Shown piece by piece: positions 1-64,000 of a stretch of DNA of 64,000 bases. The translations under genes were made by a program, and so were the position numbers. This stretch comes from Photobacterium halotolerans DSM 18316 (GTDB taxonomy: Bacteria > Pseudomonadota > Gammaproteobacteria > Enterobacterales > Vibrionaceae): positions 310,001 through 374,000 of the forward strand of contig NZ_KE384319.1 in NCBI RefSeq assembly GCF_000425165.1, written 5' to 3'. Positions within the stretch are counted from its first letter, which is position 1, and the number at the start of each line of letters is the position of its first letter. Below the pieces are notes generated by a model that worked only from the letters and a program-made list of their open reading frames with translations, had not been told where the DNA came from and did no database searches.

Positions 1-281
1 CGAAATAACGTCCACTGCACCGCAATCCACTGGCCTTGTGCAGTTTCCAGGTTGGCCGTCAGATACCACCATTCGGTGCGAAACCCCGGGTGACTCAGGT
101 GATCTCTCGGAAACACCAGAGACTGACCGGGTAAGACCTGTTCAAAACCAGTCTGGCTCTGCTGCGACAGGATGTCTGCTGCCCGGTTTTCTGGCACACT
201 CGTTGGTTCGCACCCCGATACGCCTGACAGGAGACACAACACTAAAGCAAGCGGTTTGAACCGCGCATCAGCAAGCAGCAT
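1..281 (-). CDS. AttH/CrtC-like lipoprotein (partial, C-terminus outside window)
   Basis: The first 93 codons of a minus-strand gene are present and run off the left edge. The start overlaps the stop of the upstream permease as TGATG, so translation is probably coupled. The N-terminus has a hydrophobic signal segment ending in V-S-G-C, a lipobox that would place the lipidated Cys at residue 24. After it come FPRDH, SHPGF and EWWYLTANL, the opening motifs of the AttH/carotenoid 1,2-hydratase-like lipocalin fold family (COG5621, often called predicted secreted hydrolase). Such proteins are commonly encoded next to an ABC ATPase and FtsX permease, as here, which suggests an envelope-located partner of that exporter. 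The true substrate is unknown. Confidence 0.75.
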   Translation of the reverse strand, partial: MLLADARFKPLALVLCLLSGVSGCEPTSVPENRAADILSQQSQTGFEQVLPGQSLVFPRDHLSHPGFRTEWWYLTANLETAQGQWIAVQWTLF

Positions 282-2746
282 CAAAATGCCTCCCTGAGCG
301 ACAGCATGGCGGAACGCTTGACCAGACGCCACACCGGCCAGGCACCGGCCAGCAGCAATGCGGTCAGCGCCGTCCCGAGTGTCAGCAGGTACTGAAGCGG
401 GAAAAACTGCACAGGCATGGTCCAGCCAAAAGAATACTTAAGCACCACATCGATCAGCAGTTGTGCCAGCAGTAAGCCAAGGGGTAATGCAATCATTGCC
501 GTCAAAACGCCAATGGCTGCTAACTGTCCTCCGCCGAGTAAGGCCAGTTCTTTACCTGTCATACCCATACAGCGCAGTAAAGCAAACTGTCTCTGGCGCG
601 ATAGCTCACCTGCGATTGTTGCAATAAACAAGCCACCGATTGACACCAACAGCGTGAGTTTGCCCAGCGTGGCTGTGACGACGAAAGTGCGGTCAAACAC
701 CGCCAGTGCCTGTGCCATGATATGCGCGTTATCGCGAACCTGATTAGACTTCAGGCCAAATGTTTCCTGCAAGCTGTTCTGAAAAACGGAAGTGTGATCT
801 TTGTTGTCCAGGTGAATGGCAAGACTGACTTTGCCATCCTGTTGAAACAGCCTGTGCCATTGCTCATCAGACACAAAGATCTGGCTGTACGGGTTGCCGT
901 AATCATAATAAATCCCGGCCATCAGCCAGTTCTCACCCAGCCTTAACGGTAAATCAACGCGCTGGCCGGGCTGCCATCCCCTTTTCAGCGCCAGAGATTC
1001 ACTGGCGAGAAAGACTTTCTCTGTGCCGTTGTTCTGCAGCGCAGACCAGTAGCCGTCTATGTGTTGCTTCATGGGCAGCGCCTGTTTTTCACCGTCTGAA
1101 CGGCCAACACTGAGCACCTGCAAGGTGTGCTCTTTCAGCTCGGCAGGGACTTCCTGTCGCCAGCGCCACCAAAGCTCGGTCACTTCCGGCTGTTCAGCGG
1201 CCCAGTTTGCTATTGCCGCGGCCTGAACCGTGGCAGGCTGCACATAGATATCGGCGGCCAGCCTCTGGCTCAGCCAGGTCTGAGTTGCCTGACGAAAGCT
1301 GCCCACCATGGTATCCATGCCTATAGTGGCTGCCAGCGCCAGCATAAAGGCCATCGCCGCCACGCCCCGGTAACTCAGGCTGGCGGCGGCATCACTGAAG
1401 AACCAGCGCAACCGTGGCGATTTCAACGTTCTGGCAATGGCTTTAAATGCCGCCCACAGTATAAATGGCATGATCAAACCCGCCGCCGCTAACAGACAGC
1501 CAATCAGCACAAAGCCGGCAAACTGGCTGTGATCGACAAAATAGACAATGACGGCAGCAATAATAAATACGCCGGACATACCTGCCTGCCAGATAAACTC
1601 TCGCCAGCTGCCCCGCACCATAGTCATATGCGCAGTCAGCCTGATCGGTTGGGTACGAATCAACCTCATTAACGGCCAGCCGCAGGCCAGCAAAGTGCCC
1701 AGAACCGCGATAACCAGACTCAGCGCGCCCCATTGCCAGTGCCATCCCGTTGTCAGCGCAATATTCGCCTGGTAGAGATCACTCAGGGTCACGGCGACAG
1801 AAGGTAATAACTGACGGGCCAGAACCAGCCCCAGCAGATTGCCACCCGCGACACCGATCATCAGCCAGATGACCACTTCAATGCACAAGGCGCCAGCCAG
1901 TTGCCTGCCGGTCACGCCAGCCTGGCAGAGTAAGCCGACCAAAAACTGACGCTGGGTTAACGACAATGACATCGCCTGGTAGAAGATGAACAACCCGACA
2001 ACAAAAGCCAGCATCCCCATAGCAAACAAATTAAGGTGAAATGCCCGGGTGAGCGGTTCCAGCTGTGCACTGTCGTTTTCCGTCAGGATCAGACCGCCGG
2101 GCAGCAGGGTGTTGATATCCTGTTGCTCCTGAGCGCTCAGTGCACCGCACAGCACGGCAGTAAATCCTGAGCGGGGGAATAACTGCCTGATCAGCCCCAT
2201 GTCCGCCAGTAAGCGGGAGCCCTGAATCCGGTTGTTTCCCACCAGCACCAGGCGTCCGACTGCATCGCCAGAATCCAGCGTCAGTAGCTGGCCCTCTGTC
2301 AGTCCTTTTATCGCGGCCAGTTCGCGGTTTATCCATACCGGATAAGGCTTTTGTGTCAGGGACAGTGCGCCTGCCACCTGACCATTGGACTGAGTGAACG
2401 GCAGCATCACAAACGGATCGATACCTGCCAGCGTCAGCTCACCGGCTTCAGCCGTCTGAATCCTGTGGGTTTCGAGGGGGATACATTGCTTATACCCCAG
2501 CCGCCTCAGCTGAATGTAAAAGCCCTGAGGCACAGTCATTCCAGCCTGATGATGCCGGATGGCATACCGAAACGGGTTATCAAATAACAGCTCGCCTTGT
2601 CTGTAACTGGCTCTGGCCTGCTGATTGACCGCCAGCACACCAACGAGCAAAGCAATCCCCATCATTAACCCCAGCAGCAAGAGCACTACCTGGAGAGGGT
2701 GGCGCCGGTAATGTCCCCACAAAGCATTAAAGACGGGGCTGCGCAT
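281..2746 (-). CDS. FtsX/MacB-type ABC transporter permease, 821 aa
   Basis: This large inner-membrane permease has a duplicated FtsX architecture. There is one membrane helix near residues 17-41, a periplasmic domain of about 190 residues, a group of helices between about 235 and 450, a second periplasmic domain, and three C-terminal helices from about 695 to 815. The C-terminal region with R-Q-R-Q-F-A-L-L-R-C-M-G-M is typical of the FtsX domain just before the penultimate helices. The length suits the COG0577/COG3127 YbbP-like class of about 800 residues rather than LolC/E of about 400. It overlaps the ATPase gene by 20 bases and the downstream lipoprotein by one base, giving an operon of ATPase, permease and lipoprotein. 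These systems move lipids, lipoproteins or peptides out of the inner membrane; the cargo here is not deducible. Confidence 0.85.
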   Translation of the reverse strand: MRSPVFNALWGHYRRHPLQVVLLLLGLMMGIALLVGVLAVNQQARASYRQGELLFDNPFRYAIRHHQAGMTVPQGFYIQLRRLGYKQCIPLETHRIQTAEAGELTLAGIDPFVMLPFTQSNGQVAGALSLTQKPYPVWINRELAAIKGLTEGQLLTLDSGDAVGRLVLVGNNRIQGSRLLADMGLIRQLFPRSGFTAVLCGALSAQEQQDINTLLPGGLILTENDSAQLEPLTRAFHLNLFAMGMLAFVVGLFIFYQAMSLSLTQRQFLVGLLCQAGVTGRQLAGALCIEVVIWLMIGVAGGNLLGLVLARQLLPSVAVTLSDLYQANIALTTGWHWQWGALSLVIAVLGTLLACGWPLMRLIRTQPIRLTAHMTMVRGSWREFIWQAGMSGVFIIAAVIVYFVDHSQFAGFVLIGCLLAAAGLIMPFILWAAFKAIARTLKSPRLRWFFSDAAASLSYRGVAAMAFMLALAATIGMDTMVGSFRQATQTWLSQRLAADIYVQPATVQAAAIANWAAEQPEVTELWWRWRQEVPAELKEHTLQVLSVGRSDGEKQALPMKQHIDGYWSALQNNGTEKVFLASESLALKRGWQPGQRVDLPLRLGENWLMAGIYYDYGNPYSQIFVSDEQWHRLFQQDGKVSLAIHLDNKDHTSVFQNSLQETFGLKSNQVRDNAHIMAQALAVFDRTFVVTATLGKLTLLVSIGGLFIATIAGELSRQRQFALLRCMGMTGKELALLGGGQLAAIGVLTAMIALPLGLLLAQLLIDVVLKYSFGWTMPVQFFPLQYLLTLGTALTALLLAGAWPVWRLVKRSAMLSLREAF

Positions 2747-3398
2747 TCAGTACGCCCCCTTTCAGCACTATGCTGCCGTTCATATGGGAAGCAACCTGCT
2801 TGCTGTGAGTCACCAGCAGCAGGGAGCAATCGAGCTGATCACAAAGTCCGGTCAGCAATCCCATGACGGCCCGGGCATTGCGCTCATCCAGGCTGCCCGT
2901 CGGTTCATCGGCCAGCAGGATGTCTGGCTCCATGTATAGCGCCCGCGCAATGGCGGCCCGTTGCTGCTGACCCCCTGACATTTCCTCCGGGTATCGCTTA
3001 AGCAAAGGTTTTAAATCCAGTGCAGAGATAATGGCTCGCCACAATTCAGGCTTTTCCGGCCAGCCTTTCAACTGGCGGCAGAATTGAATATTGTCTTGGG
3101 TTGTTAAGGTTGGAAGCAAATTAAACTGCTGAAAAATAAGACCAATATGATGACGGCGAAAAGCAGTGCGCTCACGTTCTGTCACGGCATGAATCGGGGT
3201 ATCTGCCAGCCAGATTTCACCTTTGTCCGCCTTATCCAACCCTGCAATAAGATTGAGTAATGTGCTTTTTCCTGACCCGCTTTCCCCCATCAATGCAACC
3301 TGTTCGCCCCGCTGCAGTGTCAGTTCGGCTCCCTGAAGCACAGAATGATACTCATTGCCATCCTGATACCCTTTACAGAGATCAACAAGTCGCAGCAT
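2727..3398 (-). CDS. ABC transporter ATPase, LolD/MacB class
   Basis: This 223-residue nucleotide-binding subunit shows Walker A GESGSGKST near residues 38-46, a Q-loop in IFQQFNLLPTL, signature MSGGQQQRAAIARAL, Walker B ILLADEPTGSLD and the switch His in LVTHS. The sequence class is that of LolD, FtsE and MacB ATPases, which energise FtsX-fold permeases by a mechanotransmission mechanism. A GTG start exists 18 bases further upstream (3416). The ATG at 3398 is preferred because a strong GGAGGT ribosome site at about 3403-3408 sits directly before it. The gene overlaps the permease start by 20 bases and is the first gene of this minus-strand operon. Confidence 0.9.
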   Translation of the reverse strand: MLRLVDLCKGYQDGNEYHSVLQGAELTLQRGEQVALMGESGSGKSTLLNLIAGLDKADKGEIWLADTPIHAVTERERTAFRRHHIGLIFQQFNLLPTLTTQDNIQFCRQLKGWPEKPELWRAIISALDLKPLLKRYPEEMSGGQQQRAAIARALYMEPDILLADEPTGSLDERNARAVMGLLTGLCDQLDCSLLLVTHSKQVASHMNGSIVLKGGVLNAQPRL

Positions 3399-3666
3399 TC
3401 CCACCTCCGTGGACACAATACGGACTGCCTTCTTGACATTAATCGCCGCTTATCAGCCTGAAATCAATGTATTTTCAGAAAATGAATTCAGAAACTAAGT
3501 GTAGTACAAGGCTTAATGAACAGAAGGGATGATTAAAAACGCTGACTTGTCTCATCCGGATCACCCTACCCTCATCACGAAACACACTATCCTTATACAA
3601 CAACCAGCAACGCCAATGTTCAGCATAGTGGCACAACTCCGCAGGACTGATACAGGGGTAGCATAA
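3399..3666. promoter_or_regulatory. Divergent intergenic region between exporter operon and acs/pdh-like operon
   Basis: This 268-base spacer separates two operons transcribed away from each other, so it must hold both promoters. It is AT-richer than the flanks around 3460-3500. A TTGACA-like hexamer lies near 3432, but no well-spaced -10 element, FNR box or operator could be assigned with confidence. Confidence 0.4.
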
Positions 3667-5424
3667 ATGGCGCATCCGCTTATTAAGAAATCAACAAAAG
3701 CCGAGTTTGCCAACCTGGCAAATTACCGGCAAGGCTATGATGAATTCGATAGTACTTGTCCAGAAGGGCCTCAACTGGCAAGGCTACCGAAAGGCGGCCT
3801 GAATATTTGCTATGAAGCGCTGGACCGTCACCTCAACAGCCCTGTCGCCGACAAACTCGCCATACGCTGGATCAGTAAAAATGATCAGGTAACCGACTAC
3901 AGTTACCGCACTCTGTGTCAACTCACCAGCCGTTTTGCCAGCATGCTCCCAGCCTTAGGTTTACCGACAGGTGCCCGTATTTTCAGCCTTCTCGGACGCC
4001 AGCCAGAACTCTATATCGCTGCGCTTGGCACGTTAAAAGCCGGATGTGTTTTTACGCCGCTATTTTCTGCTTTCGGGCCTGAACCCATCCGTTCCCGTAT
4101 GGAAATCGGCGAAGCCCAATTACTGCTGACCACCCTCAGCCTGTATCGCAAAAAAGTGAAACCATGGCGTCACACCCTGCCAAGTCTGAAAGCCGTCATT
4201 TTAGTCGATGGTGACTCTGGCTCCGAACCCGGCTGTTACTTACTGACTGAATTAATGCAACAAGCCAATCCCGACTTTCCTTGCGTCGCCACGCAACCTG
4301 AAGACATGGCCCTGCTGCACTTTACCAGTGGGACGACCGGCAAGCCGAAAGGGGTGATCCATGTGCATCAGGCTGTTGAGTACCACCAGTTGTCGGCTTT
4401 CTGGGCGCTGGATCTGACACCCTCGGATATTTACTGGTGTACTGCCGATCCGGGCTGGGTAACCGGTACGTCTTACGGCATCATCGCCCCATTGTGCTTA
4501 GGTGTAACAATGATCATCGACGAGGCCGAATTTGACACAGAGCGCTGGTATCACCTGCTCGAGCAACAACAGGTGACCGTCTGGTATACCGCGCCAACCG
4601 CTATCCGGATGCTGATGAAAGCTGGCACCGACATTCGAAATCAGTATGACCTGTCTGCCCTGCGCTTTATTGCCAGTGTCGGTGAACCGCTCAATCCTGA
4701 AGCCGTCATTTGGGGTCAGACCGTCTTTTCTATCCCTTTTCATGACAACTGGTGGCAGACAGAAACCGGCGGCATCATGATTGCCAACTTCGCCAGTCAG
4801 GATATCAAACCCGGTTCCATGGGCCGTCCTCTTCCCGGTATCGAGGCGGCGATCCTGAGCCAGAATAATGATGAGACGAGAGAAGTGATCACCACGCCGA
4901 TGCAAGTTGGCGAGCTTGTCCTCAGGCCCGGCTGGCCATCAATGTTCCGTGGCTACCTGCATCAGGAAGAAAAATACCAGCGCTGCTTTGCTAACGGCTG
5001 GTACCTCAGCGGCGATCTGGCTATGGAGGATGAAGACGGCTATTTCTGGTTTGTCGGACGCAAAGATGATCTCATCAAGTCCTCCGGACATCTGATTGGT
5101 CCGTTTGAGGTAGAAAGCGCTCTGATGGAGCATGAAGCCGTGGCGGAAGTCGGCGTTATCGGTAAACCGGATCCTGTCGCGGGTGAAATCGTCAAAGCCT
5201 TTGTGACGCTCAAACCCGGCTTTACACCCGATGAAGCACTGCAAAAAACCTTACTGGGATTTGCCCGCCAGCGTCTGGGGGCCGCCGTCGCACCTAAAGA
5301 CATTGTTTTTCGCCGCAATCTGCCGAAAACCCGGAGCGGAAAAATCATGCGCCGACTGCTGAAAGCCCGTGAACTCGGGCTGCCTGAAGGCGATATCTCA
5401 ACTCTGGAGAGCGATGAACAATGA
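3667..5424 (+). CDS. Acetyl-CoA synthetase-like AMP-forming acyl-CoA synthetase
   Basis: This 585-residue ANL-superfamily adenylating enzyme would activate a short carboxylate, most likely acetate or propionate, to its AMP ester and then its CoA thioester. Visible motifs are the P-loop-like [11 protein letters not shown] near residues 220-230, [26 protein letters not shown], and the C-terminal catalytic lysine in RSGKIMRR near residue 559. The length matches Bacillus AcsA-type synthetases (about 570) rather than the 650-residue gammaproteobacterial Acs. The stop overlaps the next start as ATGA, so it is the first gene of a coupled operon with pyruvate-dehydrogenase-type E1 and E2 genes and an acyl carrier protein. 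That context raises the possibility that it loads the carrier protein instead of, or besides, CoA. Confidence 0.85.
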
Positions 5425-6410
5425 TCAGCAAACTCCATATCAACCGAACTCACTTACTGCATCAACTCAAACAGATGCTCAGGATCCGCCGTTTTGAAGA
5501 AAAATGTGCCGAACTTTATGCACTGGAGAAAATTCGGGGCTTTCTGCATCTCTATATCGGTGAGGAAGCCGTGGCAGTCGGTGTCATGAGCGTACTGACC
5601 GCCGATGATCAGGTGGTTGCCACTTACCGGGAACACGGCCACGCACTTGCCCGTGGAGTGAGCATGGGCAGCATCCTGGCTGAAATGTACGGCCGCACCA
5701 CAGGGTGCAGTCGCGGACGCGGCGGGTCGATGCACCTGTTCGACCGGGCAACGCATTTTTATGGCGGCAATGCCATTGTCGGTGGCGGACTCCCTCTGGC
5801 AACGGGGTTGGCGCTGGCCAATAAAAAAATGCAGCGTCTGGCGCTGACGGCCTGCTTCTTTGGTGAAGGCGCCGTTGCTGAAGGTGAATTCCATGAAAGC
5901 CTCAATCTGGCGGCTTTATGGCAGTTGCCGGTGTTATTTATCTGTGAGAACAACAACTACGCGATGGGTACCGCCCTGACCCTGTCTGAGTCCGAAACCA
6001 ATATCGCCAGAAAGGCCGATAGTTACGGTATTGCCGCCACACAGGTGGACGGCATGAATGTGGTCGATGTGGAGGCTGCTACCCTTGAAGCAACGGAGTT
6101 CATTCACAAACATCAAAAACCCTACCTGCTCGAATGTAAAACGTACCGTTTTCGTGGTCACTCCAGCTTCGACAGTCAGCTCTACCGTGAAAAAGAAGAA
6201 ATTGCTCTGTGGGAAGAAAAAGGGCCAGTCAGGCAACTGGTGCAATGGATGAGAAACAACAGCCATTTACTGGACAGCGAATTGGATGAAATAGAAAAAG
6301 ACGTTGAAAAGGAAATTCAGGCTGCCGTCCGTTTTGCTGAAGCCGGGGAGTGGGAACCGGTTGAAGATTTGTATCGGGATGTCTATAGCCCCCGGCAGAC
6401 AAACAGTTAA
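5421..6410 (+). CDS. Thiamine-diphosphate dehydrogenase E1 alpha subunit (pyruvate/acetoin type)
   Basis: This 329-residue subunit belongs to the E1 alpha family of 2-oxoacid and acetoin dehydrogenases and decarboxylates the keto acid on thiamine diphosphate. The cofactor motif runs from [15 protein letters not shown] near residue 148 to the ENNNYAMGT asparagines near 177. [11 protein letters not shown] and [10 protein letters not shown] are also conserved family features. The start overlaps the synthetase gene (ATGA). The sequence fits the PdhA/AcoA group; which of pyruvate, acetoin or a branched keto acid is used cannot be settled from the sequence. The separate E1 alpha and E1 beta genes differ from the fused AceE that enterobacteria and vibrios use as main pyruvate dehydrogenase, so this is probably an accessory complex. 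Confidence 0.88.
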
Positions 6411-6432
6411 ATCGACTTGCGGGATAACCAAG

Positions 6433-7416
6433 ATGGTTTCAGAAACAATGAGCTACCGGGAAGCATTACGCGCCGGTCTGGAAGAAGCACTGATTCAGGA
6501 TCCCCGAGTCTTCCTGATGGGTGAAGATGTCGGCCGTTATGGTGGCTGCTATGCCGTCAGTAAAGGACTGCTCGCCCAGTTCGGGGCTGAACGCATTATC
6601 GACACGCCACTGTGCGAGTCCGGCTTTGTCGGCGTCGGCATTGGCGCGGCTCTCGGTGGCATGCGCCCGATTGTTGAAATCATGACGGTGAACTTCAGCC
6701 TGCTGGCGATGGATCAAATTGTCAACACGGCTGCTACCCTGCGTCATATGTCAGGTGGTCAGTTCAATGTCCCCCTGGTGATCCGCATGGCTTGCGGGGC
6801 TGGCAGGCAGCTGGCCGCTCAGCACTCGCACAGCTGGGAAAATTTTTATGCCCATATACCCGGTCTCAAAGTCCTGAGTCCGGCCACTCACAGTGATGCC
6901 AGATACATGCTGGGGCAAGCACTGGCTGATCCGGACCCTGTTCTGATTTTTGAGCACGTCATGCTGCTCAATGAACCCGGCACAGTCCCGCAATCCCCTG
7001 ATGCGCCAAAAGAAAAAGCTCTGATTCGCCGCACCGGGACGGCGATTAGCCTGATCACCTATGGTGGCAATCTACCTAAAGTCCTGATTGCTGCCGAGCA
7101 ACTACAACAGGATGGCATTTCTGCGGAAGTGGTCGATCTGCGCTGCCTGCGTCCACTGGACAAACCCACACTGCTTGAGAGCGTCAGCAAAACTCACCGT
7201 GCTGTCATCATTGATGAAGGCTGGCACACCGGCAGTCTGGCCGGTGAAATCAGTGCCATCATCATGGAAGAGGGATTCTGGCATCTGGATGCGCCGGTCA
7301 AACGGGTCTGTAGTGCCGAAGTGCCGATTCCCTATCCCCGGCATCTGGAGCAGGCTGCCCTGCCTCAGGTTGCACAAATTGTCACGACGGCCAAAGCCGT
7401 GATGGAAGGTCGCTGA
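6433..7416 (+). CDS. Thiamine-diphosphate dehydrogenase E1 beta subunit
   Basis: This 327-residue partner of the preceding alpha subunit has the usual length. It starts with [16 protein letters not shown] and has the GEDVGRYGG segment typical of PdhB/AcoB, followed by [20 protein letters not shown]. The open frame extends upstream into the end of the alpha gene. The ATG at 6433 is chosen because homologues begin just there and a GGGA ribosome site precedes it; ATG 6448 is an alternative. It overlaps the E2 gene by one base (TGATG). Together alpha and beta form the heterotetrameric E1 that transfers the acyl group to the lipoyl arm of the next product. Confidence 0.88.
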
Positions 7417-8672
7417 TGACTCACCAAACCTTTGACATTGTGATGCCTTCACTGGGTGCCGACATGCGTGACGGCATGCTCACGGAGTGGCTGGTTGCAG
7501 AGGGCGATCATGTCAACAAAGGTGACTCTATCGCCGTGATTGAAACCAATAAAGGCGCCATTGAGATGGAAAGCTACCACACCGGCACCATCAGCCGGCT
7601 TTTGGTACAACCAATGTCCACACTGCCTGTCGGGGCCATTCTGGCCAACATCGACCTTGACATTGAAACAGTCACAAACGCAGACTCTGACCTCAACACA
7701 CAGCCACCTGAACAGCCACCGTTCCAGAGACAAGATCAACCTCTGGCGGCTCCCGCCGCTACGCCAGCTCAAGCCACAGACACCTCCGCACGCTCCGCGG
7801 CGAGTACTCCCCTAGCCTCGCCTGTTGTCCGGGCAATGGCGCGACAACAACAACTGAATCTGCAAGGCATCACAGGAACCGGCCCGTCCGGTGCCATTTT
7901 ATTGCGGGATTTGAACACGACGCATCAGGCCCAGCAAAGCAATAACGCAGAAACACCAACAATATCACCCACAACCAAGACAACAGACACTGGCGCCAAC
8001 CGCCGTAATCAAGCCGCCATGCGAGCAGCGATTGGCGCTGCGATGGAAAAATCCAAACGGGAAATTCCTCACTACTATCTGAGCCATGACGTCGATCTCA
8101 GCGCGGCACAGCAATGGCTGAGCGAGCAGAATGCCGGACGGGACCCTGAAGAACGCCTGCTGTTACCGGCCCTGCTCATTAAGGCCGTCGCCACGCTTCT
8201 GCCTCAATTTCCGACGCTGAACGGCTTCTACCAAAACGGGGGCTTTGTTCAGGCACAGGCCATCCATATCGGCACAGTGATCAGCCTGCGAGAAGGGGGT
8301 CTGATGGTGCCTGCCATTCATAACGCTGACCAGCTTTCGCTCAATGACACCATGCTGGCGCTCAGGGATATCAGCCTCCGCAGCCGGACCGGCCGACTGC
8401 GCAGCTCTGAGCTGACCGATGCCACCATCACTATTACCAATATCGGCGAGCGGGGGTGTGATGGGGTGTTTGGCATCATCTACCCGCCGCAGGTCGCGAT
8501 CCTGGGTTTTGGCCGCTTGCGTCAGTCACCTCAGGTGAAAAACAATCAGATTGAAATCTGCGATACCCTGACAATCACGCTCAGTGCTGACCACAGAGTC
8601 AGCGACGGCATCCAAGGTGCCAAGTTTCTTCATGCGCTGTCTCAGCAATTACAACAACCAGAGCAATTATGA
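7416..8672 (+). CDS. Dihydrolipoamide acyltransferase E2
   Basis: This 418-residue E2 core protein carries one N-terminal lipoyl domain with the lipoyl-lysine motif ETNKGAIEMES around residues 44-54. Next is a Pro/Ala/Thr/Gln-rich linker, then a peripheral-subunit-binding domain (SPVVRAMARQQ through GTGPSGAILLRDL). The C-terminal catalytic domain ends with SADHRVSDG, containing the active-site His and Asp. It would move the acyl group from E1 to CoA. No dihydrolipoamide dehydrogenase (E3) gene lies in the operon, so the complex must borrow E3 from elsewhere in the genome. It overlaps the next gene, an acyl carrier protein, by four bases (ATGA). Confidence 0.9.
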   Translation: MTHQTFDIVMPSLGADMRDGMLTEWLVAEGDHVNKGDSIAVIETNKGAIEMESYHTGTISRLLVQPMSTLPVGAILANIDLDIETVTNADSDLNTQPPEQPPFQRQDQPLAAPAATPAQATDTSARSAASTPLASPVVRAMARQQQLNLQGITGTGPSGAILLRDLNTTHQAQQSNNAETPTISPTTKTTDTGANRRNQAAMRAAIGAAMEKSKREIPHYYLSHDVDLSAAQQWLSEQNAGRDPEERLLLPALLIKAVATLLPQFPTLNGFYQNGGFVQAQAIHIGTVISLREGGLMVPAIHNADQLSLNDTMLALRDISLRSRTGRLRSSELTDATITITNIGERGCDGVFGIIYPPQVAILGFGRLRQSPQVKNNQIEICDTLTITLSADHRVSDGIQGAKFLHALSQQLQQPEQL

Positions 8673-8914
8673 GCAAAGACGACATCAGGATCCTGATCAT
8701 GGAAGCCATACAAAGTATCGCTCCGGAAATCATCGAAGCGGACATTGCCCCGGATGAGGATCTGCGCGAAGCATGCGATCTCGACTCAATGGATTTTCTT
8801 AACCTGTTGGCTGCTCTGAAGAAAAGCTGCGGTGTAAACATCCCGGAAACTGATTATCAGCACATCAGAACCTTCACGGGCCTGGTTGACTATCTGAATG
8901 AGCACTTAGCTTAG
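8669..8914 (+). CDS. Acyl carrier protein, last gene of the E1/E2 operon
   Basis: This acidic 81-residue protein has the fold signature of acyl carrier proteins. The phosphopantetheine attachment serine is in CDLDSMDFLN near residue 40, in place of the usual DSLD/DSVE. It is distinct from the fatty-acid AcpP by its sequence and by its position in a 2-oxoacid dehydrogenase operon. The ATGA overlap with E2 means the two are translated together. I infer that it accepts an acyl group either from the AMP-forming synthetase at the start of the operon or from E2. No ketosynthase or other polyketide enzyme is encoded nearby, so the destination of the acyl group is unknown. Confidence 0.85.
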   Translation: MSKDDIRILIMEAIQSIAPEIIEADIAPDEDLREACDLDSMDFLNLLAALKKSCGVNIPETDYQHIRTFTGLVDYLNEHLA

Positions 8915-8942
8915 TGCAGCCTGGCAGACAGGGGGTTCCCCA

Positions 8943-11669
8943 TTACACCTGCTGTCCGGTGCGAATACCGTGCAAGTGCAGGCGAAGCTGTTTCTCAATC
9001 TCGAGTATCGCAAAAAATACACATCCGACGACAAAGATAATCATCCCCTCCCAGAACGGAATAGCCACTGTACCGAAAAGTATCTGTAATGGCGGTAGAT
9101 ACGTCATGGCAAATTGGGCCACTGTGACACAGATAACTGTCAGCCAGACAACCTTGGTGCCTGCGATCAATTCCCATTTCAACGATGTACCATAAATATT
9201 TCTGATGAAAAACAGGTGGAATATCTCCATGACAACTAATGTATTGAGTGCAATTGTACGTGCCAGCTCTAAAGAATACGCCTGATCAACAGCGTAGGCA
9301 TACATGCCGAACACGCCCCCAAGCAGCAGGACAGAAACAAAAACAATACGCCATGCCAACTCTCCGTTCAGCAATGGTTCATTGCGGGGACGCGGTGGCC
9401 GGTGCATGGTATTAGCCTCCGTTGGCTCAAAAGCCAGGGCAATCCCCAGAGTAATCGCGGTGATCAGGTTGACCCATAAAATCTGGATGGGCGTTATCGG
9501 CAGTGTCATCCCAAATAGCAGGGCTACCACAATCGTCAACGCCTCACCGACACTGGTTGGCATCGTCCAACTGATGACCTTTTTGATATTGTCGTACACC
9601 GTCCGTCCTTCACGAACCGCAGCGACAATTGACGCAAAATTATCATCCACCAGGACGAGTTCGGCGGCTTCTTTCGCCGCTTCACTACCTTTGAGTCCCA
9701 TGGCTATCCCGGCATCGGCACGCTTGAGCGCAGGCGCATCATTGACACCGTCACCTGTCATCGCAATGGTCATGCCATGAGATTGTAATGCCATCACAAG
9801 CCGCAATTTATCCTCCGGGCTTGTTCGGGCAAAGATATCCGTATCTATTACAGCCGACGCCAGCGAATAATCATCCATGCTGTCAAGGTCGGTGCCCGTC
9901 AACACCTTGTCAGGGTTTTGCAAATGAAGTTTTTTTGCGATCGCGGCGGCGGTGCCCTTGTGATCACCGGTAATCATTTTTACCCGGATACCGGCAGTAT
10001 GGCATTCTGCAATCGCTTCAATGGCTTCAGGACGCGGCGGGTCAATCAAGCCAACAATACCAATCAATATCAGATCCTGCTCAACATCAGTGAACTCTAG
10101 AACCGTGTGCTCCGGTGGCACTGATTTGACAGCAAAGGCAAGTACACGCTGTCCTTGAGCCGCAATTTCCTCAGCTTGTTGATGCCAGTAACTGACGTCA
10201 AAAGCTTTACTTTTACCAGTCACAGTGCGTTGCTGGGCACACATCAAAAAGATTTGCTCCGGTGCGCCTTTTACCGCAACTAACGCGTGGTTTTCGTGGT
10301 CATGATTGAGTGTGGCCATGAAACGGTGTTTAGCATCAAAAGGAATGGCATCAGTCCGCACCCAGCCTCCGAGTTCCGCCTGAATATCAATGCCAATTTT
10401 ACCGGTCAGGGCAAGCAAAGCGCCTTCCATCGGGTCACCAACGACAACCCACTCCCCATCGTGATGGCGTAAAGAGGCGTCATTGCACAATGCAGCGACA
10501 CGGCCAAGCTCTTGCAGGATAGCATCTTCACTCGTACTGACTGCCACTGCATTTAACCGGATTTCACCTTCCGGCTCGTACCCTATCCCACTCACTGAGA
10601 AATCATGGGCGTCGGTCACGACAGACACGGCCATCATCTCGTTACAAGTCAGTGTGCCTGTCTTATCCGTACAGATTACCGATACCGATCCCAGCGTTTC
10701 AATGGCCGGCAAACGCCGAACAATAACATTACGGCGTGCCATGGCCTGCACACCAACAGCCATAGTGATAGTCAGCACCGCCGGAAGTCCCTCTGGAATA
10801 GCGGCCACTGAGAGACCCACGACAGCCATCAGCATATCCGAGAAAGCAAAATTACCAACGAAATACCCATAGGCCAAAAGCACGGCTGCAATTAACAGAA
10901 TCAGGGCAGTTAACCATCGTGCAAACACATCCATCTGTCTGAGCAAGGGTGTTGTTAGCATTTCAATAGTTGACAGCATGCCACTGATACGGCCGATTTC
11001 TGTGTCAGCACCGGTGGCAACAACAACTCCCCACCCCAGCCCGCTGGTCACAAGCGTACCACTGTACGCCATACACATTCTGTCACCGAGAGCGGTATTC
11101 ATTGCAACGGCGTGTATGTCTTTCTTAACGGGGACCGACTCACCCGTCAGTATTGCTTCCTGAACCTGAAGGCCATTCACCTGAAAAAGCCGGAGATCGG
11201 CGGGCACCTTATCTCCGGCTTCAATCAACACTATGTCTCCGGGCACTAACATCTCGCCTTCTACCGTATGGCGCATTCCTTCTCGCAGCACCGATGCTCT
11301 CAGTGCGAGCATATGACGAATGGCATCCATCGCCTGCTCAGCCTTCCCCTCCTGAATAAAACCTATGACCGCATTCACTATGACGACGGCCAGAATCACA
11401 AGCGTATCTGCCACATGCCCGAGCATAGCTGTCATGGCAGAAGAACCAAGAAGCACGTAGATAAGAATATTATGAAACTGCTTCAAAAAACGAAACAGAG
11501 AATGTGGTTTTGGGGGCGTAGGCAAACGGTTTGAACCATAAATGGACAGACGTTTTGCCGCTTCTTCAGAAGAAAGGCCGTTTTTATGCGAATTCATTGC
11601 ATCAATGGCATCTTCTGATGCCATTTCGTGCCATTCCCTCTTTTCCCGGCTCTCTGCTCGACGCTGCAT
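8943..11669 (-). CDS. P2-type cation-transporting ATPase
   Basis: This 908-residue P-type ATPase has an N-terminal cation_ATPase_N domain, the actuator LTGESVPV near residue 175, the phosphorylated Asp in CTDKTGT at residue 335, TGDGVNDAPAL, and about ten membrane helices. Helix M4 has AAIPEGLPAV as in SERCA-type calcium pumps. However, M5 reads TSVGEA where SERCA has an Asn, and M6 reads NLITAIT where SERCA has a coordinating Asp (NLVTD). The classical two-site calcium pocket is therefore incomplete and the ion is uncertain. The gene is convergent with the preceding operon and divergent from PEP synthase. Start ATG 11669 keeps the conserved WH before the first helix; an internal ATG at residue 16 is possible. 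Confidence 0.85.
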   Translation of the reverse strand: MQRRAESREKREWHEMASEDAIDAMNSHKNGLSSEEAAKRLSIYGSNRLPTPPKPHSLFRFLKQFHNILIYVLLGSSAMTAMLGHVADTLVILAVVIVNAVIGFIQEGKAEQAMDAIRHMLALRASVLREGMRHTVEGEMLVPGDIVLIEAGDKVPADLRLFQVNGLQVQEAILTGESVPVKKDIHAVAMNTALGDRMCMAYSGTLVTSGLGWGVVVATGADTEIGRISGMLSTIEMLTTPLLRQMDVFARWLTALILLIAAVLLAYGYFVGNFAFSDMLMAVVGLSVAAIPEGLPAVLTITMAVGVQAMARRNVIVRRLPAIETLGSVSVICTDKTGTLTCNEMMAVSVVTDAHDFSVSGIGYEPEGEIRLNAVAVSTSEDAILQELGRVAALCNDASLRHHDGEWVVVGDPMEGALLALTGKIGIDIQAELGGWVRTDAIPFDAKHRFMATLNHDHENHALVAVKGAPEQIFLMCAQQRTVTGKSKAFDVSYWHQQAEEIAAQGQRVLAFAVKSVPPEHTVLEFTDVEQDLILIGIVGLIDPPRPEAIEAIAECHTAGIRVKMITGDHKGTAAAIAKKLHLQNPDKVLTGTDLDSMDDYSLASAVIDTDIFARTSPEDKLRLVMALQSHGMTIAMTGDGVNDAPALKRADAGIAMGLKGSEAAKEAAELVLVDDNFASIVAAVREGRTVYDNIKKVISWTMPTSVGEALTIVVALLFGMTLPITPIQILWVNLITAITLGIALAFEPTEANTMHRPPRPRNEPLLNGELAWRIVFVSVLLLGGVFGMYAYAVDQAYSLELARTIALNTLVVMEIFHLFFIRNIYGTSLKWELIAGTKVVWLTVICVTVAQFAMTYLPPLQILFGTVAIPFWEGMIIFVVGCVFFAILEIEKQLRLHLHGIRTGQQV

Positions 11670-11872
11670 TGTCTGATAAAACCCCTTTATCCTCTTAGCG
11701 CTTTGGCCACTACACCATTAATGGCAGGCTCTGATGAGGAATCAAGGCTGATAACAAGAAATCGATTATTCCAGCATAACTTGACTCACCTTTTGAGTGT
11801 GAACTCCTAAAATAAAATGAGTCTTAGCTCTGAGTCCATCAGCAACATCAGAATGTCCAAAAGGAGAGCAGT
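11670..11872. promoter_or_regulatory. Divergent promoter region of P-type ATPase and ppsA
   Basis: This 203-base spacer serves two divergent genes. It contains short inverted repeats around 11780-11812 (for example GAGT and ACTC arms around GTGA) and AT-rich hexamers near 11805-11820 that could be the ppsA -10. The ppsA ribosome site AAGGAG ends eight bases before its ATG. No FNR box (TTGAT-N4-ATCAA) was found. Confidence 0.4.
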
Positions 11873-14305
11873 ATGACTTCCGCCCACCACAACACTGCCA
11901 GCCCGCTCATTTATTGGTACCACCAACTACGCGTAACCGACATTCCTTTCGTTGGCGGTAAAAATGCCAGTTTGGGTGAAATGATTAGCCAGTTAAAAGA
12001 GACGGGCATAAAAGTGCCGGTAGGTTTTGCCACCAGCGCCCAGCTCTTTCGCGACTTTCTGAAACAAAATCAGCTTGATGAACCCATTGCCCAACTGCTG
12101 GCAGATATGACTGCCGGCGCTATAACGCTGACAGACACAGGCGAAAAAATCAGAGCACTGATCGCCCAGGGTCGTTTCACCACAGAGCAAGAAGAGGCTA
12201 TTACCCTTGCTTATCAACAACTTTGTGAGCAACTGAAAACCGCCAATGTCAGCGTTGCGGTCAGAAGCTCAGCCACGGCTGAAGACCTGCCTGACGCCAG
12301 CTTTGCCGGTCAGCAGGAAAGTTACCTCAATATTTGCGGTCATGAACAGGTACTGCAGGCCTGCCAGCAATGCTTTGCCTCACTTTATACAGACAGGGCG
12401 ATTGTCTATCGTCAGGAAAAAGGCTTTGCTCACCAGCAGGTGGCCTTGTCGGTTGGCATTCAGCAAATGGTGGAGTCTGAAGCAGCCGGAGTGATGTTCA
12501 GTTTAGATACTGAAAATGGGTTTCCCGATGTCGTGATTATCAATGGTGCGTGGGGGCTTGGGGAAACTATCGTTAAGGGTAGCGTCACACCTGATCGTTT
12601 CATGGTTTACAAGCCGCTTCTGGAGAAACCTGGCAAGCGCCCTATCATCGAAAAACAACCCGGCAATAAACAACTTAAGATGATTTATGCATCCCAACAT
12701 CACAAAGATGATCCGGACAACGGCCAGACTGTCGTGCTTCCGACAACCGAGCAAGAACGCTGCGCATTGGTTCTGTCTGATGATGAAATTTTACAACTGG
12801 CTCGCTGGGCAGTGATTGTAGAACGCCATTACGGTTGTGCTATGGATATGGAATGGGCTAAAGACAGTCAGGGGCTCTATCTGGTCCAGGCCCGCCCCGA
12901 AACCGTGGAATCACAAAAGCAACAAGCTGTTCTGGTGAACTACAGTCTGAAAGAAAAATCGACCCTGTTGCTGGAAGGCGCCAGCGTTGGTAGCGCGATC
13001 GCTACGGGCCAGGTTTGTCTGATCAGCGATCCGCACCAGACCGATCAATTTCCGCAAGGTGCCATTCTGGTCACCGAAAGGACCGATCCAGACTGGGTGC
13101 CCTTGATGCGAAAAGCCGCAGGGATCATCACAGATACCGGCGGCCCGACCAGCCATGCGGCTATCGTCAGCCGAGAACTGAAAGTACCGGCCATTGTGGG
13201 TACTGAGCATGCGACCCGGAGCCTGACTGACGGACAAGCGGTCACATTAAGCTGTGCCGGCGGGACTGTCGGGCAAGTGTACGAAGGCATCTTACGTTAT
13301 GACACCCAGCAGGTGAACCTGGATGAGATTCCGCGTACCCAGACGGCTGTAATGATTAACGCAGCCATGCCAGATGGTGTCTTTCGCTGGTGGCAGTTAC
13401 CGGTTGACGGGATTGGTCTAACCCGGATCGAATTCATGATTTCAAGCCAGATCAGAGTCCATCCTATGGCACTGCTCCACCCCGAAAAAGTGACAGACCC
13501 AGCGGTTCGTCAAACGATCAACCAACTGACTGAAGGCTATGCTTACCCGCCGGATTACTTCACCCATCATCTGGGGATGGGTGTGGGGAAAATTGCAGCC
13601 TCACAATATCCGAAACCCGTCATTGTCAGAATGTCAGACTTTAAATCCAATGAATATCGGGGCCTGCTGGGCGGTGAATTCTTCGAACTCCACGAAGAAA
13701 ATCCAATGCTGGGCCTGCGTGGGGCTTCTCGCTATTACCATCCGCTGTATCGTGAAGCGTTTAAACTGGAGTGCCAGGCCATCGTAAAGGCTCGCCAGGA
13801 GATGGGCTTTGATAACATCATAGTGATGATCCCATTCTGCCGTACTACCGGTGAAGCCGATAAAGTGTTGGATGTCATGGCTGAAGCAGGGCTGAAACGT
13901 GGTGAAAACGGTCTGCAGGTGTATGTGATGTGCGAGATCCCCTCGAACGTTATTCTGGCAGACCGGTTTGCACAACGCTTTGACGGTTTCTCAATCGGCA
14001 GTAACGATCTCACCCAGTTAGTTCTGGGGATAGACCGTGATTCAGCCGAACTAAAACCATTATTTGACGCAAGGGACGATGCAGTAAAAGAAATGATCGC
14101 CCGGGTGATCACTGTCGCGCACCAGTATGGCTGTAAGGTTGGGATCTGTGGCCAGGCGCCGTCAGATTACCCGGAATTTGCCGAGTTTTTGGTAAATTGC
14201 GGGATCGATTCGATCTCTCTGAACCCCGACTCTTTCGCCAAAGGGTGCCAGCAAATCGCGCAGGCAGAACTCAAATACCCAATTAATACTGCCGGCCACG
14301 AATAA
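11873..14305 (+). CDS. ppsA: Phosphoenolpyruvate synthase
   Basis: This 810-residue enzyme converts pyruvate, ATP and water to phosphoenolpyruvate, AMP and phosphate. The N-terminal ATP-grasp part shows VGGKNASLGEM and AVRSSATAEDLPDASFAGQ. The swivelling domain carries the phosphorylated histidine in GGPTSHAAIVSRE at residue 428. The C-terminal TIM barrel has GSNDLTQLVLGIDRD and the catalytic cysteine in GICGQAPSD at residue 759. Length and order match E. coli PpsA (792). A strong AAGGAG ribosome site precedes the ATG. The gene is convergent with the formate dehydrogenase operon, leaving only 43 bases between the two stops. In context it would move pyruvate back to PEP next to a pyruvate-dehydrogenase-like operon. 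Confidence 0.95.
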   Translation: MTSAHHNTASPLIYWYHQLRVTDIPFVGGKNASLGEMISQLKETGIKVPVGFATSAQLFRDFLKQNQLDEPIAQLLADMTAGAITLTDTGEKIRALIAQGRFTTEQEEAITLAYQQLCEQLKTANVSVAVRSSATAEDLPDASFAGQQESYLNICGHEQVLQACQQCFASLYTDRAIVYRQEKGFAHQQVALSVGIQQMVESEAAGVMFSLDTENGFPDVVIINGAWGLGETIVKGSVTPDRFMVYKPLLEKPGKRPIIEKQPGNKQLKMIYASQHHKDDPDNGQTVVLPTTEQERCALVLSDDEILQLARWAVIVERHYGCAMDMEWAKDSQGLYLVQARPETVESQKQQAVLVNYSLKEKSTLLLEGASVGSAIATGQVCLISDPHQTDQFPQGAILVTERTDPDWVPLMRKAAGIITDTGGPTSHAAIVSRELKVPAIVGTEHATRSLTDGQAVTLSCAGGTVGQVYEGILRYDTQQVNLDEIPRTQTAVMINAAMPDGVFRWWQLPVDGIGLTRIEFMISSQIRVHPMALLHPEKVTDPAVRQTINQLTEGYAYPPDYFTHHLGMGVGKIAASQYPKPVIVRMSDFKSNEYRGLLGGEFFELHEENPMLGLRGASRYYHPLYREAFKLECQAIVKARQEMGFDNIIVMIPFCRTTGEADKVLDVMAEAGLKRGENGLQVYVMCEIPSNVILADRFAQRFDGFSIGSNDLTQLVLGIDRDSAELKPLFDARDDAVKEMIARVITVAHQYGCKVGICGQAPSDYPEFAEFLVNCGIDSISLNPDSFAKGCQQIAQAELKYPINTAGHE

Positions 14306-14348
14306 CCCGCAACAGGTCCTGAGGCATAGTTTGTACGCTCTTTGCTCT

Positions 14349-15197
14349 TTAAGGACCCGCCGGGATGTACTGTTTCAGGTCATCCCAGCGAAACGTGGGG
14401 CCATCGGAACACACATACTTGTCTTTCAGGTAACAGTGCCCACAGGTTCGGACCCCGCAGTGCATGCGGCGTTCAATCGACAGATAAATAGCCTGTTCTG
14501 ACACCCCGCTGGCGACCAGATATTTAGCCACCGCAAACATCATAGCTTGCGGGCCAGCCAGCAGCACCACATCCGGGCCTTGAGCAAACTGACCCAGCAC
14601 AGTGGGCAGAATATCGACCGGGGTACCGCCGGATTCATTTTCGCCCGGCTCAGTGTTACCGTCCTCAATCATATTAAAAACCGGGATGACCTGCTGCCAA
14701 TACCTGCGTTCCGGCGTCAACATCTTCAACTGACGGTTTCGTGCTCCGTACACCACCATCAGTTGGGTGTAATTTTGTTGTTCAATGAGCTGATTCACCA
14801 CTCCGACCAAAGGTGCCAGGCCGCAGCCACCGCCGACAACAAGCACCCTTTTATTGCACACTTTATCCATCGGCCAGCCTTTACCATAGGGCCCTTTGGC
14901 CCCCAGGATCTGCCCGGCTTCGAGCTCAAACAAGGCTGAAGTCACACTGCCAATTTTTCGGACCAGCGCACGAAAATTCCCATGTTGATCAGGAAGTTGT
15001 GTAAAAGTGAACGGCGCTTCACCCACAGAAGGCAGGCATAGCATGAAAAACTGTCCTGTCTTTGCCTTCATCCAGTTATCCTGTGCCTTCGTGGTCTGAG
15101 ATGCCGTATTTAGCAGACGAAAGGTAAAATGGCGGGCATGCTCACCATCATCATAAAAGTCGATCAGTCGAACGGCTGTTGGCGTGAGACTATACAT
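14349..15197 (-). CDS. Sulfhydrogenase gamma (HydG)-like FAD/NAD(P)-binding [2Fe-2S] subunit
   Basis: This 282-residue flavin reductase belongs to the ferredoxin-NADP reductase fold. An N-terminal FAD barrel is followed by the nucleotide-binding GGGCGLAPLVGV near residues 118-130. The C-terminal cysteine cluster CGVRTCGHC plus a fourth Cys after KDKYV would hold a [2Fe-2S] centre. This is the layout of the HydG/gamma subunit of group 3b NAD(P)-linked [NiFe] hydrogenases and of AsrB. No hydrogenase subunit is present here. Instead it is the last gene of an operon with a molybdopterin formate dehydrogenase and overlaps the HydB-like gene by eight bases. I infer that it exchanges electrons between the Fe-S subunit and NAD(P). 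Confidence 0.85.
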   Translation of the reverse strand: MYSLTPTAVRLIDFYDDGEHARHFTFRLLNTASQTTKAQDNWMKAKTGQFFMLCLPSVGEAPFTFTQLPDQHGNFRALVRKIGSVTSALFELEAGQILGAKGPYGKGWPMDKVCNKRVLVVGGGCGLAPLVGVVNQLIEQQNYTQLMVVYGARNRQLKMLTPERRYWQQVIPVFNMIEDGNTEPGENESGGTPVDILPTVLGQFAQGPDVVLLAGPQAMMFAVAKYLVASGVSEQAIYLSIERRMHCGVRTCGHCYLKDKYVCSDGPTFRWDDLKQYIPAGP

Positions 15198-16218
15198 CTT
15201 TCACTATCCTTTTCATGACCGAATGCACCCCGATGACGCCCGGGCAAGTCTGCTCACAGCGCCCGCAGCCGACACAGCCATACCGCCCAAATTCTGGCAA
15301 GAAATCATCACTGAATTTGTGGTACCAAAAGCGCTTCACCCGCTCACCGGCCTGCTCTGCGGGATTATGCAAACTGGCCTCACGCTGAAACCCTTCGTAC
15401 AAACACGAATCCCAGAAGCGCACCTGCCGGGCCTGAGACGGCGGCTTATCAGGGGCGTCTTGCAACACAGCCTGATTTTGTGTGCCGTAACAAGAGCAGG
15501 TCGGACACAAAGTGGTGCAGCCGGAACACGCAATGCACTGAATGGCGACCTGCTGCCAGAACGCATCCGACACCTGGCCACGGTTCAGTTTTTCAATGCC
15601 TTCCAGAATATAAGAATGATCGTCGAACTCATGCTCGCACTGGGTCAGGTTGTCCGAGCGCAAATTTTTAGCATGACCTGTTGCAGGCGTCAGTGCCAGA
15701 CCTTGCAGTGCGGCACGGCCTGGTTCCGTCACCACAATCAATAACCAGCTATCATCGTCAAGTGGATGCAAAATCAGATCGGCCGTGGTATCTCTGACCC
15801 CCGGCCCGGCATCGACCAGATTGCAAAAACCATTCTGGCAAGGATGAACACAATCCACGCCGACCAGTAAGGCTTGCTGTCGCCGGGCCTGATAATAAGG
15901 ATCCTGTTCAAAAAAGATGTCCTGATAGTGAATCGCCATCAGATCGCAGCTCTGAACCCCAAACAAAACAAAAGGTTCTGGTTTCGGTATGGTTTCACGA
16001 AAAAACTGACCATCGAAGACATATAAGGTCTCCTGTTCGGCAAAGAAAAAGCTTTTGGCTGAACTCAACGGCCGCTGCTGACTCAGTGCCGGAAAGGGGG
16101 GCTGCGCTTGATGCTGCCAATGCGCGTCACCATGGTTATCGACTATCTGGTACAACTGGCGACTCTGGGATAAATGCACTTGCAGTTGCTGAAGTGAGTT
16201 AAGCACATACTGCTGCAT
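15190..16218 (-). CDS. Sulfhydrogenase beta (HydB)-like 4Fe-4S electron-transfer subunit
   Basis: This 342-residue protein of the HydB/AsrA family has a large N-terminal domain with the family motif QSCDLMAIHYQDIFF. Two C-terminal [4Fe-4S] motifs follow: CIACSGCTTLCPTC and CVGCGRCEQTCPG, both C-x2-C-x2-C-x3-C. An additional cysteine set, CVHPCQNGFC, lies mid-protein. The reading frame is open for 25 codons upstream. The ATG at 16218 is chosen because it lies one base after the formate dehydrogenase stop with a GGAGG ribosome site inside the end of that gene. The subunit would relay electrons between the formate dehydrogenase catalytic subunit and the HydG-like flavoprotein. Confidence 0.87.
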   Translation of the reverse strand: MQQYVLNSLQQLQVHLSQSRQLYQIVDNHGDAHWQHQAQPPFPALSQQRPLSSAKSFFFAEQETLYVFDGQFFRETIPKPEPFVLFGVQSCDLMAIHYQDIFFEQDPYYQARRQQALLVGVDCVHPCQNGFCNLVDAGPGVRDTTADLILHPLDDDSWLLIVVTEPGRAALQGLALTPATGHAKNLRSDNLTQCEHEFDDHSYILEGIEKLNRGQVSDAFWQQVAIQCIACSGCTTLCPTCSCYGTQNQAVLQDAPDKPPSQARQVRFWDSCLYEGFQREASLHNPAEQAGERVKRFWYHKFSDDFLPEFGRYGCVGCGRCEQTCPGVIGVHSVMKRIVKDV

Positions 16219-16219
16219 G

Positions 16220-18310
16220 TTACTGCCCCTCCAATAAGCGATCGATATCTTTAGGCTCCTGCCCCGGTGGTAATGGCACCACAGACACGGCACATGCTTT
16301 CAGCTCAGGCATTTTCGTGATTGGATCCTGCGCGGTATTCGTCAGTTGGTTCGACGGGGCTTCTTTGAAATGGTATGGCATTGACACCAGGCCCGGAGGG
16401 ACATCATCGGTGATCATGGCGCGAGTTTCCACATAGCCCCGGCGAGAGCGGATCCCTACCGGCGAGTAACGCTGAATATGCAGTGCTCTGGCATCTTCCG
16501 GGTTGATGAAGAGTAGTCCCGCAGGCGTTTCCCGTTCCAGCAAAGGAGATTTTCGGGTCATAGACCCACAGCCGTAGTGACAAGAGAGCCGGTTCGTGGT
16601 CAGGATAAGTGGGTATTGTTCGTCGGCCGTTTCATCAATATCAATCTGGTGTACCGGGATCAATCTTGCCTTACCGATAGGAAAAGCCGTTTGATGCAAG
16701 ATAGCCGTTCCTTGTGGTGCATCCTGGTTGCAGGGCCACTGTAAACCATGCGCCAGTTCAATCCCTGAATAGGTCATGCCCTGATACGACGGCGTCAGCG
16801 AGGCCATCTCGTCAAACACAGCCTCACTGTTAGTCCAGCTGAGCGCATGGCTGCCCAGTGTTTCAGCCAATGCCTTTAACCACTGCCAGTCGCCCATAGC
16901 TAAACCCGGTGGCTGCACGGCCTGAGCAATATGCTGTACCCGCCGCTCGCAGTTGGTAAAAGAACCTTCTTTTTCCGCAAAAGATGCTGCTGGCAAAATG
17001 TAATCGGCCAGCTTGGCGGTCTCCGTCATGGTCAATTCAGCAACCACCAGCAGATCCATTTTCTTCATGGCAGCGCGAACATGATTCTGATCAGGGTCAG
17101 TCACCACGGGATCTTCGCCGAATAAAATCAGACCACGAAACTCACCGGCCAGTGCCGCTTTGGTCATACTCAGCGACGTCAGCCCCGGTCGGGTTGCAAC
17201 CGTCTCTCCCCAGGCTTGCGCAAACTTGCCTTGCGCAGAGATATCCTCAACCGCCTGATAACCCGGATACACATTCGGCAGGCAGCCCATATCGCATGCG
17301 CCCTGCACATTATTTTGTCCGCGTAACGGGTTGATGCCTGTACCGGGACGGCCAATCTGACCACAAACCAAAGCCAGATTAGACAGCGCAATCACATTCG
17401 AAGTCCCGCTGACAAACTGTGTGATCCCCATGCCGTACAGAATCATGGCACTTTTCGCCCGGCCATAGAGTTCCGCGACTTGCCGGATCTGAGCGGCGGC
17501 AACGCCGGTGCCCGACTCAGCCAGCTCAGGGGTGATTGTCTCCACACTACGCGCCAGGGCATCAAACCCCTCACAGCGCTGACTGATGAAAGACGCGTCA
17601 TACAGCTTTTGCTTGATCAGAACATGTAACATCGCATTGATGAGCGCGATGTTGCTGCCCGGTTTCAGCTGAAGATGCACATCCGCCATTTTGGCCAGCC
17701 GGGTCACTCTGGGATCAATGACCACCAATTTCGCCCCTCGCTGCCGGGCTTCAATAATCTGCCCGCCGAAAACGCTGTGATTCTCCGTCGGATCCGCACC
17801 GATCACGACAATCAACTCGGTGTCGAAAATATCTTTGGTGCTATTGGTCATCGCACCGGAGCCTAAGGTTTGTTTCAGCCCGGCAACCGTGGGGCTATGG
17901 CAAATACGGGCACAATGATCGATATTGTTGGTCTTCAGGACGGCTCTGGCAAATTTCTGAGCAGCATAGTTGTCTTCATTGGTTGCACGTGCGCTGCTGA
18001 TAACCCCCACAGCATCCGGGCCGGACTCAGCCTGAATATCCCTTATCGCCTCACTGATCTCATTTAATGCCTCATCCCAACTGACCGGATAAAAGCGATC
18101 ATGAATCCGCTTCAGCGGCTCAGTAATCCGGTTGTCAGGACGAATGGCATAAGCTGTGCTCCAGCCTTTTTCACACAGCTTGCCGCGGCTCACGGGGTGA
18201 CTTCGCTGAGGTTCAACTCCGGTCAGCTTGCCGTGTTCATCAATTTTCAGATTGATCCCGCAGCCGACACCACAAAAAGGGCAGACTGTTTTCACTATTG
18301 AAGAAGCCAT
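16220..18310 (-). CDS. Molybdopterin formate dehydrogenase catalytic subunit, Cys-type (FdhF-like)
   Basis: This 696-residue bis-MGD oxidoreductase closely resembles FdhF (formate dehydrogenase H, 715 residues). An N-terminal [4Fe-4S] motif CPFCGVGC with a distal Cys in KLCEKG precedes the catalytic motif CARICHSPTVAG. Cys137 replaces the selenocysteine of FdhF and is followed by the conserved His138. RGQNNVQGACDMG is also family-typical. It lacks the NuoG-like N-terminal ferredoxin domains of larger NAD-linked enzymes, so separate electron carriers are needed; HydB-like and HydG-like genes follow directly. Start codons at 18310 and 18316 are both possible. The gene lies 96 bases downstream of a FocA-type channel gene. 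Formate oxidation or CO2 reduction is the likely reaction. Confidence 0.88.
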   Translation of the reverse strand: MASSIVKTVCPFCGVGCGINLKIDEHGKLTGVEPQRSHPVSRGKLCEKGWSTAYAIRPDNRITEPLKRIHDRFYPVSWDEALNEISEAIRDIQAESGPDAVGVISSARATNEDNYAAQKFARAVLKTNNIDHCARICHSPTVAGLKQTLGSGAMTNSTKDIFDTELIVVIGADPTENHSVFGGQIIEARQRGAKLVVIDPRVTRLAKMADVHLQLKPGSNIALINAMLHVLIKQKLYDASFISQRCEGFDALARSVETITPELAESGTGVAAAQIRQVAELYGRAKSAMILYGMGITQFVSGTSNVIALSNLALVCGQIGRPGTGINPLRGQNNVQGACDMGCLPNVYPGYQAVEDISAQGKFAQAWGETVATRPGLTSLSMTKAALAGEFRGLILFGEDPVVTDPDQNHVRAAMKKMDLLVVAELTMTETAKLADYILPAASFAEKEGSFTNCERRVQHIAQAVQPPGLAMGDWQWLKALAETLGSHALSWTNSEAVFDEMASLTPSYQGMTYSGIELAHGLQWPCNQDAPQGTAILHQTAFPIGKARLIPVHQIDIDETADEQYPLILTTNRLSCHYGCGSMTRKSPLLERETPAGLLFINPEDARALHIQRYSPVGIRSRRGYVETRAMITDDVPPGLVSMPYHFKEAPSNQLTNTAQDPITKMPELKACAVSVVPLPPGQEPKDIDRLLEGQ

Positions 18311-18406
18311 TACCATCCACAATCAATCGGCGGACTCTGGCTTCAGTATAGCAAGCCAGCACAGAGCGGATTGATGCTGCTACAATCTTTGTCTCATGAA
18401 AACAAA

Positions 18407-19243
18407 TTACGGTTTATCCGGGCCAGATGTCGGCTTTCTGAGGTAAATCACGTAATACACCAAGCCGACCAGGACGCTCCCGCCGAGCAAATTTCCCAGA
18501 ATGACAGGGATCAGGTTACTGATCAGGCCCAGCCAGCCCACCGAACCGGCTACTGTCCCCGTGTCGGAAAAGGCCTGTATTAACATGGCTAATGGAATGA
18601 AGAACATATTCGCAATACTGTGCTCAAACCCCGCCGCGACGAAAGCGGAAATCGGAAAAACAATCGCGACCGCTTTATCAATGACACTCCGCCCGGCCAT
18701 TGCCATCCAGATCGCCATACAAACCAGAATGTTACACAACACACCTCTGAAAAATGCGCTCCAGAACGGTAAGCTGCATTTTGTTTCAGCAATCTGCAGA
18801 TAACGCTCTGCAATGACCCCTTGATTCAATTCTGTATGTCCCGATACATACACCAGGACGGCCAGTCCCGCCGCCCCGATAAAGTTTGAACTACATACCA
18901 CCAGCCAATTCTTCAGCAGCTCAGCCGTTGAAATCTTTTTATCGGCCCAGGCCATCGCCAGTAAGTTATTTCCGGTAAACAACTCAGCCCCGGCGACCAC
19001 TACCAGCAACAGTCCCAGCGAGAATGCAGTCCCCCCTAGCATCTGACTGGTGCCAAACCCCAGACTCGCGTCAGACTTGATTATCACAAAGTACAAGGCC
19101 CCCAAGCCAATAAAGGCCCCCGCCAGAATGCCCAGCATGACCATAGACAACAACGGCAGGCGGGCTTTTATCACGCCTATACTGTCGACTTTTTCAGCGA
19201 TTTGCTTCGGTGAAAAGGCATCAAACCCAAAAAGATCAGCCAT
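18407..19243 (-). CDS. Formate/nitrite transporter family channel (FocA-like)
   Basis: This 278-residue inner-membrane protein of the FNT family has six membrane helices. Conserved pieces include LGALYFVI, GAELFTGNN in the loop after helix 3, NFIGAAG in helix 4 and SAFVAAGFEHSIANMF near helix 5. The genomic position as first gene before a formate dehydrogenase supports formate as the substrate rather than nitrite. A GGAG ribosome site precedes the ATG. In the upstream 245 bases the only notable signal on the coding strand is a repeated TTTGACC, twice in 22 bases just before the ribosome site. Confidence 0.88.
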   Translation of the reverse strand: MADLFGFDAFSPKQIAEKVDSIGVIKARLPLLSMVMLGILAGAFIGLGALYFVIIKSDASLGFGTSQMLGGTAFSLGLLLVVVAGAELFTGNNLLAMAWADKKISTAELLKNWLVVCSSNFIGAAGLAVLVYVSGHTELNQGVIAERYLQIAETKCSLPFWSAFFRGVLCNILVCMAIWMAMAGRSVIDKAVAIVFPISAFVAAGFEHSIANMFFIPLAMLIQAFSDTGTVAGSVGWLGLISNLIPVILGNLLGGSVLVGLVYYVIYLRKPTSGPDKP

Positions 19244-19485
19244 GGTTCACTCCGGTCAAAGACGCTTGGTCAAACAAGCTAAGCGGAAGCAGAAGAGATC
19301 GAATATGTCACTTATCCACCTGAAACTGGGCGCTTTAAGGCGAATTTGTCATGGGTAAGTGTAGTACAGAGGGGAAATATGACGTTAAGCGAGGCCGTAC
19401 TCAAACGGAGTTACGGTGACAAGTCAGTCTTTATAAGTCTGATAATCGCCTTTCGCCAGCAAAAGCTCCGCTTTCATTGATCCTG
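19244..19485. promoter_or_regulatory. Upstream region of the focA-fdh operon
   Basis: About 240 bases lie between the focA-like start and the terminator of the GMC remnant. The promoter of the formate operon must be here. I looked for sigma-54 (GG-N10-GC) and FNR sites on the minus strand and did not find a convincing one. Confidence 0.35.
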
Positions 19486-19514
19486 AAAAAGCGCCTGCTT
19501 CCTTCAGCAGGCGC
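19486..19514 (-). terminator. Rho-independent terminator of the GMC remnant
   Basis: An 8-base-pair GC-rich stem (GCGCCTGC with GCAGGCGC) and 8-base loop at 19491-19514 are followed on the minus strand by a T run. It lies 29 bases past the stop of the GMC-like frame. Confidence 0.85.
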
Positions 19515-19542
19515 TGTTATTCCATATCCAGACTTTCAGGCG

Positions 19543-20367
19543 CTATTTCGCGGACAGTTTATCCGCCAGATCCTGTGCCAGTGCAACCATGGTCAGTGTC
19601 GGGTTCCAGGAACCGCCCTGTGGCCAGAGTGCCCCGCCGGTAACATACACATTGCTGGCGCCTTTGAACCGGTAGTCTAAATCAACCGGTGCGTCCGTCT
19701 GAGTGCCGATATGCAGGGTTGAACTTTCATGCACTGGCGCATCCACCCTGATAGCAGATTGTTCAGGACGCGCCGTCTTCCAGTCGCCTTCATCCGGCGC
19801 ACCATGCCAGTACTGCACAGCCGTTTTGCCTTTAGGTGACAGCACGGTTTCCAGAATATTGAACGTCGCTTCGTCCATCGCCGTCCAGGTTTGTTTGTCT
19901 TTGCCGTTTTCTTCGATCTGCAGCAGGGAGTTGGTTGTAATATTCGAATCATCGCTGTTTTGCAGGAACCAGCTGCCCGGGTTGGTGTAATCCAGCTCTC
20001 CCAATACGGCGCAGACAAAAACAACATGATCTTTTGATGACAGCAGCTGCGCCATAGAAGCAGTCGCCACGACATCCGGCATATAACGCAGCGCTGTAGG
20101 CGAATTCACGACCGGGTTTTCATCCCACAAGGCAGACAGCTGAATATGGTATTGCTGCTCATAACTGTTATTCGCAATACCGGCTACGTAGCAGGCCCCC
20201 AGCTCCAATCGTCCCAGATCGGCAGCCGGATCCAGATCGGCTTTCGGCACACGCGCGACAATAGAGCTGATAAAATGCGCCGAAAAGCGCTGCCCTAACC
20301 CCGTCAGCTCTGCTCTGCTCTGCTCTGCTCTGCTCTGCTCTGCATGATGCTGTGACAGACAGTGCAT
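19543..20367 (-). pseudogene. GMC oxidoreductase, C-terminal fragment with repeat at its 5' end
   Basis: The 274-codon frame matches only the C-terminal half of glucose-methanol-choline oxidoreductases. It includes the end of the substrate domain (ARVPKADLDPAADL, QYHIQLSAL), the active-site histidine in VHESSTLHIG and the closing TGGALWPQGGSWNPTLTMVALAQDLADKL. The N-terminal FAD-binding half of about 300 residues (GxGxxG motif) is missing. Upstream of residue 23 the frame runs into seven copies of a pentanucleotide, read as repeats of A-E-Q-S-R. Beyond the repeat the DNA shows no GMC similarity and then the MATE gene ends. No good ribosome site precedes the ATG. The most likely reading is a 5'-deleted gene that may not be expressed. 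Confidence 0.75.
20307..20341. repeat. Pentanucleotide microsatellite (GCTCT)x7
   Basis: Seven perfect copies of GCTCT (AGAGC on the coding strand) cover 35 bases, with a further GC after them. The tract lies inside the first 20 codons of the GMC-like frame. A change of one unit shifts the frame, and each frame upstream of the tract has a different potential start (20367, about 20345 and 20440), so copy-number change would alter which start is in frame. Confidence 0.97.
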
Positions 20368-20623
20368 AACAAATAGGAAAGCAGGGTGAAAAATGACAAT
20401 TTATTTCTTGTATCAGGACGTGTTTAGTTCGGAATTTCAACGCATGTTGAAACTGCAGAGAGAATGAGACGCGTCAGTTACACGCCAGTGTGATGCTCAG
20501 CGGCAGGTGAAGTCGCCACGAATAGCCAGCCTGTGATTTCGCAAGCCGGCTATAACTATAACTATGGCTATGACGGTAGCAGAAGATAACGGCAGAAGAA
20601 GGTCATCAATACCGGTGCTTTGT
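20368..20623. other. Spacer between MATE gene and GMC remnant
   Basis: No intact gene is seen in these 256 bases. Around 20550-20573 a degenerate hexamer repeat (TATAAC, TATAAC, TATGGC, TATGAC) would read as Tyr-Asn/Gly/Asp on the plus strand, but its short frame has no start. Confidence 0.5.
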
Positions 20624-21994
20624 TTAGCCGGCCACCAGATTATTCATCCAGGCTTTTGAGCGAATACGTATGCTGGAACCAACGATTTTCACCACTTCTT
20701 CCAACACCAGCATGGCGTAAACCCATTCCAGCGGAAGTTTCAGCACAAAGGCACAAAATGCGGTCAGCGGGATCCCTATCATCCATTGCGCCGCAATATC
20801 CTGATAAAAACAGAAACGAATATCACCACCTGCCCGTAACACGCCCACTATCATGGTCATCGGCAGGCTTTTCACTATCATACCGACGCAAAAAATCATG
20901 AAGAAATGTTCGGTCAGATCCCGGGTTTCCGGCGTCATGGCAGCAAACAAATCCAGCACAGGATCGCGGATCAGGAACATGAACGCTGCTGTGACCACAG
21001 CAAAACCAAAATTGATCACAGTAACAGCCCAGGCCTGCCGGTAAGCCTGCTCCATGTTACTGCCGCCCAACTGATTGCCAATCAGCACGGCTGACGCATT
21101 AGAAATACCAATCAGCATCGCCAGCGCCAGTGACTCGATAGGCGTCATCACAGATAAAGCCACCAAACCATCGACACCGGCCTGCCCGATAATAACGTGA
21201 TACATGAAGATCCCGCCCGACCAGGCAAGATGGTTAAAGGTGGTAGGCAGCGACAGTTTCAGGAAGCGGTTTATCATCTGAGCATTAAAGACTTCAGGAA
21301 ACAGCGACCAGCGCAGCGCAATCGGGTGATCCTTGAGATGCAGATAACCAAATAACAGCGCGATTTCAACCAGACCGCTGATAGCCGTTGCCCATGCAGC
21401 ACCGGCAATGCCGTAAGCCGGCATCCCCAGATTACCGAAAATCAATACCCAGTTCAGGAACAGGTTAAGCGCAATGCCTACGGCACTGAACAGCGTGCTG
21501 ATCGCAGGCTGATGCATAGCCCGTAAACCCACAGAGACACTGCTGCCCCACGACACAGCGTACAAACTCACGGCGGTAATTTGCAGGTACTCGGCGCCCC
21601 GGGCAATCACCTCAGGATTATTGGTCGCTAATCCGATCACCTGCTCAGGAAGCACCAGAAATACCAGCGCAGCCAGTGTGGCGACCAGGGTTGTCATGGT
21701 CAGCGTCAGCGCAACACTTTGCTTCATGCCGTGCTGATTGCCAGCGCCCCAGTACTGAGCCGCCAGTAAGGCACCGCCCGTCGTCACCCCGAACAGCATA
21801 ATAGTGACAACAAACAGTGCCCGGCCAGCAATACCGATTGCCGCCACATCCAGTTCATTTAACTGACCCAGCATCAGAATATCAACCAGACTACGGCTGG
21901 AAAACAGCATAACCTGTAAGGCAATAGGAAAAGCAATCGCCAGCAGGCGACGGACAAACACCCCTTCAAATAAAGGAGAAGCAGATGGCGACAT
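20624..21994 (-). CDS. MATE-family multidrug/cation efflux transporter
   Basis: This 456-residue membrane protein has twelve predicted helices arranged as two MatE repeats. Family signatures include PIALQVMLFSSRSLVDILMLG in helix 1 and ALLAAQYWGAGN and VLIGNQLGGSN at equivalent positions of the two halves. It would export drugs or metabolites using sodium or proton gradients; the substrate is unknown. The frame is open for ten more codons upstream. The ATG at 21994 is chosen because an AGGA ribosome site lies seven bases before it. It stands alone between the GMC remnant and the DUF2913-like gene. Confidence 0.9.
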   Translation of the reverse strand: MSPSASPLFEGVFVRRLLAIAFPIALQVMLFSSRSLVDILMLGQLNELDVAAIGIAGRALFVVTIMLFGVTTGGALLAAQYWGAGNQHGMKQSVALTLTMTTLVATLAALVFLVLPEQVIGLATNNPEVIARGAEYLQITAVSLYAVSWGSSVSVGLRAMHQPAISTLFSAVGIALNLFLNWVLIFGNLGMPAYGIAGAAWATAISGLVEIALLFGYLHLKDHPIALRWSLFPEVFNAQMINRFLKLSLPTTFNHLAWSGGIFMYHVIIGQAGVDGLVALSVMTPIESLALAMLIGISNASAVLIGNQLGGSNMEQAYRQAWAVTVINFGFAVVTAAFMFLIRDPVLDLFAAMTPETRDLTEHFFMIFCVGMIVKSLPMTMIVGVLRAGGDIRFCFYQDIAAQWMIGIPLTAFCAFVLKLPLEWVYAMLVLEEVVKIVGSSIRIRSKAWMNNLVAG

Positions 21995-22133
21995 ACATAT
22001 TCCTGAAAAATAAGGAGAGCACAAGAAAAGCGACAGGCCGGATTTTATACTGGCCCTTTCAAATCACAAACCGAACCGACCTGTTATTTATGCTATCTGG
22101 CAGGCTACAAACCGTGATAAACCTAATAAAAAT

Positions 22134-22160
22134 ATAAAAAATGCAGCGAACTCGCTGCAC
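22134..22160 (-). terminator. Rho-independent terminator of the DUF2913-like gene
   Basis: TGCAGCG and CGCTGCA form a 7-base-pair stem at 22142-22159 with loop AACT. On the minus strand it is followed by at least six T residues, 12 bases after the stop of the gene at 22172. Confidence 0.8.
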
Positions 22161-22171
22161 TTTGATGTCTC

Positions 22172-22828
22172 TTACTCAACCGCTCGCGTGGGGAGTTCGG
22201 GAAGATAATCACCGGCATTATCAGGGTACAGAATATATTCACCGTGGTATTTCACCAGCGACTTATAGTCAGTGACTTTGTACAGCAGTAATCCTTGCTG
22301 ATAAGCCAAATCAATACATTGCTGGATATTGCCGCGAACATAAACCGACAATGGCTTAGCAAGCCTTCCTGCCTCATCAAATGCTTCTTTTAACTGCTTA
22401 GCACACACTACCAATGACGCCTGACCATCGGTATGGTGGGTCACTTTTCGGTTCACTTCGTATTCTGTCGCCACCACCCAATCGAGCTGCTGCAGCGCAC
22501 TATAAAAAGCATCCAGTTGTTCAGCCTTCACTGCACTGGTGGTGCCTTCTTCCGTCAGCACACCCGACAATGCCCAGCCAAGGTGTTCAAACTTCAGCTT
22601 CAGCTGTGCCTGCTTACCCATACTGCGAGCCATCTGCTGCCAGCCCAGCAAGGTTTTCGCCACACAATGATCATAGCGTTGCTGCTTAATCACTTTGGTG
22701 ATCCAGGCACTCATAAAGTGCGTTTCGCTGACCGGATTATTGGGGGTTTTGCCTGCTGTAACAGAAGACTGCAACTCAGCCAGACCTTCATTCACCAGTT
22801 TATTCAGCTCTTGATAAAACACAGCCAT
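22172..22828 (-). CDS. DUF2913-like protein of unknown function
   Basis: This 218-residue soluble protein has no signal peptide or membrane segment and is rich in Lys, Gln and Leu helices. By memory of the family it resembles DUF2913 proteins, found mostly in Vibrionaceae. The N-terminus (FYQELNKLVNEGLAEL) and the C-terminal stretch LAYQQGLLLYKVTDYKSLVKYHGEYILYP are the most recognisable parts. Nothing in the sequence indicates an enzymatic activity. It is followed by its own terminator and lies 37 bases downstream of the Bcr-type transporter stop on the same strand, so it may share that transcript. Confidence 0.65.
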   Translation of the reverse strand: MAVFYQELNKLVNEGLAELQSSVTAGKTPNNPVSETHFMSAWITKVIKQQRYDHCVAKTLLGWQQMARSMGKQAQLKLKFEHLGWALSGVLTEEGTTSAVKAEQLDAFYSALQQLDWVVATEYEVNRKVTHHTDGQASLVVCAKQLKEAFDEAGRLAKPLSVYVRGNIQQCIDLAYQQGLLLYKVTDYKSLVKYHGEYILYPDNAGDYLPELPTRAVE

Positions 22829-22865
22829 AATTTTACTTTCAAATACTCTTATTCAATCACAGGTA

Positions 22866-24056
22866 TCAGGCGTCTTTCGCCAATCCCCAATAAAACAAGC
22901 AGGCTAAGACTGCGCAAGCGGCCATCGTTCCTGCCAGCGGCCAGGCTGTGGTATCTGGCATCGCTGCTACAATACCGCCCACCACAGTACCTGTGCCGAA
23001 ACGCATTGTACCAGCCAATGACGAAGCCGTACCCGCCATATGCGGATACTTGGCTAACAAACAAGCCATTGAATTACTGGCAACGGTAGAAATCGCGCCC
23101 ACAAACAGCATAACCGGTATCACAACGCCCCACAGGCCGAGTTCAAACACTTGTCCTGCAATCAGCCCGGCCCCGGCAATCAATTGAATGATCAGGCCCA
23201 AACGCAGCATATAATGTGAGCCCATTTTGCGTACCAGCTTGCCATTTAAGGTGGTCATTACAATCAGGCAGATCACGTTCAGGCCAAACAACAGGCCGAA
23301 GTTTTCCGTACTGACATGGTAAAGATCGATGTACACAAAAGATCCGACAGTAAGGAAAACAAACATGCCCGCAAACGAAAAACCGCTGCTCACCACCAGA
23401 CCGAGCGCGGGGGCTGATGTCAGCATGCGCGCATAATTTCTGAGCGTGGAACCTAAATGAAACGGCAATCGTTTCTCAGCCGGCAGGGTTTCAGGAATCA
23501 TTTTCAACACGGCCAGAATAACAATCACTGAAAACAGAGCCAGAAACCAGAAAATGGAACGCCAGCCGAACCAGACGGACAGGTATCCCCCTATCATTGG
23601 CGCGGCCAATGGGGCAATTGTCATCACTAAGGTGACAAAAGACATGGTACGGGCGAACTCTTCCCGTTCAAACATATCCCGCACCAGCGCCTGAATAATA
23701 ACGGCGGCAGAGGCACCGGCAAAGCCTTGCGCGGCACGTATCCAGGTCAGTTCATTAATGTTATGACTCATTGCACTGACCACTGCGGCCAGTGCGAAAA
23801 GCATTATACCGATTATCAGTACCGGGCGACGGCCGTAGCTGTCTGAAAGCGGGCCATGAATAAGCTGTCCAACGGCAAAACCTGCGGTATACGCTGTCAG
23901 GGTCACCTGCACCAAACTGGGGCTCACGCCCAGATCTTTTGCGATAGTTGGCATTGCAGGCAGGTACATATCAATTGCCAGCGGTGTGAGTGCGGCAATT
24001 GCCCCCAGGATGAGGATCAGCGAAAAGCTCAGGCCAGGACTGTCAGATTTATTCAT
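22866..24056 (-). CDS. Bcr/CflA-family multidrug MFS transporter
   Basis: This 396-residue major facilitator protein has twelve helices. The start ALTPLAIDMYLPAMPTIAKDLGVS and the helix 2-3 loop GPLSDSYGRRP are hallmarks of the Bcr/CflA drug:H+ antiporter subfamily, and APMIGGYLSVWFGWRSIFW matches helix 5. It would pump out small drugs, perhaps bicyclomycin-like compounds or sulfonamides; the natural substrate is unknown. A second member of this superfamily (emrD) lies 16 kb away. Nested inverted repeats about 120 bases upstream (TTGTGAT...ATCACAA, 24173-24193) may be an operator. Confidence 0.9.
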   Translation of the reverse strand: MNKSDSPGLSFSLILILGAIAALTPLAIDMYLPAMPTIAKDLGVSPSLVQVTLTAYTAGFAVGQLIHGPLSDSYGRRPVLIIGIMLFALAAVVSAMSHNINELTWIRAAQGFAGASAAVIIQALVRDMFEREEFARTMSFVTLVMTIAPLAAPMIGGYLSVWFGWRSIFWFLALFSVIVILAVLKMIPETLPAEKRLPFHLGSTLRNYARMLTSAPALGLVVSSGFSFAGMFVFLTVGSFVYIDLYHVSTENFGLLFGLNVICLIVMTTLNGKLVRKMGSHYMLRLGLIIQLIAGAGLIAGQVFELGLWGVVIPVMLFVGAISTVASNSMACLLAKYPHMAGTASSLAGTMRFGTGTVVGGIVAAMPDTTAWPLAGTMAACAVLACLFYWGLAKDA

Positions 24057-24290
24057 AAACCACTTATTAGAATATTGAAAAGGAAAGGGAGTGATTGTAC
24101 GACAATTTCCGCTACTTAAATCTTTCCCGACAGGAAATGATAAGTTTCTTTTTATGGTGTACTAGCGAAAAATTGTGATGTGAATTATCACAAAGTTCAA
24201 GTATTGACCCAAAAATCGCACCTATGTTGCCTGACAGCGAAGTTTCGCTGTTTTTCTCTGGCAGCCTGAACAGAACCAATAGCAGGCACT
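24057..24290. other. Intergenic region with an orphan plus-strand terminator
   Basis: This AT-rich spacer lies upstream of the minus-strand MFS gene. It contains the inverted repeat at 24173-24193 and a plus-strand terminator hairpin at 24235-24255. No plus-strand gene ends there, so a small RNA is possible. Confidence 0.45.
24235..24255 (+). terminator. Orphan plus-strand terminator hairpin
   Basis: CAGCGAA and TTCGCTG form a compact 6-7 base-pair stem at 24235-24250, directly followed by five T residues. No coding gene on the plus strand precedes it within 1 kb. Confidence 0.65.
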
Positions 24291-24329
24291 AAAAAGGCGT
24301 CGGTACCTATGCAACAGGCCCGACGCCTT
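24291..24329 (-). terminator. Terminator of rsuA
   Basis: A perfect 10-base-pair stem (AAGGCGTCGG with CCGACGCCTT, 24294-24329) is followed on the minus strand by T residues. It lies 50 bases after the rsuA stop. Confidence 0.85.
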
Positions 24330-24378
24330 CTCGATATGCTACTGAACGACCATTCTACTCAGTTGCTACACCAACAGA

Positions 24379-25068
24379 TTAAAAGCTGGCGATTTCTTCT
24401 TCCGTCAGAGGACGATACTCACCCGGTTCCAGATCGTCATCCAGCACAACAGCACCGACCTGCTCGCGGTGTAACGCCACCACTTTATTGCCGATTGCAG
24501 CAAACATGCGCTTCACCTGATGGTATTTCCCTTCAGAGATAGTGATCAGTGCCGCGCACTCCTCAAGAATCTCCAGTTTTGCCGGCCGGGTCAGGTCTTT
24601 CTCGCCGCGCAGCTGTACACCTTCGGCGAACTCCTTGATTGCAGAGGCCGGAATAGGATCGGCCGTTTCCACGTAGTACACTTTTTCGCAGACGTGGCGC
24701 GGCGAGGTAATGCGGTGTGACCACTGGCCGTCATCCGTCAGCAGCACCAACCCTGTGGTATCCGCGTCCAGTCTGCCCGCCACATGCAGTTTTTCCGGGC
24801 TGACTTCATCGAGCAACACAAAGACGGTCGGATTAAAGTCATCCACATGCGAACAAACGTAACCCTGAGGTTTGTTCAGCATAAAATATTTCGGGCCCGT
24901 CATGTACAGCGTGCTGCCATCAAACTCAACGTCACAGTCATCCGTGATTTTCAGCGCACCGTTTTTGACGATGTCACCATTCACTTCTATTCTTTTTTCT
25001 TTAAGTAATTTACCGGCTTCCTTGCGAGTAATTCCCAGGGCGGTACATAAAAATTTATCAAGCCGCAT
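24379..25068 (-). CDS. rsuA: 16S rRNA pseudouridine(516) synthase
   Basis: This 229-residue enzyme isomerises a uridine in 16S rRNA (U516 in E. coli). An N-terminal S4 RNA-binding domain begins [22 protein letters not shown]. The catalytic domain has the family motif [17 protein letters not shown] with the nucleophilic Asp, then [21 protein letters not shown] near the C-terminus. The frame is open 23 codons further upstream, but homologues begin at MRLDKFL, so ATG 25068 is used. RsuA is chosen over RluB/E/F by length and the S4 start. It is a single-gene unit with a strong terminator. Confidence 0.9.
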
Positions 25069-25348
25069 TGCAGGCTCCGCGTGGTGCAAAAGCGCCATTA
25101 TAAAAACCTGGCCTGCGTGATGCACGAGAAATCTCAAACCTGAGCCGGCTGAAGCGATATCACTAATTGCAACCCCTGATCACAAATTTTTACATCGCAT
25201 TGCCTGAACTGCCACTAAGCTCAAAAAGTAGAACATTTCTCCGTTTTCACGGTCTTCACTTATAGACAGAGGGCATGAGTTATCCGTATAAACACCTTGA
25301 ACAACTCACCACTGTGCCATGAAAACACCGAACAACTAAGGTTGACTT

Positions 25349-25843
25349 ATGAACATCTCACTTGTAGCGCCTAGCCTGTCTTCTGTGGACATGCTGCTTA
25401 CACTAGTTGGGGAACTCTTTGAATATGAAGTCCTGCCACAAAAGCGTGAGCAAACCACACAGGCAGTACACCAGATGTTGAACAATCCTGAACTGGGTCA
25501 GGTTTGGTTTATAGAAATTGAACATGAAGGCAATACTATGATTGCCGGACATATTATCCTGAGTTACAGCTTCAGCCTTGAACATGGCGGACGGATCGCC
25601 CTGATTGATCAGTTCTACCTGAAATCCGAATGGCGCCAGCAAGGTATAGGCACTGAGCTCATGCCTCAGATTGAACACCACTGCGCAGAAGCCGGTGTGC
25701 ATGCACTGACTCTCGAAGTGAACATAGGTAACAAAGGCGCCCGCAGCTTCTATGAGAAGCACGATTTTATTCCGCGCCGCCAGTTCTGCATGATGACCAA
25801 AACCATCAAGCCCACGAAACTGCCACTGAACATGGCTTCGTAA
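25349..25843 (+). CDS. GNAT-family N-acetyltransferase
   Basis: This 164-residue protein has the GCN5-related acetyltransferase fold. The acetyl-CoA pyrophosphate-binding loop is WRQQGIGTEL near residues 95-104, preceded by the beta-strand LIDQFYLKSEWR. A C-terminal NKGARSFYEKHDFIPRRQF is typical of these enzymes. The acceptor substrate cannot be read from the sequence. An AAGG ribosome site lies ten bases before the ATG. It is divergent from rsuA and may share a promoter region with it; radD begins 105 bases downstream on the same strand. Confidence 0.85.
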   Translation: MNISLVAPSLSSVDMLLTLVGELFEYEVLPQKREQTTQAVHQMLNNPELGQVWFIEIEHEGNTMIAGHIILSYSFSLEHGGRIALIDQFYLKSEWRQQGIGTELMPQIEHHCAEAGVHALTLEVNIGNKGARSFYEKHDFIPRRQFCMMTKTIKPTKLPLNMAS

Positions 25844-25948
25844 TGATTGACCGCCGGGGCTCATTTCTCTGGGCCCTACTCCGATACTTGTCTAGCATCG
25901 ATGAAAGCCGTTACACTCTCCTTCGCTTTCCACTAGTGTCCGTAATTG

Positions 25949-27688
25949 ATGTATACGCTTCGTCCTTATCAGCAAGACTGTGTCAAAGCCACAGTTCACT
26001 ACTTCCGTAAACACAGCTCACCTGCTGTTCTGACTCTGCCGACCGGGGCAGGGAAAAGCCTGGTCATCGCAGAACTCGCCCGGATAGCCCGCGGACGGGT
26101 GCTGGTGCTTACCCATGTCAAAGAGCTGGTCGAACAAAACCATGCCAAGTATGAAAGCTACGGCCTGAACGCATCTATTTTTTCAGCCGGGCTGGGCCGG
26201 AAAGAAACCGATCAGCAGGTCGTTTTTGCTTCAGTGCAATCTATGGTCAACAGCCTTGAGCAATTTAACGATGAGTTTTCCTTACTGGTCATAGATGAAT
26301 GTCACCGGGTGCCTGATGATGAAAACAGTGCCTATCAGCGGGTTATCCAGCATCTTCAGCGTATCAACACTGGTATCAAAATTCTTGGCCTGACAGCTAC
26401 GCCGTACCGGTTGGGCATGGGCTGGATTTATAAATACCACACGCGAGGACAGGTGCGAACAGAGCAGGATCGCTTCTTCCGCGATTGTATTTTCGAACTA
26501 CCTATTCGTTATCTGCTGGATGAAGGCTTCCTGACCGAACCCAGCATCATGGACATGGCCGTGATTGGCTACGATTTTTCCAGCCTTAAGCCTGCCAATA
26601 ACGGCCACTATAAAGAGGCGGATCTGGATGCGGTGATCGCCAAATCGTCCCGCGCCACCCCAATGATCATCGATCAGGTGATCGATTATGCCAAAGACAG
26701 AAAAGGGGTGATGATCTTCGCCTCTACGGTCAATCACGCCAAAGAAATCATGGGTTATCTGGCCGGTGAGTCTGCCGCGCTGGTGGTCGGCGATACCCCG
26801 TTAGAAGAGCGGGATCGCATCATCACCCAGTTCAAGCATCAGCAGATCAAATACCTGGTGAACGTTTCCGTTCTGACAACAGGCTTTGACGCGCCGCATG
26901 TGGATTTGATTGCCATCCTGCGCCCGACTGAATCCATCAGCCTCTACCAGCAAATTGTCGGTCGTGGTCTGCGGTTAGCCGAAGGCAAATCGGACTGTCT
27001 GGTGCTTGAATATGCCGGTAACTGTTATGACTTGTACCAGCCGGAAGTCGGCGATCCCAAACCTGACAGTAACAGTGAAGTGATCATGGTGCCCTGCCCG
27101 GCTTGCGGCTTTAAAAACAGCTTCTGGGGCAAACTCGACCCGGCCGGTTTTCTGATAGAACACTATGGCCGCCGCTGTCAGGGCTATTTCGAAGACGATG
27201 ACGGAGAGCGTGAAGAGTGCGGCTATCGCTTTCGCGCTAAATTCTGCGAAGAATGCGGTACGGACAACGACATCGCCGCCAGACGCTGCCATCAGTGCGA
27301 TGCGGTAATGGTCGATCCGGACAAAAAACTGCGTGATGCGCTGAAACTTAAAGATGCAATGATCATGAAGTGTACCGACATGAAGCTGGAACCGGGCAAG
27401 AACCAGTACGGCAAGCCTCAGCTGAAAGTGACCTACTTCAGTGAGGAAGACGGCCATATCAGCGAAGTCTGGACATTAGCCAATAAAACGCAGAAAAATG
27501 ATTTTCTGAAAAAATTCATCAATCCCCATCTGGTCGATCGCCACCGGCCCTTTACCGATACAGCGCCAACACGTGTTGCCAGCAATGAACACAGGTTGCG
27601 CCCGCCGGAAATCATTATTGCCCGTAAAAGCGGCCGCTTCTGGGCGATACGGGATAAGTTGTTCGATTTGGATCAGCACAAGCAGTAA
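25949..27688 (+). CDS. radD: RadD (YejH) superfamily 2 DNA helicase-like protein
   Basis: This 579-residue SF2 ATPase is close in length and sequence to E. coli RadD (586), a protein of double-strand-break repair and RecA-linked strand exchange. Motif I is LTLPTGAGKS near residue 30, motif II VIDECHR, motif III LTATPYRLG and motif VI IVGRGLRLAEG. A cysteine-rich zinc region follows between about residues 375 and 455 (CPACGF, EECGYRF, CEECG, CHQCD). The ATG at 25949 aligns with the E. coli start; a TTG one codon earlier is possible. It ends just before the convergent heme receptor gene. Confidence 0.93.
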   Translation: MYTLRPYQQDCVKATVHYFRKHSSPAVLTLPTGAGKSLVIAELARIARGRVLVLTHVKELVEQNHAKYESYGLNASIFSAGLGRKETDQQVVFASVQSMVNSLEQFNDEFSLLVIDECHRVPDDENSAYQRVIQHLQRINTGIKILGLTATPYRLGMGWIYKYHTRGQVRTEQDRFFRDCIFELPIRYLLDEGFLTEPSIMDMAVIGYDFSSLKPANNGHYKEADLDAVIAKSSRATPMIIDQVIDYAKDRKGVMIFASTVNHAKEIMGYLAGESAALVVGDTPLEERDRIITQFKHQQIKYLVNVSVLTTGFDAPHVDLIAILRPTESISLYQQIVGRGLRLAEGKSDCLVLEYAGNCYDLYQPEVGDPKPDSNSEVIMVPCPACGFKNSFWGKLDPAGFLIEHYGRRCQGYFEDDDGEREECGYRFRAKFCEECGTDNDIAARRCHQCDAVMVDPDKKLRDALKLKDAMIMKCTDMKLEPGKNQYGKPQLKVTYFSEEDGHISEVWTLANKTQKNDFLKKFINPHLVDRHRPFTDTAPTRVASNEHRLRPPEIIIARKSGRFWAIRDKLFDLDQHKQ

Positions 27689-27702
27689 GTCTGATGATTC
27701 AG

Positions 27703-27730
27703 AAAGAAAAAAGCCGCACTTTCGTGCGGC
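27703..27730 (-). terminator. Terminator of the heme receptor gene
   Basis: GCCGCAC and GTGCGGC form a 7-base-pair stem with loop TTTC at 27713-27730. On the minus strand it is followed by a T-rich run. It may also stop radD transcripts weakly. Confidence 0.8.
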
Positions 27731-27760
27731 TAAATTCAGGCAGTGAATTTCATCAAACAA

Positions 27761-29917
27761 TCAGAATGCGTAATCTACATTCACACCCCAGTTACGACCC
27801 GGCTGCGTGTGACGGTCCAAGCCTGGTTCACTTGCTGTAAAGCCTTCAATGTCCTGATAACGCCAGTATTTTTTGTCAAACGCGTTAAACAGGCCAGCAC
27901 GAAGCACCAGATCTTCGGTTGGTGTGTAATAAGCGGTCAGGTCAACCACAGTGTAGCTCGGCGCATCGACATTGGTGTCACTCGACCAGTCAGAACCAGA
28001 TTTCGATGCAACATAAACCGCATTGATCTCACTGCCCCAGTCACCACTCGGCGCGTCATAACCAAGGCCCACAACCGATGTAAACGGAGCAACAGAATCT
28101 AAGGCTTCACCCGTCTTCTTGTCTTCGCCTTCCTGATAAGCCAGAGATACTTTTGCGTAAGTACCGCTTGGCGCGTTCAGAGCTTCGTCCAACCAGAGTT
28201 CAGAAGCTAATTCAGCACCATAAATTTTGGCCGAGTCTAAGTTTTCATTACTGGTAATCTGAATACCGCTGACTACCTCAGTCTGGGAAGCAATAAAATC
28301 TTTATAGTCGGTGTAAAAAGCCGCGATGCTCATCGAACCGATGCGTCCCTGTGTTCTTGCACCAATTTCGTAAGCAAGGCTTTTTTCTGGTTTCAGATTC
28401 GGGTTGGCAACAATCTTGTAACCATGTGCCCTGTTATCTTTATCTTCATACATTTCACCAATAGTTGGTGAACGAAAGCCCTGACTGATCTGAGCGTAAG
28501 TATTGAAGCTCTCCGTCCAATGATAAACAGTACCCAGACGACCTGTCACCGCATTACTGTCATGATCTGGCAGACCAGAAGAGGAAGCTGGTTCAGCCTG
28601 ATAGTTGTCATAACGGATGCCGCCTGTCACCACCAGTTGATCCTGCATTAAATACAGTTGATCCTGCAGGAAAATACCGTACTTCACAGATTTTGCATTT
28701 GGCACTTCTACAGGACCTGGATTCACGTCCCCTGAATCCAGGAAATAATCCTTATAATCCAGCTCGAACTCATTTTGTACCGCACTCAAACCATAAGTCA
28801 GCTCATGACGAGTATTAGAGAGCGTAATGGCTTTATTAAACTGTGCATCAAACTGAATACTGGAATCTTCACCGCTACGGTAGCGATTCCGATTACCATA
28901 TCTATCGGTATGATCGTAGTTATCGTGTTTACTTTCACTCTGTTGCCAGTTCAACGCCCAGTTTACGGAATCCGCAACAGCAAGATTAGACTGCCATTCG
29001 TGGTTCAGCCCCAATCGGATCCTATCATCTTCATCATGACCACTAACATTAGTGTAAACAAAACCCGGCATGAAACCGCCACCAGCATCGTAATTTTCCT
29101 GACTCAGAATTTGGGTATCTGTATCACGGGTATAGTATTCTGCAACCAGACCGACCCGATTGGTATCGTTCACCTGAACATACACTTTACCAAGTACGTT
29201 ATGCGATGAAAAAGTCAGCGGGTTCGCCTGCCCACGGCTGCGGCCTTCAGTATCAGCACCATCGCCATGTGCTTCCGTTTCATGGCCATCCCGATACGTA
29301 TAAATCAGCAAACTTTCTACAGCACCGGTACGATTCGCCGCTTCAACGGTTGCCTTATATTGATCACTGTCGCTTGCATAACCTGTTTTGACAGCCAGAT
29401 GATTGTTTTTTCCAGTCTGTAATACATCTTCAGGATTTTTCGTTCTCAGCAATACTGTACCGCCAATGGCATCGCTGCCATAGAGGCTTGAGCCCGGCCC
29501 TTTGCTCACTTCAACAGCGGTTAAGGTATCAACCTCAACCCCATTTGAATACTTACGCATCTGGTCGGCGCCCGGGTTATACCCGGCAGGCTGCTCAACA
29601 TTATCCACCAGCACTTTCACACGACTTCCGGAAACACCACGCACCGTGAAATCAGAAATCCCGAAGCGGCCATTACCATTCACCTGAACACCGGGCTCAT
29701 ACTTGAGCGCATCTTGCAGATCATTCGCCAGGTTCTTTTCCATATCTTCAGCGGTGACTTTAGATACAGAGCCCGGGATATCTTTAATACTTTGCTCGGT
29801 ACGCGTTGCCGTCACCACAATTTCATCTGTATACGCTTTTTTTTCCTGAGCTTGCAATGAAGGAGAAAGGGCCAGCAATACAGAGCTGGCAATCAATGAA
29901 AGTTGCTTGTGATTCAT
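27761..29917 (-). CDS. TonB-dependent heme/hemoglobin receptor
   Basis: This 718-residue outer-membrane receptor has a signal peptide ending near LQAQ, a TonB box (DEIVVTATR), a plug domain to about residue 150, and a 22-strand beta barrel ending in aromatic F. The heme-receptor signature is present: FRSP (variant of FRAP) and NPNLKPE with an intervening His in NRAHGYK, the position that binds heme in HemR/HutA-type receptors. It is transcribed from a Fur-box promoter. It lies 22 kb from the hutBCD permease genes that would take the heme onward. It could equally be named hutA or hutR; I cannot separate these. ATG 29917 is chosen because AGGGA precedes it. Confidence 0.88.
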   Translation of the reverse strand: MNHKQLSLIASSVLLALSPSLQAQEKKAYTDEIVVTATRTEQSIKDIPGSVSKVTAEDMEKNLANDLQDALKYEPGVQVNGNGRFGISDFTVRGVSGSRVKVLVDNVEQPAGYNPGADQMRKYSNGVEVDTLTAVEVSKGPGSSLYGSDAIGGTVLLRTKNPEDVLQTGKNNHLAVKTGYASDSDQYKATVEAANRTGAVESLLIYTYRDGHETEAHGDGADTEGRSRGQANPLTFSSHNVLGKVYVQVNDTNRVGLVAEYYTRDTDTQILSQENYDAGGGFMPGFVYTNVSGHDEDDRIRLGLNHEWQSNLAVADSVNWALNWQQSESKHDNYDHTDRYGNRNRYRSGEDSSIQFDAQFNKAITLSNTRHELTYGLSAVQNEFELDYKDYFLDSGDVNPGPVEVPNAKSVKYGIFLQDQLYLMQDQLVVTGGIRYDNYQAEPASSSGLPDHDSNAVTGRLGTVYHWTESFNTYAQISQGFRSPTIGEMYEDKDNRAHGYKIVANPNLKPEKSLAYEIGARTQGRIGSMSIAAFYTDYKDFIASQTEVVSGIQITSNENLDSAKIYGAELASELWLDEALNAPSGTYAKVSLAYQEGEDKKTGEALDSVAPFTSVVGLGYDAPSGDWGSEINAVYVASKSGSDWSSDTNVDAPSYTVVDLTAYYTPTEDLVLRAGLFNAFDKKYWRYQDIEGFTASEPGLDRHTQPGRNWGVNVDYAF

Positions 29918-29975
29918 AATCCCTGCTATCAATTTTTTATCAGTTAGGTTTGTTATTGGCTGCGATTATACAAAA

Positions 29976-29994
29976 GCAAATGATAATTACTATC
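29976..29994 (-). promoter_or_regulatory. Fur box upstream of the heme receptor
   Basis: GCAAATGATAATTACTATC is close to the Fur consensus GATAATGATAATCATTATC. It lies 59-77 bases upstream of the receptor start, where it would overlap the promoter. Iron-replete Fur would repress the gene. Confidence 0.8.
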
Positions 29995-30198
29995 AATCTC
30001 AGTGTTATTTAGATCACAATTAAGTAAATTTATTCGAACTAAATCCAATTTATGAAACGTGTTGTGTGTTTTTTATTGCAAGTAGAATTGAGCTATGCAA
30101 GTGATGGATCTGATGATTTTTTCGTTGTTTAAAGGGCTTGTCAGGATTTTTTCTTGTCTGTTTCTTGAGGGAGTGTTAGTATCCGCGCTCAATTTGAC

Positions 30199-30229
30199 GG
30201 TACTCAGTAAGGTCGCATTACTGAATACC
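30199..30229 (+). promoter_or_regulatory. Leader hairpin upstream of rplY
   Basis: GGTACTCAGTA and TACTGAATACC pair over 11 positions with one mismatch around a 9-base loop, 33 bases before the rplY start. E. coli rplY is known to be autogenously controlled through hairpins in its 5' untranslated region. This element is a candidate for the same role, but sequence identity with the E. coli leader was not established. Confidence 0.55.
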
Positions 30230-30262
30230 TTCTTCTTATTCACTCACTTAAGAGTAGTTATC

Positions 30263-30541
30263 ATGAAATTTGAAGCACAAGTACGTTCAGACCTGGGTAA
30301 AGGTGCGAGCCGCCGCCTGCGTCACACTAACAAATTCCCAGCGATCATCTACGGTGGCACTGAAGCTCCGGTTGCAATCGAACTGAAACACGATGACGTG
30401 ATCAACCAGATGGATAAAGAAGGCTTCTACGATGCCATCACTCTGGTAATCGACGGTAAAGAAGTGAACGTTAAGCCACAAGACATCCAGCGTCACCCAT
30501 TCAAGCCAAAAGTTCAGCACATGGACTTCATCCGCATCTAA
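30263..30541 (+). CDS. rplY: 50S ribosomal protein L25
   Basis: This 92-residue protein is the short, single-domain L25 (94 residues in E. coli) that binds loop E of 5S rRNA. It begins [20 protein letters not shown] and contains KFPAIIYGG and the C-terminal [12 protein letters not shown] that are conserved in gammaproteobacterial L25. It has no CTC-type C-terminal extension. The frame is open far upstream from 30095, but the ATG at 30263 matches the family start. It is monocistronic, with a leader hairpin and a strong terminator. Confidence 0.96.
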
Positions 30542-30570
30542 TTGCGGTTGGTGTGAAAACGCTGAAGAAA

Positions 30571-30594
30571 AAAGCGCCTCAGGGCGCTTTTTTT
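30571..30594 (+). terminator. Terminator of rplY
   Basis: AAAGCGCC and GGCGCTTT form an 8-base-pair stem with loop TCAG, followed by four more T residues. It lies 30 bases past the rplY stop. Confidence 0.9.
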
Positions 30595-30624
30595 GTGTCT
30601 GGTGATTTTGCATGAAATGACATT

Positions 30625-30876
30625 CTAGAACAGATCTTGCTGCGGATTGTCTGGCTCTTTCGCGGCCTGCATTTCCAGCTCTCGCTTACGCTTGAGTAAA
30701 CGCAGATAACGTTGCCGGCATAATTTGATCACATGCCGTTTCTGATCGTTGCTCATCACCTGCCAGTGAAATCGCTCTTCGCGGCTCCTCAGGCAGCCTT
30801 TGCAATACCCTCTGTTATTCACCTGGCAGACACCAATACACGGGCTGGGAATGGTAAAAAGTTCTAACTGCTCCAT
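30625..30876 (-). CDS. DUF1289 domain protein
   Basis: This 83-residue protein has the DUF1289 cysteine pattern PCIGVCQVNNRGYCKGC (C13, C17, C24, C27) followed by the conserved RSREERFHW, as in E. coli YdhL. The four cysteines could bind a metal or Fe-S cluster. The C-terminal half is very basic (RQRYLRLLKRKREL), which would suit nucleic-acid contact, but no function is established. It is convergent with rplY and shares a 30-base spacer with its terminator. Confidence 0.85.
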   Translation of the reverse strand: MEQLELFTIPSPCIGVCQVNNRGYCKGCLRSREERFHWQVMSNDQKRHVIKLCRQRYLRLLKRKRELEMQAAKEPDNPQQDLF

Positions 30877-31325
30877 ATCCCCTTCTCTGCTTTTTGCGTG
30901 TTATACGGTGAAAGGTTCATAACAACCACGAACTGCTCAAATTACATACAATCTGATAGTAACGACTTTATGCTGATAACGCCAGTCAGCCTTCAGTCCG
31001 CTTAAATAAAGGGTTGCCGGTCAATCATCAGTGAGCCACTTCACACCCATCACAAATAGTTAACAGAATTACTTATGTCTTTTCTGCGTAGTTTACGCAA
31101 TTTACTAAAGCACATAATTCGAAAAATACTGATTATTAATCAAGTAGTTAAATTAACTCATAAAGATACTCTACGTATTAATACGTAATACCTTAGTCGC
31201 TATTTATCACGATCTTATTTGACAGCCACTCAGTGTTATTGCGCTTGTTCAGGCCTATAGTTTGTTCAATGCTTTGATTGCATAGGGATTATCCCGCTAT
31301 CACAATAACAATGAGGACGTGAAAC
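30877..31325. promoter_or_regulatory. Regulatory region of the TRAP transporter operon
   Basis: This 449-base AT-rich spacer lies between the DUF1289 gene and the TRAP operon. Its outstanding signal is a perfect 16-base palindrome at 31172-31187 (separate entry). A second near-palindrome, AGTTAAATTAACT, lies around 31146-31158. TTGACA occurs at 31219-31224 without a clear -10 at 17 bases. Confidence 0.55.
31172..31187. promoter_or_regulatory. NarL-type 7-2-7 inverted repeat
   Basis: TACGTAT-TA-ATACGTA is a perfect inverted repeat of two heptamers spaced by two bases. That is the geometry bound by NarL/NarP-family regulators, whose heptamer consensus is TACYNMT. It lies 138 bases upstream of the TRAP binding-protein gene; a NarL-family regulator is encoded at the end of the same gene group. 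Confidence 0.55.
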
Positions 31326-32417
31326 ATGAGTCTGGTAAAACGCACTGTACGCAATGCTCTGGTGGCAGCCAGCGCGGTTGCGGTTTTACTTTCCAGTACC
31401 GCCGCTTATTCCGCAGAAAAAGTCTATCGCCTGAAACTGGCTGAAACCTGGGGTGCAAACTTTCCTATTTTTGGCGACACCACCAAAGCCATGGCCGAAA
31501 TGGCAGAGAAAATGTCTAACGGCCGTTTGCAGATCCGCATCGATTCTGCCAATAAACACAAAGCGCCGCTGGGTGTGTTTGATATGGTAAAAGCCGGTCA
31601 GTATGACATTGGCCACTCGGCGTCTTACTACTGGAAAGGCAAAGTACCGAATACCCTTTATTTCTCCACTATGCCCTTCGGTATGATCGCGGCTGAACAG
31701 TATGCCTGGTTCTATCACGGTGGCGGCATGGCGCTGATGGAAAAAGTCTATGGCCCGCATAACCTGCTGTCATTCCCCGGTGGTAACACGGGCGTTCAGA
31801 TGGGCGGCTGGTTTCAGAAAGAAATCAAAACGGTTGATGATCTGAAAGGCCTGAAAATCCGTATTCCGGGCTTTGCCGGTGAAGTGCTGGCTAAGTTAGG
31901 TGCCAGTCCGACCAATATTGCGCCAGGCGAACTCTACACAGCACTTGAGCGTCGTACCATTGATGCGCTGGAATGGGTGGGACCAGGACTGGACCTGAGA
32001 ATGGGTTTCCACAAAATCGCGCCTTACTATTATACCGGCTGGCATGAGCCTGCAACTGAACTGCAGTTTCTGGTCAACAAGCAATCCTGGGATCGCCTGC
32101 CGGCTGATCTGCAGGAAATTCTGCGCGTTGCCATGCGCCTCTCGGCCTATGACATGTATATCTTAAATACCCACGCCAGTGCCGAGAACTGGTCAACCAT
32201 GAAGGAAGAATATCCGAACATCAAAGTGATGAACTTCCCGGATGAGGTCATGGCAGCCATTCGCCAGGCCAACGATGAATTGCTTGAAGAGCAGGCCAAG
32301 AACGATCCTCTGGCAAAAGAAATCCTGGATTCACAAGCGGCCTATCTGGAAAAAGCCCGTGAATGGACGCTGATTGCTGATAAAGCCTACCTCGACAGCC
32401 AGGCTGAGCAGAAATAA
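31326..32417 (+). CDS. TRAP transporter solute-binding protein (DctP family, TakP-like)
   Basis: This 363-residue periplasmic binding protein has a signal peptide (cleavage near AAYSAEK). Segments such as GNTGVQMGGWFQKEI, DLKGLKIRIPG, TALERRTIDALEWVGP and GWHEPATELQFLVNK closely resemble Rhodobacter TakP, which binds pyruvate and other 2-oxo acids. The Arg in RIPG is the conserved carboxylate ligand of TRAP binding proteins. Uptake of a 2-oxo monocarboxylate is therefore the best guess. It is followed by the small and large membrane subunits and a two-component pair. Confidence 0.88.
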   Translation: MSLVKRTVRNALVAASAVAVLLSSTAAYSAEKVYRLKLAETWGANFPIFGDTTKAMAEMAEKMSNGRLQIRIDSANKHKAPLGVFDMVKAGQYDIGHSASYYWKGKVPNTLYFSTMPFGMIAAEQYAWFYHGGGMALMEKVYGPHNLLSFPGGNTGVQMGGWFQKEIKTVDDLKGLKIRIPGFAGEVLAKLGASPTNIAPGELYTALERRTIDALEWVGPGLDLRMGFHKIAPYYYTGWHEPATELQFLVNKQSWDRLPADLQEILRVAMRLSAYDMYILNTHASAENWSTMKEEYPNIKVMNFPDEVMAAIRQANDELLEEQAKNDPLAKEILDSQAAYLEKAREWTLIADKAYLDSQAEQK

Positions 32418-32493
32418 CACGACAATCATGCACCGGTCTGTCCGGTGCATGCTCGTTTATCAGTCTGGAATGTTGCCTCGCGACGGAGTTATT

Positions 32494-33018
32494 ATGCGAA
32501 GCTTGTTAGCCTTCGAAAAAATCATCAACCGGTTTTCTGATTTGCTTGGCTGGATAGCCAGCACTCTGTTTATCATACTGATGTTCAACGTTTTTTATGA
32601 TGTTGTTATGCGGTATGCCTTTAACCACGTTTCTATCGCCATGCAGGAGATGGAGTGGCACCTGTTCTCAGCCGTTTTCCTGCTTGGCGTTCCCTACGCA
32701 CTGAAGGCCGGCGGCCATGTGCGGGTAGATGTGTTCTACGAACGTTTCACACTCAAAACCCGTGCCATTATCGACCTGCTGGGGACACTCTTTTTCCTGC
32801 TGCCATTTTGTATCCTGGTGTTCTGGTATGGCGTTGATTATATGAAAGAATCCTACTCTCTTGGTGAGTCCAGCGGCGACCCGGGCGGTTTACCTTATCG
32901 CTGGCTGATTAAAGGTCTTATCCCGCTTTCTTTCCTGTTTATGGCCATTTCAGGGATCGGAATGCTGCTGCACAACATTAACCGGCTGGTAAACCCAAGC
33001 CTGTTCCACGAAAAATAA
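32494..33018 (+). CDS. TRAP transporter small membrane subunit (DctQ family)
   Basis: This 174-residue protein has four membrane helices and the DctQ features AMQEMEWHLFSAVFLLG and GHVRVDVFYERF. It bridges the binding protein and the large subunit. The frame is open 40 codons further upstream. The ATG at 32494 is chosen because GGAG precedes it by five bases and homologues start there. A gap of 76 bases follows the binding-protein gene, with an imperfect hairpin (CACCGG...CCGGTG near 32430-32445) that could reduce downstream expression relative to the binding protein. Confidence 0.88.
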   Translation: MRSLLAFEKIINRFSDLLGWIASTLFIILMFNVFYDVVMRYAFNHVSIAMQEMEWHLFSAVFLLGVPYALKAGGHVRVDVFYERFTLKTRAIIDLLGTLFFLLPFCILVFWYGVDYMKESYSLGESSGDPGGLPYRWLIKGLIPLSFLFMAISGIGMLLHNINRLVNPSLFHEK

Positions 33019-33028
33019 GGAATATTCC

Positions 33029-34312
33029 GTGGTTGGTATCATCATGTTTATCGTTGCCCTGTTTGCCCTGTTACTCGGGTTTCCAGTGGCATTTACCTTC
33101 GGCGGCATCGCACTGCTGTTCGGCGTCTGGGCTGAAGGGCCGGAAATCTTTGCATTCATGCCGTTTCGTATCATGAGCATTATGCAAAATACTGTGCTCA
33201 TGGCCGTACCGCTTTTTGTCTTTATGGGTCTGGTGCTGCAAAAAACCCGCCTGGCAGAACAACTGCTGGAGTCCATGGGGAAACTTTTCGGGAGTGTTCG
33301 CGGTGGTCTGGCGATCTCAACGGTATTAGTGGGATCGCTGCTGGCTGCGTCAACCGGTGTGGTCGGGGCTTCTGTGGTTGCAATGGGCCTGATATCCCTG
33401 CCTGTTATGATGAAGTATCAGTACAGCAAAGGCCTGGCGACAGGCACAATTTGCGCATCGGGTACTCTGGGTCAGATCATCCCGCCATCCATCGTATTGA
33501 TTTTGTTAGGTGACGTACTGGGGATTCCGGTTGGCGATCTGTTTCAGGCCGCTATCTGGCCCGGCCTCGCACTGGTACTGGCTTATATCGTTTACATCGT
33601 CATTTACAGCTGGTTGAATCCGGAAGCCACCCAACCGATGGAACGGGATCCCGATCAGTCTCGTCAGCAAGAGATCATCACGGCACTGAAAGCCGTGTTG
33701 CCGCCTCTGGCGCTGATTATCGTGGTGTTGGGGTCGATTTTTGCGGGTATCGCCACCCCTACCGAATCTGCTGCTTTGGGCGGCATGGGAGCGGTTCTGT
33801 TGTCGGTTGTTTACCGGCAGTTCTCATGGCGCATGCTGTATGACAGTGCATTCGAAACCGTCAAAGTAACCGCCATGGTGTTTGGTATTCTGCTGGGCGC
33901 GACGGCTTTTTCTATGGCATTCACCTACACAGGCGGTGATTACCTGGTTGAAGAGTGGATGCTTGCACTGCCCGGTGAAGAATGGAGCTTCCTGATCCTG
34001 ACCATGCTCATCATTCTGATTCTGGGATTTTTCATCGATTTCGTTGAAATCTGCTTTATTGTGGTGCCGATCCTCGCCCCGATTGCCGATGCTATGGGGA
34101 TCAATATGCTGTGGTTTGCCATTCTGATTGCCATGAATCTGCAAACCTCCTTCCTGACTCCGCCCTTTGGTTTCAGCCTGTTTTACCTTAAAGGCGTTGC
34201 ACCTGACGGTATTACCACCCGGGATATTTATAAAGGTGTCATGCCCTTCATTACAATACAGATTCTGATTCTGGCCTCTGTCTTAGTATTCCCTGGCTTC
34301 TACGGGTTGTAG
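33029..34312 (+). CDS. TRAP transporter large membrane subunit (DctM family)
   Basis: This 427-residue permease has about twelve helices. DctM marks include VGIIMFIVALFALLLGFPVAFTF at the start, GASVVAMGLISLPVMMKYQYSKGLATGTICASGTLGQIIPPS and PTESAALGG. It uses the sodium gradient to import the ligand delivered by the binding protein. The start is GTG with an AAGGA ribosome site; the gene begins ten bases after the small-subunit stop. Confidence 0.92.
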   Translation: MVGIIMFIVALFALLLGFPVAFTFGGIALLFGVWAEGPEIFAFMPFRIMSIMQNTVLMAVPLFVFMGLVLQKTRLAEQLLESMGKLFGSVRGGLAISTVLVGSLLAASTGVVGASVVAMGLISLPVMMKYQYSKGLATGTICASGTLGQIIPPSIVLILLGDVLGIPVGDLFQAAIWPGLALVLAYIVYIVIYSWLNPEATQPMERDPDQSRQQEIITALKAVLPPLALIIVVLGSIFAGIATPTESAALGGMGAVLLSVVYRQFSWRMLYDSAFETVKVTAMVFGILLGATAFSMAFTYTGGDYLVEEWMLALPGEEWSFLILTMLIILILGFFIDFVEICFIVVPILAPIADAMGINMLWFAILIAMNLQTSFLTPPFGFSLFYLKGVAPDGITTRDIYKGVMPFITIQILILASVLVFPGFYGL

Positions 34313-34347
34313 CCTGGCAATGAAACCCCGCAAATCTAGAGCGAGTT

Positions 34348-34369
34348 GGCACTTTTTCCATAAAGTGCC
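34348..34369 (+). terminator. Hairpin between TRAP genes and histidine kinase
   Basis: GGCACTTT and AAAGTGCC form an 8-base-pair stem with a 6-base loop. Only a short, interrupted T run follows (GCTATTTT), so it may attenuate rather than end transcription into the kinase gene. Confidence 0.5.
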
Positions 34370-34418
34370 GCTATTTTGCTTTGATATCCCCAACAAATTG
34401 TTAACATTCAAGGCCACT

Positions 34419-35846
34419 ATGCAATCGCTCAACAGCCCTACGTTTGCAACTATGCCCCTGAAAGTGAAGCTGATCTTACTGACACTGCTCCCATTACTGC
34501 TGATCAGCGCGGCGATCAGCTGGATTGCTATCCATCAGGCCACCTCGCTCGGGCAAAAAGAAATCGCCACTTTTCGTGCCAGCCTGATCGCGGCTAAAGA
34601 ACAGGCACTGAAAGACACGGTCGATCTTGCCCTCGACAGCATCAATCACATTTATCAAAACGCCGCTGCCAATGATGAAAAAGCCAAAGCGGAAGTAAAA
34701 CGTATACTGAGCGACCTGAGATACGGCAATGACGGCTATTTTTTTGTCTACCACGAAGATGGTACTAACCTGGCCCACCCGGTTTTGCCCGAGCTGGTCG
34801 GGAAAAATTTATTTCATTTGCAGGATAATAATGGCGATTACCTCATTCAGGCACTGATCGAAAAAGCCAAGTCTGGCGGTGGTTTCCATCAGTACCTCTG
34901 GCATAAACCCTCCAGTGATTTAATCGTGACAAAGCTCAGCTATGCGGCATGGTTGCCGAAATGGCGCTGGATGATAGGCACCGGCCTGTACATTGAAGAT
35001 GTCGCCCGCCAGATGACCAAGGTCGAACAGGGAGTACAGGCTAACATCCGGACCACCTTCATTTCTGTCATTGTTCTGGTTGCCATCACTACCCTGCTCA
35101 TTCTGATCACCACGCTGGCGATCAATCTTCATGAACACAGGTTAGCAGACAGCCGCTTAAAAGAGCTGGCGCATAAAACTGTCATGTTCCAGGAAGAAGA
35201 GAAAAAGCATGTCGCCAGAGAACTTCACGACGGGGTGAACCAATTGCTGGTTTCCTGCAAGTGCCATCTGGAATTGCTTCAGGACAAAATAGCCAAATCA
35301 GACATCGAGCAGGCCATACGCCACCGGGGCCTGAGTGAATCCTCCCTGTTGCAGGCCATTGCCGAGCTGAGGCGTATCTCGCACAATCTGCGTCCCAGCT
35401 CGCTGGATGACATAGGACTGATAGCGGCACTGGATAACCTGCTCAGCGATTTTTCTGCTTCAACCGGCATACATGTGCATCGCTCTCTGGCACTTGACAA
35501 CGCCAGCCTTTCTACAGAGATGATGACGACGCTATACCGGGTGGCTCAGGAATCGTTGGTGAACATCAGCAAGCATGCTCAGTCTGACGCTGTTGATATA
35601 GAGCTTGCAGTGATACAGGAAAACTTGCAGTTCATTATTCGCGATCACGGGACGGGATTTAACGTGCAACACGCCATGAATGGCAAAGGAATCGGCCTTC
35701 GTAACATGCGTGAACGGCTGGAATTTCTGGGTGGTGAGCTGGATATCAGCAGTGAACCGGGACAAGGGACGGAAATTTTGGTCAACCTCCCTCTGAAACA
35801 AGGACTGGACATTTATGGCAAAAATTCAAGTGCTGTTAGTGGATGA
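34419..35846 (+). CDS. Membrane sensor histidine kinase with single Cache domain, NarX/HisKA_3 class
   Basis: This 475-residue sensor has a helix near residues 15-35 and a periplasmic sCache_2 domain (DGYFFVYHEDGTNLAHP, LVGKNL, KLSYAAWLPKWRWMIGTGLY). A second helix near 210-235 leads to a HisKA_3 dimerisation domain with phosphoacceptor His270 in ELHDGVNQ, then an HATPase_c domain (GTGFNVQHAMNGKGIGLRNMRERL). Cache domains of this class often sense small carboxylates and are frequently linked to TRAP transporters. I infer that it senses the transporter's substrate. ATG 34419 is preferred over 34320 and 34452. It overlaps the regulator gene by 32 bases. Confidence 0.88.
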   Translation: MQSLNSPTFATMPLKVKLILLTLLPLLLISAAISWIAIHQATSLGQKEIATFRASLIAAKEQALKDTVDLALDSINHIYQNAAANDEKAKAEVKRILSDLRYGNDGYFFVYHEDGTNLAHPVLPELVGKNLFHLQDNNGDYLIQALIEKAKSGGGFHQYLWHKPSSDLIVTKLSYAAWLPKWRWMIGTGLYIEDVARQMTKVEQGVQANIRTTFISVIVLVAITTLLILITTLAINLHEHRLADSRLKELAHKTVMFQEEEKKHVARELHDGVNQLLVSCKCHLELLQDKIAKSDIEQAIRHRGLSESSLLQAIAELRRISHNLRPSSLDDIGLIAALDNLLSDFSASTGIHVHRSLALDNASLSTEMMTTLYRVAQESLVNISKHAQSDAVDIELAVIQENLQFIIRDHGTGFNVQHAMNGKGIGLRNMRERLEFLGGELDISSEPGQGTEILVNLPLKQGLDIYGKNSSAVSG

Positions 35847-36456
35847 CCATCAGGTCGTCATGGAAGGTTTTAAAGCCCGGCTCGACAACGAAGCCAACAT
35901 TGAAGTGATTGCAACGGCAGGTAATGGCGCTGAAGCACTGAGAAAAGCCGAACAGTATCAACCCGATGTGGTACTGATGGATATCAGTATGCCGGAAATG
36001 AACGGTATTGAAGCCACACGTCATTTCCGTTACCGCTTTCCTGAGATCAAAGTGCTGATCCTGACCATGCATGACAATCGCGAATACATTCTTCAGGTCA
36101 TGCAGGCCGGTGCAAGCGGCTATATTCTCAAAGAAGTTTCCGCGCAGGAAATGGTGCAAGCCATAGAAGCCGTTCATCAGGGCGGACGGTATTTTTGCCG
36201 GTTGGTCGCCGATACCTTATTCGCCGCCCCCATTGCGCAGGCTGAGCCTGCTGAAGTGGTGCTGGCGGCATTAAGCCGGCGGGAGGAAACTGTGCTGCGT
36301 CAGGTAGCGCTGGGCAAAAGCAGTAAAGAAATTGCGATGGAACTGGGGATCAGCACCCGAACAGTGGAAACCCACCGTCAGAATATCAAGCATAAACTCA
36401 ACATGCACTCCACAGCTGAGCTCACCGCTTATGCCGTGAAAGAAAATCTGATTTAG
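35815..36456 (+). CDS. NarL/LuxR-family response regulator
   Basis: This 213-residue two-domain regulator has a receiver with phosphoacceptor Asp56 (VVLMDISMPEMNG), acidic residues D10 and D11 and the conserved Lys in GYILKEVS. A GerE/LuxR helix-turn-helix lies near residues 148-210 (LSRREETVLRQVALGKSSKEIA, STRTVETHRQNIKHKLN). It is the cognate partner of the upstream kinase, by overlap. A NarL-type inverted repeat upstream of the TRAP operon (31172-31187) is a likely target. Its stop codon overlaps that of the convergent polB gene. Confidence 0.9.
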   Translation: MAKIQVLLVDDHQVVMEGFKARLDNEANIEVIATAGNGAEALRKAEQYQPDVVLMDISMPEMNGIEATRHFRYRFPEIKVLILTMHDNREYILQVMQAGASGYILKEVSAQEMVQAIEAVHQGGRYFCRLVADTLFAAPIAQAEPAEVVLAALSRREETVLRQVALGKSSKEIAMELGISTRTVETHRQNIKHKLNMHSTAELTAYAVKENLI

Positions 36457-38906
36457 AACAGCCCCAGTTGCGGTGCAATAATGTCGTCGAAATGCCGTCC
36501 GATAAACGGTAGGATCCCGTCTGCAATCGGCTTTAGTTGTTTGTCTATGTAGTGGTCGTAGTCAATCTGGCTTTGTCTGGCTTCCACCGGTTCCGGGCCA
36601 TGGGTGGTGATGACATATTCAATCCAGCCGCCAGTCTGATACTGCAACGGCCTACCCAGTTGCTGATTTACTTCATCGGCCCGCCGGGCGGCCCGGACAT
36701 GGGGCGGCACATTTTTCTGATACTCAGACAGGTGACGGCGTAACCTTTTGCGGTACACCAGTTTGTCATCAAATGCTCCCTGTCCGGTCATTTCCACGTA
36801 AGAACGCACATACTCTTCCACGTCTTCATTATGAAACACTTTACGGTAAAGAGTCTGCTGAAACTCCTGCGCCAAGGGCGTCCAGTCGGTGCGGACCGTC
36901 TCCAGCCCTTTAAACACCATCTCCTCAACACCGTTTCGAATCACCAGACCGGCATAGCGCTTTTTACTGCCGGTTTCCTGCCCCCGGATCGTCGGCATCA
37001 GAAATTTGTGATAATGGGTTTCGTATTCCAGCTCAAGGGCGGAGGCAAGATTGTAATGCTCTTGCAGATGCCGGGCCCACCACGCATTGATATCAACCAC
37101 CAGCCGGGCACCAATGGCATCCGCATCCTCACCGCTGTGGGGCTTTTTCAGCGACACAAACGTCGAATCCGTGTCGCCGTATATCACCTCATAACCCTGC
37201 TCTTCAATGCGCTCGCGGGTCAGCTTCATAATTTCATGACCGCGCATGGTGATCGATGAGGCCAGACGATGATCAAAAAAACGGCAACCTGAGGAACCCA
37301 GTACGCCATAGAAAGAGTTCATGATAATTTTTATCGCCTGCGAAAACGCTTTTTCACCGTCTCTTTTCGCCTGGTCGCGGGCAGCCCACAGCGCTTCAAT
37401 CATTTCGGGCAAAAAATGTTTCTGCCGGTGAAAACGGCCGCCCCGAAAGCCAGCGATGGCCTGATGCTCAGATTTACCTTCTTCCAGAAGTAAACCTTCA
37501 ACCAGCCCCATGGGATCGATGCAGAATGTGCGTATAATCGACGGGTACAGCGATTTGAAATCCAGCACCAGCACCGAGTCATACAAACCCGGTTTCGAGT
37601 CCATCACATAACCGCCAGGGCTGGCGATCCAGTTTTCGCTTTCGAGATTAGGAGCAACATAACCGGCGCGATGCAACTGAGGTAGATACAGGTTGGTGAA
37701 TGCAGCAACCGATCCGCCGACTCTGTCCAGCTCGACGCCCGTCAGTCGGCTACGTTCCAGCGCAAAATCTAACAAGTGTGTTTTTTCGAAGATCCGGGTA
37801 ACCAATTTACAGTCCTGCAGGTTATAGCGCGCCAGTGACACTTTATCTTCGCGGAACATCTGATTAATTTCAGCCATGCGATCGTAGACATTGTGAATAG
37901 CTTTGCCTTCGCCGAGCAGTTCTTGTGCGACCGATTCCAGCGACCAGGAGCGAAAGTTGTAGGTGGCGGTTTTCAGCGTATCAATACCGTCCATCACCAC
38001 CCGGCCCGGAATAGTGATGAAACCGGCATTCGGGTTCTGACTGGACTGGCGCCAGTGCGGCGTTTGCCTGCCACGGCCAAGCCGCAGAGGCAAGTTGTGC
38101 CATTCTGCACGCCGCAGTAACAAGCGCCAGTCAAAATCCACCACGTTCCAGCCGATAATGACATCAGGATCATAGCGGATAAACCACGCCTGCATGGCCA
38201 CCAGCAGGGCTTTTTCATCCCGGACCCATTCAATCCAGGTCAGTTGCTCTTGCTCAGCGTTGAGTGGCTCTCCTACCATAATCACCCGGCTGTCAGCCTC
38301 GCTGTGCAGACCGACAGAATACAAGATGCCCTTCTCTGAACATTCAATATCCAGTGAAACAACAGACAGTGAAGGCAGATAATCCGCCGATTTGGTTTTC
38401 ACCTGACGAAATTCGGTATACCCGTCTCTGATAACGGCATTCCCTGCGAAGGCGATTCCACCGCGGATGAAACGCTCCATCAGATAACGGTCAGCAAGCC
38501 GGATATCATCTTCAAACACTTTAATGCCTTCCGCTAACAGCAATGCGCCAATCCGAAGGCTGTCGCTGATCGTTGCACTGTAGCAGGCCGACATGGTCTG
38601 GTGCTGAAAGTCTTTCATGTCCAGCGTGCGCCAGTTGACTGAAAGGCCGTGTTGGGTAAGTACAGTGTCTGCCCTTTGCTGCTCACTGGCCGGAATAAAA
38701 CACACAGGATGCTCACCGTCGATAACCAGCTGGCAAGGCCCCTGGTCCGTTTTCACCCAGATAACAATCTGAGTCTGCCCTTGCCTGTCACGGCTTTGAC
38801 GGGTGAGCACGAATCCCTCAGCTTGCTGCAATGAAGAATGTGTGTTTTGCCCTGGTGGGACGTGGGGATGCTTAGCCGATTTTGCGTTCAATTTTATTCC
38901 ACTCAT
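36453..38906 (-). CDS. polB: DNA polymerase II (family B)
   Basis: This 817-residue family B polymerase matches PolB (783 in E. coli), used in lesion bypass and replication restart. The 3'-5' exonuclease motif SLDIECSEKG, motif A DFKSLYPSIIRT, motif B KIIMNSFYGVLGSSG and motif C YGDTDS are intact. The N-terminus is about 30 residues longer than E. coli PolB, whose first residues align with QAEGFVLTR. Starts at 38924 or a later TTG are possible. It overlaps the upstream nucleotidyltransferase gene by about 35 bases and the convergent regulator by its stop codon. No clear LexA box was found just upstream. Confidence 0.94.
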   Translation of the reverse strand: MSGIKLNAKSAKHPHVPPGQNTHSSLQQAEGFVLTRQSRDRQGQTQIVIWVKTDQGPCQLVIDGEHPVCFIPASEQQRADTVLTQHGLSVNWRTLDMKDFQHQTMSACYSATISDSLRIGALLLAEGIKVFEDDIRLADRYLMERFIRGGIAFAGNAVIRDGYTEFRQVKTKSADYLPSLSVVSLDIECSEKGILYSVGLHSEADSRVIMVGEPLNAEQEQLTWIEWVRDEKALLVAMQAWFIRYDPDVIIGWNVVDFDWRLLLRRAEWHNLPLRLGRGRQTPHWRQSSQNPNAGFITIPGRVVMDGIDTLKTATYNFRSWSLESVAQELLGEGKAIHNVYDRMAEINQMFREDKVSLARYNLQDCKLVTRIFEKTHLLDFALERSRLTGVELDRVGGSVAAFTNLYLPQLHRAGYVAPNLESENWIASPGGYVMDSKPGLYDSVLVLDFKSLYPSIIRTFCIDPMGLVEGLLLEEGKSEHQAIAGFRGGRFHRQKHFLPEMIEALWAARDQAKRDGEKAFSQAIKIIMNSFYGVLGSSGCRFFDHRLASSITMRGHEIMKLTRERIEEQGYEVIYGDTDSTFVSLKKPHSGEDADAIGARLVVDINAWWARHLQEHYNLASALELEYETHYHKFLMPTIRGQETGSKKRYAGLVIRNGVEEMVFKGLETVRTDWTPLAQEFQQTLYRKVFHNEDVEEYVRSYVEMTGQGAFDDKLVYRKRLRRHLSEYQKNVPPHVRAARRADEVNQQLGRPLQYQTGGWIEYVITTHGPEPVEARQSQIDYDHYIDKQLKPIADGILPFIGRHFDDIIAPQLGLF

Positions 38907-39669
38907 CAACGAGCCACTGGCCAAAACCCTGCATCAAAAACAAGGAGGCCTTTTTAGGCACTTGTGTCCGGCTCATCAGAATATACGCACGCTCGACATC
39001 GACAGCTTTATCAGGATAATTTTTCAAAAACAGATCAGTGGCCTCTCTGACTGACAGGGCCAGTACCTTTTCCCGGTGAAACACAAGCGTGTATGCCGTC
39101 CACAGCATTTTCTTCCCTATATACTCACAGTAGTCAAGGTAATGCTCAGGCACCCGTGTTTTCAGGATTTTCTCCCGGTATTCAATGAGGATCGGTTCAA
39201 AAGGCCCATTTAATGATTTTGCCGCGTCCCAGCTGGGTTCGAATGCACCAAAGCGGCCGGACAAATCATCGCCCTTGAGGCACATGCAGCAATGTCTGAG
39301 CCAGAAGCCCCACTGAAAAATACCGTCCAGTGACAGAACATCACGCGTAATGGCGAGCCTGATATCCAGCCGTTTCACGGCCCTGTGACGCCTGGCTATA
39401 TGGGTGCTCAGGCTGTGTAACCGGCTTTTTTCCAGCTCGTTCAGAGGCCGTTCAAACACCAGAGTCAGATTGAGATCTGACTGCCCGGGCACAGCGTCAC
39501 GACGCGCAACGCTACCTGCAAGGTATACGCTGTGAAGTGTTTCTTTGAACAGGACACCGAGGTGTTGCAAAGTCTCATTAATACAGGGTTGAAACACCGG
39601 TTGAAAAGGCCGGTTGTTATCAATGACGGGAAGAAAAGTTGGCAATATCTGTTTCCTGGGGCACCGCAC
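38872..39669 (-). CDS. Nucleotidyltransferase-fold protein of unknown function
   Basis: This 265-residue protein contains a DNA polymerase beta-like nucleotidyltransferase motif, AGSVARRDAVPGQSDLNL near residues 50-67. The usual GS...SDxDL ends here as SDLNL, so the second metal-binding Asp is replaced by Asn. A later LDIRLAI may give the third acidic residue. The C-terminal part resembles the helical domain of aminoglycoside-type adenylyltransferases in layout only. The start is a GTG (39669), or a TTG eight codons later that has an AGGA site. It overlaps polB, so the two are probably co-transcribed. Activity and substrate are unknown. Confidence 0.7.
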   Translation of the reverse strand: MRCPRKQILPTFLPVIDNNRPFQPVFQPCINETLQHLGVLFKETLHSVYLAGSVARRDAVPGQSDLNLTLVFERPLNELEKSRLHSLSTHIARRHRAVKRLDIRLAITRDVLSLDGIFQWGFWLRHCCMCLKGDDLSGRFGAFEPSWDAAKSLNGPFEPILIEYREKILKTRVPEHYLDYCEYIGKKMLWTAYTLVFHREKVLALSVREATDLFLKNYPDKAVDVERAYILMSRTQVPKKASLFLMQGFGQWLVDEWNKIERKIG

Positions 39670-39853
39670 TGTCTGCCTGCATCATAGCATGAAAGTGACA
39701 GCCTTAAAGTTGGCGGCAGGCTTAAACGCTGCAATCTCAACCAACTAAGGCCTGCCCGCGCCTGCTACAGCACAATCGTCTGTATCATAGCCATCAACAG
39801 GTGGCCTTGGTATACTCCCGGTTCTATTCAATAAAACTGATATTGACCCAAAC

Positions 39854-40180
39854 ATGGATAACTTAGACCTGATTTCATACGACGACGTTATTGAAGCTGC
39901 CTACGATATTTTTCTGGAAATGGCACAAGACAGTCTGGAACCCGCCGATGTCTTGCTGTTCACGGCTCAGTTTGATGACCGTGGTGCTGCTGAGGTTGTA
40001 GAAACCGGAGAAGACTGGCCAGGCCATGTTGGCTTCGCTGTGGATGGCGAAGAATATGCAGAAGTGCGGATCGGGCTGGTGAATGAAGCCAACGATGAAT
40101 TGGATGACGTCTTTGCCCGCATGCTGATAAGCCGTAACCCGGACAATAAGTTCTGCCACATCTTATGGAAACGCGACTAA
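39854..40180 (+). CDS. yciU: HI1450/YciU-family dsDNA-mimic protein
   Basis: This very acidic 108-residue protein belongs to the DUF440 family. AAYDIFLEMAQDSLEPADVLLFTAQF and DVFARMLISRNPDNKFCHILW align with E. coli YciU and Haemophilus HI1450. The HI1450 structure carries a surface of carboxylates that imitates the phosphate backbone of double-stranded DNA and binds HU-like protein. It is monocistronic, with a symmetrical terminator shared with emrD. Confidence 0.92.
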   Translation: MDNLDLISYDDVIEAAYDIFLEMAQDSLEPADVLLFTAQFDDRGAAEVVETGEDWPGHVGFAVDGEEYAEVRIGLVNEANDELDDVFARMLISRNPDNKFCHILWKRD

Positions 40181-40205
40181 TCCGGTGATTAAGCCAGATA
40201 CAACA

Positions 40206-40235
40206 AAAACGGTGCTGATATCAGCACCGTTTTTT
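40206..40235. terminator. Bidirectional terminator between yciU and emrD
   Basis: A perfect palindromic stem (ACGGTGCTGA with TCAGCACCGT) is flanked by A residues before and T residues after, so it can end transcription from both strands. It is 25 bases past yciU and 3 bases past emrD. Confidence 0.92.
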
Positions 40236-40238
40236 AAA

Positions 40239-41447
40239 TCATACCAATACAGGCGTTTCTTCCTGCTGACAACGTCTGACCCAGAGCAGGCTGGCAATCG
40301 CCATCAGCACCATGCACGTCATTATTGCGCCCAGGCTGAACTGGTCTTTTGCACTCAGCATAGACGCCACCAGCGTCGCAACACCCGCGCCTAAGTTTTG
40401 CAAACCACCCAGCACAGCCCCCGCCGTACCGGCATGGAAAGGAAAAGGCTCCACCGCTGCTGTTGTGGTAACAGGAAACACAATCCCGGAGCCAATGAAA
40501 TACAAAAATGCGCCGCCAATCAGTGAGCTGACGGTGACTAGCCCTGCCATCCCAGGCAGCAAAATGGTTAACGCGCCGAAGCCAAGTGCTGCCAGCCCGA
40601 CATAAAGCACCCGCTGCTGCCCCATATGCTTGAGCAGCAGAGTCGACATCCAGGAGCCCAGCAAATATCCCGGCAATGGCATAACAAATAGCCAGCTCAC
40701 TGTCGTCGGATCCAGTTTCAGTACATTACCCAACAAAACACCAGCGGCAGCTTCAAATACGGCAAGTCCTGAAAAGGTTGCCACTAAGCACATGACATAC
40801 CCCTGAAATTTGCGATTACTCAGCACATATTTGTAGCTGACAGTCACACGCTCTACCCTGCGCTTCTCAGCAGGCAGAGTTTCGGTGAAGCGGGATAAAA
40901 TAATTAAGGTGACGGCAGTACCCAACGCCAGCAAAAACACATAACTTGCCGGCCAGCCAAATGCCTCGGACAGGTATCCGCCCAGTACCGGCGCGACCAG
41001 TGGCGAGAAAATAATGCCCATGCTGACCAGACTGTTTACTTTGTGCAGTTCTGCACCATCGTAACAGTCCCGGGTAATGGTTCTGCACATTGCGCCACCG
41101 CACCCGGTTCCCATGCCCTGAATAAAACTGGCGAGCAGAAAAACTTCGAACGAAGGCGCAAACAGCGCCAGTATTGTGCCGAGTATGAAAATACTCATAC
41201 CGGCCAACATCACAGGCTTACGTCCAATCCGATCCGATAAAGGGCCGTAGACGAACTGTGACAGACCGTATGGAATGAGATACGCGGCCATCACTGCCTG
41301 CAAGAAAGCGGGCTTGACGCTGAATGCCGCTGCCATTTGTGGGATCGCTGGCACGTACATGGTTTGGGTCATTTGCCCAACGGCGGCCAGAATAATAATC
41401 AGAAACAGAATTTTTGCCACACTGGCAGAATAAGATTGCCTTTGCAC
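40239..41447 (-). CDS. emrD: EmrD-like multidrug MFS transporter
   Basis: This 402-residue twelve-helix transporter aligns along its whole length, from memory, with E. coli EmrD. It starts AAVGQMTQTMYVPAIPQMAAAF, has FVYGPLSDRIGRKPVMLAGMSIF, and ends with AAVEPFPFHAGTAGAVLGGLQNLGAG. EmrD exports amphipathic compounds by proton exchange. The gene ends immediately before the shared terminator and is preceded by a 297-base spacer that also holds the ribA terminator. Confidence 0.9.
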   Translation of the reverse strand: MQRQSYSASVAKILFLIIILAAVGQMTQTMYVPAIPQMAAAFSVKPAFLQAVMAAYLIPYGLSQFVYGPLSDRIGRKPVMLAGMSIFILGTILALFAPSFEVFLLASFIQGMGTGCGGAMCRTITRDCYDGAELHKVNSLVSMGIIFSPLVAPVLGGYLSEAFGWPASYVFLLALGTAVTLIILSRFTETLPAEKRRVERVTVSYKYVLSNRKFQGYVMCLVATFSGLAVFEAAAGVLLGNVLKLDPTTVSWLFVMPLPGYLLGSWMSTLLLKHMGQQRVLYVGLAALGFGALTILLPGMAGLVTVSSLIGGAFLYFIGSGIVFPVTTTAAVEPFPFHAGTAGAVLGGLQNLGAGVATLVASMLSAKDQFSLGAIMTCMVLMAIASLLWVRRCQQEETPVLV

Positions 41448-41695
41448 AACCTCACTCCTTACAACAATACAAAGAAAAAGATAAGTTCAAGTCATCATAA
41501 GCCAAGGCGAAAAATGAACCTTGAGAAATAGCTGCAGAATCGACCATTTGCATCAAGTAGGCTTATGACGAGCTTTCGAGCGGGATAGTAATGGCAGGCA
41601 AGGCGAACAACAAGTAAATCCTAACCTAATCAGCACGATACTTTATTATGATTCGGATTATAAAAACTAATCTTAAAATTGCAGTTTTCCGGGCA

Positions 41696-41722
41696 AAAAA
41701 AAGCGAGCACTTCGGCTCGCTT
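41696..41722 (-). terminator. Terminator of ribA
   Basis: AAGCGAGC and GCTCGCTT pair over 8 bases with a 6-base loop at 41701-41722. On the minus strand a run of T residues follows. It lies 22 bases past the ribA stop. Confidence 0.88.
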
Positions 41723-41744
41723 TACAATCGGTTTTTATCCGGTT

Positions 41745-42344
41745 TCAGTCAAAATGAAAACGGTGTTTACCACGGCTGGCTTTGGCACGAAGGTAATTTT
41801 CATTGCCCTCTTTCAAGTGTGCTTTTGTACCCACAACTTCTTCAATCGAAATGCCTAAAGCTTCCAGGTCCTGAATTTTTTTCGGGTTATTGGTGATCAA
41901 CCTGATGCTTTCAACACCTAGTGCTTTGAGCATTTGTGCCGCTTCAGAAAAATCCCGAAGATCATCACCAAATCCCAGATGATTATTCGCTTCATAGGTA
42001 TTCATACCCTGGCTCTGCAGCAGGTAGGCATCGATTTTGTTATACAAACCAATACCACGGCCTTCCTGACGCAGATACAGGATAATGCCACCTTCTTCGG
42101 CCATGCGTTCTATGGTTTCATCTAACTGCTCACCACAGTCACAACGTGACGAATGGAACACATCCCCGGTAAGGCATTCAGAGTGCATCCTGACCAAAGG
42201 GGGGATCTGTTGTTTATCTGCATCACGGAAAATAAGCGCAACATGCTCTTTTCCTGAAGCTAGGCCATCAAAAGAGAGAATATCGGCAGGGATATGGCTT
42301 TTCGTACCGACTTTAAAGGGGACTCTGGCCCTTACATTTACCAT
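41745..42344 (-). CDS. ribA: GTP cyclohydrolase II
   Basis: This 199-residue enzyme opens GTP to the pyrimidine precursor of riboflavin, releasing formate and pyrophosphate. The zinc ligands are Cys57, Cys68 and Cys70 in [28 protein letters not shown] carries the catalytic Arg/Tyr region, and ITNNPKK is the conserved C-terminal guanine-binding segment. The length equals E. coli RibA (196), so this is the stand-alone form without a RibB domain. It is a single-gene unit; no FMN riboswitch fold was recognised in the upstream 270 bases. Confidence 0.95.
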
Positions 42345-42582
42345 CTTGTTTTATTACCTCTCATACAACCACAGTCTGACGACAATTGATTGCTATGTTA
42401 TCTACCGACACAGTTCATTAGACCGCTGACTTCAATGCGCTGTTGGTATGCATGTGGCGCTGATGATATCTAAAATTATGACACTAAAACAGTCATCACC
42501 GTTGACTTATGCTCCAACGCCACCCATGAGAAGTGTTATAACATAACAATTAAGGCATAGGCAATCATGACTGTTGTCAGAG

Positions 42583-42610
42583 ATAAAGGGCTCTGTTTAC
42601 CTCAGAGCCC
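42583..42610 (-). terminator. Terminator of the proline iminopeptidase gene
   Basis: GGGCTCTG and CAGAGCCC form a perfect 8-base-pair stem with a 7-base loop at 42588-42610, followed on the minus strand by TTTATCT. It starts just after the stop at 42617. Confidence 0.8.
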
Positions 42611-42616
42611 CCTGCT

Positions 42617-43912
42617 CTACCCCTGAAACTGATCGTGAATCTCCTGACTAAAGCGAAGTAAGGTATCAAGGATACGCTCACCATCAGCCCGCAATCCGTT
42701 ATGCTCGAACTCATTCGTCATCCAGGTTTTACTGTTTGGGATGCCGGCCAGGGTGGCACGGCTGTAATCGAATTCCACGTACATGTCTTCGACATAAACC
42801 GCGGCAACCAGCGGGACCTTGTTAGCGGCCAGCTGGCTGGCATCATATAACGCTGGCCAATCTGCTTTTTCTGCCAGAATCGTTGCCGCTTCACGCAATG
42901 GTTTCAGAGTGTTCAGCTGTTCAAACATCCACGGATAAACCATTTCACCGGTGAAACAAAAATCTTTACCGGTCTGATAATGACATTGAGGATATTCGTC
43001 GCGGACCCGGTGCGCAGACCAGCAGGACGCCTGGTGCTGACAATAAATCGACTCGTGTAAAATCGCATAAATCGGATTAGTCTGGTAAGACTGCTCCGCC
43101 AGCATGGCATTCAGGAAGCTATAGCTGAGCTCCGGCTGCCCGTTCACCTCGACAAAAGCACTCTCCAGCTGATAATAGAGCGCCAGATCCCCGCCGCTTC
43201 TGCCGAGATTGATGCCAATCAGCTGAAACTGCTCTACCGTAAACCGTTGCCCGTTCGGCAAAAAAACATCCTGGGTCAATAAATGATCTGCAATGCGGTT
43301 ACACAGTGCCTGAGCGGCAGGAAAACGCTTAAAGAAAGCCGCATTCTTATCCAGCACCCGGCGGTAGGTTGCCCGGTACACCTCATCAGCATGACCGGCA
43401 ATTGGCGGAATTCCACCCGTCACACAGGCGCTGATCAGGCTGTCCGGGTAAAAAGAAAGATAATGCAGAGCGCAAAACCCGCCAAAGCTTTGCCCCAGCA
43501 GTGACCATTGTTTGATCCCCAATGCTTCCCGGATGGCTTCTGCGTCGCGCACTATATTATCTGCCCGAAAATGGCTCAGGTAATCGGCTTGCTGCTGCGC
43601 CGTTAACCCTGCCAGAGTCTGCGCATGGACCGGCTCACTCTGTCCGGTGCCTCGCTGATCAAGCAGCAGGACTCTGTAATCTTTTAATGCCCGCTTCAGC
43701 CAGCCACTTTCGGCCTCCGGCCTCGGTGATGGAAAACCCGGCCCACCCTGCAGATAAACCAACCAGGGTAAATCGCTGTTTTCCTGACCTCTTGCCACTA
43801 CTTCACGGGCAAACACACGAATCTTTTGACCTTCAGGACTTTGATAGTTCAGAGGCAATTGAAAAACGTGAGACTGACAGAACATGTCCCCAATATAAAA
43901 ACCTGATTGCAT
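42617..43912 (-). CDS. Proline iminopeptidase-like alpha/beta hydrolase (S33)
   Basis: This alpha/beta hydrolase of about 431 residues has the S33 peptidase motifs. The oxyanion segment is LQGGPGFPSP, then DQRGTGQS, then the nucleophile elbow GQSFGGF with Ser near residue 142. C-terminal candidates for the Asp and His are in the YVEDMYVEFDYS and NEFEHNGLRADG segments. Such enzymes remove N-terminal proline from peptides. The length is that of the long bacterial form (about 430) rather than the 310-residue form. In-frame ATGs at 43924, 43915 and 43912 compete; 43912 has the best-spaced GGAG site. Confidence 0.86.
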   Translation of the reverse strand: MQSGFYIGDMFCQSHVFQLPLNYQSPEGQKIRVFAREVVARGQENSDLPWLVYLQGGPGFPSPRPEAESGWLKRALKDYRVLLLDQRGTGQSEPVHAQTLAGLTAQQQADYLSHFRADNIVRDAEAIREALGIKQWSLLGQSFGGFCALHYLSFYPDSLISACVTGGIPPIAGHADEVYRATYRRVLDKNAAFFKRFPAAQALCNRIADHLLTQDVFLPNGQRFTVEQFQLIGINLGRSGGDLALYYQLESAFVEVNGQPELSYSFLNAMLAEQSYQTNPIYAILHESIYCQHQASCWSAHRVRDEYPQCHYQTGKDFCFTGEMVYPWMFEQLNTLKPLREAATILAEKADWPALYDASQLAANKVPLVAAVYVEDMYVEFDYSRATLAGIPNSKTWMTNEFEHNGLRADGERILDTLLRFSQEIHDQFQG

Positions 43913-44043
43913 CATTTTCTCCATGTACCAACGGAGAACTCTCCGTCTTTACCTGATGTCATGCGCCAAAAGATGGCTACTGTCACCGGTTATGGCCATT
44001 ACGCCACTGGTACGTCATTGTATATCCGGTACTGAAAATCAGG

Positions 44044-45249
44044 TTACTGCCTGACTGTCGTTTTGTTGTTCAGCATATCAGCAAAATACGCCAAAAATTC
44101 ACGGCCGATTTCCTTGCCTTGCACGTAATCAAGATTCAAATCCTGCTGGCTGCTCAACAGAGCCTTACTGTGCAGGGCTTTTTGCGGCGCAATCTGGATC
44201 ACTTTCAATTCCTCAGGAGGATGAATAAGGAACTCATTAACATCCTTATAAGTTTGATAATAACGATTGAGCATATCAAACACTTCGGAGCGTTTACCGG
44301 TTAAGGACAGAAAACGCTCAACATTCAAACCACTGAGCCATTTACGGTAGCCATTCACCGCTTTTTTCTCTTCTTCGAGTTCTTTATTCATTTCATCGGC
44401 CGCGATCATGCCTTGTTTTTCTTTATCCAGCCACAAACGCTTCCAATTGTCGAAACGGTCGGTCAGTTCATGGCTCACCGCTTTCACTCTGTCGAGAGAT
44501 TCATTGAGGCTGAATCTCTCAATATACTCCGGCAGGGCAACTTCAATACGCTCTCTCCAGTCATCCAGTACCCCCGGTGTTTGCTGTATCATCTGCAAAG
44601 GTTCGGTACGTACCACTATGACCAGCTCAGCCCCTCGCTTCCAGGCTTCCTTCACAGGCACAGCCGCACTGACACCGCCATCGACCCATTCAAGTTCATT
44701 GAGGCTGACGGGCAAATTATAAAGCAGCGGAATGGCGCAAGAGGCGCGCAGTACATCACGCCAGTTGTCTTCGTACATAGGCAGGTAGATATCTTGCAAG
44801 GTATCTTTGCGCGTGGCACAGGCAAAAGCCTGGCGATACGTCAGTACCCGACGGGCCGTCGAGACATCTAAAGGCGTTTTACCATTGAGTCCAATCTGAT
44901 CAAAGGCCCAGTCAAGATTCATCGGCTTTTGCTGACTCAGATAATGGTAGAGATTAAAAAACTCTTGCTGGGTAGTCAGGTTAACGATGAAGTCATGACC
45001 AAACCTGGGTTGCCGGCTGATGAAAGAAGAAAGATTCAGCGCGCCGGCAGATGTGCCGATGTAGAGTTCGAACGGGTCAAACCCGGCCTCCAGAAAAGCA
45101 TCAAAAACACCGGCAGTGAAAATGCCGCGCTGCCCGCCCCCTTGAACCACCAGTGCAATTTTTTGCTTTTTTGATTCCGACAATTTTGCAGAAAATGTGT
45201 CGACAAGACTGCCATCAAGATCCCCGAGACTAAAAGGCAAGTGATTCAT
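44044..45249 (-). CDS. Patatin-like phospholipase (RssA/YjjU type)
   Basis: This 401-residue patatin-domain protein has the oxyanion loop GGGQRG at residues 37-42 and the nucleophile Ser67 in GTSAG. The catalytic Asp is in VDGGVSAAVP near residue 190, giving the Ser-Asp dyad. It has no signal peptide. The C-terminal 150 residues are helical and charged (EMNKELEEEKKAVNGYRKWL). E. coli YjjU is the closest named relative by length and layout. It would hydrolyse acyl lipids at the cytoplasmic side; the substrate is unknown. Confidence 0.87.
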   Translation of the reverse strand: MNHLPFSLGDLDGSLVDTFSAKLSESKKQKIALVVQGGGQRGIFTAGVFDAFLEAGFDPFELYIGTSAGALNLSSFISRQPRFGHDFIVNLTTQQEFFNLYHYLSQQKPMNLDWAFDQIGLNGKTPLDVSTARRVLTYRQAFACATRKDTLQDIYLPMYEDNWRDVLRASCAIPLLYNLPVSLNELEWVDGGVSAAVPVKEAWKRGAELVIVVRTEPLQMIQQTPGVLDDWRERIEVALPEYIERFSLNESLDRVKAVSHELTDRFDNWKRLWLDKEKQGMIAADEMNKELEEEKKAVNGYRKWLSGLNVERFLSLTGKRSEVFDMLNRYYQTYKDVNEFLIHPPEELKVIQIAPQKALHSKALLSSQQDLNLDYVQGKEIGREFLAYFADMLNNKTTVRQ

Positions 45250-45354
45250 ACATCTAACTCACTCTGTTAAAAAACAAAAAACTTTCCCCTCATTTCATTG
45301 TAAAGCGGATGCTCAACAACAGGAGAAAAATAATAACAGGGTGATATATAACGA

Positions 45355-45453
45355 TTAATGCGTTATTGCCGTCAACCCAAATCCGAAAAGGACTATCATA
45401 ATGATAACGGCAACGGTTAACGCCATTTTAAATTCAGGGGTTAAATGGTTCAT
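45355..45453 (-). CDS. YnhF-family small membrane protein, 32 aa
   Basis: A 32-codon frame encodes a protein that starts MNHLTPEFKMALTV and ends LFGFGLTAITH. It has one hydrophobic helix, a short charged N-terminus and a C-terminal His. The pattern L-K/E-F-x-L..., helix, GLTA-x-x-H matches E. coli YnhF (29 residues), a single-helix inner-membrane protein of unknown function. A GGAG ribosome site lies six bases before the ATG. It is just upstream of the patatin gene on the same strand, separated by 105 bases. Confidence 0.75.
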   Translation of the reverse strand: MNHLTPEFKMALTVAVIIMIVLFGFGLTAITH

Positions 45454-45615
45454 ATACGCTCCATATTTACTATCACTGTGAGTACAGGCTAGCAGCACCA
45501 TTCACTGGTACTAACACTAGCAGATTGTAGGGCTGCGCACTTACCTTGACCATACAAAAAGCATGGTTTTAGGGCGACTGTCACAAATATTCGATACTGG
45601 CGTAAGGAAAGAAAA

Positions 45616-46242
45616 ATGGCATTAAATAACAATTATTTATTCATAGTGTGCATCGTCTCAAGTCTGGTATTCACCGCTAAAACGCAAGCGAGTTCACAAA
45701 AGCCAATCTATGTAACGCCATATTGGGGTTACTCCTTCCCGGATAGTATTGAGTCTGAAGGCGGGATAACAATATCCCCGGATAACGCGGGTCTTTTCGG
45801 TGTCACCATAGAAGGCAATTACGGAAAACAATCATTATTCAATGGCCGGATTGGATTTACTGCACAGCACATGAAAATGCAAACCAAAGGCTTTGATGAC
45901 GACGGCAGTGCAACGTTTTTCCATTTTCAGAGCAGCAGCCATTATCGCGTAGCGCCTATGCTTACCAGCTTTATCGGCTTAAGTCTGGGCGGGACACTCA
46001 TGGATGCCAGCTGGTCAAAACAGAATATTTTATTGTCAGGCGGCGCCTTTTTTGGTTCTGACTTCTTCATCAATAACAACGCCAGAATTCGGTTAGAAGC
46101 CAGATGGTTAGCCAGCCGCGTTGACGGAAGCACCACGGCTAACTGTCAGCAAGCAACCGGTACACAAGCCTGTGACGTGAATATCGATAGTGACTGGTTA
46201 AGTGTGTATCAAACCAACCTTGGTGTCAGCTTTGTGTTCTGA
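45616..46242 (+). CDS. Putative outer-membrane beta-barrel protein
   Basis: This 208-residue protein has a signal peptide (cleavage near TQASS). The remainder is rich in alternating hydrophobic/polar strands (GLFGVTIEGNYG, FNGRIGFTAQHM, FIGLSLGGT, ARIRLEARWLAS) and ends in V-S-F-V-F, the terminal-Phe signal recognised by the BAM complex. A pair of Cys (CQQATGTQAC) may form a disulfide in a loop. The size suits an 8-stranded barrel. No named family was recognised. An AAGGAAAG ribosome site precedes the start. Confidence 0.65.
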   Translation: MALNNNYLFIVCIVSSLVFTAKTQASSQKPIYVTPYWGYSFPDSIESEGGITISPDNAGLFGVTIEGNYGKQSLFNGRIGFTAQHMKMQTKGFDDDGSATFFHFQSSSHYRVAPMLTSFIGLSLGGTLMDASWSKQNILLSGGAFFGSDFFINNNARIRLEARWLASRVDGSTTANCQQATGTQACDVNIDSDWLSVYQTNLGVSFVF

Positions 46243-46628
46243 AAGAAAATAGTAAACTACTTACTTAGTACAATTAGTCTTCAAAATGTTGCAAAAGTCT
46301 AATTTTTGACTATTTATTAGTCATCGGCGCTAAAAAATTAAAATAAAACAATTCACTCAATAATCGCTGCATTGCGGTGTGATCATCTAAACATTTCATT
46401 AACAACTTGTTATTTTCACAATACGGAGGAATTAGCCAATAGGAATGCCTATTTATTGCCAATAGTCCAAAAGTTACTGTCTATTGCGCTGGTAAGTATC
46501 AGTGGTTAATCTCGTTTTAACTGCGTGGGGTTTCAAACCAAATTCCACGATACAGGAAGTAAATACTTAGAATAAAAAACTTAATAGATACTGTTTCGAA
46601 GAGAAAAACAGTACACAAGGAGATACTT
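46243..46628. promoter_or_regulatory. Intergenic leader of the NSS transporter operon
   Basis: These 386 AT-rich bases hold no gene. A partial hairpin at 46524-46549 (CGTGG...CCACG enclosing GGTTT...AAACC) and a short repeated ATTGCC near 46457-46462 were seen. The region ends in an AAGGAG ribosome site for the transporter. No glycine or lysine riboswitch fold could be recognised. Confidence 0.4.
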
Positions 46629-48110
46629 ATGAAACGCGAACAATGGGGAACCCGTGCCGGATTTATTCTGGCAGCTGTGGGTTCTGCTATAGGATTAGGG
46701 AATATCTGGCGTTTCCCCTATATGGCTTACGAAAACGGCGGCGGCGCATTTTTTATTCCATACCTTTTCGCCATGATAACGGCCGGTATTCCATTTATGA
46801 TCATGGAATTCAGTCTGGGACACAAACTGCGTGGTGCCGCGCCAAGAGCGTTCTCCAAGCTGGGAGTGAAGCTTGAATGGCTGGGCTGGTTCCAGGTCTT
46901 CATTGCCTCTGTCATCGCAGTCTATTACGTCGCCGTTATCGGTTGGGCGATCTCTTATCTGGGCTTCGCATTCACTCAAAGCTGGGGAAGCGATACCAAC
47001 GCTTTCTTCTTTAGTGAATACCTGAAACTCGGTGATAACTCGCCAAGTAACCTGGGTGGACTGCAACTGCATATCGCTATTCCTATGGTCATTGCCTGGG
47101 GTATCACATTCGCAGCGATTTTCACCGGTGTTAAAGGCGGTATCGAGCGTGCCAATAAAATCATGATGCCTTTGTTGCTCCTGATGGTGCTGGCGCTGAT
47201 TGCCCGTGTTATTTTCCTGGATGGCGCACTGGACGGTCTGAACTACCTGTTCCAGCCTGATTTCAGCAAAATCCTGGATGCAAAAGTGTGGTCTGCCGCC
47301 TATGGGCAAATATTCTTCACCCTGAGTGTTGGTTTTGCCATCATGATCGCCTACTCAAGCTACCTGCCTGAGAAGTCCGACATCAATAACAACGCCTTTA
47401 TGACGGTATTGATCAACTGTGGCTTCTCTATGATAGCGGGTATTCTGATTTTCTCTGTGCTTGGCTATATGGCTCAGGAACAGGCAAAACCGCTCACCGA
47501 AGTCGTTTCTGCGGGTGTGGGTCTGGCTTTTGTCACCATCCCAGCAGCGATAAACCTGCTGCCAGCGCCGTATATTCTTGGTCCGGTGTTCTTCCTGGCC
47601 CTGGTTGTTGCTGGTTTGAGCTCACACATTTCTATTATTGAAGCCGTGACCTCTGCGGTAATCGATAAACTGAAATGGTCACGTAAGAAAGCATCTTCCG
47701 TAGTTTGCGGTGTGGGTTTCATCGTTTCAATGGCATTTGCAACCAATGGCGGTCTGCTGCTGTTGGATCTGGTTGATTACTTCATCAACAACGTTGCCCT
47801 GCTGGCAAGCTGTCTGATTGAATTGCTGGTTATTGGCTGGCTGCTGAAAGTCTCTGACATTCGCAGCTATGTGAACAGCATTTCTGAGTTCTCGATCGGT
47901 AAATGGTTTGAGATTTGTATCCGCTTTATCAGCCCAATCATGCTGGCAATCATCCTGGGTACAAACCTGACTAACACCTTCAATAACGGTTACGGTGGTT
48001 ACGAAATGTCTGATTTGCTGTTGCTGGGTTGGGGCCTGGTAGCTGCAATGTTTGTGATTGCAGTGATTATCAATATTGCATCTAAACCACTAGATAAGAA
48101 CGAGGTATAA
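46629..48110 (+). CDS. Sodium-dependent NSS-family amino acid transporter
   Basis: This 493-residue twelve-helix neurotransmitter:sodium symporter homologue carries the helix-1 signature GSAIGLGNIWRFPYMAYENGGGAFFIPY, which holds the unwound substrate and sodium site, and helix 6 LSVGFAIMIAYSSYLP. Known bacterial relatives (MetP, MhsT, LeuT) import methionine, alanine or aromatic amino acids. The directly following 32-residue gene encodes the small subunit typical of the MetP methionine/alanine class, which favours that substrate range. The start has a good AAGGAG site. Confidence 0.92.
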   Translation: MKREQWGTRAGFILAAVGSAIGLGNIWRFPYMAYENGGGAFFIPYLFAMITAGIPFMIMEFSLGHKLRGAAPRAFSKLGVKLEWLGWFQVFIASVIAVYYVAVIGWAISYLGFAFTQSWGSDTNAFFFSEYLKLGDNSPSNLGGLQLHIAIPMVIAWGITFAAIFTGVKGGIERANKIMMPLLLLMVLALIARVIFLDGALDGLNYLFQPDFSKILDAKVWSAAYGQIFFTLSVGFAIMIAYSSYLPEKSDINNNAFMTVLINCGFSMIAGILIFSVLGYMAQEQAKPLTEVVSAGVGLAFVTIPAAINLLPAPYILGPVFFLALVVAGLSSHISIIEAVTSAVIDKLKWSRKKASSVVCGVGFIVSMAFATNGGLLLLDLVDYFINNVALLASCLIELLVIGWLLKVSDIRSYVNSISEFSIGKWFEICIRFISPIMLAIILGTNLTNTFNNGYGGYEMSDLLLLGWGLVAAMFVIAVIINIASKPLDKNEV

Positions 48111-48112
48111 GT

Positions 48113-48211
48113 ATGACTGCTGGTGCTATCATCATGATGCTATTCGGACTGGGTATTACCTGGGGAGGCGCAGCTTACTGCATCTCTGTAGCGATAAAAA
48201 ACAAGGGGTAA
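48113..48211 (+). CDS. MetS-type NSS transporter small subunit, 32 aa
   Basis: The small gene starts two bases after the transporter stop. Its product begins MTAGAIIMMLFGLGITWGG and continues AAYCISVAIKNKG, a single membrane helix with a positively charged tail. It matches the methionine/alanine-import NSS small subunit family, first known as MetS of Corynebacterium, which is required for MetP activity. GAGG, just before the transporter stop, serves as ribosome site. A strong hairpin follows. Confidence 0.88.
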   Translation: MTAGAIIMMLFGLGITWGGAAYCISVAIKNKG

Positions 48212-48218
48212 CCCTTTG

Positions 48219-48248
48219 ACAACAAGAGGCCTGCGGGCCTCTTGTTGT
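48219..48248 (+). terminator. Terminator of the NSS transporter operon
   Basis: AACAAGAGGCC and GGCCTCTTGTT form an 11-base-pair stem with loop TGCG, starting eight bases after the small-subunit stop. The T tract is interrupted (GTTGTATT). Confidence 0.8.
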
Positions 48249-48450
48249 ATTCCCTTCTGATATATTACAGTCAATTCACACCCAAAAGTGCGTCTTAATT
48301 CATATTCACTGCACGATGTGAACGAATGATGCCAAGATCTCTTTCCTTTCAGGCGCTTCTACCGCTACAATTTGCAAAAATACTCCAGAAGCCTGAACAT
48401 CATAATGACATGGCGTTAATAGCTTCTATCAATCAGTTCAAGGAAAGACC

Positions 48451-48963
48451 ATGAAGTTTACAGCTCTTGTTCTCTCGTTCGCCCTGCTACCTACTGCTGC
48501 TTTCGCTTCCACGCAAACTTGCGAAAGTAATAAATACCATCAGTACATTGATGCTTCTCTTGAGTGGTACCAAAACCTGGTCCAGCTGACTGTGCAAAAA
48601 GATCCCGATTTGCAGGAAGTCGGCGACTGGTTTATGGAAGGAAGAACCCACCATTTCGAATTGAAACGTGAAGCCGTCGACTGGTATTTAGCTAACGATA
48701 AAAGCCATTTAGATCTGTCCCAATCCGTCGAATCCTGGCTTAAACTCACTCAGCAAGACATTAAAGCGCTGTCCGCCCAGCAAGGTAATCTCGGCGATTA
48801 CGCGAAAAAAGTCTTTGAGGATCGTCAAAGCACACCACACCCCAAAAATTATGAACTGCGCAGCGCCTTTGCCGACCTGTTAACACACCCGGATGAAATC
48901 GATAAGCCACTCAAGGCATACAACCGACAAATGAGCGCTATTGCTGCCACTCAGTGCGAATAA
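48451..48963 (+). CDS. Secreted/periplasmic protein of unknown function
   Basis: This 170-residue protein has a signal peptide (cleavage after AAFA) and a helical, charged mature part. The mature chain has only two cysteines, one four residues after the cleavage site and one as the penultimate residue, so a disulfide joining the two ends is possible. Aromatic pairs (EWYQNLVQL, VDWYLAND, ESWLKL) recur with similar spacing. No domain was recognised. An AAGGA ribosome site precedes the ATG. A strong stem at 48978-49002 follows it. Confidence 0.65.
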   Translation: MKFTALVLSFALLPTAAFASTQTCESNKYHQYIDASLEWYQNLVQLTVQKDPDLQEVGDWFMEGRTHHFELKREAVDWYLANDKSHLDLSQSVESWLKLTQQDIKALSAQQGNLGDYAKKVFEDRQSTPHPKNYELRSAFADLLTHPDEIDKPLKAYNRQMSAIAATQCE

Positions 48964-48977
48964 CGCTCAATCACCTG

Positions 48978-49002
48978 GCACCGGACGCGACGCGTTCGGT
49001 GC
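48978..49002 (+). terminator. Hairpin after the periplasmic protein gene
   Basis: GCACCG and CGGTGC arms with further pairing inside form a strong stem 14 bases past the stop. It is followed by ATTCTGATAAATATTT, a weak T tract. Confidence 0.55.
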
Positions 49003-49088
49003 ATTCTGATAAATATTTCAAGACAATTATCCTCATTTCCAGTAAATTAGCCGGATTTGCCGACGTTAACTAAAAGTAACAACTTATT

Positions 49089-50750
49089 ATGGCAGTGGAA
49101 AACAGACAAGCTGAAGCATCTCTTGATACCCTGCACCGTATCTTTACTGTGCCGGAAGCACCCGACTCCACGCTTGGTCGGATCGAGAAAGAGATCTCCG
49201 AAAACCTCAACGCCTTTTTACAGACTCACATTGCCGCCCAGGAAAAGCCGCTGACTGAAATTGAAAAAGATTTCTCTTGTGCTTCTGTGCCAGAGCAACC
49301 CAGTTTTGTCTCTGAACATACCCATTTTCTGCTGGAAAAACTGGTTGCTCAGTCTGTTCACACATCCGCACCCACTTTCATTGGTCATATGACATCAGCT
49401 CTGCCCTACTTTTTGATGCCGCTGTCAAAGATTATGATTGGCCTCAATCAGAACCTGGTGAAAATTGAAACCTCAAAGGCCTTCACGCCACTTGAACGGC
49501 AGGTGCTGGGGATTCTTCATAATCTGATCTACGGTGAAAGAGACGCGTTTTATCAGCGCTGGATGCACAGTGCTGAGCACTCTTTAGGTGCTTTTTGTTC
49601 CGGCGGGACAATCGCGAACATTACTGCACTATGGGTTGCCCGTAACAACCTGCTAAAGCCAGAAGGCGATTTTAAAGGGGTGGCGCAGGAAGGTCTTTTT
49701 CGGGCGATGAAACATTACGGCTATGATGACCTGGCTGTACTGGTGTCGGAACGCGGGCATTATTCGCTGAAAAAAGCCGCCGATGTGCTCGGTATTGGCA
49801 GAGACTGCCTGATTGCGATCAAAACCGATGAAAATAATAAGATCTGTACCGAAGATCTCCAGAGCACTATCGAAAGTCTCAAAGCCAGAAACATCAAACC
49901 CTTCGCCATTGTTGGCGTTGCCGGCACCACAGAAACAGGCAACATCGATCCGCTGGATGAATTAGCCGATATCGCTCTCGCACACAATTGCCATTTCCAT
50001 GTTGATGCGGCCTGGGGCGGCGCGACCTTGATGTCCAATAAGTACCGTCCGTTACTGAAAGGGATCGAGCGAGCAGATTCAGTAACCATTGATGCCCATA
50101 AACAGCTGTATATCCCTATGGGTGCAGGTATGGTGATTTTTAAAAATCCCGCCTCTATGGCTGCGATTGAGCACCATGCAGAGTACATACTTCGTAAAGG
50201 CTCTAAAGACCTTGGCAGCCATACGCTGGAAGGATCCAGAAATGGTATGGCGATGCTGGTGTTTGCCAGCCTGAACATTATCAGCCGCCAGGGATATGAA
50301 TTACTGATCAACAACAGTATCGAGAAAGCCCGGTACTTTGCAGAGCTGATCAAATCCGACCCCGAGTTTGAACTGATTTCAGCACCAGAGCTGTGTCTGC
50401 TGACTTACCGTTACGTGCCTGAAGATACACAAAAGGCACTGGCTATTGCTAACGATGAAGACAAACAGGCTATTCACGAAGCATTGAACGATCTGACTCA
50501 GTACATCCAGAAACGTCAGCGTGAATCGGGTAAGTCCTTTGTCTCGCGGACACGTTTGATGCCCGAACAATGGGAGCGCCGGATCACTACAGTCTTTCGT
50601 GTGGTGCTGGCTAATCCTCTGACAACACCAGATATTCTGAGTGACGTGCTCAAAGAGCAGAAGCAGCTGGCATTAACCAGCCAGCAAAGCTTACCTAAGA
50701 TTAACGCTATAACGGCGCGCATTCTTTCTCAGGCTAATCTCAGCAATTGA
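49089..50750 (+). CDS. panP: Pyridoxal-dependent aspartate 1-decarboxylase
   Basis: This 553-residue group II PLP decarboxylase is a long gammaproteobacterial form related to glutamate and tyrosine decarboxylases. The cofactor lysine is Lys338 in TIDAHKQLYIPMG, and HVDAAWGGATLMS supplies the conserved Asp and Ala/Trp near 305-315. In Vibrionaceae such proteins (PanP) make beta-alanine from aspartate for pantothenate and CoA, replacing the pyruvoyl PanD. It is followed by a terminator shared with the convergent hutZ. Earlier annotations often call this glutamate decarboxylase; length and Vibrio context favour PanP. Confidence 0.88.
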   Translation: MAVENRQAEASLDTLHRIFTVPEAPDSTLGRIEKEISENLNAFLQTHIAAQEKPLTEIEKDFSCASVPEQPSFVSEHTHFLLEKLVAQSVHTSAPTFIGHMTSALPYFLMPLSKIMIGLNQNLVKIETSKAFTPLERQVLGILHNLIYGERDAFYQRWMHSAEHSLGAFCSGGTIANITALWVARNNLLKPEGDFKGVAQEGLFRAMKHYGYDDLAVLVSERGHYSLKKAADVLGIGRDCLIAIKTDENNKICTEDLQSTIESLKARNIKPFAIVGVAGTTETGNIDPLDELADIALAHNCHFHVDAAWGGATLMSNKYRPLLKGIERADSVTIDAHKQLYIPMGAGMVIFKNPASMAAIEHHAEYILRKGSKDLGSHTLEGSRNGMAMLVFASLNIISRQGYELLINNSIEKARYFAELIKSDPEFELISAPELCLLTYRYVPEDTQKALAIANDEDKQAIHEALNDLTQYIQKRQRESGKSFVSRTRLMPEQWERRITTVFRVVLANPLTTPDILSDVLKEQKQLALTSQQSLPKINAITARILSQANLSN

Positions 50751-50761
50751 TTATTCACCAT

Positions 50762-50796
50762 AAAAAAACGGACAGTAAATAAACTGTCCGTTTTTT
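50762..50796. terminator. Bidirectional terminator between panP and hutZ
   Basis: A run of seven A residues, ACGGACAGT, a 7-base loop, ACTGTCCGT and a run of T residues form a symmetrical terminator for both convergent genes. Confidence 0.92.
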
Positions 50797-50809
50797 GTAT
50801 TGGCGCTTA

Positions 50810-51355
50810 TCAGGCTGACTTCACATCATCGTTATCGTCAATGCGTTTATGCCCTTCCGTCAGGTGAACAAAATCGATCAGATCATCACCAGTTACTTGA
50901 AATGCCTGGCCGAAACCTTTAACAAACAGTCCATGAGTCGGCTCAAGACGGAATAATTTGAAATCTTCCAGGCCACTCAGCCCGTCAACAATCTCACCGA
51001 AACGTGCTTTTAACGCTGCAACACCCGATTGCCAGCGCTCGGTGTCACGCTCAACCAGTGCAACATTGGCTTCAAACGTTAAACGGGTACGCGCATAAAT
51101 TGTTTTAGAGGTAGCTTCATCTTCAATCATCATCAGAGATACCTGCGGATTTTCCAGCAGATTTCGGGCGTGTCGGGCGATTTTCGAAATGAGCACATAA
51201 TATCCGTCATCTAACAAAGCAAATGGCGCATAGCTCACATTAGGTTTGCCTTCTGAGTCTACTGTTGCCAATTGCAGTGTCTGGCAAGCATCCCTGAACG
51301 CCTGAATTTGTGGCTCCAGACGATTTTGCAAACGTTCTTGTTTCACTTCGCTCAT
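50810..51355 (-). CDS. hutZ: Heme-degrading protein HutZ
   Basis: This 181-residue split-barrel flavin-like fold protein breaks down heme in the cytoplasm in Vibrio cholerae. The residues important there are at matching places: the heme ligand His169 near the C-terminus (LTEGHKR) and its partner Asp131 (LEDFKLF), each offset by one from the V. cholerae numbering. The start overlaps the hutX stop (TAATG). It is the second gene of the leftward hutX-hutZ operon, controlled from the shared Fur region with hutBCD. Confidence 0.94.
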   Translation of the reverse strand: MSEVKQERLQNRLEPQIQAFRDACQTLQLATVDSEGKPNVSYAPFALLDDGYYVLISKIARHARNLLENPQVSLMMIEDEATSKTIYARTRLTFEANVALVERDTERWQSGVAALKARFGEIVDGLSGLEDFKLFRLEPTHGLFVKGFGQAFQVTGDDLIDFVHLTEGHKRIDDNDDVKSA

Positions 51356-51885
51356 TACTTTTTCTCTCCAACAAAAGCCTGTTTCAACGCATTAAATTTC
51401 TCAACTTGCTCAGGGATCAGCTGTCGCTTTTCATCCCTGCCAAGGTAAATTTTAAAAATACACTCGCCATTGTCCGCCAGAAAGCCAATGAAATAACTTT
51501 CATTTCCTTGCACAGGCTTACTGACTAACACCACATCCGAAACGCGATCCAGCTTCAGGTGACCATGCATTTCACCCGCTTTCCCCATCAGATTGTAGTA
51601 TCCACGCGCTTCTTTGCCTTTCGGAAAGGGCGCCTTTACTTCAAAGATTGACCCCATCGAATGAACAATGGTTGTCATCATTCCCCACTCCGGCAGCGCC
51701 TCTAAAATAGCCTGAGCATGCTCCCCTGCAATATGGGTAACAAGTTCATCCGGTAAGGCCAGGATGATTTCGCCCTCAGTCACACCCAGCTGTTCCGCTA
51801 TCAGCACTGCGTGCAAATTAGGGTTTTCTTCCAGCATCGCACCCACTTGTGTTTTCAGCGCTGCCAAACTGAATTTCTCAAACAC
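51355..51885 (-). CDS. hutX: Heme utilisation carrier HutX
   Basis: This 176-residue cytoplasmic protein of the HutX/HugX/ChuX family receives heme and hands it to HutZ. Recognisable pieces are EWGMMTTIVHSMGSIFEVKAPFPKG, GYYNLMGKAGEMHGHL and SYFIGFLADNGECIFKIYLGRDEKR. In V. cholerae the operon is hutWXZ; no hutW (radical SAM) frame is present here between the promoter and hutX. A GGAGAGTG-type ribosome site precedes the ATG. Confidence 0.94.
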   Translation of the reverse strand: MFEKFSLAALKTQVGAMLEENPNLHAVLIAEQLGVTEGEIILALPDELVTHIAGEHAQAILEALPEWGMMTTIVHSMGSIFEVKAPFPKGKEARGYYNLMGKAGEMHGHLKLDRVSDVVLVSKPVQGNESYFIGFLADNGECIFKIYLGRDEKRQLIPEQVEKFNALKQAFVGEKK

Positions 51886-52224
51886 TCACACTCTCCTTCA
51901 TCGTGCTGCTTCTATGGAGTCTGTCCTCACCGCCTGTCAGTCTCATCGGCATACAGCACAACATCACACAAAAACTAATGATAATTAATTGTATTTGTAA
52001 AAATGATAAGGTGCTCTATGTCCTTTTGCAAATGATAATTGATATTGTTTACCATTCATGGATAATGACGAGATTAATAATAATTATCACTTGTGATAAC
52101 AATATCATTTGCATGATGCTGATTTTCATCTATATTTCACTTGAGATATTTTGTCAGACTCACATAACCAATTGATATTGCTTTGATTTATCAAGACTAT
52201 CTGCAATCACATTGAGGGAATTTC
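51886..52224. promoter_or_regulatory. Divergent iron-regulated promoter region with multiple Fur-box-like sites
   Basis: This 339-base AT-rich spacer separates hutX and hutB. At least four stretches resemble Fur boxes: near 51974-51992 (AATGATAATTAATTG core), 52028-52046 (GCAAATGATAATTGATATT), 52072-52090 (ATAATAATTATCAC core) and 52095-52113 (GATAACAATATCATTTGCA). The second and fourth are near inverted copies of each other. The arrangement would let Fur repress both operons when iron is plentiful. Confidence 0.85.
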
Positions 52225-53061
52225 ATGAAACGCGCCGTACTGTCTGTTGCTCTTTTCTTCGCTGCCACATCTGCATGGGCAGAAGAACGAATAATCAGTG
52301 CAGGTTCCGGCATTACCGAACTCATAGTAGCAATGGGCGCAGAGAGTCAGCTGGTTGGTGTCGATACCACCAGTCAAGCGTTTATCGGTAATGACATTCC
52401 AACCCTTGGTTATCACAGACAGCTTGCTGCGGAAAGCATCATCGCTTTGACGCCGGACCGGGTCGTGGGTTCGAAAGAAATGGGACCTGAGACTACCCTC
52501 TCGCTGCTTCGCCAGGCAGGTATCTCAGTCGACATCCTCAATTCGGGCGATACTATTGATGATCTGCTCAAACGTGTCGAGCAAGTGGGTCAACTGACTG
52601 GAAAACCAGTCCAGGCAACACAGCTAAACAGCCAAATTCAGCAGCAAGTGAAGCGGATCGAATCGCGTCTGTCTGACAACCACACACCTAAACGTATTCT
52701 CTTTCTGACCATTCATGCCGGACGGGCACCTATGGTTGGAGGACGCCACACCACGGCTGATACGGTTATCAGGCTCGCAGGCGGCATAAATCCAGCGGCT
52801 ACAGCCATTGAATCTTACAAACCTTTATCAGCGGAGGCTATGGTGGACATGCAGCCTGATGTCATCCTGCTGAGCACTCATGCCAGCCAGTCGATAGGCG
52901 GACTCAAAGGTCTGATAAAAAGCTTACCTTTACTGGCAGCGACACCCGCCGGTCAGAATGGCGCGTTATATACTATTGACGGTACTGCCCTGATTGGCGG
53001 CTTGAACCTCAAGAGCCTGGAAGAAGCCGAGCGATTGAATCAGGCGCTGTATGGCCAGTAA
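52225..53061 (+). CDS. hutB: Periplasmic heme-binding protein HutB
   Basis: This 278-residue cluster A-III binding protein has a signal peptide (cleavage after SAWA). Its two lobes are joined by a long helix near 120-160. Features shared with HutB, HmuT and PhuT are SAGSGITELIVAMGAESQLVGVDTTS, PTLGYHRQLAAESIIALTPDRVVGS and AGGINPAATAIESYKPLSAEAM; the Tyr and His of GYHRQ are near the expected heme site. It delivers heme to the HutCD permease. The ribosome site is GAGGG. It overlaps hutC by 11 bases. Confidence 0.94.
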   Translation: MKRAVLSVALFFAATSAWAEERIISAGSGITELIVAMGAESQLVGVDTTSQAFIGNDIPTLGYHRQLAAESIIALTPDRVVGSKEMGPETTLSLLRQAGISVDILNSGDTIDDLLKRVEQVGQLTGKPVQATQLNSQIQQQVKRIESRLSDNHTPKRILFLTIHAGRAPMVGGRHTTADTVIRLAGGINPAATAIESYKPLSAEAMVDMQPDVILLSTHASQSIGGLKGLIKSLPLLAATPAGQNGALYTIDGTALIGGLNLKSLEEAERLNQALYGQ

Positions 53062-54151
53062 AACCATGTCTGATACAACCATGTCTGACTCAAGCATGCG
53101 ACGCATCCGTCTGTTGTCATTACTGCGATTGCCAACGTCAGTCATACTGCCCGCGACATGCCTGTTACTGGCCTTTGCGGCAAGCTGCTCGATCATTGTC
53201 GGACCTATGGCTATCTCATTCTCCGACATCTGGCAGGTTATTCTGCCGGGGCAGCAGAAGGTGGCTCCTCATATTGAACTGATTATTCAGCAAGTTCGCT
53301 TACCACGCACACTGCTGTGTATTGCTATAGGTGCTGTGCTGGCGCTTTGTGGTGCGGTCATGCAGGGACTGTTCCGAAACCCGCTGGCTGACCCCGGCAT
53401 TATAGGCGTTGCAGGCGGAGCCAGCTTAGGCGCGGCATTAGCCATAGTGCTGTTCGGCTCGCTGGCAGCGTCATTCCCGCTGCTGCTAACGCTGGGAACC
53501 GTACCGGTTTTTGCCTTTGCAGGTGGCGCCATCACTACCTGGATTGTGTATTTTCTCGGCACAGATAAAACCGGCACTTCCGTCACAGTGATGCTGCTTG
53601 CCGGCGTGGCGATTGGCGCTTTATCCGGTGCAGCGCTCGGGCTGCTAAATTTCCATGCCGATGATCAGGCACTGCGTGATCTCTCACTATGGACTATGGG
53701 CTCTTTGGCGGGGGCGACCTGGCCAGGTATTACCCTGTCTTTTGTTACCCTTGCCACCTTGTTCTGGCTGTTCACTCGCCAGGCAAATGCATTAAATGCC
53801 CTTTTACTGGGTGAGTCTGAGGCTCAGCATTTAGGTGTTAATGTACAAGCACTGAAACGGTTGCTGGTTCTATTGTGTGCGGCCGGTGTTGGCGTGGCCG
53901 TCTCGCTATCCGGCGTGATCGGCTTCATTGGATTGATCGTACCGCATCTTGGCCGCATGCTAACCGGCCCTAACCATAAAACACTGCTGCCCCTTTCCGC
54001 CCTCCTGGGCGCACTGATCCTGTTGATTGCCGACATGCTGGCCCGTGTTGTCGCCGCGCCCGCCGAGCTGCCGGTGGGGATCATCACAGCCCTTCTGGGC
54101 GCACCATTTTTTATCGTCCTGCTTACAAAACAGCGAGGTCGTTTGCAATGA
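53051..54151 (+). CDS. hutC: Heme ABC transporter permease HutC
   Basis: This 366-residue FecCD-family permease has about ten helices. Conserved segments are VRLPRTLLCIAIGAVLALCGAVMQGLFRNPLADPGIIGVAGGASLGAALA, and GVIGFIGLIVPHLGRMLTGPNHK near the C-terminus. It forms the membrane channel for heme taken from HutB. The first 15 codons contain a 15-base direct duplication (53063-53092) that yields three closely spaced ATGs (53051, 53066, 53081), so the true start is uncertain. The stop overlaps the hutD start as ATGA. Confidence 0.93.
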   Translation: MASKTMSDTTMSDSSMRRIRLLSLLRLPTSVILPATCLLLAFAASCSIIVGPMAISFSDIWQVILPGQQKVAPHIELIIQQVRLPRTLLCIAIGAVLALCGAVMQGLFRNPLADPGIIGVAGGASLGAALAIVLFGSLAASFPLLLTLGTVPVFAFAGGAITTWIVYFLGTDKTGTSVTVMLLAGVAIGALSGAALGLLNFHADDQALRDLSLWTMGSLAGATWPGITLSFVTLATLFWLFTRQANALNALLLGESEAQHLGVNVQALKRLLVLLCAAGVGVAVSLSGVIGFIGLIVPHLGRMLTGPNHKTLLPLSALLGALILLIADMLARVVAAPAELPVGIITALLGAPFFIVLLTKQRGRLQ

Positions 54152-54969
54152 TCCACCACATTACACGTCAGCCCAAAAAGCAGACCGGCAGAAACCGTCC
54201 AGTGGCAATATCAGCGGAACAACTGTCGCTGACTCTGGGCGGTAAGGTGTTACTCGATAACCTGAATATCAGCTTTCGCAGTGGTGAGCTGACCGCTTTA
54301 CTCGGGCCCAACGGCGCCGGAAAAAGTACTTTGCTGAAAGTGTTATCGGGGGAAATGCATGCCAAGGGTAATGTCTACATCTTTGGTGAGCATCGTAAAA
54401 ACTGGCATGCCAGCCGACTGGCGCATCATATGGGCGTCCTCCCCCAGCACAGTACGCTGTCTTTTGGCTTTACCGCTCAGGAAGTTGCTGAACTGGGTAC
54501 TATGCCCTTAAAGCTCGGTCTTAAAGACAGCCAGCAAATAACACGTCAAAAAATGGCCGATGTGGGTATCAGCCACCTCAGCCAGCGACTTTATCCATCG
54601 CTGTCTGGTGGGGAGAAACAACGCGTCCACTTTGCCAGAGTCCTGACGCAGCTCAGCGCGGCCGGTGATCAATGTATATTAATGCTGGATGAACCCACCT
54701 CTGCTTTAGATCTTGCCCATCAGCAAACCTGTTTAAGCCTGGCGAAAAAGATGGCAGACAATGGCGCGGCGGTGATTCTTGTTATTCACGACCTGAATCT
54801 TGCTGCCGAGTATGCCGATCGTTTGATCCTGCTCAACCACGGTAAAATACAGGCCGACGGTGATGCCTGGCACACATTAACGGCTGAAAATATCCAATCC
54901 GTGTATGGTGCCCCTGTCATCATAGAATCTCACCCGCGCGGGCATTTTCCTGTCGTCCTGTCGGCATAA
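54148..54969 (+). CDS. hutD: Heme ABC transporter ATPase HutD
   Basis: This 273-residue ATPase of the HmuV/FecE class has Walker A GPNGAGKST, signature LSGGEKQRVHFARVL, Walker B ILMLDEPTSALDL and switch His in VIHDL. It powers heme import through HutC. The first 20 residues, very basic (KKQTGRNR), lie before the fold begins at ISAEQLSL, so translation may start later, but the ATGA overlap with hutC supports 54148. A short hairpin at 54984-55003 follows the stop. Confidence 0.93.
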   Translation: MIHHITRQPKKQTGRNRPVAISAEQLSLTLGGKVLLDNLNISFRSGELTALLGPNGAGKSTLLKVLSGEMHAKGNVYIFGEHRKNWHASRLAHHMGVLPQHSTLSFGFTAQEVAELGTMPLKLGLKDSQQITRQKMADVGISHLSQRLYPSLSGGEKQRVHFARVLTQLSAAGDQCILMLDEPTSALDLAHQQTCLSLAKKMADNGAAVILVIHDLNLAAEYADRLILLNHGKIQADGDAWHTLTAENIQSVYGAPVIIESHPRGHFPVVLSA

Positions 54970-55405
54970 CATCAAAGTCCATGGAGGCACATTCAGTTGT
55001 GCCTTCTGCTGACTTGACACCACTAAGATTGCATACAATTGTTGCATCCTATTATTGACCTCTATCAAGAATCATTCCACCCAACAAGAGAAACGTTGCA
55101 CTGTGCGTGAGTCTCAGTAAAATGTGATCGCAAGCGATTAACCGATGAAACGAAGCGTAATGGCGATCAAGCTTTTATCAGGTTTATGCTCCCTTGGGCG
55201 ACAGCCTTTCGGGTTCTCATTGACAGTGCGTTGTGGGTATCTTTCAAGTCATTGTCAGATGACACAACAACGATAGAACGTGATTAACGACCGGGCCTGA
55301 GTCACTCATTTCCCGCCGCTTTCTTATGCAAAAGCGGCTTTTTAGCGTCTGGCCAACATTAAGACTCAAAGAGGCCCAATGGGCCTGATGACTAGAAGAA
55401 CAACT
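54970..55405 (+). promoter_or_regulatory. Long leader of purR with two hairpins
   Basis: In the 436-base gap, a hairpin at 54984-55003 (AGGCACA with TGTGCCT) may end hutD. A second stem at 55315-55338 (GCCGCTT with AAGCGGC) is followed by five T residues and has the form of a rho-independent terminator 63 bases before purR. No frame with a sensible start and ribosome site ends at the latter. TTGACA at 55014 and TACAAT at 55034 could be promoter parts, but their spacing is only 14. An attenuated leader or a small RNA of up to about 300 bases is possible. Confidence 0.5.
55315..55343 (+). terminator. Terminator-like hairpin upstream of purR
   Basis: GCCGCTT, a 10-base loop and AAGCGGC are followed by TTTTT. 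No plus-strand coding gene closer than hutD (345 bases upstream) would use it. Confidence 0.7.
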
Positions 55406-56410
55406 ATGGCAACCATTAAAGATGTTGCACGTATGGCTGGTGTATCAACAACCACAGTTTCACACGTGATCAACAAGACCCGCTTTGTAGCGGAGGCGAC
55501 ACAGAAAAAAGTCCTGACTGCAGTTGAAGAACTGAACTATGCGCCAAGTGCTGTCGCACGCAGCCTGAAATGCAACACAACCAGCACGATTGGTATGCTG
55601 GTAACCAAATCGACTAATCCATTCTTCGCCGAGCTGGTGCATGGTGTCGAGGAATACTGCTACAAGGCAGGATACACGCTGATCCTTTGTAACACTGAAG
55701 GTAATCTCGACAAGCAAAAAGATTATCTGCGCATGCTGTCCGAAAAGCGCGTCGATGGACTACTGGTGATGTGTTCTGATCTGGATGACCAGTTGCTGGA
55801 ACAATTGGAGCGACAGCCTGATCTGCCTATGGTGATCATGGACTGGGGGCCGGCCCGCCCCAAAACCGACAATATACAAGATAACGCTGAGCTGGGCGGT
55901 TACCTGGCAACCCGTCATTTTATTGACAATGGACATACTAAAATTGGCTGCTTGTCTGGCCAGAAAGATAAATCTACCTGCCGTGAAAGGCTGAAAGGCT
56001 TTAATAAAGCGATGCGCGAAGCGGGCCTGACTGTCAACGAAAACTGGATTCTTGAAGGTGATTTCGAATGTGAATCTGCGGTGGTTGCAGCCAATGAATT
56101 TATTGCTATGAAAGATCGCCCAACGGCCATTTTTTGTTTCAATGATATTATGGCCATGGCATTAATCAGCACATTTGAGCAAGCCGGTGTGAAAGTACCT
56201 GAAGATGTTTCCATTATTGGTTATGACAACATAGATCTGGCCCCTTACTTTTCTCCACCTCTGACCACTATCCACCAGCCGAAGCGGCGTTTGGGCAAAA
56301 CAGCGGTAGGAATCCTGATGGAAAGAGTCAAAAGCAAGAGCCATGATTTCCAAACATTTGAAATAAATCCGGAATTAGTTGTCCGCCACTCCGTAAAACG
56401 GATTAGGTAA
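55406..56410 (+). CDS. purR: LacI-family purine repressor PurR
   Basis: This 334-residue repressor begins [20 protein letters not shown], and its HTH and hinge helix ([34 protein letters not shown]) are nearly those of E. coli PurR, which binds the PUR box when hypoxanthine or guanine is bound. The effector domain keeps [18 protein letters not shown] and [23 protein letters not shown]. The frame is open nine codons upstream; ATG 55406 matches the family start. A clear PUR box for autoregulation was not found; AAACGTTGCA near 55091 is one base short of it. Confidence 0.92.
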
Positions 56411-56446
56411 AAAATAAACGATTTTCCTCCATGTATTGCAGCATAC

Positions 56447-56472
56447 AGCCGATATAAATTTGACTATCGGCT
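56447..56472 (+). terminator. Hairpin after purR
   Basis: AGCCGATA and TATCGGCT form an 8-base-pair stem with a 10-base loop, followed by the short ATTTGC. It lies 36 bases past purR and is a probable weak terminator. Confidence 0.6.
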
Positions 56473-56818
56473 ATTTGCATATGGAATATTACTACGCTAT
56501 GGGGGAATTAATGAGACAATCCATCGCATTCTGTAAAATTTATACGATTTTTATTGCGATAAACTTCACAATTTTTTTGTGCGATCCATATCAAATTCGT
56601 CTTATTGATATATGATTAAACAGTCACGAACAAGGCAAACCATTTGAAAGAATGGGACGCAAAGCTTCCGGCCTAAAAGTAACTGCTTGATTAGTTTTTA
56701 CTCATGGTAGCGGGGTTGCCGATGGATGAAGTGAAGATTATAGGCTGTTTTTGTCATAAATATGACAAAGCATTCATAATCTTGTGCATAATTGAATCCT
56801 CGCTCCTTTGTTAAGTGA
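56473..56818. promoter_or_regulatory. Upstream region of tfoX
   Basis: This AT-rich, gene-free stretch contains a 20-base element at 56750-56769 (TTTGTCATA, AA, TATGACAAA) that is a perfect inverted repeat apart from its centre and also resembles a Pho box half-site. A CRP-like TGTGC-N6-TATCA lies near 56579-56594 but is weak. Confidence 0.5.
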
Positions 56819-56853
56819 CTTCTTTTGTTGAAAATAATTGCCGAGAAAAGAAG
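56819..56853 (+). promoter_or_regulatory. Hairpin occluding the tfoX ribosome binding site
   Basis: CTTCTTTT at 56819-56826 is perfectly complementary to AAAAGAAG at 56846-56853, which ends one base before the tfoX ATG and contains its purine-rich ribosome site. In Vibrio cholerae the tfoX leader is folded in a comparable way and is opened by the chitin-induced small RNA TfoR. The same control is likely here. Confidence 0.7.
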
Positions 56854-56854
56854 C

Positions 56855-57469
56855 ATGGACAAACCATTACTGAAAGATTCAATTCGTTTATTTGAGAAAT
56901 TTGGTCAAATTAAATCTCGCTCTATGTTTGGCGGATTTGGCATTTTCGCAGGTGAAACGATGTTCGCTCTAGTTGTTAACAACAAGCTGCATCTGCGCGC
57001 TAATGCGAGAAATGAAGAAGCCTTCAAACAAGCAGACCTCAAACCGTACGTCTACCAGAAGCGCGGTTTTCCTGTCGTTACAAAGCACTACGCCATTCCG
57101 GATAGCTGGTGGGAAACTCCCGATGTCATCCTGGAACATGCAGAACGTTCTCTGAATGCTGCCCAGGCAGATAAAGAGAAAAAACTGCAGGCGAGCCCTA
57201 CTCGCATTAAAGATCTGCCCAACCTGCGTCTGGCCAATGAGCGTATGCTCAAGAAAGCCGGCATCAGTTCTGTTGATCAGCTCTTCGAAGTCGGTGCTAT
57301 TGGTGCTTTCCAGGCGTTACAGGAGTCTCACCACGAGTCATTGAGTCTGGATCTGCTCTGGGCATTGGAAGGTGCTGTCAGTGGTAAACACTGGTCTGTT
57401 ATTACCCCACAACGCCGAAATGAGCTGTTGTCAAAGCTGGAAACATCAGCTTTAAGTGCTCATCATTAA
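56855..57469 (+). CDS. tfoX: Competence regulator TfoX (Sxy)
   Basis: This 204-residue protein begins MDKPLLKDSIRLFEKFG and has the TfoX N-terminal domain (SRSMFGGFGIFAGETMFALVV, YVYQKRGFPVVTKHYAIPD). The TfoX C-terminal helical domain follows (LPNLRLANERMLKKAGISSVDQLFEVGAIGAFQAL, LLWALEGAVSGKHWSVI). It activates CRP-dependent competence genes, and in vibrios is switched on by chitin. A start ten codons upstream is possible but lies inside the leader hairpin. It is the TfoX form rather than the shorter-leadered TfoY, by the leader structure; that assignment is moderately sure. Confidence 0.9.
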   Translation: MDKPLLKDSIRLFEKFGQIKSRSMFGGFGIFAGETMFALVVNNKLHLRANARNEEAFKQADLKPYVYQKRGFPVVTKHYAIPDSWWETPDVILEHAERSLNAAQADKEKKLQASPTRIKDLPNLRLANERMLKKAGISSVDQLFEVGAIGAFQALQESHHESLSLDLLWALEGAVSGKHWSVITPQRRNELLSKLETSALSAHH

Positions 57470-57665
57470 GGTTTCCCTGTCAGTGATTCATTCACTGTGA
57501 TGAACACTGACGGTTCATAACCTGCTTTCCAGCCCTGGCGCTCCGTCAGGGCTGTGTAAAATGAAGACTCAACTCACAAACACAAGTTACAAGATTATCA
57601 GTTAGCTTCCTTTCAGCTCTGTCATCTTTAGAATGTATGTTTTACCACCACCCAATGGAGGTTTC
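57470..57665. other. Spacer after tfoX with inverted repeats
   Basis: Two inverted repeats are visible: GTCAGTG with CACTGAC around 57479-57511 and AGCCCTG with CAGGGCT around 57531-57554. Neither has a good T tract. No gene is seen. Confidence 0.45.
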
Positions 57666-58058
57666 ATGCGTTCGTCATCGCCGTTTCCGGGTCAGACTGA
57701 CAACATCTTCAGAGATAAATTCTGCAAATGGCCAAAGCTGATGCGTTACCTGGTCTTCATCAGTTTGTTACCTCCGGCCTTTCTTGTCGCTATCGTGCAT
57801 GCTGACACAGTCAGCTTTAACGAAGTGCTGATTCCCAGCATTGCCGCGTCTGCACTCAATATACTGCTTTTTTTCTGGGGCATTGTATTGAAAGTCAAAG
57901 CACGTAAATACTGGTACCGCAATTACCATATAGGCAAAACCATGCTCGTTGCACTTTTACCAGTAATAGCAAGCAGTTATATGTTGCTGGAGCAGCACGA
58001 ACCTAAAACAGCAGCGAACCATCTAGCCCCACGCAGTGTTCAACTTTCAGTCAATTAA
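57666..58058 (+). CDS. Small inner-membrane protein of unknown function
   Basis: This 130-residue protein has three hydrophobic segments, near residues 27-45 (YLVFISLLPPAFLVAIV), 56-77 (IPSIAASALNILLFFWGIVL) and 95-108 (MLVALLPVIASSYMLL), joined by a basic cytoplasmic-looking loop (KVKARKYWYRNY). The frame is open 11 codons earlier. The ATG at 57666 follows a GGAGG ribosome site by five bases and is clearly preferred. No family was recognised. It is 90 bases upstream of the ynjA-like gene and could be part of that transcript. Confidence 0.65.
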   Translation: MRSSSPFPGQTDNIFRDKFCKWPKLMRYLVFISLLPPAFLVAIVHADTVSFNEVLIPSIAASALNILLFFWGIVLKVKARKYWYRNYHIGKTMLVALLPVIASSYMLLEQHEPKTAANHLAPRSVQLSVN

Positions 58059-58148
58059 CAGCAAGAACATACAAATTTGACTGTTTTCTGAAATTTGTCC
58101 GGGTATCCGCGGTCGGTATTTTAAATCGCTTTATCCGGAGACCTTCAG

Positions 58149-58748
58149 GTGCGCATCACCCCAAAACAGCATTATTCAATCTGGATCCGTCCACTGCTCT
58201 GGCTGCAGACTCGACACTTTGGCAAACCCTTAAACCCGGCTTTGCTATGGGGACGCCGCCCTTTCCTCTTTTACCTGGTTGCCAGTTTTTTTGGCTATCT
58301 TGACCGAAAACGCTCCCCTGTCTCTGATGTGATACGCTCATTGGTCTGTGTACGTGTTTCGCAGTTAAATGACTGCGCATTCTGCATTGATGCCAACGGT
58401 ATGCGACTGGCGCAGCGATGCCAGTCTGCAGAAAAAATACAATCTCTGTCTGACTGGCAGCACAGCCCGCTGTTCGATGCACAAGAAAAAGCCGTTCTTG
58501 CCTATACAGAAGCCATGACAGTAACCGGCATGAAAGTCACGCCAGCAATGATTGCTGATCTCAAACAGTGGTATGACGACGATGCCCTCGTTGAGTTAAC
58601 CGCATTGGTCAGCTTTCAAAACCTGTCAGCGAAATTTAATACTGCGTTAGATGTCCCTTCTCAGGCGTTTTGCACTATTCCTTTAACAAAGGATCACAAA
58701 CACACTGAGCAAAAAGATAAGCCGTCGAATGGCAATACAAGCCAATAG
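58149..58748 (+). CDS. ynjA: YnjA-like AhpD/carboxymuconolactone decarboxylase-fold protein
   Basis: This 199-residue protein aligns, from memory, with E. coli YnjA (182): RPLLWLQTRHFGKPLNPALLWGR, FGYLDRKRSPVSDVIRSLV and the C-terminal FQNLSAKFNTALDVPSQ. The AhpD-type redox pair is CAFC in NDCAFCIDAN, but the His that usually follows at C-x3-H is replaced by Asn. The start is GTG. As in E. coli (ydjXYZ-ynjABCD), it lies before ynjB and ynjC, with a TVP38-type gene in the same run. It is probably a thiol-peroxidase-like protein working with the redox enzyme encoded next. Confidence 0.85.
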   Translation: MRITPKQHYSIWIRPLLWLQTRHFGKPLNPALLWGRRPFLFYLVASFFGYLDRKRSPVSDVIRSLVCVRVSQLNDCAFCIDANGMRLAQRCQSAEKIQSLSDWQHSPLFDAQEKAVLAYTEAMTVTGMKVTPAMIADLKQWYDDDALVELTALVSFQNLSAKFNTALDVPSQAFCTIPLTKDHKHTEQKDKPSNGNTSQ

Positions 58749-58795
58749 CAACGTCAACGGATAGCAACGCAAACCAACAGCAACGCAGATAATCA

Positions 58796-61030
58796 ATGAT
58801 GAACAATATGAAAAAACCCTTATTGCTGCTATTCATCGTCAGCGCCATAGCGGCCTGGTTCGCTTTCGATCTTGGCAATTATTTCACTCTGGAACAGGCT
58901 AAGGTTTACCAGCACTCGTTACAGGCAACCATTACCGCAAATCCTCTGCTTTCCAGCGGGCTCTTTTTCCTCATTTATGTTGTCATGACGGCTTTGTCCT
59001 TCCCGGGAGCTGCCATCATGACATTGCTTGGCGCCGCACTGTTCGGTTTCTGGTGGAGCCTGCTTATCGTCTCTTTCGCCAGCTCCATCGGAGCGACACT
59101 GGCCTTTCTGGCCAGTCGGTTTTTATTGCAGGACTGGGTGCAGAGCAAATTTGGTCTGCGTCTGGCCGCGATTAATCGTGGTATAGAAAAAGACGGTCCC
59201 TTTTATCTCTTTACACTGCGTTTAATTCCCGTCGTTCCCTTCTTTCTGGTCAACCTGCTGATGGGCCTGACACCTATGCGCCCGCGTCAGTTTTACTGGG
59301 TCAGCCAGTTAGGCATGCTACCGGGTACGGTTGTCTACCTGAATGCCGGGACACAGCTGGGTGAGATTCAATCGCTGTCCGGACTGATTGCTTTGCCTGT
59401 TCTGCTGTCCCTGGTTTTGCTGGGTATTTTTCCCTTTATCGCCAAAGCCGTCATGGCCTTCGTTCAACAACGGCGAGTCTATCAAGGCTGGCATAAGCCC
59501 GAGCATTTTGATCAGAACATGGTGGTGATCGGCGCCGGTGCCGGCGGACTGGTCAGCGCCTATATTGCCGCAGCCGTCAAAGCCAAAGTCACGCTGATTG
59601 AAAAACACCAGATGGGCGGTGACTGCCTGAATACCGGCTGCGTGCCGTCTAAAGCATTAATCCGGGCCGCGCATACGCTGCGTACCATTACCCGGGCAGC
59701 GGAGTTCGGCATTCACAGTCAGCCAGCTCAGGTTGACTTCCCCGCTGTCATGCAACGTATTCACCGTGTTATCAAAAGGATCGAGCCGCACGATTCCGTA
59801 GAACGCTACACTGCGCTTGGGGTGAACTGCATTCGGGGCGAAGCGCGTATCCTTTCCCCCTGGGAAGTGGAAGTCAACGGCACACGCATCACGACACGCA
59901 ACATAGTTATAGCGACCGGTGCCCGTCCTGTTGTCCCGCCTATTGGTGGCATTGAAAAAGTGCACTATCTGACCTCAGACACCTTGTGGTCCATCACAGA
60001 GCAACCCCAAAAACTGCTGGTATTGGGTGGCGGCCCGGTTGGTTGCGAGCTGGCACAGAGTTTTCAACGCCTGGGCAGTCAGGTCACTCAGGTTGAAATG
60101 ACAGATCAATTATTGGTCCGGGAAGATACCGATGTGGCAAAACGGATTCAGGACAGCCTGATGAGAGACGGCGTAGACATTAAACTGCAGCACAAAGCCG
60201 TAAAGTTTGACACTTCAACGTCAGATTCCGGAATGCCCCTTCAGTATGCCATTCTTGAGGATAATCACGGGCAGCAGCATCAGGTTGAATTTGATGCGGT
60301 CATTCTGGCATTAGGCCGTGCTGCCAATGTCACCGGTTTTGGTCTGGAAGAACTTGGCATCACACTGAACGAACACAAAACCCTAGACGTTAACGAATAC
60401 CTGCAAACCCGCTATCCCAACATCTTCGCTGTCGGAGATGTTGCCGGTCCGTTCCAGTTGACGCACGCCGCCGCGCACCAGGCTTGGTATGCGGCTGTAA
60501 ACGGTCTTTTCGGACAGTTTAAATCGTTCAAAGCAGATTACCGTGTCCTGCCCGCCGTGACTTACACCGCCCCCGAAGTCGCACGTGTGGGCATTAATGA
60601 GAAAGAAGCACATGCTCAGGGCATAGACGCGGAAGTCACTCAATATGAATTGAATGATTTAGATCGCGCAATTGCTGACGGTGAAGACTATGGTTTTATT
60701 AAAGTATTGACCCCAAAAGGGAAAGATACCATCCTCGGTGCTACCATTGTGGGTAACCAGGCCGGTGAACTTCTTGCCGAGTTTACGCTGGCAATGAAAC
60801 ACGGGCTGGGATTGAACAAGATTCTGGGTACGGTTCACCCTTACCCCACAATGAGTGAAGCCAGTAAATACACGGCGGGCGTATGGAAAAATGCCAATAA
60901 ACCGGAACGGGTTTTAGCATTGCTGGAGAAATTTCATCGCTGGCGACGGGGTGGTGGCAACAGACATCAACAGAAAACACAGAGCGACAATCTGAAAGCT
61001 CATCTGCGGGAAAGTAAGGATCAGCAATGA
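58796..61030 (+). CDS. TVP38/DedA membrane domain fused to a pyridine-nucleotide disulfide oxidoreductase
   Basis: This 744-residue fusion has residues 1-230 as a TVP38/TMEM64 (SNARE-associated, DedA-like) membrane domain (MTALSFPGAAIMTLLGAALFG, FTLRLIPVVPFFLVNLLMGLTPMRP). Residues 240-715 are a flavin disulfide reductase of the lipoamide dehydrogenase/mercuric reductase family: FAD motif VIGAGAGGLVSAY, redox-active pair GGDCLNTGCVPSK (C-x4-C), NAD motif LGGGPVGCELAQ, second FAD segment FAVGDVAGP and active-site HPYPTMSEA. The C-terminal vicinal Cys pair and N-terminal HMA domain of true mercuric reductase are absent. The start (58796, 58799 or 58808) has no strong ribosome site. It overlaps ynjB as ATGA. 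Confidence 0.9.
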   Translation: MMNNMKKPLLLLFIVSAIAAWFAFDLGNYFTLEQAKVYQHSLQATITANPLLSSGLFFLIYVVMTALSFPGAAIMTLLGAALFGFWWSLLIVSFASSIGATLAFLASRFLLQDWVQSKFGLRLAAINRGIEKDGPFYLFTLRLIPVVPFFLVNLLMGLTPMRPRQFYWVSQLGMLPGTVVYLNAGTQLGEIQSLSGLIALPVLLSLVLLGIFPFIAKAVMAFVQQRRVYQGWHKPEHFDQNMVVIGAGAGGLVSAYIAAAVKAKVTLIEKHQMGGDCLNTGCVPSKALIRAAHTLRTITRAAEFGIHSQPAQVDFPAVMQRIHRVIKRIEPHDSVERYTALGVNCIRGEARILSPWEVEVNGTRITTRNIVIATGARPVVPPIGGIEKVHYLTSDTLWSITEQPQKLLVLGGGPVGCELAQSFQRLGSQVTQVEMTDQLLVREDTDVAKRIQDSLMRDGVDIKLQHKAVKFDTSTSDSGMPLQYAILEDNHGQQHQVEFDAVILALGRAANVTGFGLEELGITLNEHKTLDVNEYLQTRYPNIFAVGDVAGPFQLTHAAAHQAWYAAVNGLFGQFKSFKADYRVLPAVTYTAPEVARVGINEKEAHAQGIDAEVTQYELNDLDRAIADGEDYGFIKVLTPKGKDTILGATIVGNQAGELLAEFTLAMKHGLGLNKILGTVHPYPTMSEASKYTAGVWKNANKPERVLALLEKFHRWRRGGGNRHQQKTQSDNLKAHLRESKDQQ

Positions 61031-62220
61031 AAATGACATGGATAGCAATTGGGTTGGCAATCGCAGTAACTATGCCTGCTCTGGCAAATGAAGCACAGAC
61101 GGAAACCCCGCCCATCGCAGAGATGAGCTGGGAAGCGATTGAACAAGAGGCGCGCGGACAGACTGTTTTCTTCAATGCCTGGGGCGGCAGCCAGCCCATC
61201 AACAGCTACTTAAGGTGGGTTGCCCGCGAAGTAAAGAGCCGCTATGACATTACGCTCAACCATGTCAAAGTGGCCGACATCGCTGAAACCTCTCAGCGAC
61301 TGTTAGCGGAAAAAGCGGCCGGCAAACAAACCGGCGGTAGCGTCGATATGGTTTGGATCAATGGCGAAAACTTCCGCACCATGAAGGCCAATAACTTGCT
61401 GGATGGCCCGTTTGTCGCTCAATTACCCAACTGGGAGCTGGTCGATAAACAACTGCCCGTCTATGAGGATTTTACCGAAAGCACAGAAGGTCTCGAAGCC
61501 CCCTGGGGGGTAGGACAACTGGTCTTCATACATGACAGCCAGACCTTAAACAACCCACCCAATAGTTTTGCTGAGCTGTTGAGTCTGGCCGTTGCTTTTC
61601 CGGGCAAAGTGACCTACCCGCAGCCGCCTGCATTTCATGGCACCAGTTTTTTAAAAGCCGCACTGATTGAGCTGACCAACGCAGCGCCGGCGCTCTATGA
61701 GCCCATTGATCTGACAACGGATGAAAAGAAATTCGCTCGCCTCACAGCGCCGCTCTGGAAATACCTCGATCAGCTTCATGCCGTTGCCTGGCAGCAGGGA
61801 AAACGCTTTCCGGCCAGCTCAACGGAAATGATGCAACTGTTGGACGACAGGCAGCTTCTGGTTGCCATCACCTTTAATCCGAATGAAGCCAAAGCCGCGA
61901 TTGAACGCGGCGATCTGCCTGAGTCCGCCAGGGCATTTGCCTTTGAGCAAGGCGCCCTCTCCAACATTCATTTTCTGGCCATCCCCTGGAATGCCAGCGC
62001 GAAAGCTGGAGCACGGGTTGTGATTAACTTTCTCATGAGCCCTGAAGCGCAACAGCGAAAAGCGAATATTCAGATCTGGGGTGATCCTGCCGTACTGACA
62101 CCTGAAGCGATGGGTGCCGGCGAAACACAGGGTTTTGAACTGTATCGCGCCATCCCTGAGCCACACCCCAGCTGGCAAACTGCGCTGGAGGCCGCCTGGC
62201 AGCAAAAATATGGACACTGA
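61027..62220 (+). CDS. ynjB: ABC transporter substrate-binding protein YnjB
   Basis: This 397-residue periplasmic binding protein has a signal peptide (cleavage after PALA). NAWGGSQPINSYLRWVAREVKSRYDITL and VDMVWINGENFRTMKANNLLDGPF match E. coli YnjB. It belongs to the iron/thiamine/polyamine class of binding proteins (COG4134). The substrate is not established in E. coli either. It is coupled to the upstream reductase by a four-base overlap and followed by the permease after 57 bases. Confidence 0.92.
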   Translation: MKMTWIAIGLAIAVTMPALANEAQTETPPIAEMSWEAIEQEARGQTVFFNAWGGSQPINSYLRWVAREVKSRYDITLNHVKVADIAETSQRLLAEKAAGKQTGGSVDMVWINGENFRTMKANNLLDGPFVAQLPNWELVDKQLPVYEDFTESTEGLEAPWGVGQLVFIHDSQTLNNPPNSFAELLSLAVAFPGKVTYPQPPAFHGTSFLKAALIELTNAAPALYEPIDLTTDEKKFARLTAPLWKYLDQLHAVAWQQGKRFPASSTEMMQLLDDRQLLVAITFNPNEAKAAIERGDLPESARAFAFEQGALSNIHFLAIPWNASAKAGARVVINFLMSPEAQQRKANIQIWGDPAVLTPEAMGAGETQGFELYRAIPEPHPSWQTALEAAWQQKYGH

Positions 62221-62277
62221 GCGTTTCCTGACACCCTGTAAATTTACCCCTGACACCCGCTAGGCGAACGTTGCAAT

Positions 62278-63972
62278 ATGTTGTACCTGATGTTTATTGC
62301 CACGCTGTTGATCTGTTGTTTGCCGTTGTTACCGGGCCTGTCAGGCATTTTGCTGCCAGCCCTGTCCTGGTTACCCTTTGTCGGCCTGACGCAACCCGGA
62401 CCTCAGGCTTTCTATCAGGCATTGGCCTGGCCCGGTTTGTCTGCTTCTGTTCTGCTGACGCTTTCCACAGGCGTCATCAGTACTTTACTGGCATTAACGT
62501 TTACCTTCTTGATCCTGCAGAGGTATTGGGGCTCACGCCGCTGGCGGAGTATAGAATCCTGGCTCTCTCCGATGCTGGCGATTCCGCATGTGGCCTTTGC
62601 CATTGGCTTTGCATTTACCTTTTCATCCACGGGGCTCATCACCCGTTTACTCTCCGCATTGGGCGGCGATCCCGGTCAGTTTTCTCTGCTGCAGGACTCA
62701 TATGGCATAGGACTCACTCTGGCCCTGGCAATCAAAGAAACCCCGTTTCTGTTACTAATGAGTATCTCTGTTCTGCAGCAACTGAATGTCGGCCGCTTGC
62801 TGGCTGCAGGCAATGGGCTGGGCTATAACCGGGTTTCGACATGGCTTACTGTCATACTGCCGCAATGGCTCCCCGGGATGCGACTGCCGATTTATGCCGT
62901 TCTGGCTTATGGTATCTCAGTGGTAGACATGGCCATGATTCTGGGCCCGACCCGCCCTCCCACTTTCGCGGTACTGGTCTGGCAATGGTTCAATGAACCG
63001 GATGTCGCTTTGCTGCCCAGAGCCGCCGTCGGCGCATTCATGCTACTTATGCTGGGCCTTTGCCTGCTTGCTGTGTTTCGCGCGCTGGAATGGCTGATTC
63101 TGCGTGGCTTTCAAGGCTGGCAATATGCCGGCCATCGCGATCAACATCTGCCCGGACGTTACTTTCACTGGCCGTTAATAGCGGTGCCGCTGCTTGTCAT
63201 TCCTGTTCTCGTGCTCTGGTCTGTGGCGCTGCGCTGGCGGTTTCCCGATCTGTTACCGAGCCGGTTCAGTGCGCATTTCTGGCAACAGGAAACCGCCGTG
63301 TTTACCGATCTGGTTTCCACCAGCCTGATGCTGGCCGGTATCAGTACCGCAATTGCGCTTTGTCTGACCATTGGCTGTCTGGAGTACAGGGACAAAACAG
63401 GAACCGGCATCCCTGGCTGGCTGATAGCCATGCCTATGGTGCTGCCTCAGGTTTCTTTACTGTTCGGTATTCAGGTCACCACTTATATGATCCCCGGCCA
63501 GCATCATCTGCTTTGGGTGATATGGAGCCATGTGCTGTTTGTGTTTCCCTACCTGTACCTTGCGTTGGATGGCCCGTGGCGCAGCTTTGATCGCCGCTAT
63601 ATGCAAACGGCCAACAGCCTTGGTTTATCGGCAGTTCAGGCCTGGTGGCGGGTCAAGCGTCCCATGCTGATGCCGGCCATTTGTCTGGCACTGGCCGTGG
63701 GCAGCAGTGTCAGCCTGGCTCAATATCTGCCGACACTCAGCCTTGGTGCAGGCCGGGTCAGCACCCTGACTACAGAAGCCGTTGCGCTCGCCAGCGGACA
63801 GGACAGAAGAGTCAGTGCAATTTACGGACTGCTGCAGGGGCTGGTGCCCTTTGTGCTCTTCGCGCTTGCCACCTTCGCCAGCCGTTACTATCAATCAAAA
63901 ATGACATCCGGAAAATACACAGGAAATGCAAAAGCCAATGAGCTTGTCAGTCAAAAACCTCACTATAAATAA
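62278..63972 (+). CDS. ynjC: ABC transporter permease YnjC
   Basis: This 564-residue permease is a tandem fusion of two binding-protein-dependent permease domains, with twelve or so helices. The EAA-like loop in the first half is around GYNRVSTWLTVILPQWLPGMRLP, and in the second half around GLSAVQAWWRVKRPMLMPAICLALAV. It matches the length and layout of E. coli YnjC (511). The ATPase YnjD would be expected next but lies beyond the right edge. Only 28 bases of spacer remain in the window. Confidence 0.92.
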   Translation: MLYLMFIATLLICCLPLLPGLSGILLPALSWLPFVGLTQPGPQAFYQALAWPGLSASVLLTLSTGVISTLLALTFTFLILQRYWGSRRWRSIESWLSPMLAIPHVAFAIGFAFTFSSTGLITRLLSALGGDPGQFSLLQDSYGIGLTLALAIKETPFLLLMSISVLQQLNVGRLLAAGNGLGYNRVSTWLTVILPQWLPGMRLPIYAVLAYGISVVDMAMILGPTRPPTFAVLVWQWFNEPDVALLPRAAVGAFMLLMLGLCLLAVFRALEWLILRGFQGWQYAGHRDQHLPGRYFHWPLIAVPLLVIPVLVLWSVALRWRFPDLLPSRFSAHFWQQETAVFTDLVSTSLMLAGISTAIALCLTIGCLEYRDKTGTGIPGWLIAMPMVLPQVSLLFGIQVTTYMIPGQHHLLWVIWSHVLFVFPYLYLALDGPWRSFDRRYMQTANSLGLSAVQAWWRVKRPMLMPAICLALAVGSSVSLAQYLPTLSLGAGRVSTLTTEAVALASGQDRRVSAIYGLLQGLVPFVLFALATFASRYYQSKMTSGKYTGNAKANELVSQKPHYK

Positions 63973-64000
63973 TGGGCATCAGCGATTGCTCAGCTCACTG

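Follow-up and report, generated by a model that had tools for sequence, protein, structure and literature searches.

Why would a formate dehydrogenase be encoded together with subunits that resemble the electron-transfer half of a hydrogenase? This question is raised by a gene cluster of Photobacterium halotolerans DSM 18316, located in a 64,000-nucleotide stretch of contig NZ_KE384319.1 (the window). A first-pass annotation had proposed that focA, a Cys-type fdhF, hydB, and hydG formed a coupled operon, and all four genes were found in place on the minus strand, next to a convergent gene for a phosphoenolpyruvate synthase:

18407-19243, minus strand: FocA-type formate/nitrite channel (TIGR00790, PF01226), upstream gene of the probable operon
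16220-18310, minus strand: FdhF-like catalytic subunit, Cys type, short form, 696 aa, ATG start (TIGR01591)
17900-17902, minus strand: TGC codon of active-site Cys137, selenocysteine in E. coli FDH-H (alignment)
15190-16218, minus strand: HydB/AsrA-like iron-sulfur subunit (match to Pyrococcus furiosus sulfhydrogenase I beta, Cys set)
14349-15197, minus strand: HydG/AsrB-like subunit with FAD-, NAD(P)-, and Fe-S-binding domains (domains, match to sulfhydrogenase I gamma)
11873-14305, plus strand: PpsA2, second phosphoenolpyruvate synthase paralogue, convergent (TIGR01418)

Gene layout and the catalytic subunit

Coupling across fdhF-hydB-hydG was evident from the 1-nt gap between the fdhF stop and the hydB start and from the 8-nt overlap of the hydB and hydG reading frames. 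The focA stop lies 96 nt from the fdhF start, with no terminator-like site found between the two genes, and 43 nt separate the ppsA2 and hydG stops. Recent insertion of the cluster was considered and rejected on composition because G+C is flat (0.495 to 0.540) across positions 8000-24000. To look for anaerobic control, the window was scanned with the FNR consensus, allowing up to 2 mismatches; this returned 53 matches versus 38.5 expected, a count reached in 2 of 100 shuffles. The nearest match upstream of focA (19477-19490, 2 mismatches) is 234 nt from its start. The window has about as many promoter-like sites as chance would give (5 versus 4.3 expected) and fewer terminator-like sites (3 versus 5.9 expected).

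FdhF belongs to the Fdh-alpha family TIGR01591 by profile search (806.9 bits; cut-off, 666.25). In an alignment with E. coli FDH-H, its C137-H138 falls on Sec140/His141, and it has both the active-site Cys-His-Arg set and the N-terminal 4Fe-4S ligands C10/13/17/46 with K48 that the family motif calls for. Residues C17, C46, K48, C137, H138, and R330 were present in all 39 aligned rows, and C10 and C13 were present in 38, the remaining row having a gap. It is extremely unlikely that the catalytic subunit is instead another molybdoenzyme, such as an assimilatory nitrate reductase. NasC was the second-best NCBIfam match, but its score of 525.9 bits is far below the NasC cut-off of 1100, whereas the TIGR01591 cut-off was passed; the match of the Cys-His-Arg set to FDH-H and the neighboring focA also argue for a formate dehydrogenase. 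FocA itself, with a PF01226 domain, passed the subfamily model TIGR00790 (239.6 bits; cut-off, 232.3) but not the equivalog TIGR04060 (229.8 bits; cut-off, 290.1).

The HydB/HydG module and its catalytic partners

The lack of hydrogenase genes that the first-pass annotation had reported for the window extends to the whole genome. A search of the genome, which is 99.99% complete, gave no matches to PF00374 and none to PF02906; no [NiFe] or [FeFe] hydrogenase is detectable in it. The genome also contains only one HydB. These two results dispose of the refuting case named in the first-pass annotation, in which HydB and HydG would pair with a hydrogenase encoded elsewhere in this genome. The operon is not that of a group 3b [NiFe] hydrogenase because neither it nor the genome has a large subunit and the catalytic partner is a formate dehydrogenase, and a formate hydrogenlyase is likewise lacking in a genome without a [NiFe] large subunit. 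For 23 of the 33 related loci described below, the host genome was searched as well, and [NiFe] large-subunit matches turned up in only 2.

HydB and HydG had been annotated as diaphorase parts of group 3b hydrogenases. Solved structures bear this out in part: the sole match to HydB was the beta subunit of P. furiosus sulfhydrogenase I (E = 2e-32), and the best match to HydG was the gamma subunit (E = 3e-29). However, judged from profile scores, the two proteins appear about as close to AsrA and AsrB of anaerobic sulfite reductase. HydB scored 125.6 bits with sulfhydrogenase HydB, 113.5 with ShyB, and 105.8 with AsrA; HydG scored best with AsrB (154.3), followed by PRK08345 (142.1), a dihydroorotate dehydrogenase subunit (130.9), ShyC (116.1), and HydG (111.5). 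Every one of these scores is below the curated cut-off, including 750 and 650 bits for the sulfhydrogenase HydB and HydG equivalogs (NF040833/NF040835), 323.15 for AsrA (TIGR02910), and 288.6 for AsrB (TIGR02911). Thus, HydB and HydG are relatives, not members, of the sulfhydrogenase equivalogs. HydG contains FAD_binding_6, NAD_binding_1, and DHODB_Fe-S_bind domains, and such a flavin/NAD(P) subunit, encoded in coupled genes with a formate dehydrogenase, is one feature expected of a soluble NAD(P)-linked formate dehydrogenase.

The arrangement is conserved. In 33 related loci from Photobacterium, Vibrio, Colwellia, Porticoccus, Oceanicoccus, and others, fdhF adjoined hydB in all 31 whose sequence covers that stretch, and hydG adjoined hydB in 32. 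A focA homologue was near the operon in 25 of the 33 (17 upstream on the same strand, 7 upstream on the opposite strand, and 1 downstream). All three genes of the predicted complex were together in 27 of 28 Vibrionaceae carriers, a set that overlaps the 33 loci and is not independent of them (for example, G052 and L002 are the same species genome); the contig of the 28th begins inside hydB. The same gene order in other genera rules out a chance arrangement. A P-type ATPase gene was near the operon in 17 of the 33 loci and in 20 of the 28 carriers (this window and 19 others). It was rejected as a part of the module; it can lie on either side of the operon, and identity falls to about 35% among the 33 loci.

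In Vibrionaceae, HydB/HydG-like pairs adjoin three different catalytic partners: formate dehydrogenase, [NiFe] hydrogenase, and the AsrC sulfite reductase. The HydB tree splits by partner, with the 31 formate dehydrogenase-linked rows on one side of a branch (support, 99/98); the corresponding HydG rows also group on one side of a branch, with weaker support (94/96). Loci L018, L023, and L030-L033 were dropped from both trees and from the 28-row Cys counts, L050 was left out of the HydB tree, and L058, L064, and L065 were left out of both trees, because of split, short, or merged reading frames. The use of three partners and the split of the HydB tree support the suggestion in the first-pass annotation that one catalytic subunit has been swapped for another on the same electron module.

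All 16 HydB cysteines were invariant across the 28 rows, and 14 of them were common to every hydrogenase- and AsrC-linked row compared. At 29 positions HydB was invariant in the 31 formate dehydrogenase-linked rows with a residue absent from the 13 hydrogenase- or AsrC-linked rows. The sorting of HydB and HydG sequences by partner makes partner-specific residues readable and testable. Within the main group, all 17 Vibrionaceae rows lack the usual Cys in the CGP motif of the HydG NAD(P) domain, with Ala in 16 and Ser in 1. The HydG alignments inspected gave no confident residue rule separating NAD from NADP specificity.

Three plasmid records were examined from the 30 listed of 1529. That of Photobacterium sp. 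DA100 has the whole set including PpsA2. In a Desulfobaculum record, a formate dehydrogenase adjoins an [FeFe] hydrogenase, and an Acetoanaerobium record has no HydB or HydG among its open reading frames.

Electron acceptor, direction, and the PpsA2 companion

The gene content makes it most likely that the products of focA-fdhF-hydB-hydG are a formate channel and a soluble formate:NAD(P)+ oxidoreductase of three subunits. Formate, either from pyruvate formate-lyase (PFL) or taken up through FocA, would be oxidized to CO2 at the Cys-liganded Mo/W center of FdhF. Electrons would pass from the [4Fe-4S] cluster of FdhF to the clusters of HydB, which probably links the catalytic and flavin subunits, and then to the Fe-S center and FAD of HydG, where NAD(P)+ would be reduced. 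Group 3b hydrogenases and anaerobic sulfite reductase rely on an electron module of the HydB/HydG kind; here its partner is a formate dehydrogenase. We infer the complex, its electron path, cofactor, direction, and metabolic role from the genes and their conservation. Points against this reading are the failure of HydB and HydG to reach any named equivalog cut-off, the replaced Cys of the CGP motif, and the imperfect match between operon and PpsA2 described below.

A formate-dependent sulfur or ferredoxin reductase, in which HydB/HydG would deliver electrons to ferredoxin, sulfur, or polysulfide in place of NAD(P)+, would be consistent with the nearly equal scores on AsrAB models and with the naming of sulfhydrogenase beta and gamma as sulfur-reductase subunits in two reports (PMC9686372, PMC10052568). 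However, the FAD- and NAD-binding domains are kept in HydG, and two of the operon carriers, G087 and G131, encode a further pair that is AsrA/AsrB-like (regions L063 and L061), making this acceptor choice quite improbable.

Established redox potentials make the oxidation of formate by NAD(P)+ a downhill reaction. This, together with a FocA-type channel and a PFL suited to formate supply, makes it unlikely that the complex works chiefly in the opposite direction, reducing CO2 with NAD(P)H to formate that would feed C1 units or, by way of PFL in reverse and PpsA2, yield pyruvate and PEP. A possible preference for CO2 reduction is suggested by the second-best solved-structure match of FdhF, the FdhF of hydrogen-dependent CO2 reductase, and by the direction proposed in one account for an FdhA-HydB-HydG complex (PMC12142623). 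Fdh3 of Thermococcus onnurineus also reduces CO2 with NADPH, although at 1.0 U/mg versus 77.4 U/mg for NADP+-linked formate oxidation (PMC8965080).

For the preferred formate:NAD(P)+ oxidoreductase, the neighboring PpsA2 suggests that the operon is used during growth on pyruvate-yielding substrates. PpsA2 is a phosphoenolpyruvate synthase by TIGR01418 (1054.5 bits; cut-off, 739.75) and is 48% identical to the paralogue at G000:C1:296372 of the same genome, which also encodes FdhD and PFL. It is not cotranscribed with the operon because its gene is on the opposite strand. Of 296 sampled Vibrionaceae genomes, 22 had PpsA2 and 21 of these were operon carriers, a rate of 21 of 28 carriers versus 1 of 268 noncarriers, uncorrected for kinship; the other 7 carriers showed no intact copy. 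The PpsA tree left out L015, L018, L030, and L033.

This co-occurrence leads us to hypothesize a pyruvate/formate module, in which part of the pyruvate would be converted to PEP by PpsA2 and formate would yield reducing power. We advance only tentatively the fuller proposal, which may well be wrong, that the operon and its convergent neighbor ppsA2 act as a single physiological module conserved across Vibrionaceae, Colwelliaceae, Porticoccaceae, and Spongiibacteraceae, splitting pyruvate into PEP and, via PFL, NAD(P)H. In its boldest version, the module could run backwards, from CO2 to formate and, via PFL, to pyruvate and PEP.

Comparison with known systems

FdsABG-type formate dehydrogenases are NAD linked and soluble, like the function proposed here, and their diaphorase is different from HydB/HydG. 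Their catalytic subunit is also larger (958 aa in PDB 6tg9 versus 696 aa). AsrA and AsrB make up an electron module of the same type and lie beside AsrC in other Vibrionaceae; in contrast to the P. halotolerans proteins, they have AsrC as the catalytic partner and form a separate clade. P. furiosus sulfhydrogenase I (PDB 9nez, 9nf0), which provides the structural homologues of HydB and HydG, differs in having a [NiFe] hydrogenase partner, and HydB and HydG score far below its equivalog cut-offs.

In T. onnurineus Fdh3, formate-dependent NADP+ reduction is proven (PMC8965080). It resembles the P. halotolerans system in being a cytoplasmic formate dehydrogenase with NAD(P)-binding and Fe-S subunits, whose gene cluster also includes a putative formate transporter. 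Unlike that system, it is a tungsten enzyme of a hyperthermophile with two small Fe-S subunits and an NAD(P) subunit modelled on NfnI, and the names HydB and HydG are absent from the available part of the report.

The combination of a formate dehydrogenase with HydB/HydG is not wholly new, as a 2025 account of Desulfurivibrio dismutans AMeS2 already proposed an FdhA-HydB-HydG complex in which NAD(P)H would donate electrons to FdhA (PMC12142623). There too, the catalytic gene adjoins hydB and hydG, and HydA and HydD are absent. The likeness is to the published description of an autotroph from a different phylum, for which CO2 reduction was proposed. The available part of that account has no tree, family survey, or link to FocA or PpsA2. 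Our literature search did not find the gammaproteobacterial fdhF-hydB-hydG family in print, nor its PpsA2 companion, which points to a physiological role open to testing. Interest in soluble NAD(P)-linked formate dehydrogenases comes from their value for regenerating NADPH and reducing CO2, and the one described here would be a Cys-type example from marine bacteria. Together with the hydrogenase- and AsrC-linked pairs, it provides a natural case in which one NAD(P)-linked electron module appears to serve hydrogenase, sulfite reductase, and formate dehydrogenase.

Operon anatomy and the host genome

The four genes of the operon lie on one strand, with a PEP synthase paralogue, PpsA2, converging on them.

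Features of the operon and its surroundings
18407-19243, minus: focA, over the wider TIGR00790 cut-off and under the FocA equivalog cut-off
16220-18310, minus: fdhF, catalytic subunit of formate dehydrogenase (FDH), over the TIGR01591 cut-off
15190-16218, minus: hydB, related to sulfhydrogenase HydB and to AsrA, under every named equivalog cut-off
14349-15197, minus: hydG, related to sulfhydrogenase HydG and to AsrB, under every named equivalog cut-off
11873-14305, plus: PpsA2, PEP synthase, over the TIGR01418 cut-off; 43 nt lie between its stop and that of hydG
8943-11669: P-type ATPase, best match a PMR1-type calcium model, under its cut-off

A gap of 96 nt separates focA from fdhF and 1 nt separates fdhF from hydB; hydB and hydG overlap by 8 nt. 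Among solved structures, HydB matched P. furiosus sulfhydrogenase I alone, and HydG matched it best. The closest named HydB was that of Photobacterium salinisoli (87%). FdhF C137 and H138 occupy the alignment positions of the Sec-His pair in E. coli FDH-H and, like R330, are conserved in all 39 aligned rows. This anatomy and the comparisons below make it quite probable that FdhF, HydB, and HydG form a formate:NAD(P)+ enzyme. Farther along, the frame at 19543-20367, which matches only a C-terminal GMC oxidoreductase domain, has a CTCTG pentanucleotide repeat (about 20308-20343) close to its start and is possibly a phase-variable or broken gene.

The first-pass annotation noted that no hydrogenase accompanies the operon. 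This absence extends to the whole genome (99.99% complete), in which neither a [NiFe] large subunit nor an [FeFe] hydrogenase was found by searches that were positive in 5 and 1 of 14 control genomes, respectively. Thus, no hydrogenase was found to accept the electrons. The genome has a single HydB match, and HydB/HydG paired with a hydrogenase elsewhere, which the annotation had named as a finding that would refute an FDH link, was not found.

Eight TIGR01591 matches in the genome fall in five reading frames, and only the window fdhF is over the cut-off. Two of the other four are YdeP-type, over the TIGR01701 cut-off. The third scores 420.5 bits with TIGR01591, 388.1 with NasC, and 381.2 with NasA, each under cut-off, and we read it from its longer C-terminus as an assimilatory nitrate reductase, a reading short of proof. 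The fourth encodes 831 aa. Because the model scan covered the first three of these frames and the nitrate reductase reading is unproven, a second FDH is still conceivable. FdhD and pyruvate formate-lyase (PFL) are both present, over their cut-offs, and therefore formate is likely produced in the host.

Partners of HydB in related genomes

A pattern scan across 84,980 species genomes, able to detect only close relatives, yielded 33 related loci. The coupling described from the window recurs among them: fdhF adjoins hydB in all 31 loci covering that stretch (gap -20 to +2 nt), and hydG adjoins hydB in 32 of 33, the remaining contig stopping inside hydB. The hydB/hydG overlap is 8 nt in 26 of 32 loci (-29 to +34 in the others), with gene starts assigned by script and L026 and L033 near-duplicates. 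FocA is nearby in 25 of 33 loci, upstream on the same strand in 17, upstream on the opposite strand in 7, and downstream in 1. Because of these three arrangements, FocA is a recurrent companion; its position as first gene stands for the window but not as a fixed rule. A [NiFe] large-subunit match occurred in 2 of 23 host genomes searched, a search covering the hosts of 25 of the 33 loci except L008 and L015. A P-type ATPase is near the operon, on either side, in 17 of the 33 loci and in 20 of 28 Vibrionaceae carriers.

HydB was matched in 47 of 296 Vibrionaceae genomes, 28 of which carry a HydB like that in the window, at about 60% identity or higher with fragments counted. In these carriers, fdhF adjoins hydB in 27, window included, the contig of the 28th (G099) beginning inside hydB; hydG adjoins hydB in all 28, divided over two contigs in G144; and FocA is nearby in 24 of the 27 whose contig covers that side. 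Twenty further Vibrionaceae regions with weaker and intermediate HydB matches were examined. Three (L046-L048) have FDH beside HydB, at about 51% HydB identity. They represent a second, diverged FDH-HydB-HydG type, of which genome G257 has two copies along with a hydrogenase-linked HydB/HydG (L051). Five regions (L049-L053) have a hydrogenase layout; because the four scanned score 249 to 265 bits with sulfhydrogenase large-subunit models versus a cut-off of 700, we only infer that these hydrogenases belong to group 3b. In regions L054-L065, AsrC is over the cut-off in three of four scanned, the fourth giving a short partial match; in most others only gene size points to an AsrC-type layout, and L064 departs from it.

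More broadly, HydB was matched in 97 of 369 genomes of the class sample and 29 of 398 of the phylum sample. Among the 57 classifiable loci, with a 1.5-kb neighborhood, the partner is a hydrogenase in 45, FDH in 2 (HydB identity 53 and 49%), and neither in 10. On these counts, HydB was seen most often with a hydrogenase, and the FDH-linked cases form a distinct minority. FDH-HydB pairs outside Vibrionaceae, at about 49-53% HydB identity, are L142 (genome G624), adjoined by a P-type ATPase, and L143 (genome G929), with a FocA homologue nearby.

Trees and partner-specific residues

In the HydB tree (44 rows), for which the program warns of long branches meeting, single branches set apart the FDH-linked (31 rows, support 99/98), hydrogenase-linked (4 rows, 100/99), and AsrC-linked (9 rows, 100/100) proteins. 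The FDH-linked clade whose existence the first-pass annotation had raised is thus recovered, with weaker support in the HydG tree (45 rows; 31 FDH-linked together, 94/96), where the three distant rows fall within the main group. The 28 main-group rows were collected with the window's HydB as the query, which biases them toward likeness.

All rows of all partner groups share 14 of 16 HydB cysteines. The other two were seen in FDH-linked rows only: C127 occurs in 31 of 31 FDH-linked rows and C194 in 28 of 31, each in 0 of 13 other rows. In total, 29 positions of HydB and 9 of HydG are identical throughout the 31 FDH-linked rows and do not recur in any of the 13 or 14 remaining rows, making them candidate partner contacts. 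At residues 125 and about 214 of the HydG NAD(P) domain, the GGxCG Cys is present in 28 of 28 main-group rows, and the usual Cys position of the CGP motif is Ala in 16 and Ser in 1 of 17 Vibrionaceae main-group rows; Cys occupies both positions in the 11 rows of the Colwellia and Porticoccus groups.

PpsA2, a metabolic hypothesis, and known systems

The genome encodes a further PEP synthase, PpsA1 (C1:296372), 48% identical to PpsA2. In a tree of 37 rows, the PpsA2 type (24) and PpsA1 (13 Vibrionaceae) stand apart with 100/100 support; the PpsA2 side includes Colwellia, Porticoccus, and Oceanicoccus, the latter two with long rows. The PpsA2 type (73% identity or more) was found in 14 of 52 genus genomes searched, and neither type in 8.

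Of the 33 related loci, 21 have a convergent PpsA2 downstream of the operon; it is 1.5 kb away in L004 and present only as a 58-residue C-terminal piece in L015. At a strict cut-off of 1e-260, 22 of 296 Vibrionaceae genomes have it (a sample taken, from its number and genome handles, as that of the HydB search): 21 of 28 operon carriers versus a single one of the remaining 268 genomes (Fisher p 3e-25, without correction for kinship). Its occurrence in Vibrionaceae is nearly nested inside that of the operon. In 20 of the 21 genomes with both, PpsA2 is 0.85 to 2.3 kb from hydB, and in G148 it is on a separate contig. The exception with PpsA2 only is G022; those with the operon but no PpsA2 match at this cut-off are G037, G109, G111, G135, G142, G144, and G227. 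In G227:C2 (L181), a PpsA2 stretch adjoins the operon, its best piece covering residues 1-515, and may be a broken copy; any such copies elsewhere would likewise have escaped the cut-off. The pairing may reflect neighboring genes inherited together without joint function. However, it persists across several families, which argues for function without proving it.

We hypothesize a metabolic role for the operon with PpsA2. On pyruvate-yielding substrates, PpsA2 would convert pyruvate to PEP, and the remaining pyruvate would yield acetyl-CoA and NAD(P)H via PFL and the FdhF-HydB-HydG enzyme. The enzyme itself probably oxidizes PFL-derived formate at FdhF and passes the electrons by way of HydB to the HydG flavin and NAD(P)+.

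A literature search that covered few subscription papers found no description of a gammaproteobacterial FDH-HydB-HydG family or of the PpsA2 link. According to the accessible portions of earlier reports, FdhA-HydBC is named among FDH types (PMC7382037), and proof of NADP-linked formate oxidation exists for T. onnurineus Fdh3, an enzyme with an NAD(P) subunit modeled on NfnI (PMC8965080). In Desulfurivibrio dismutans, HydB/HydG, with HydA and HydD absent, are proposed to serve an FdhA in CO2 reduction (PMC12142623).
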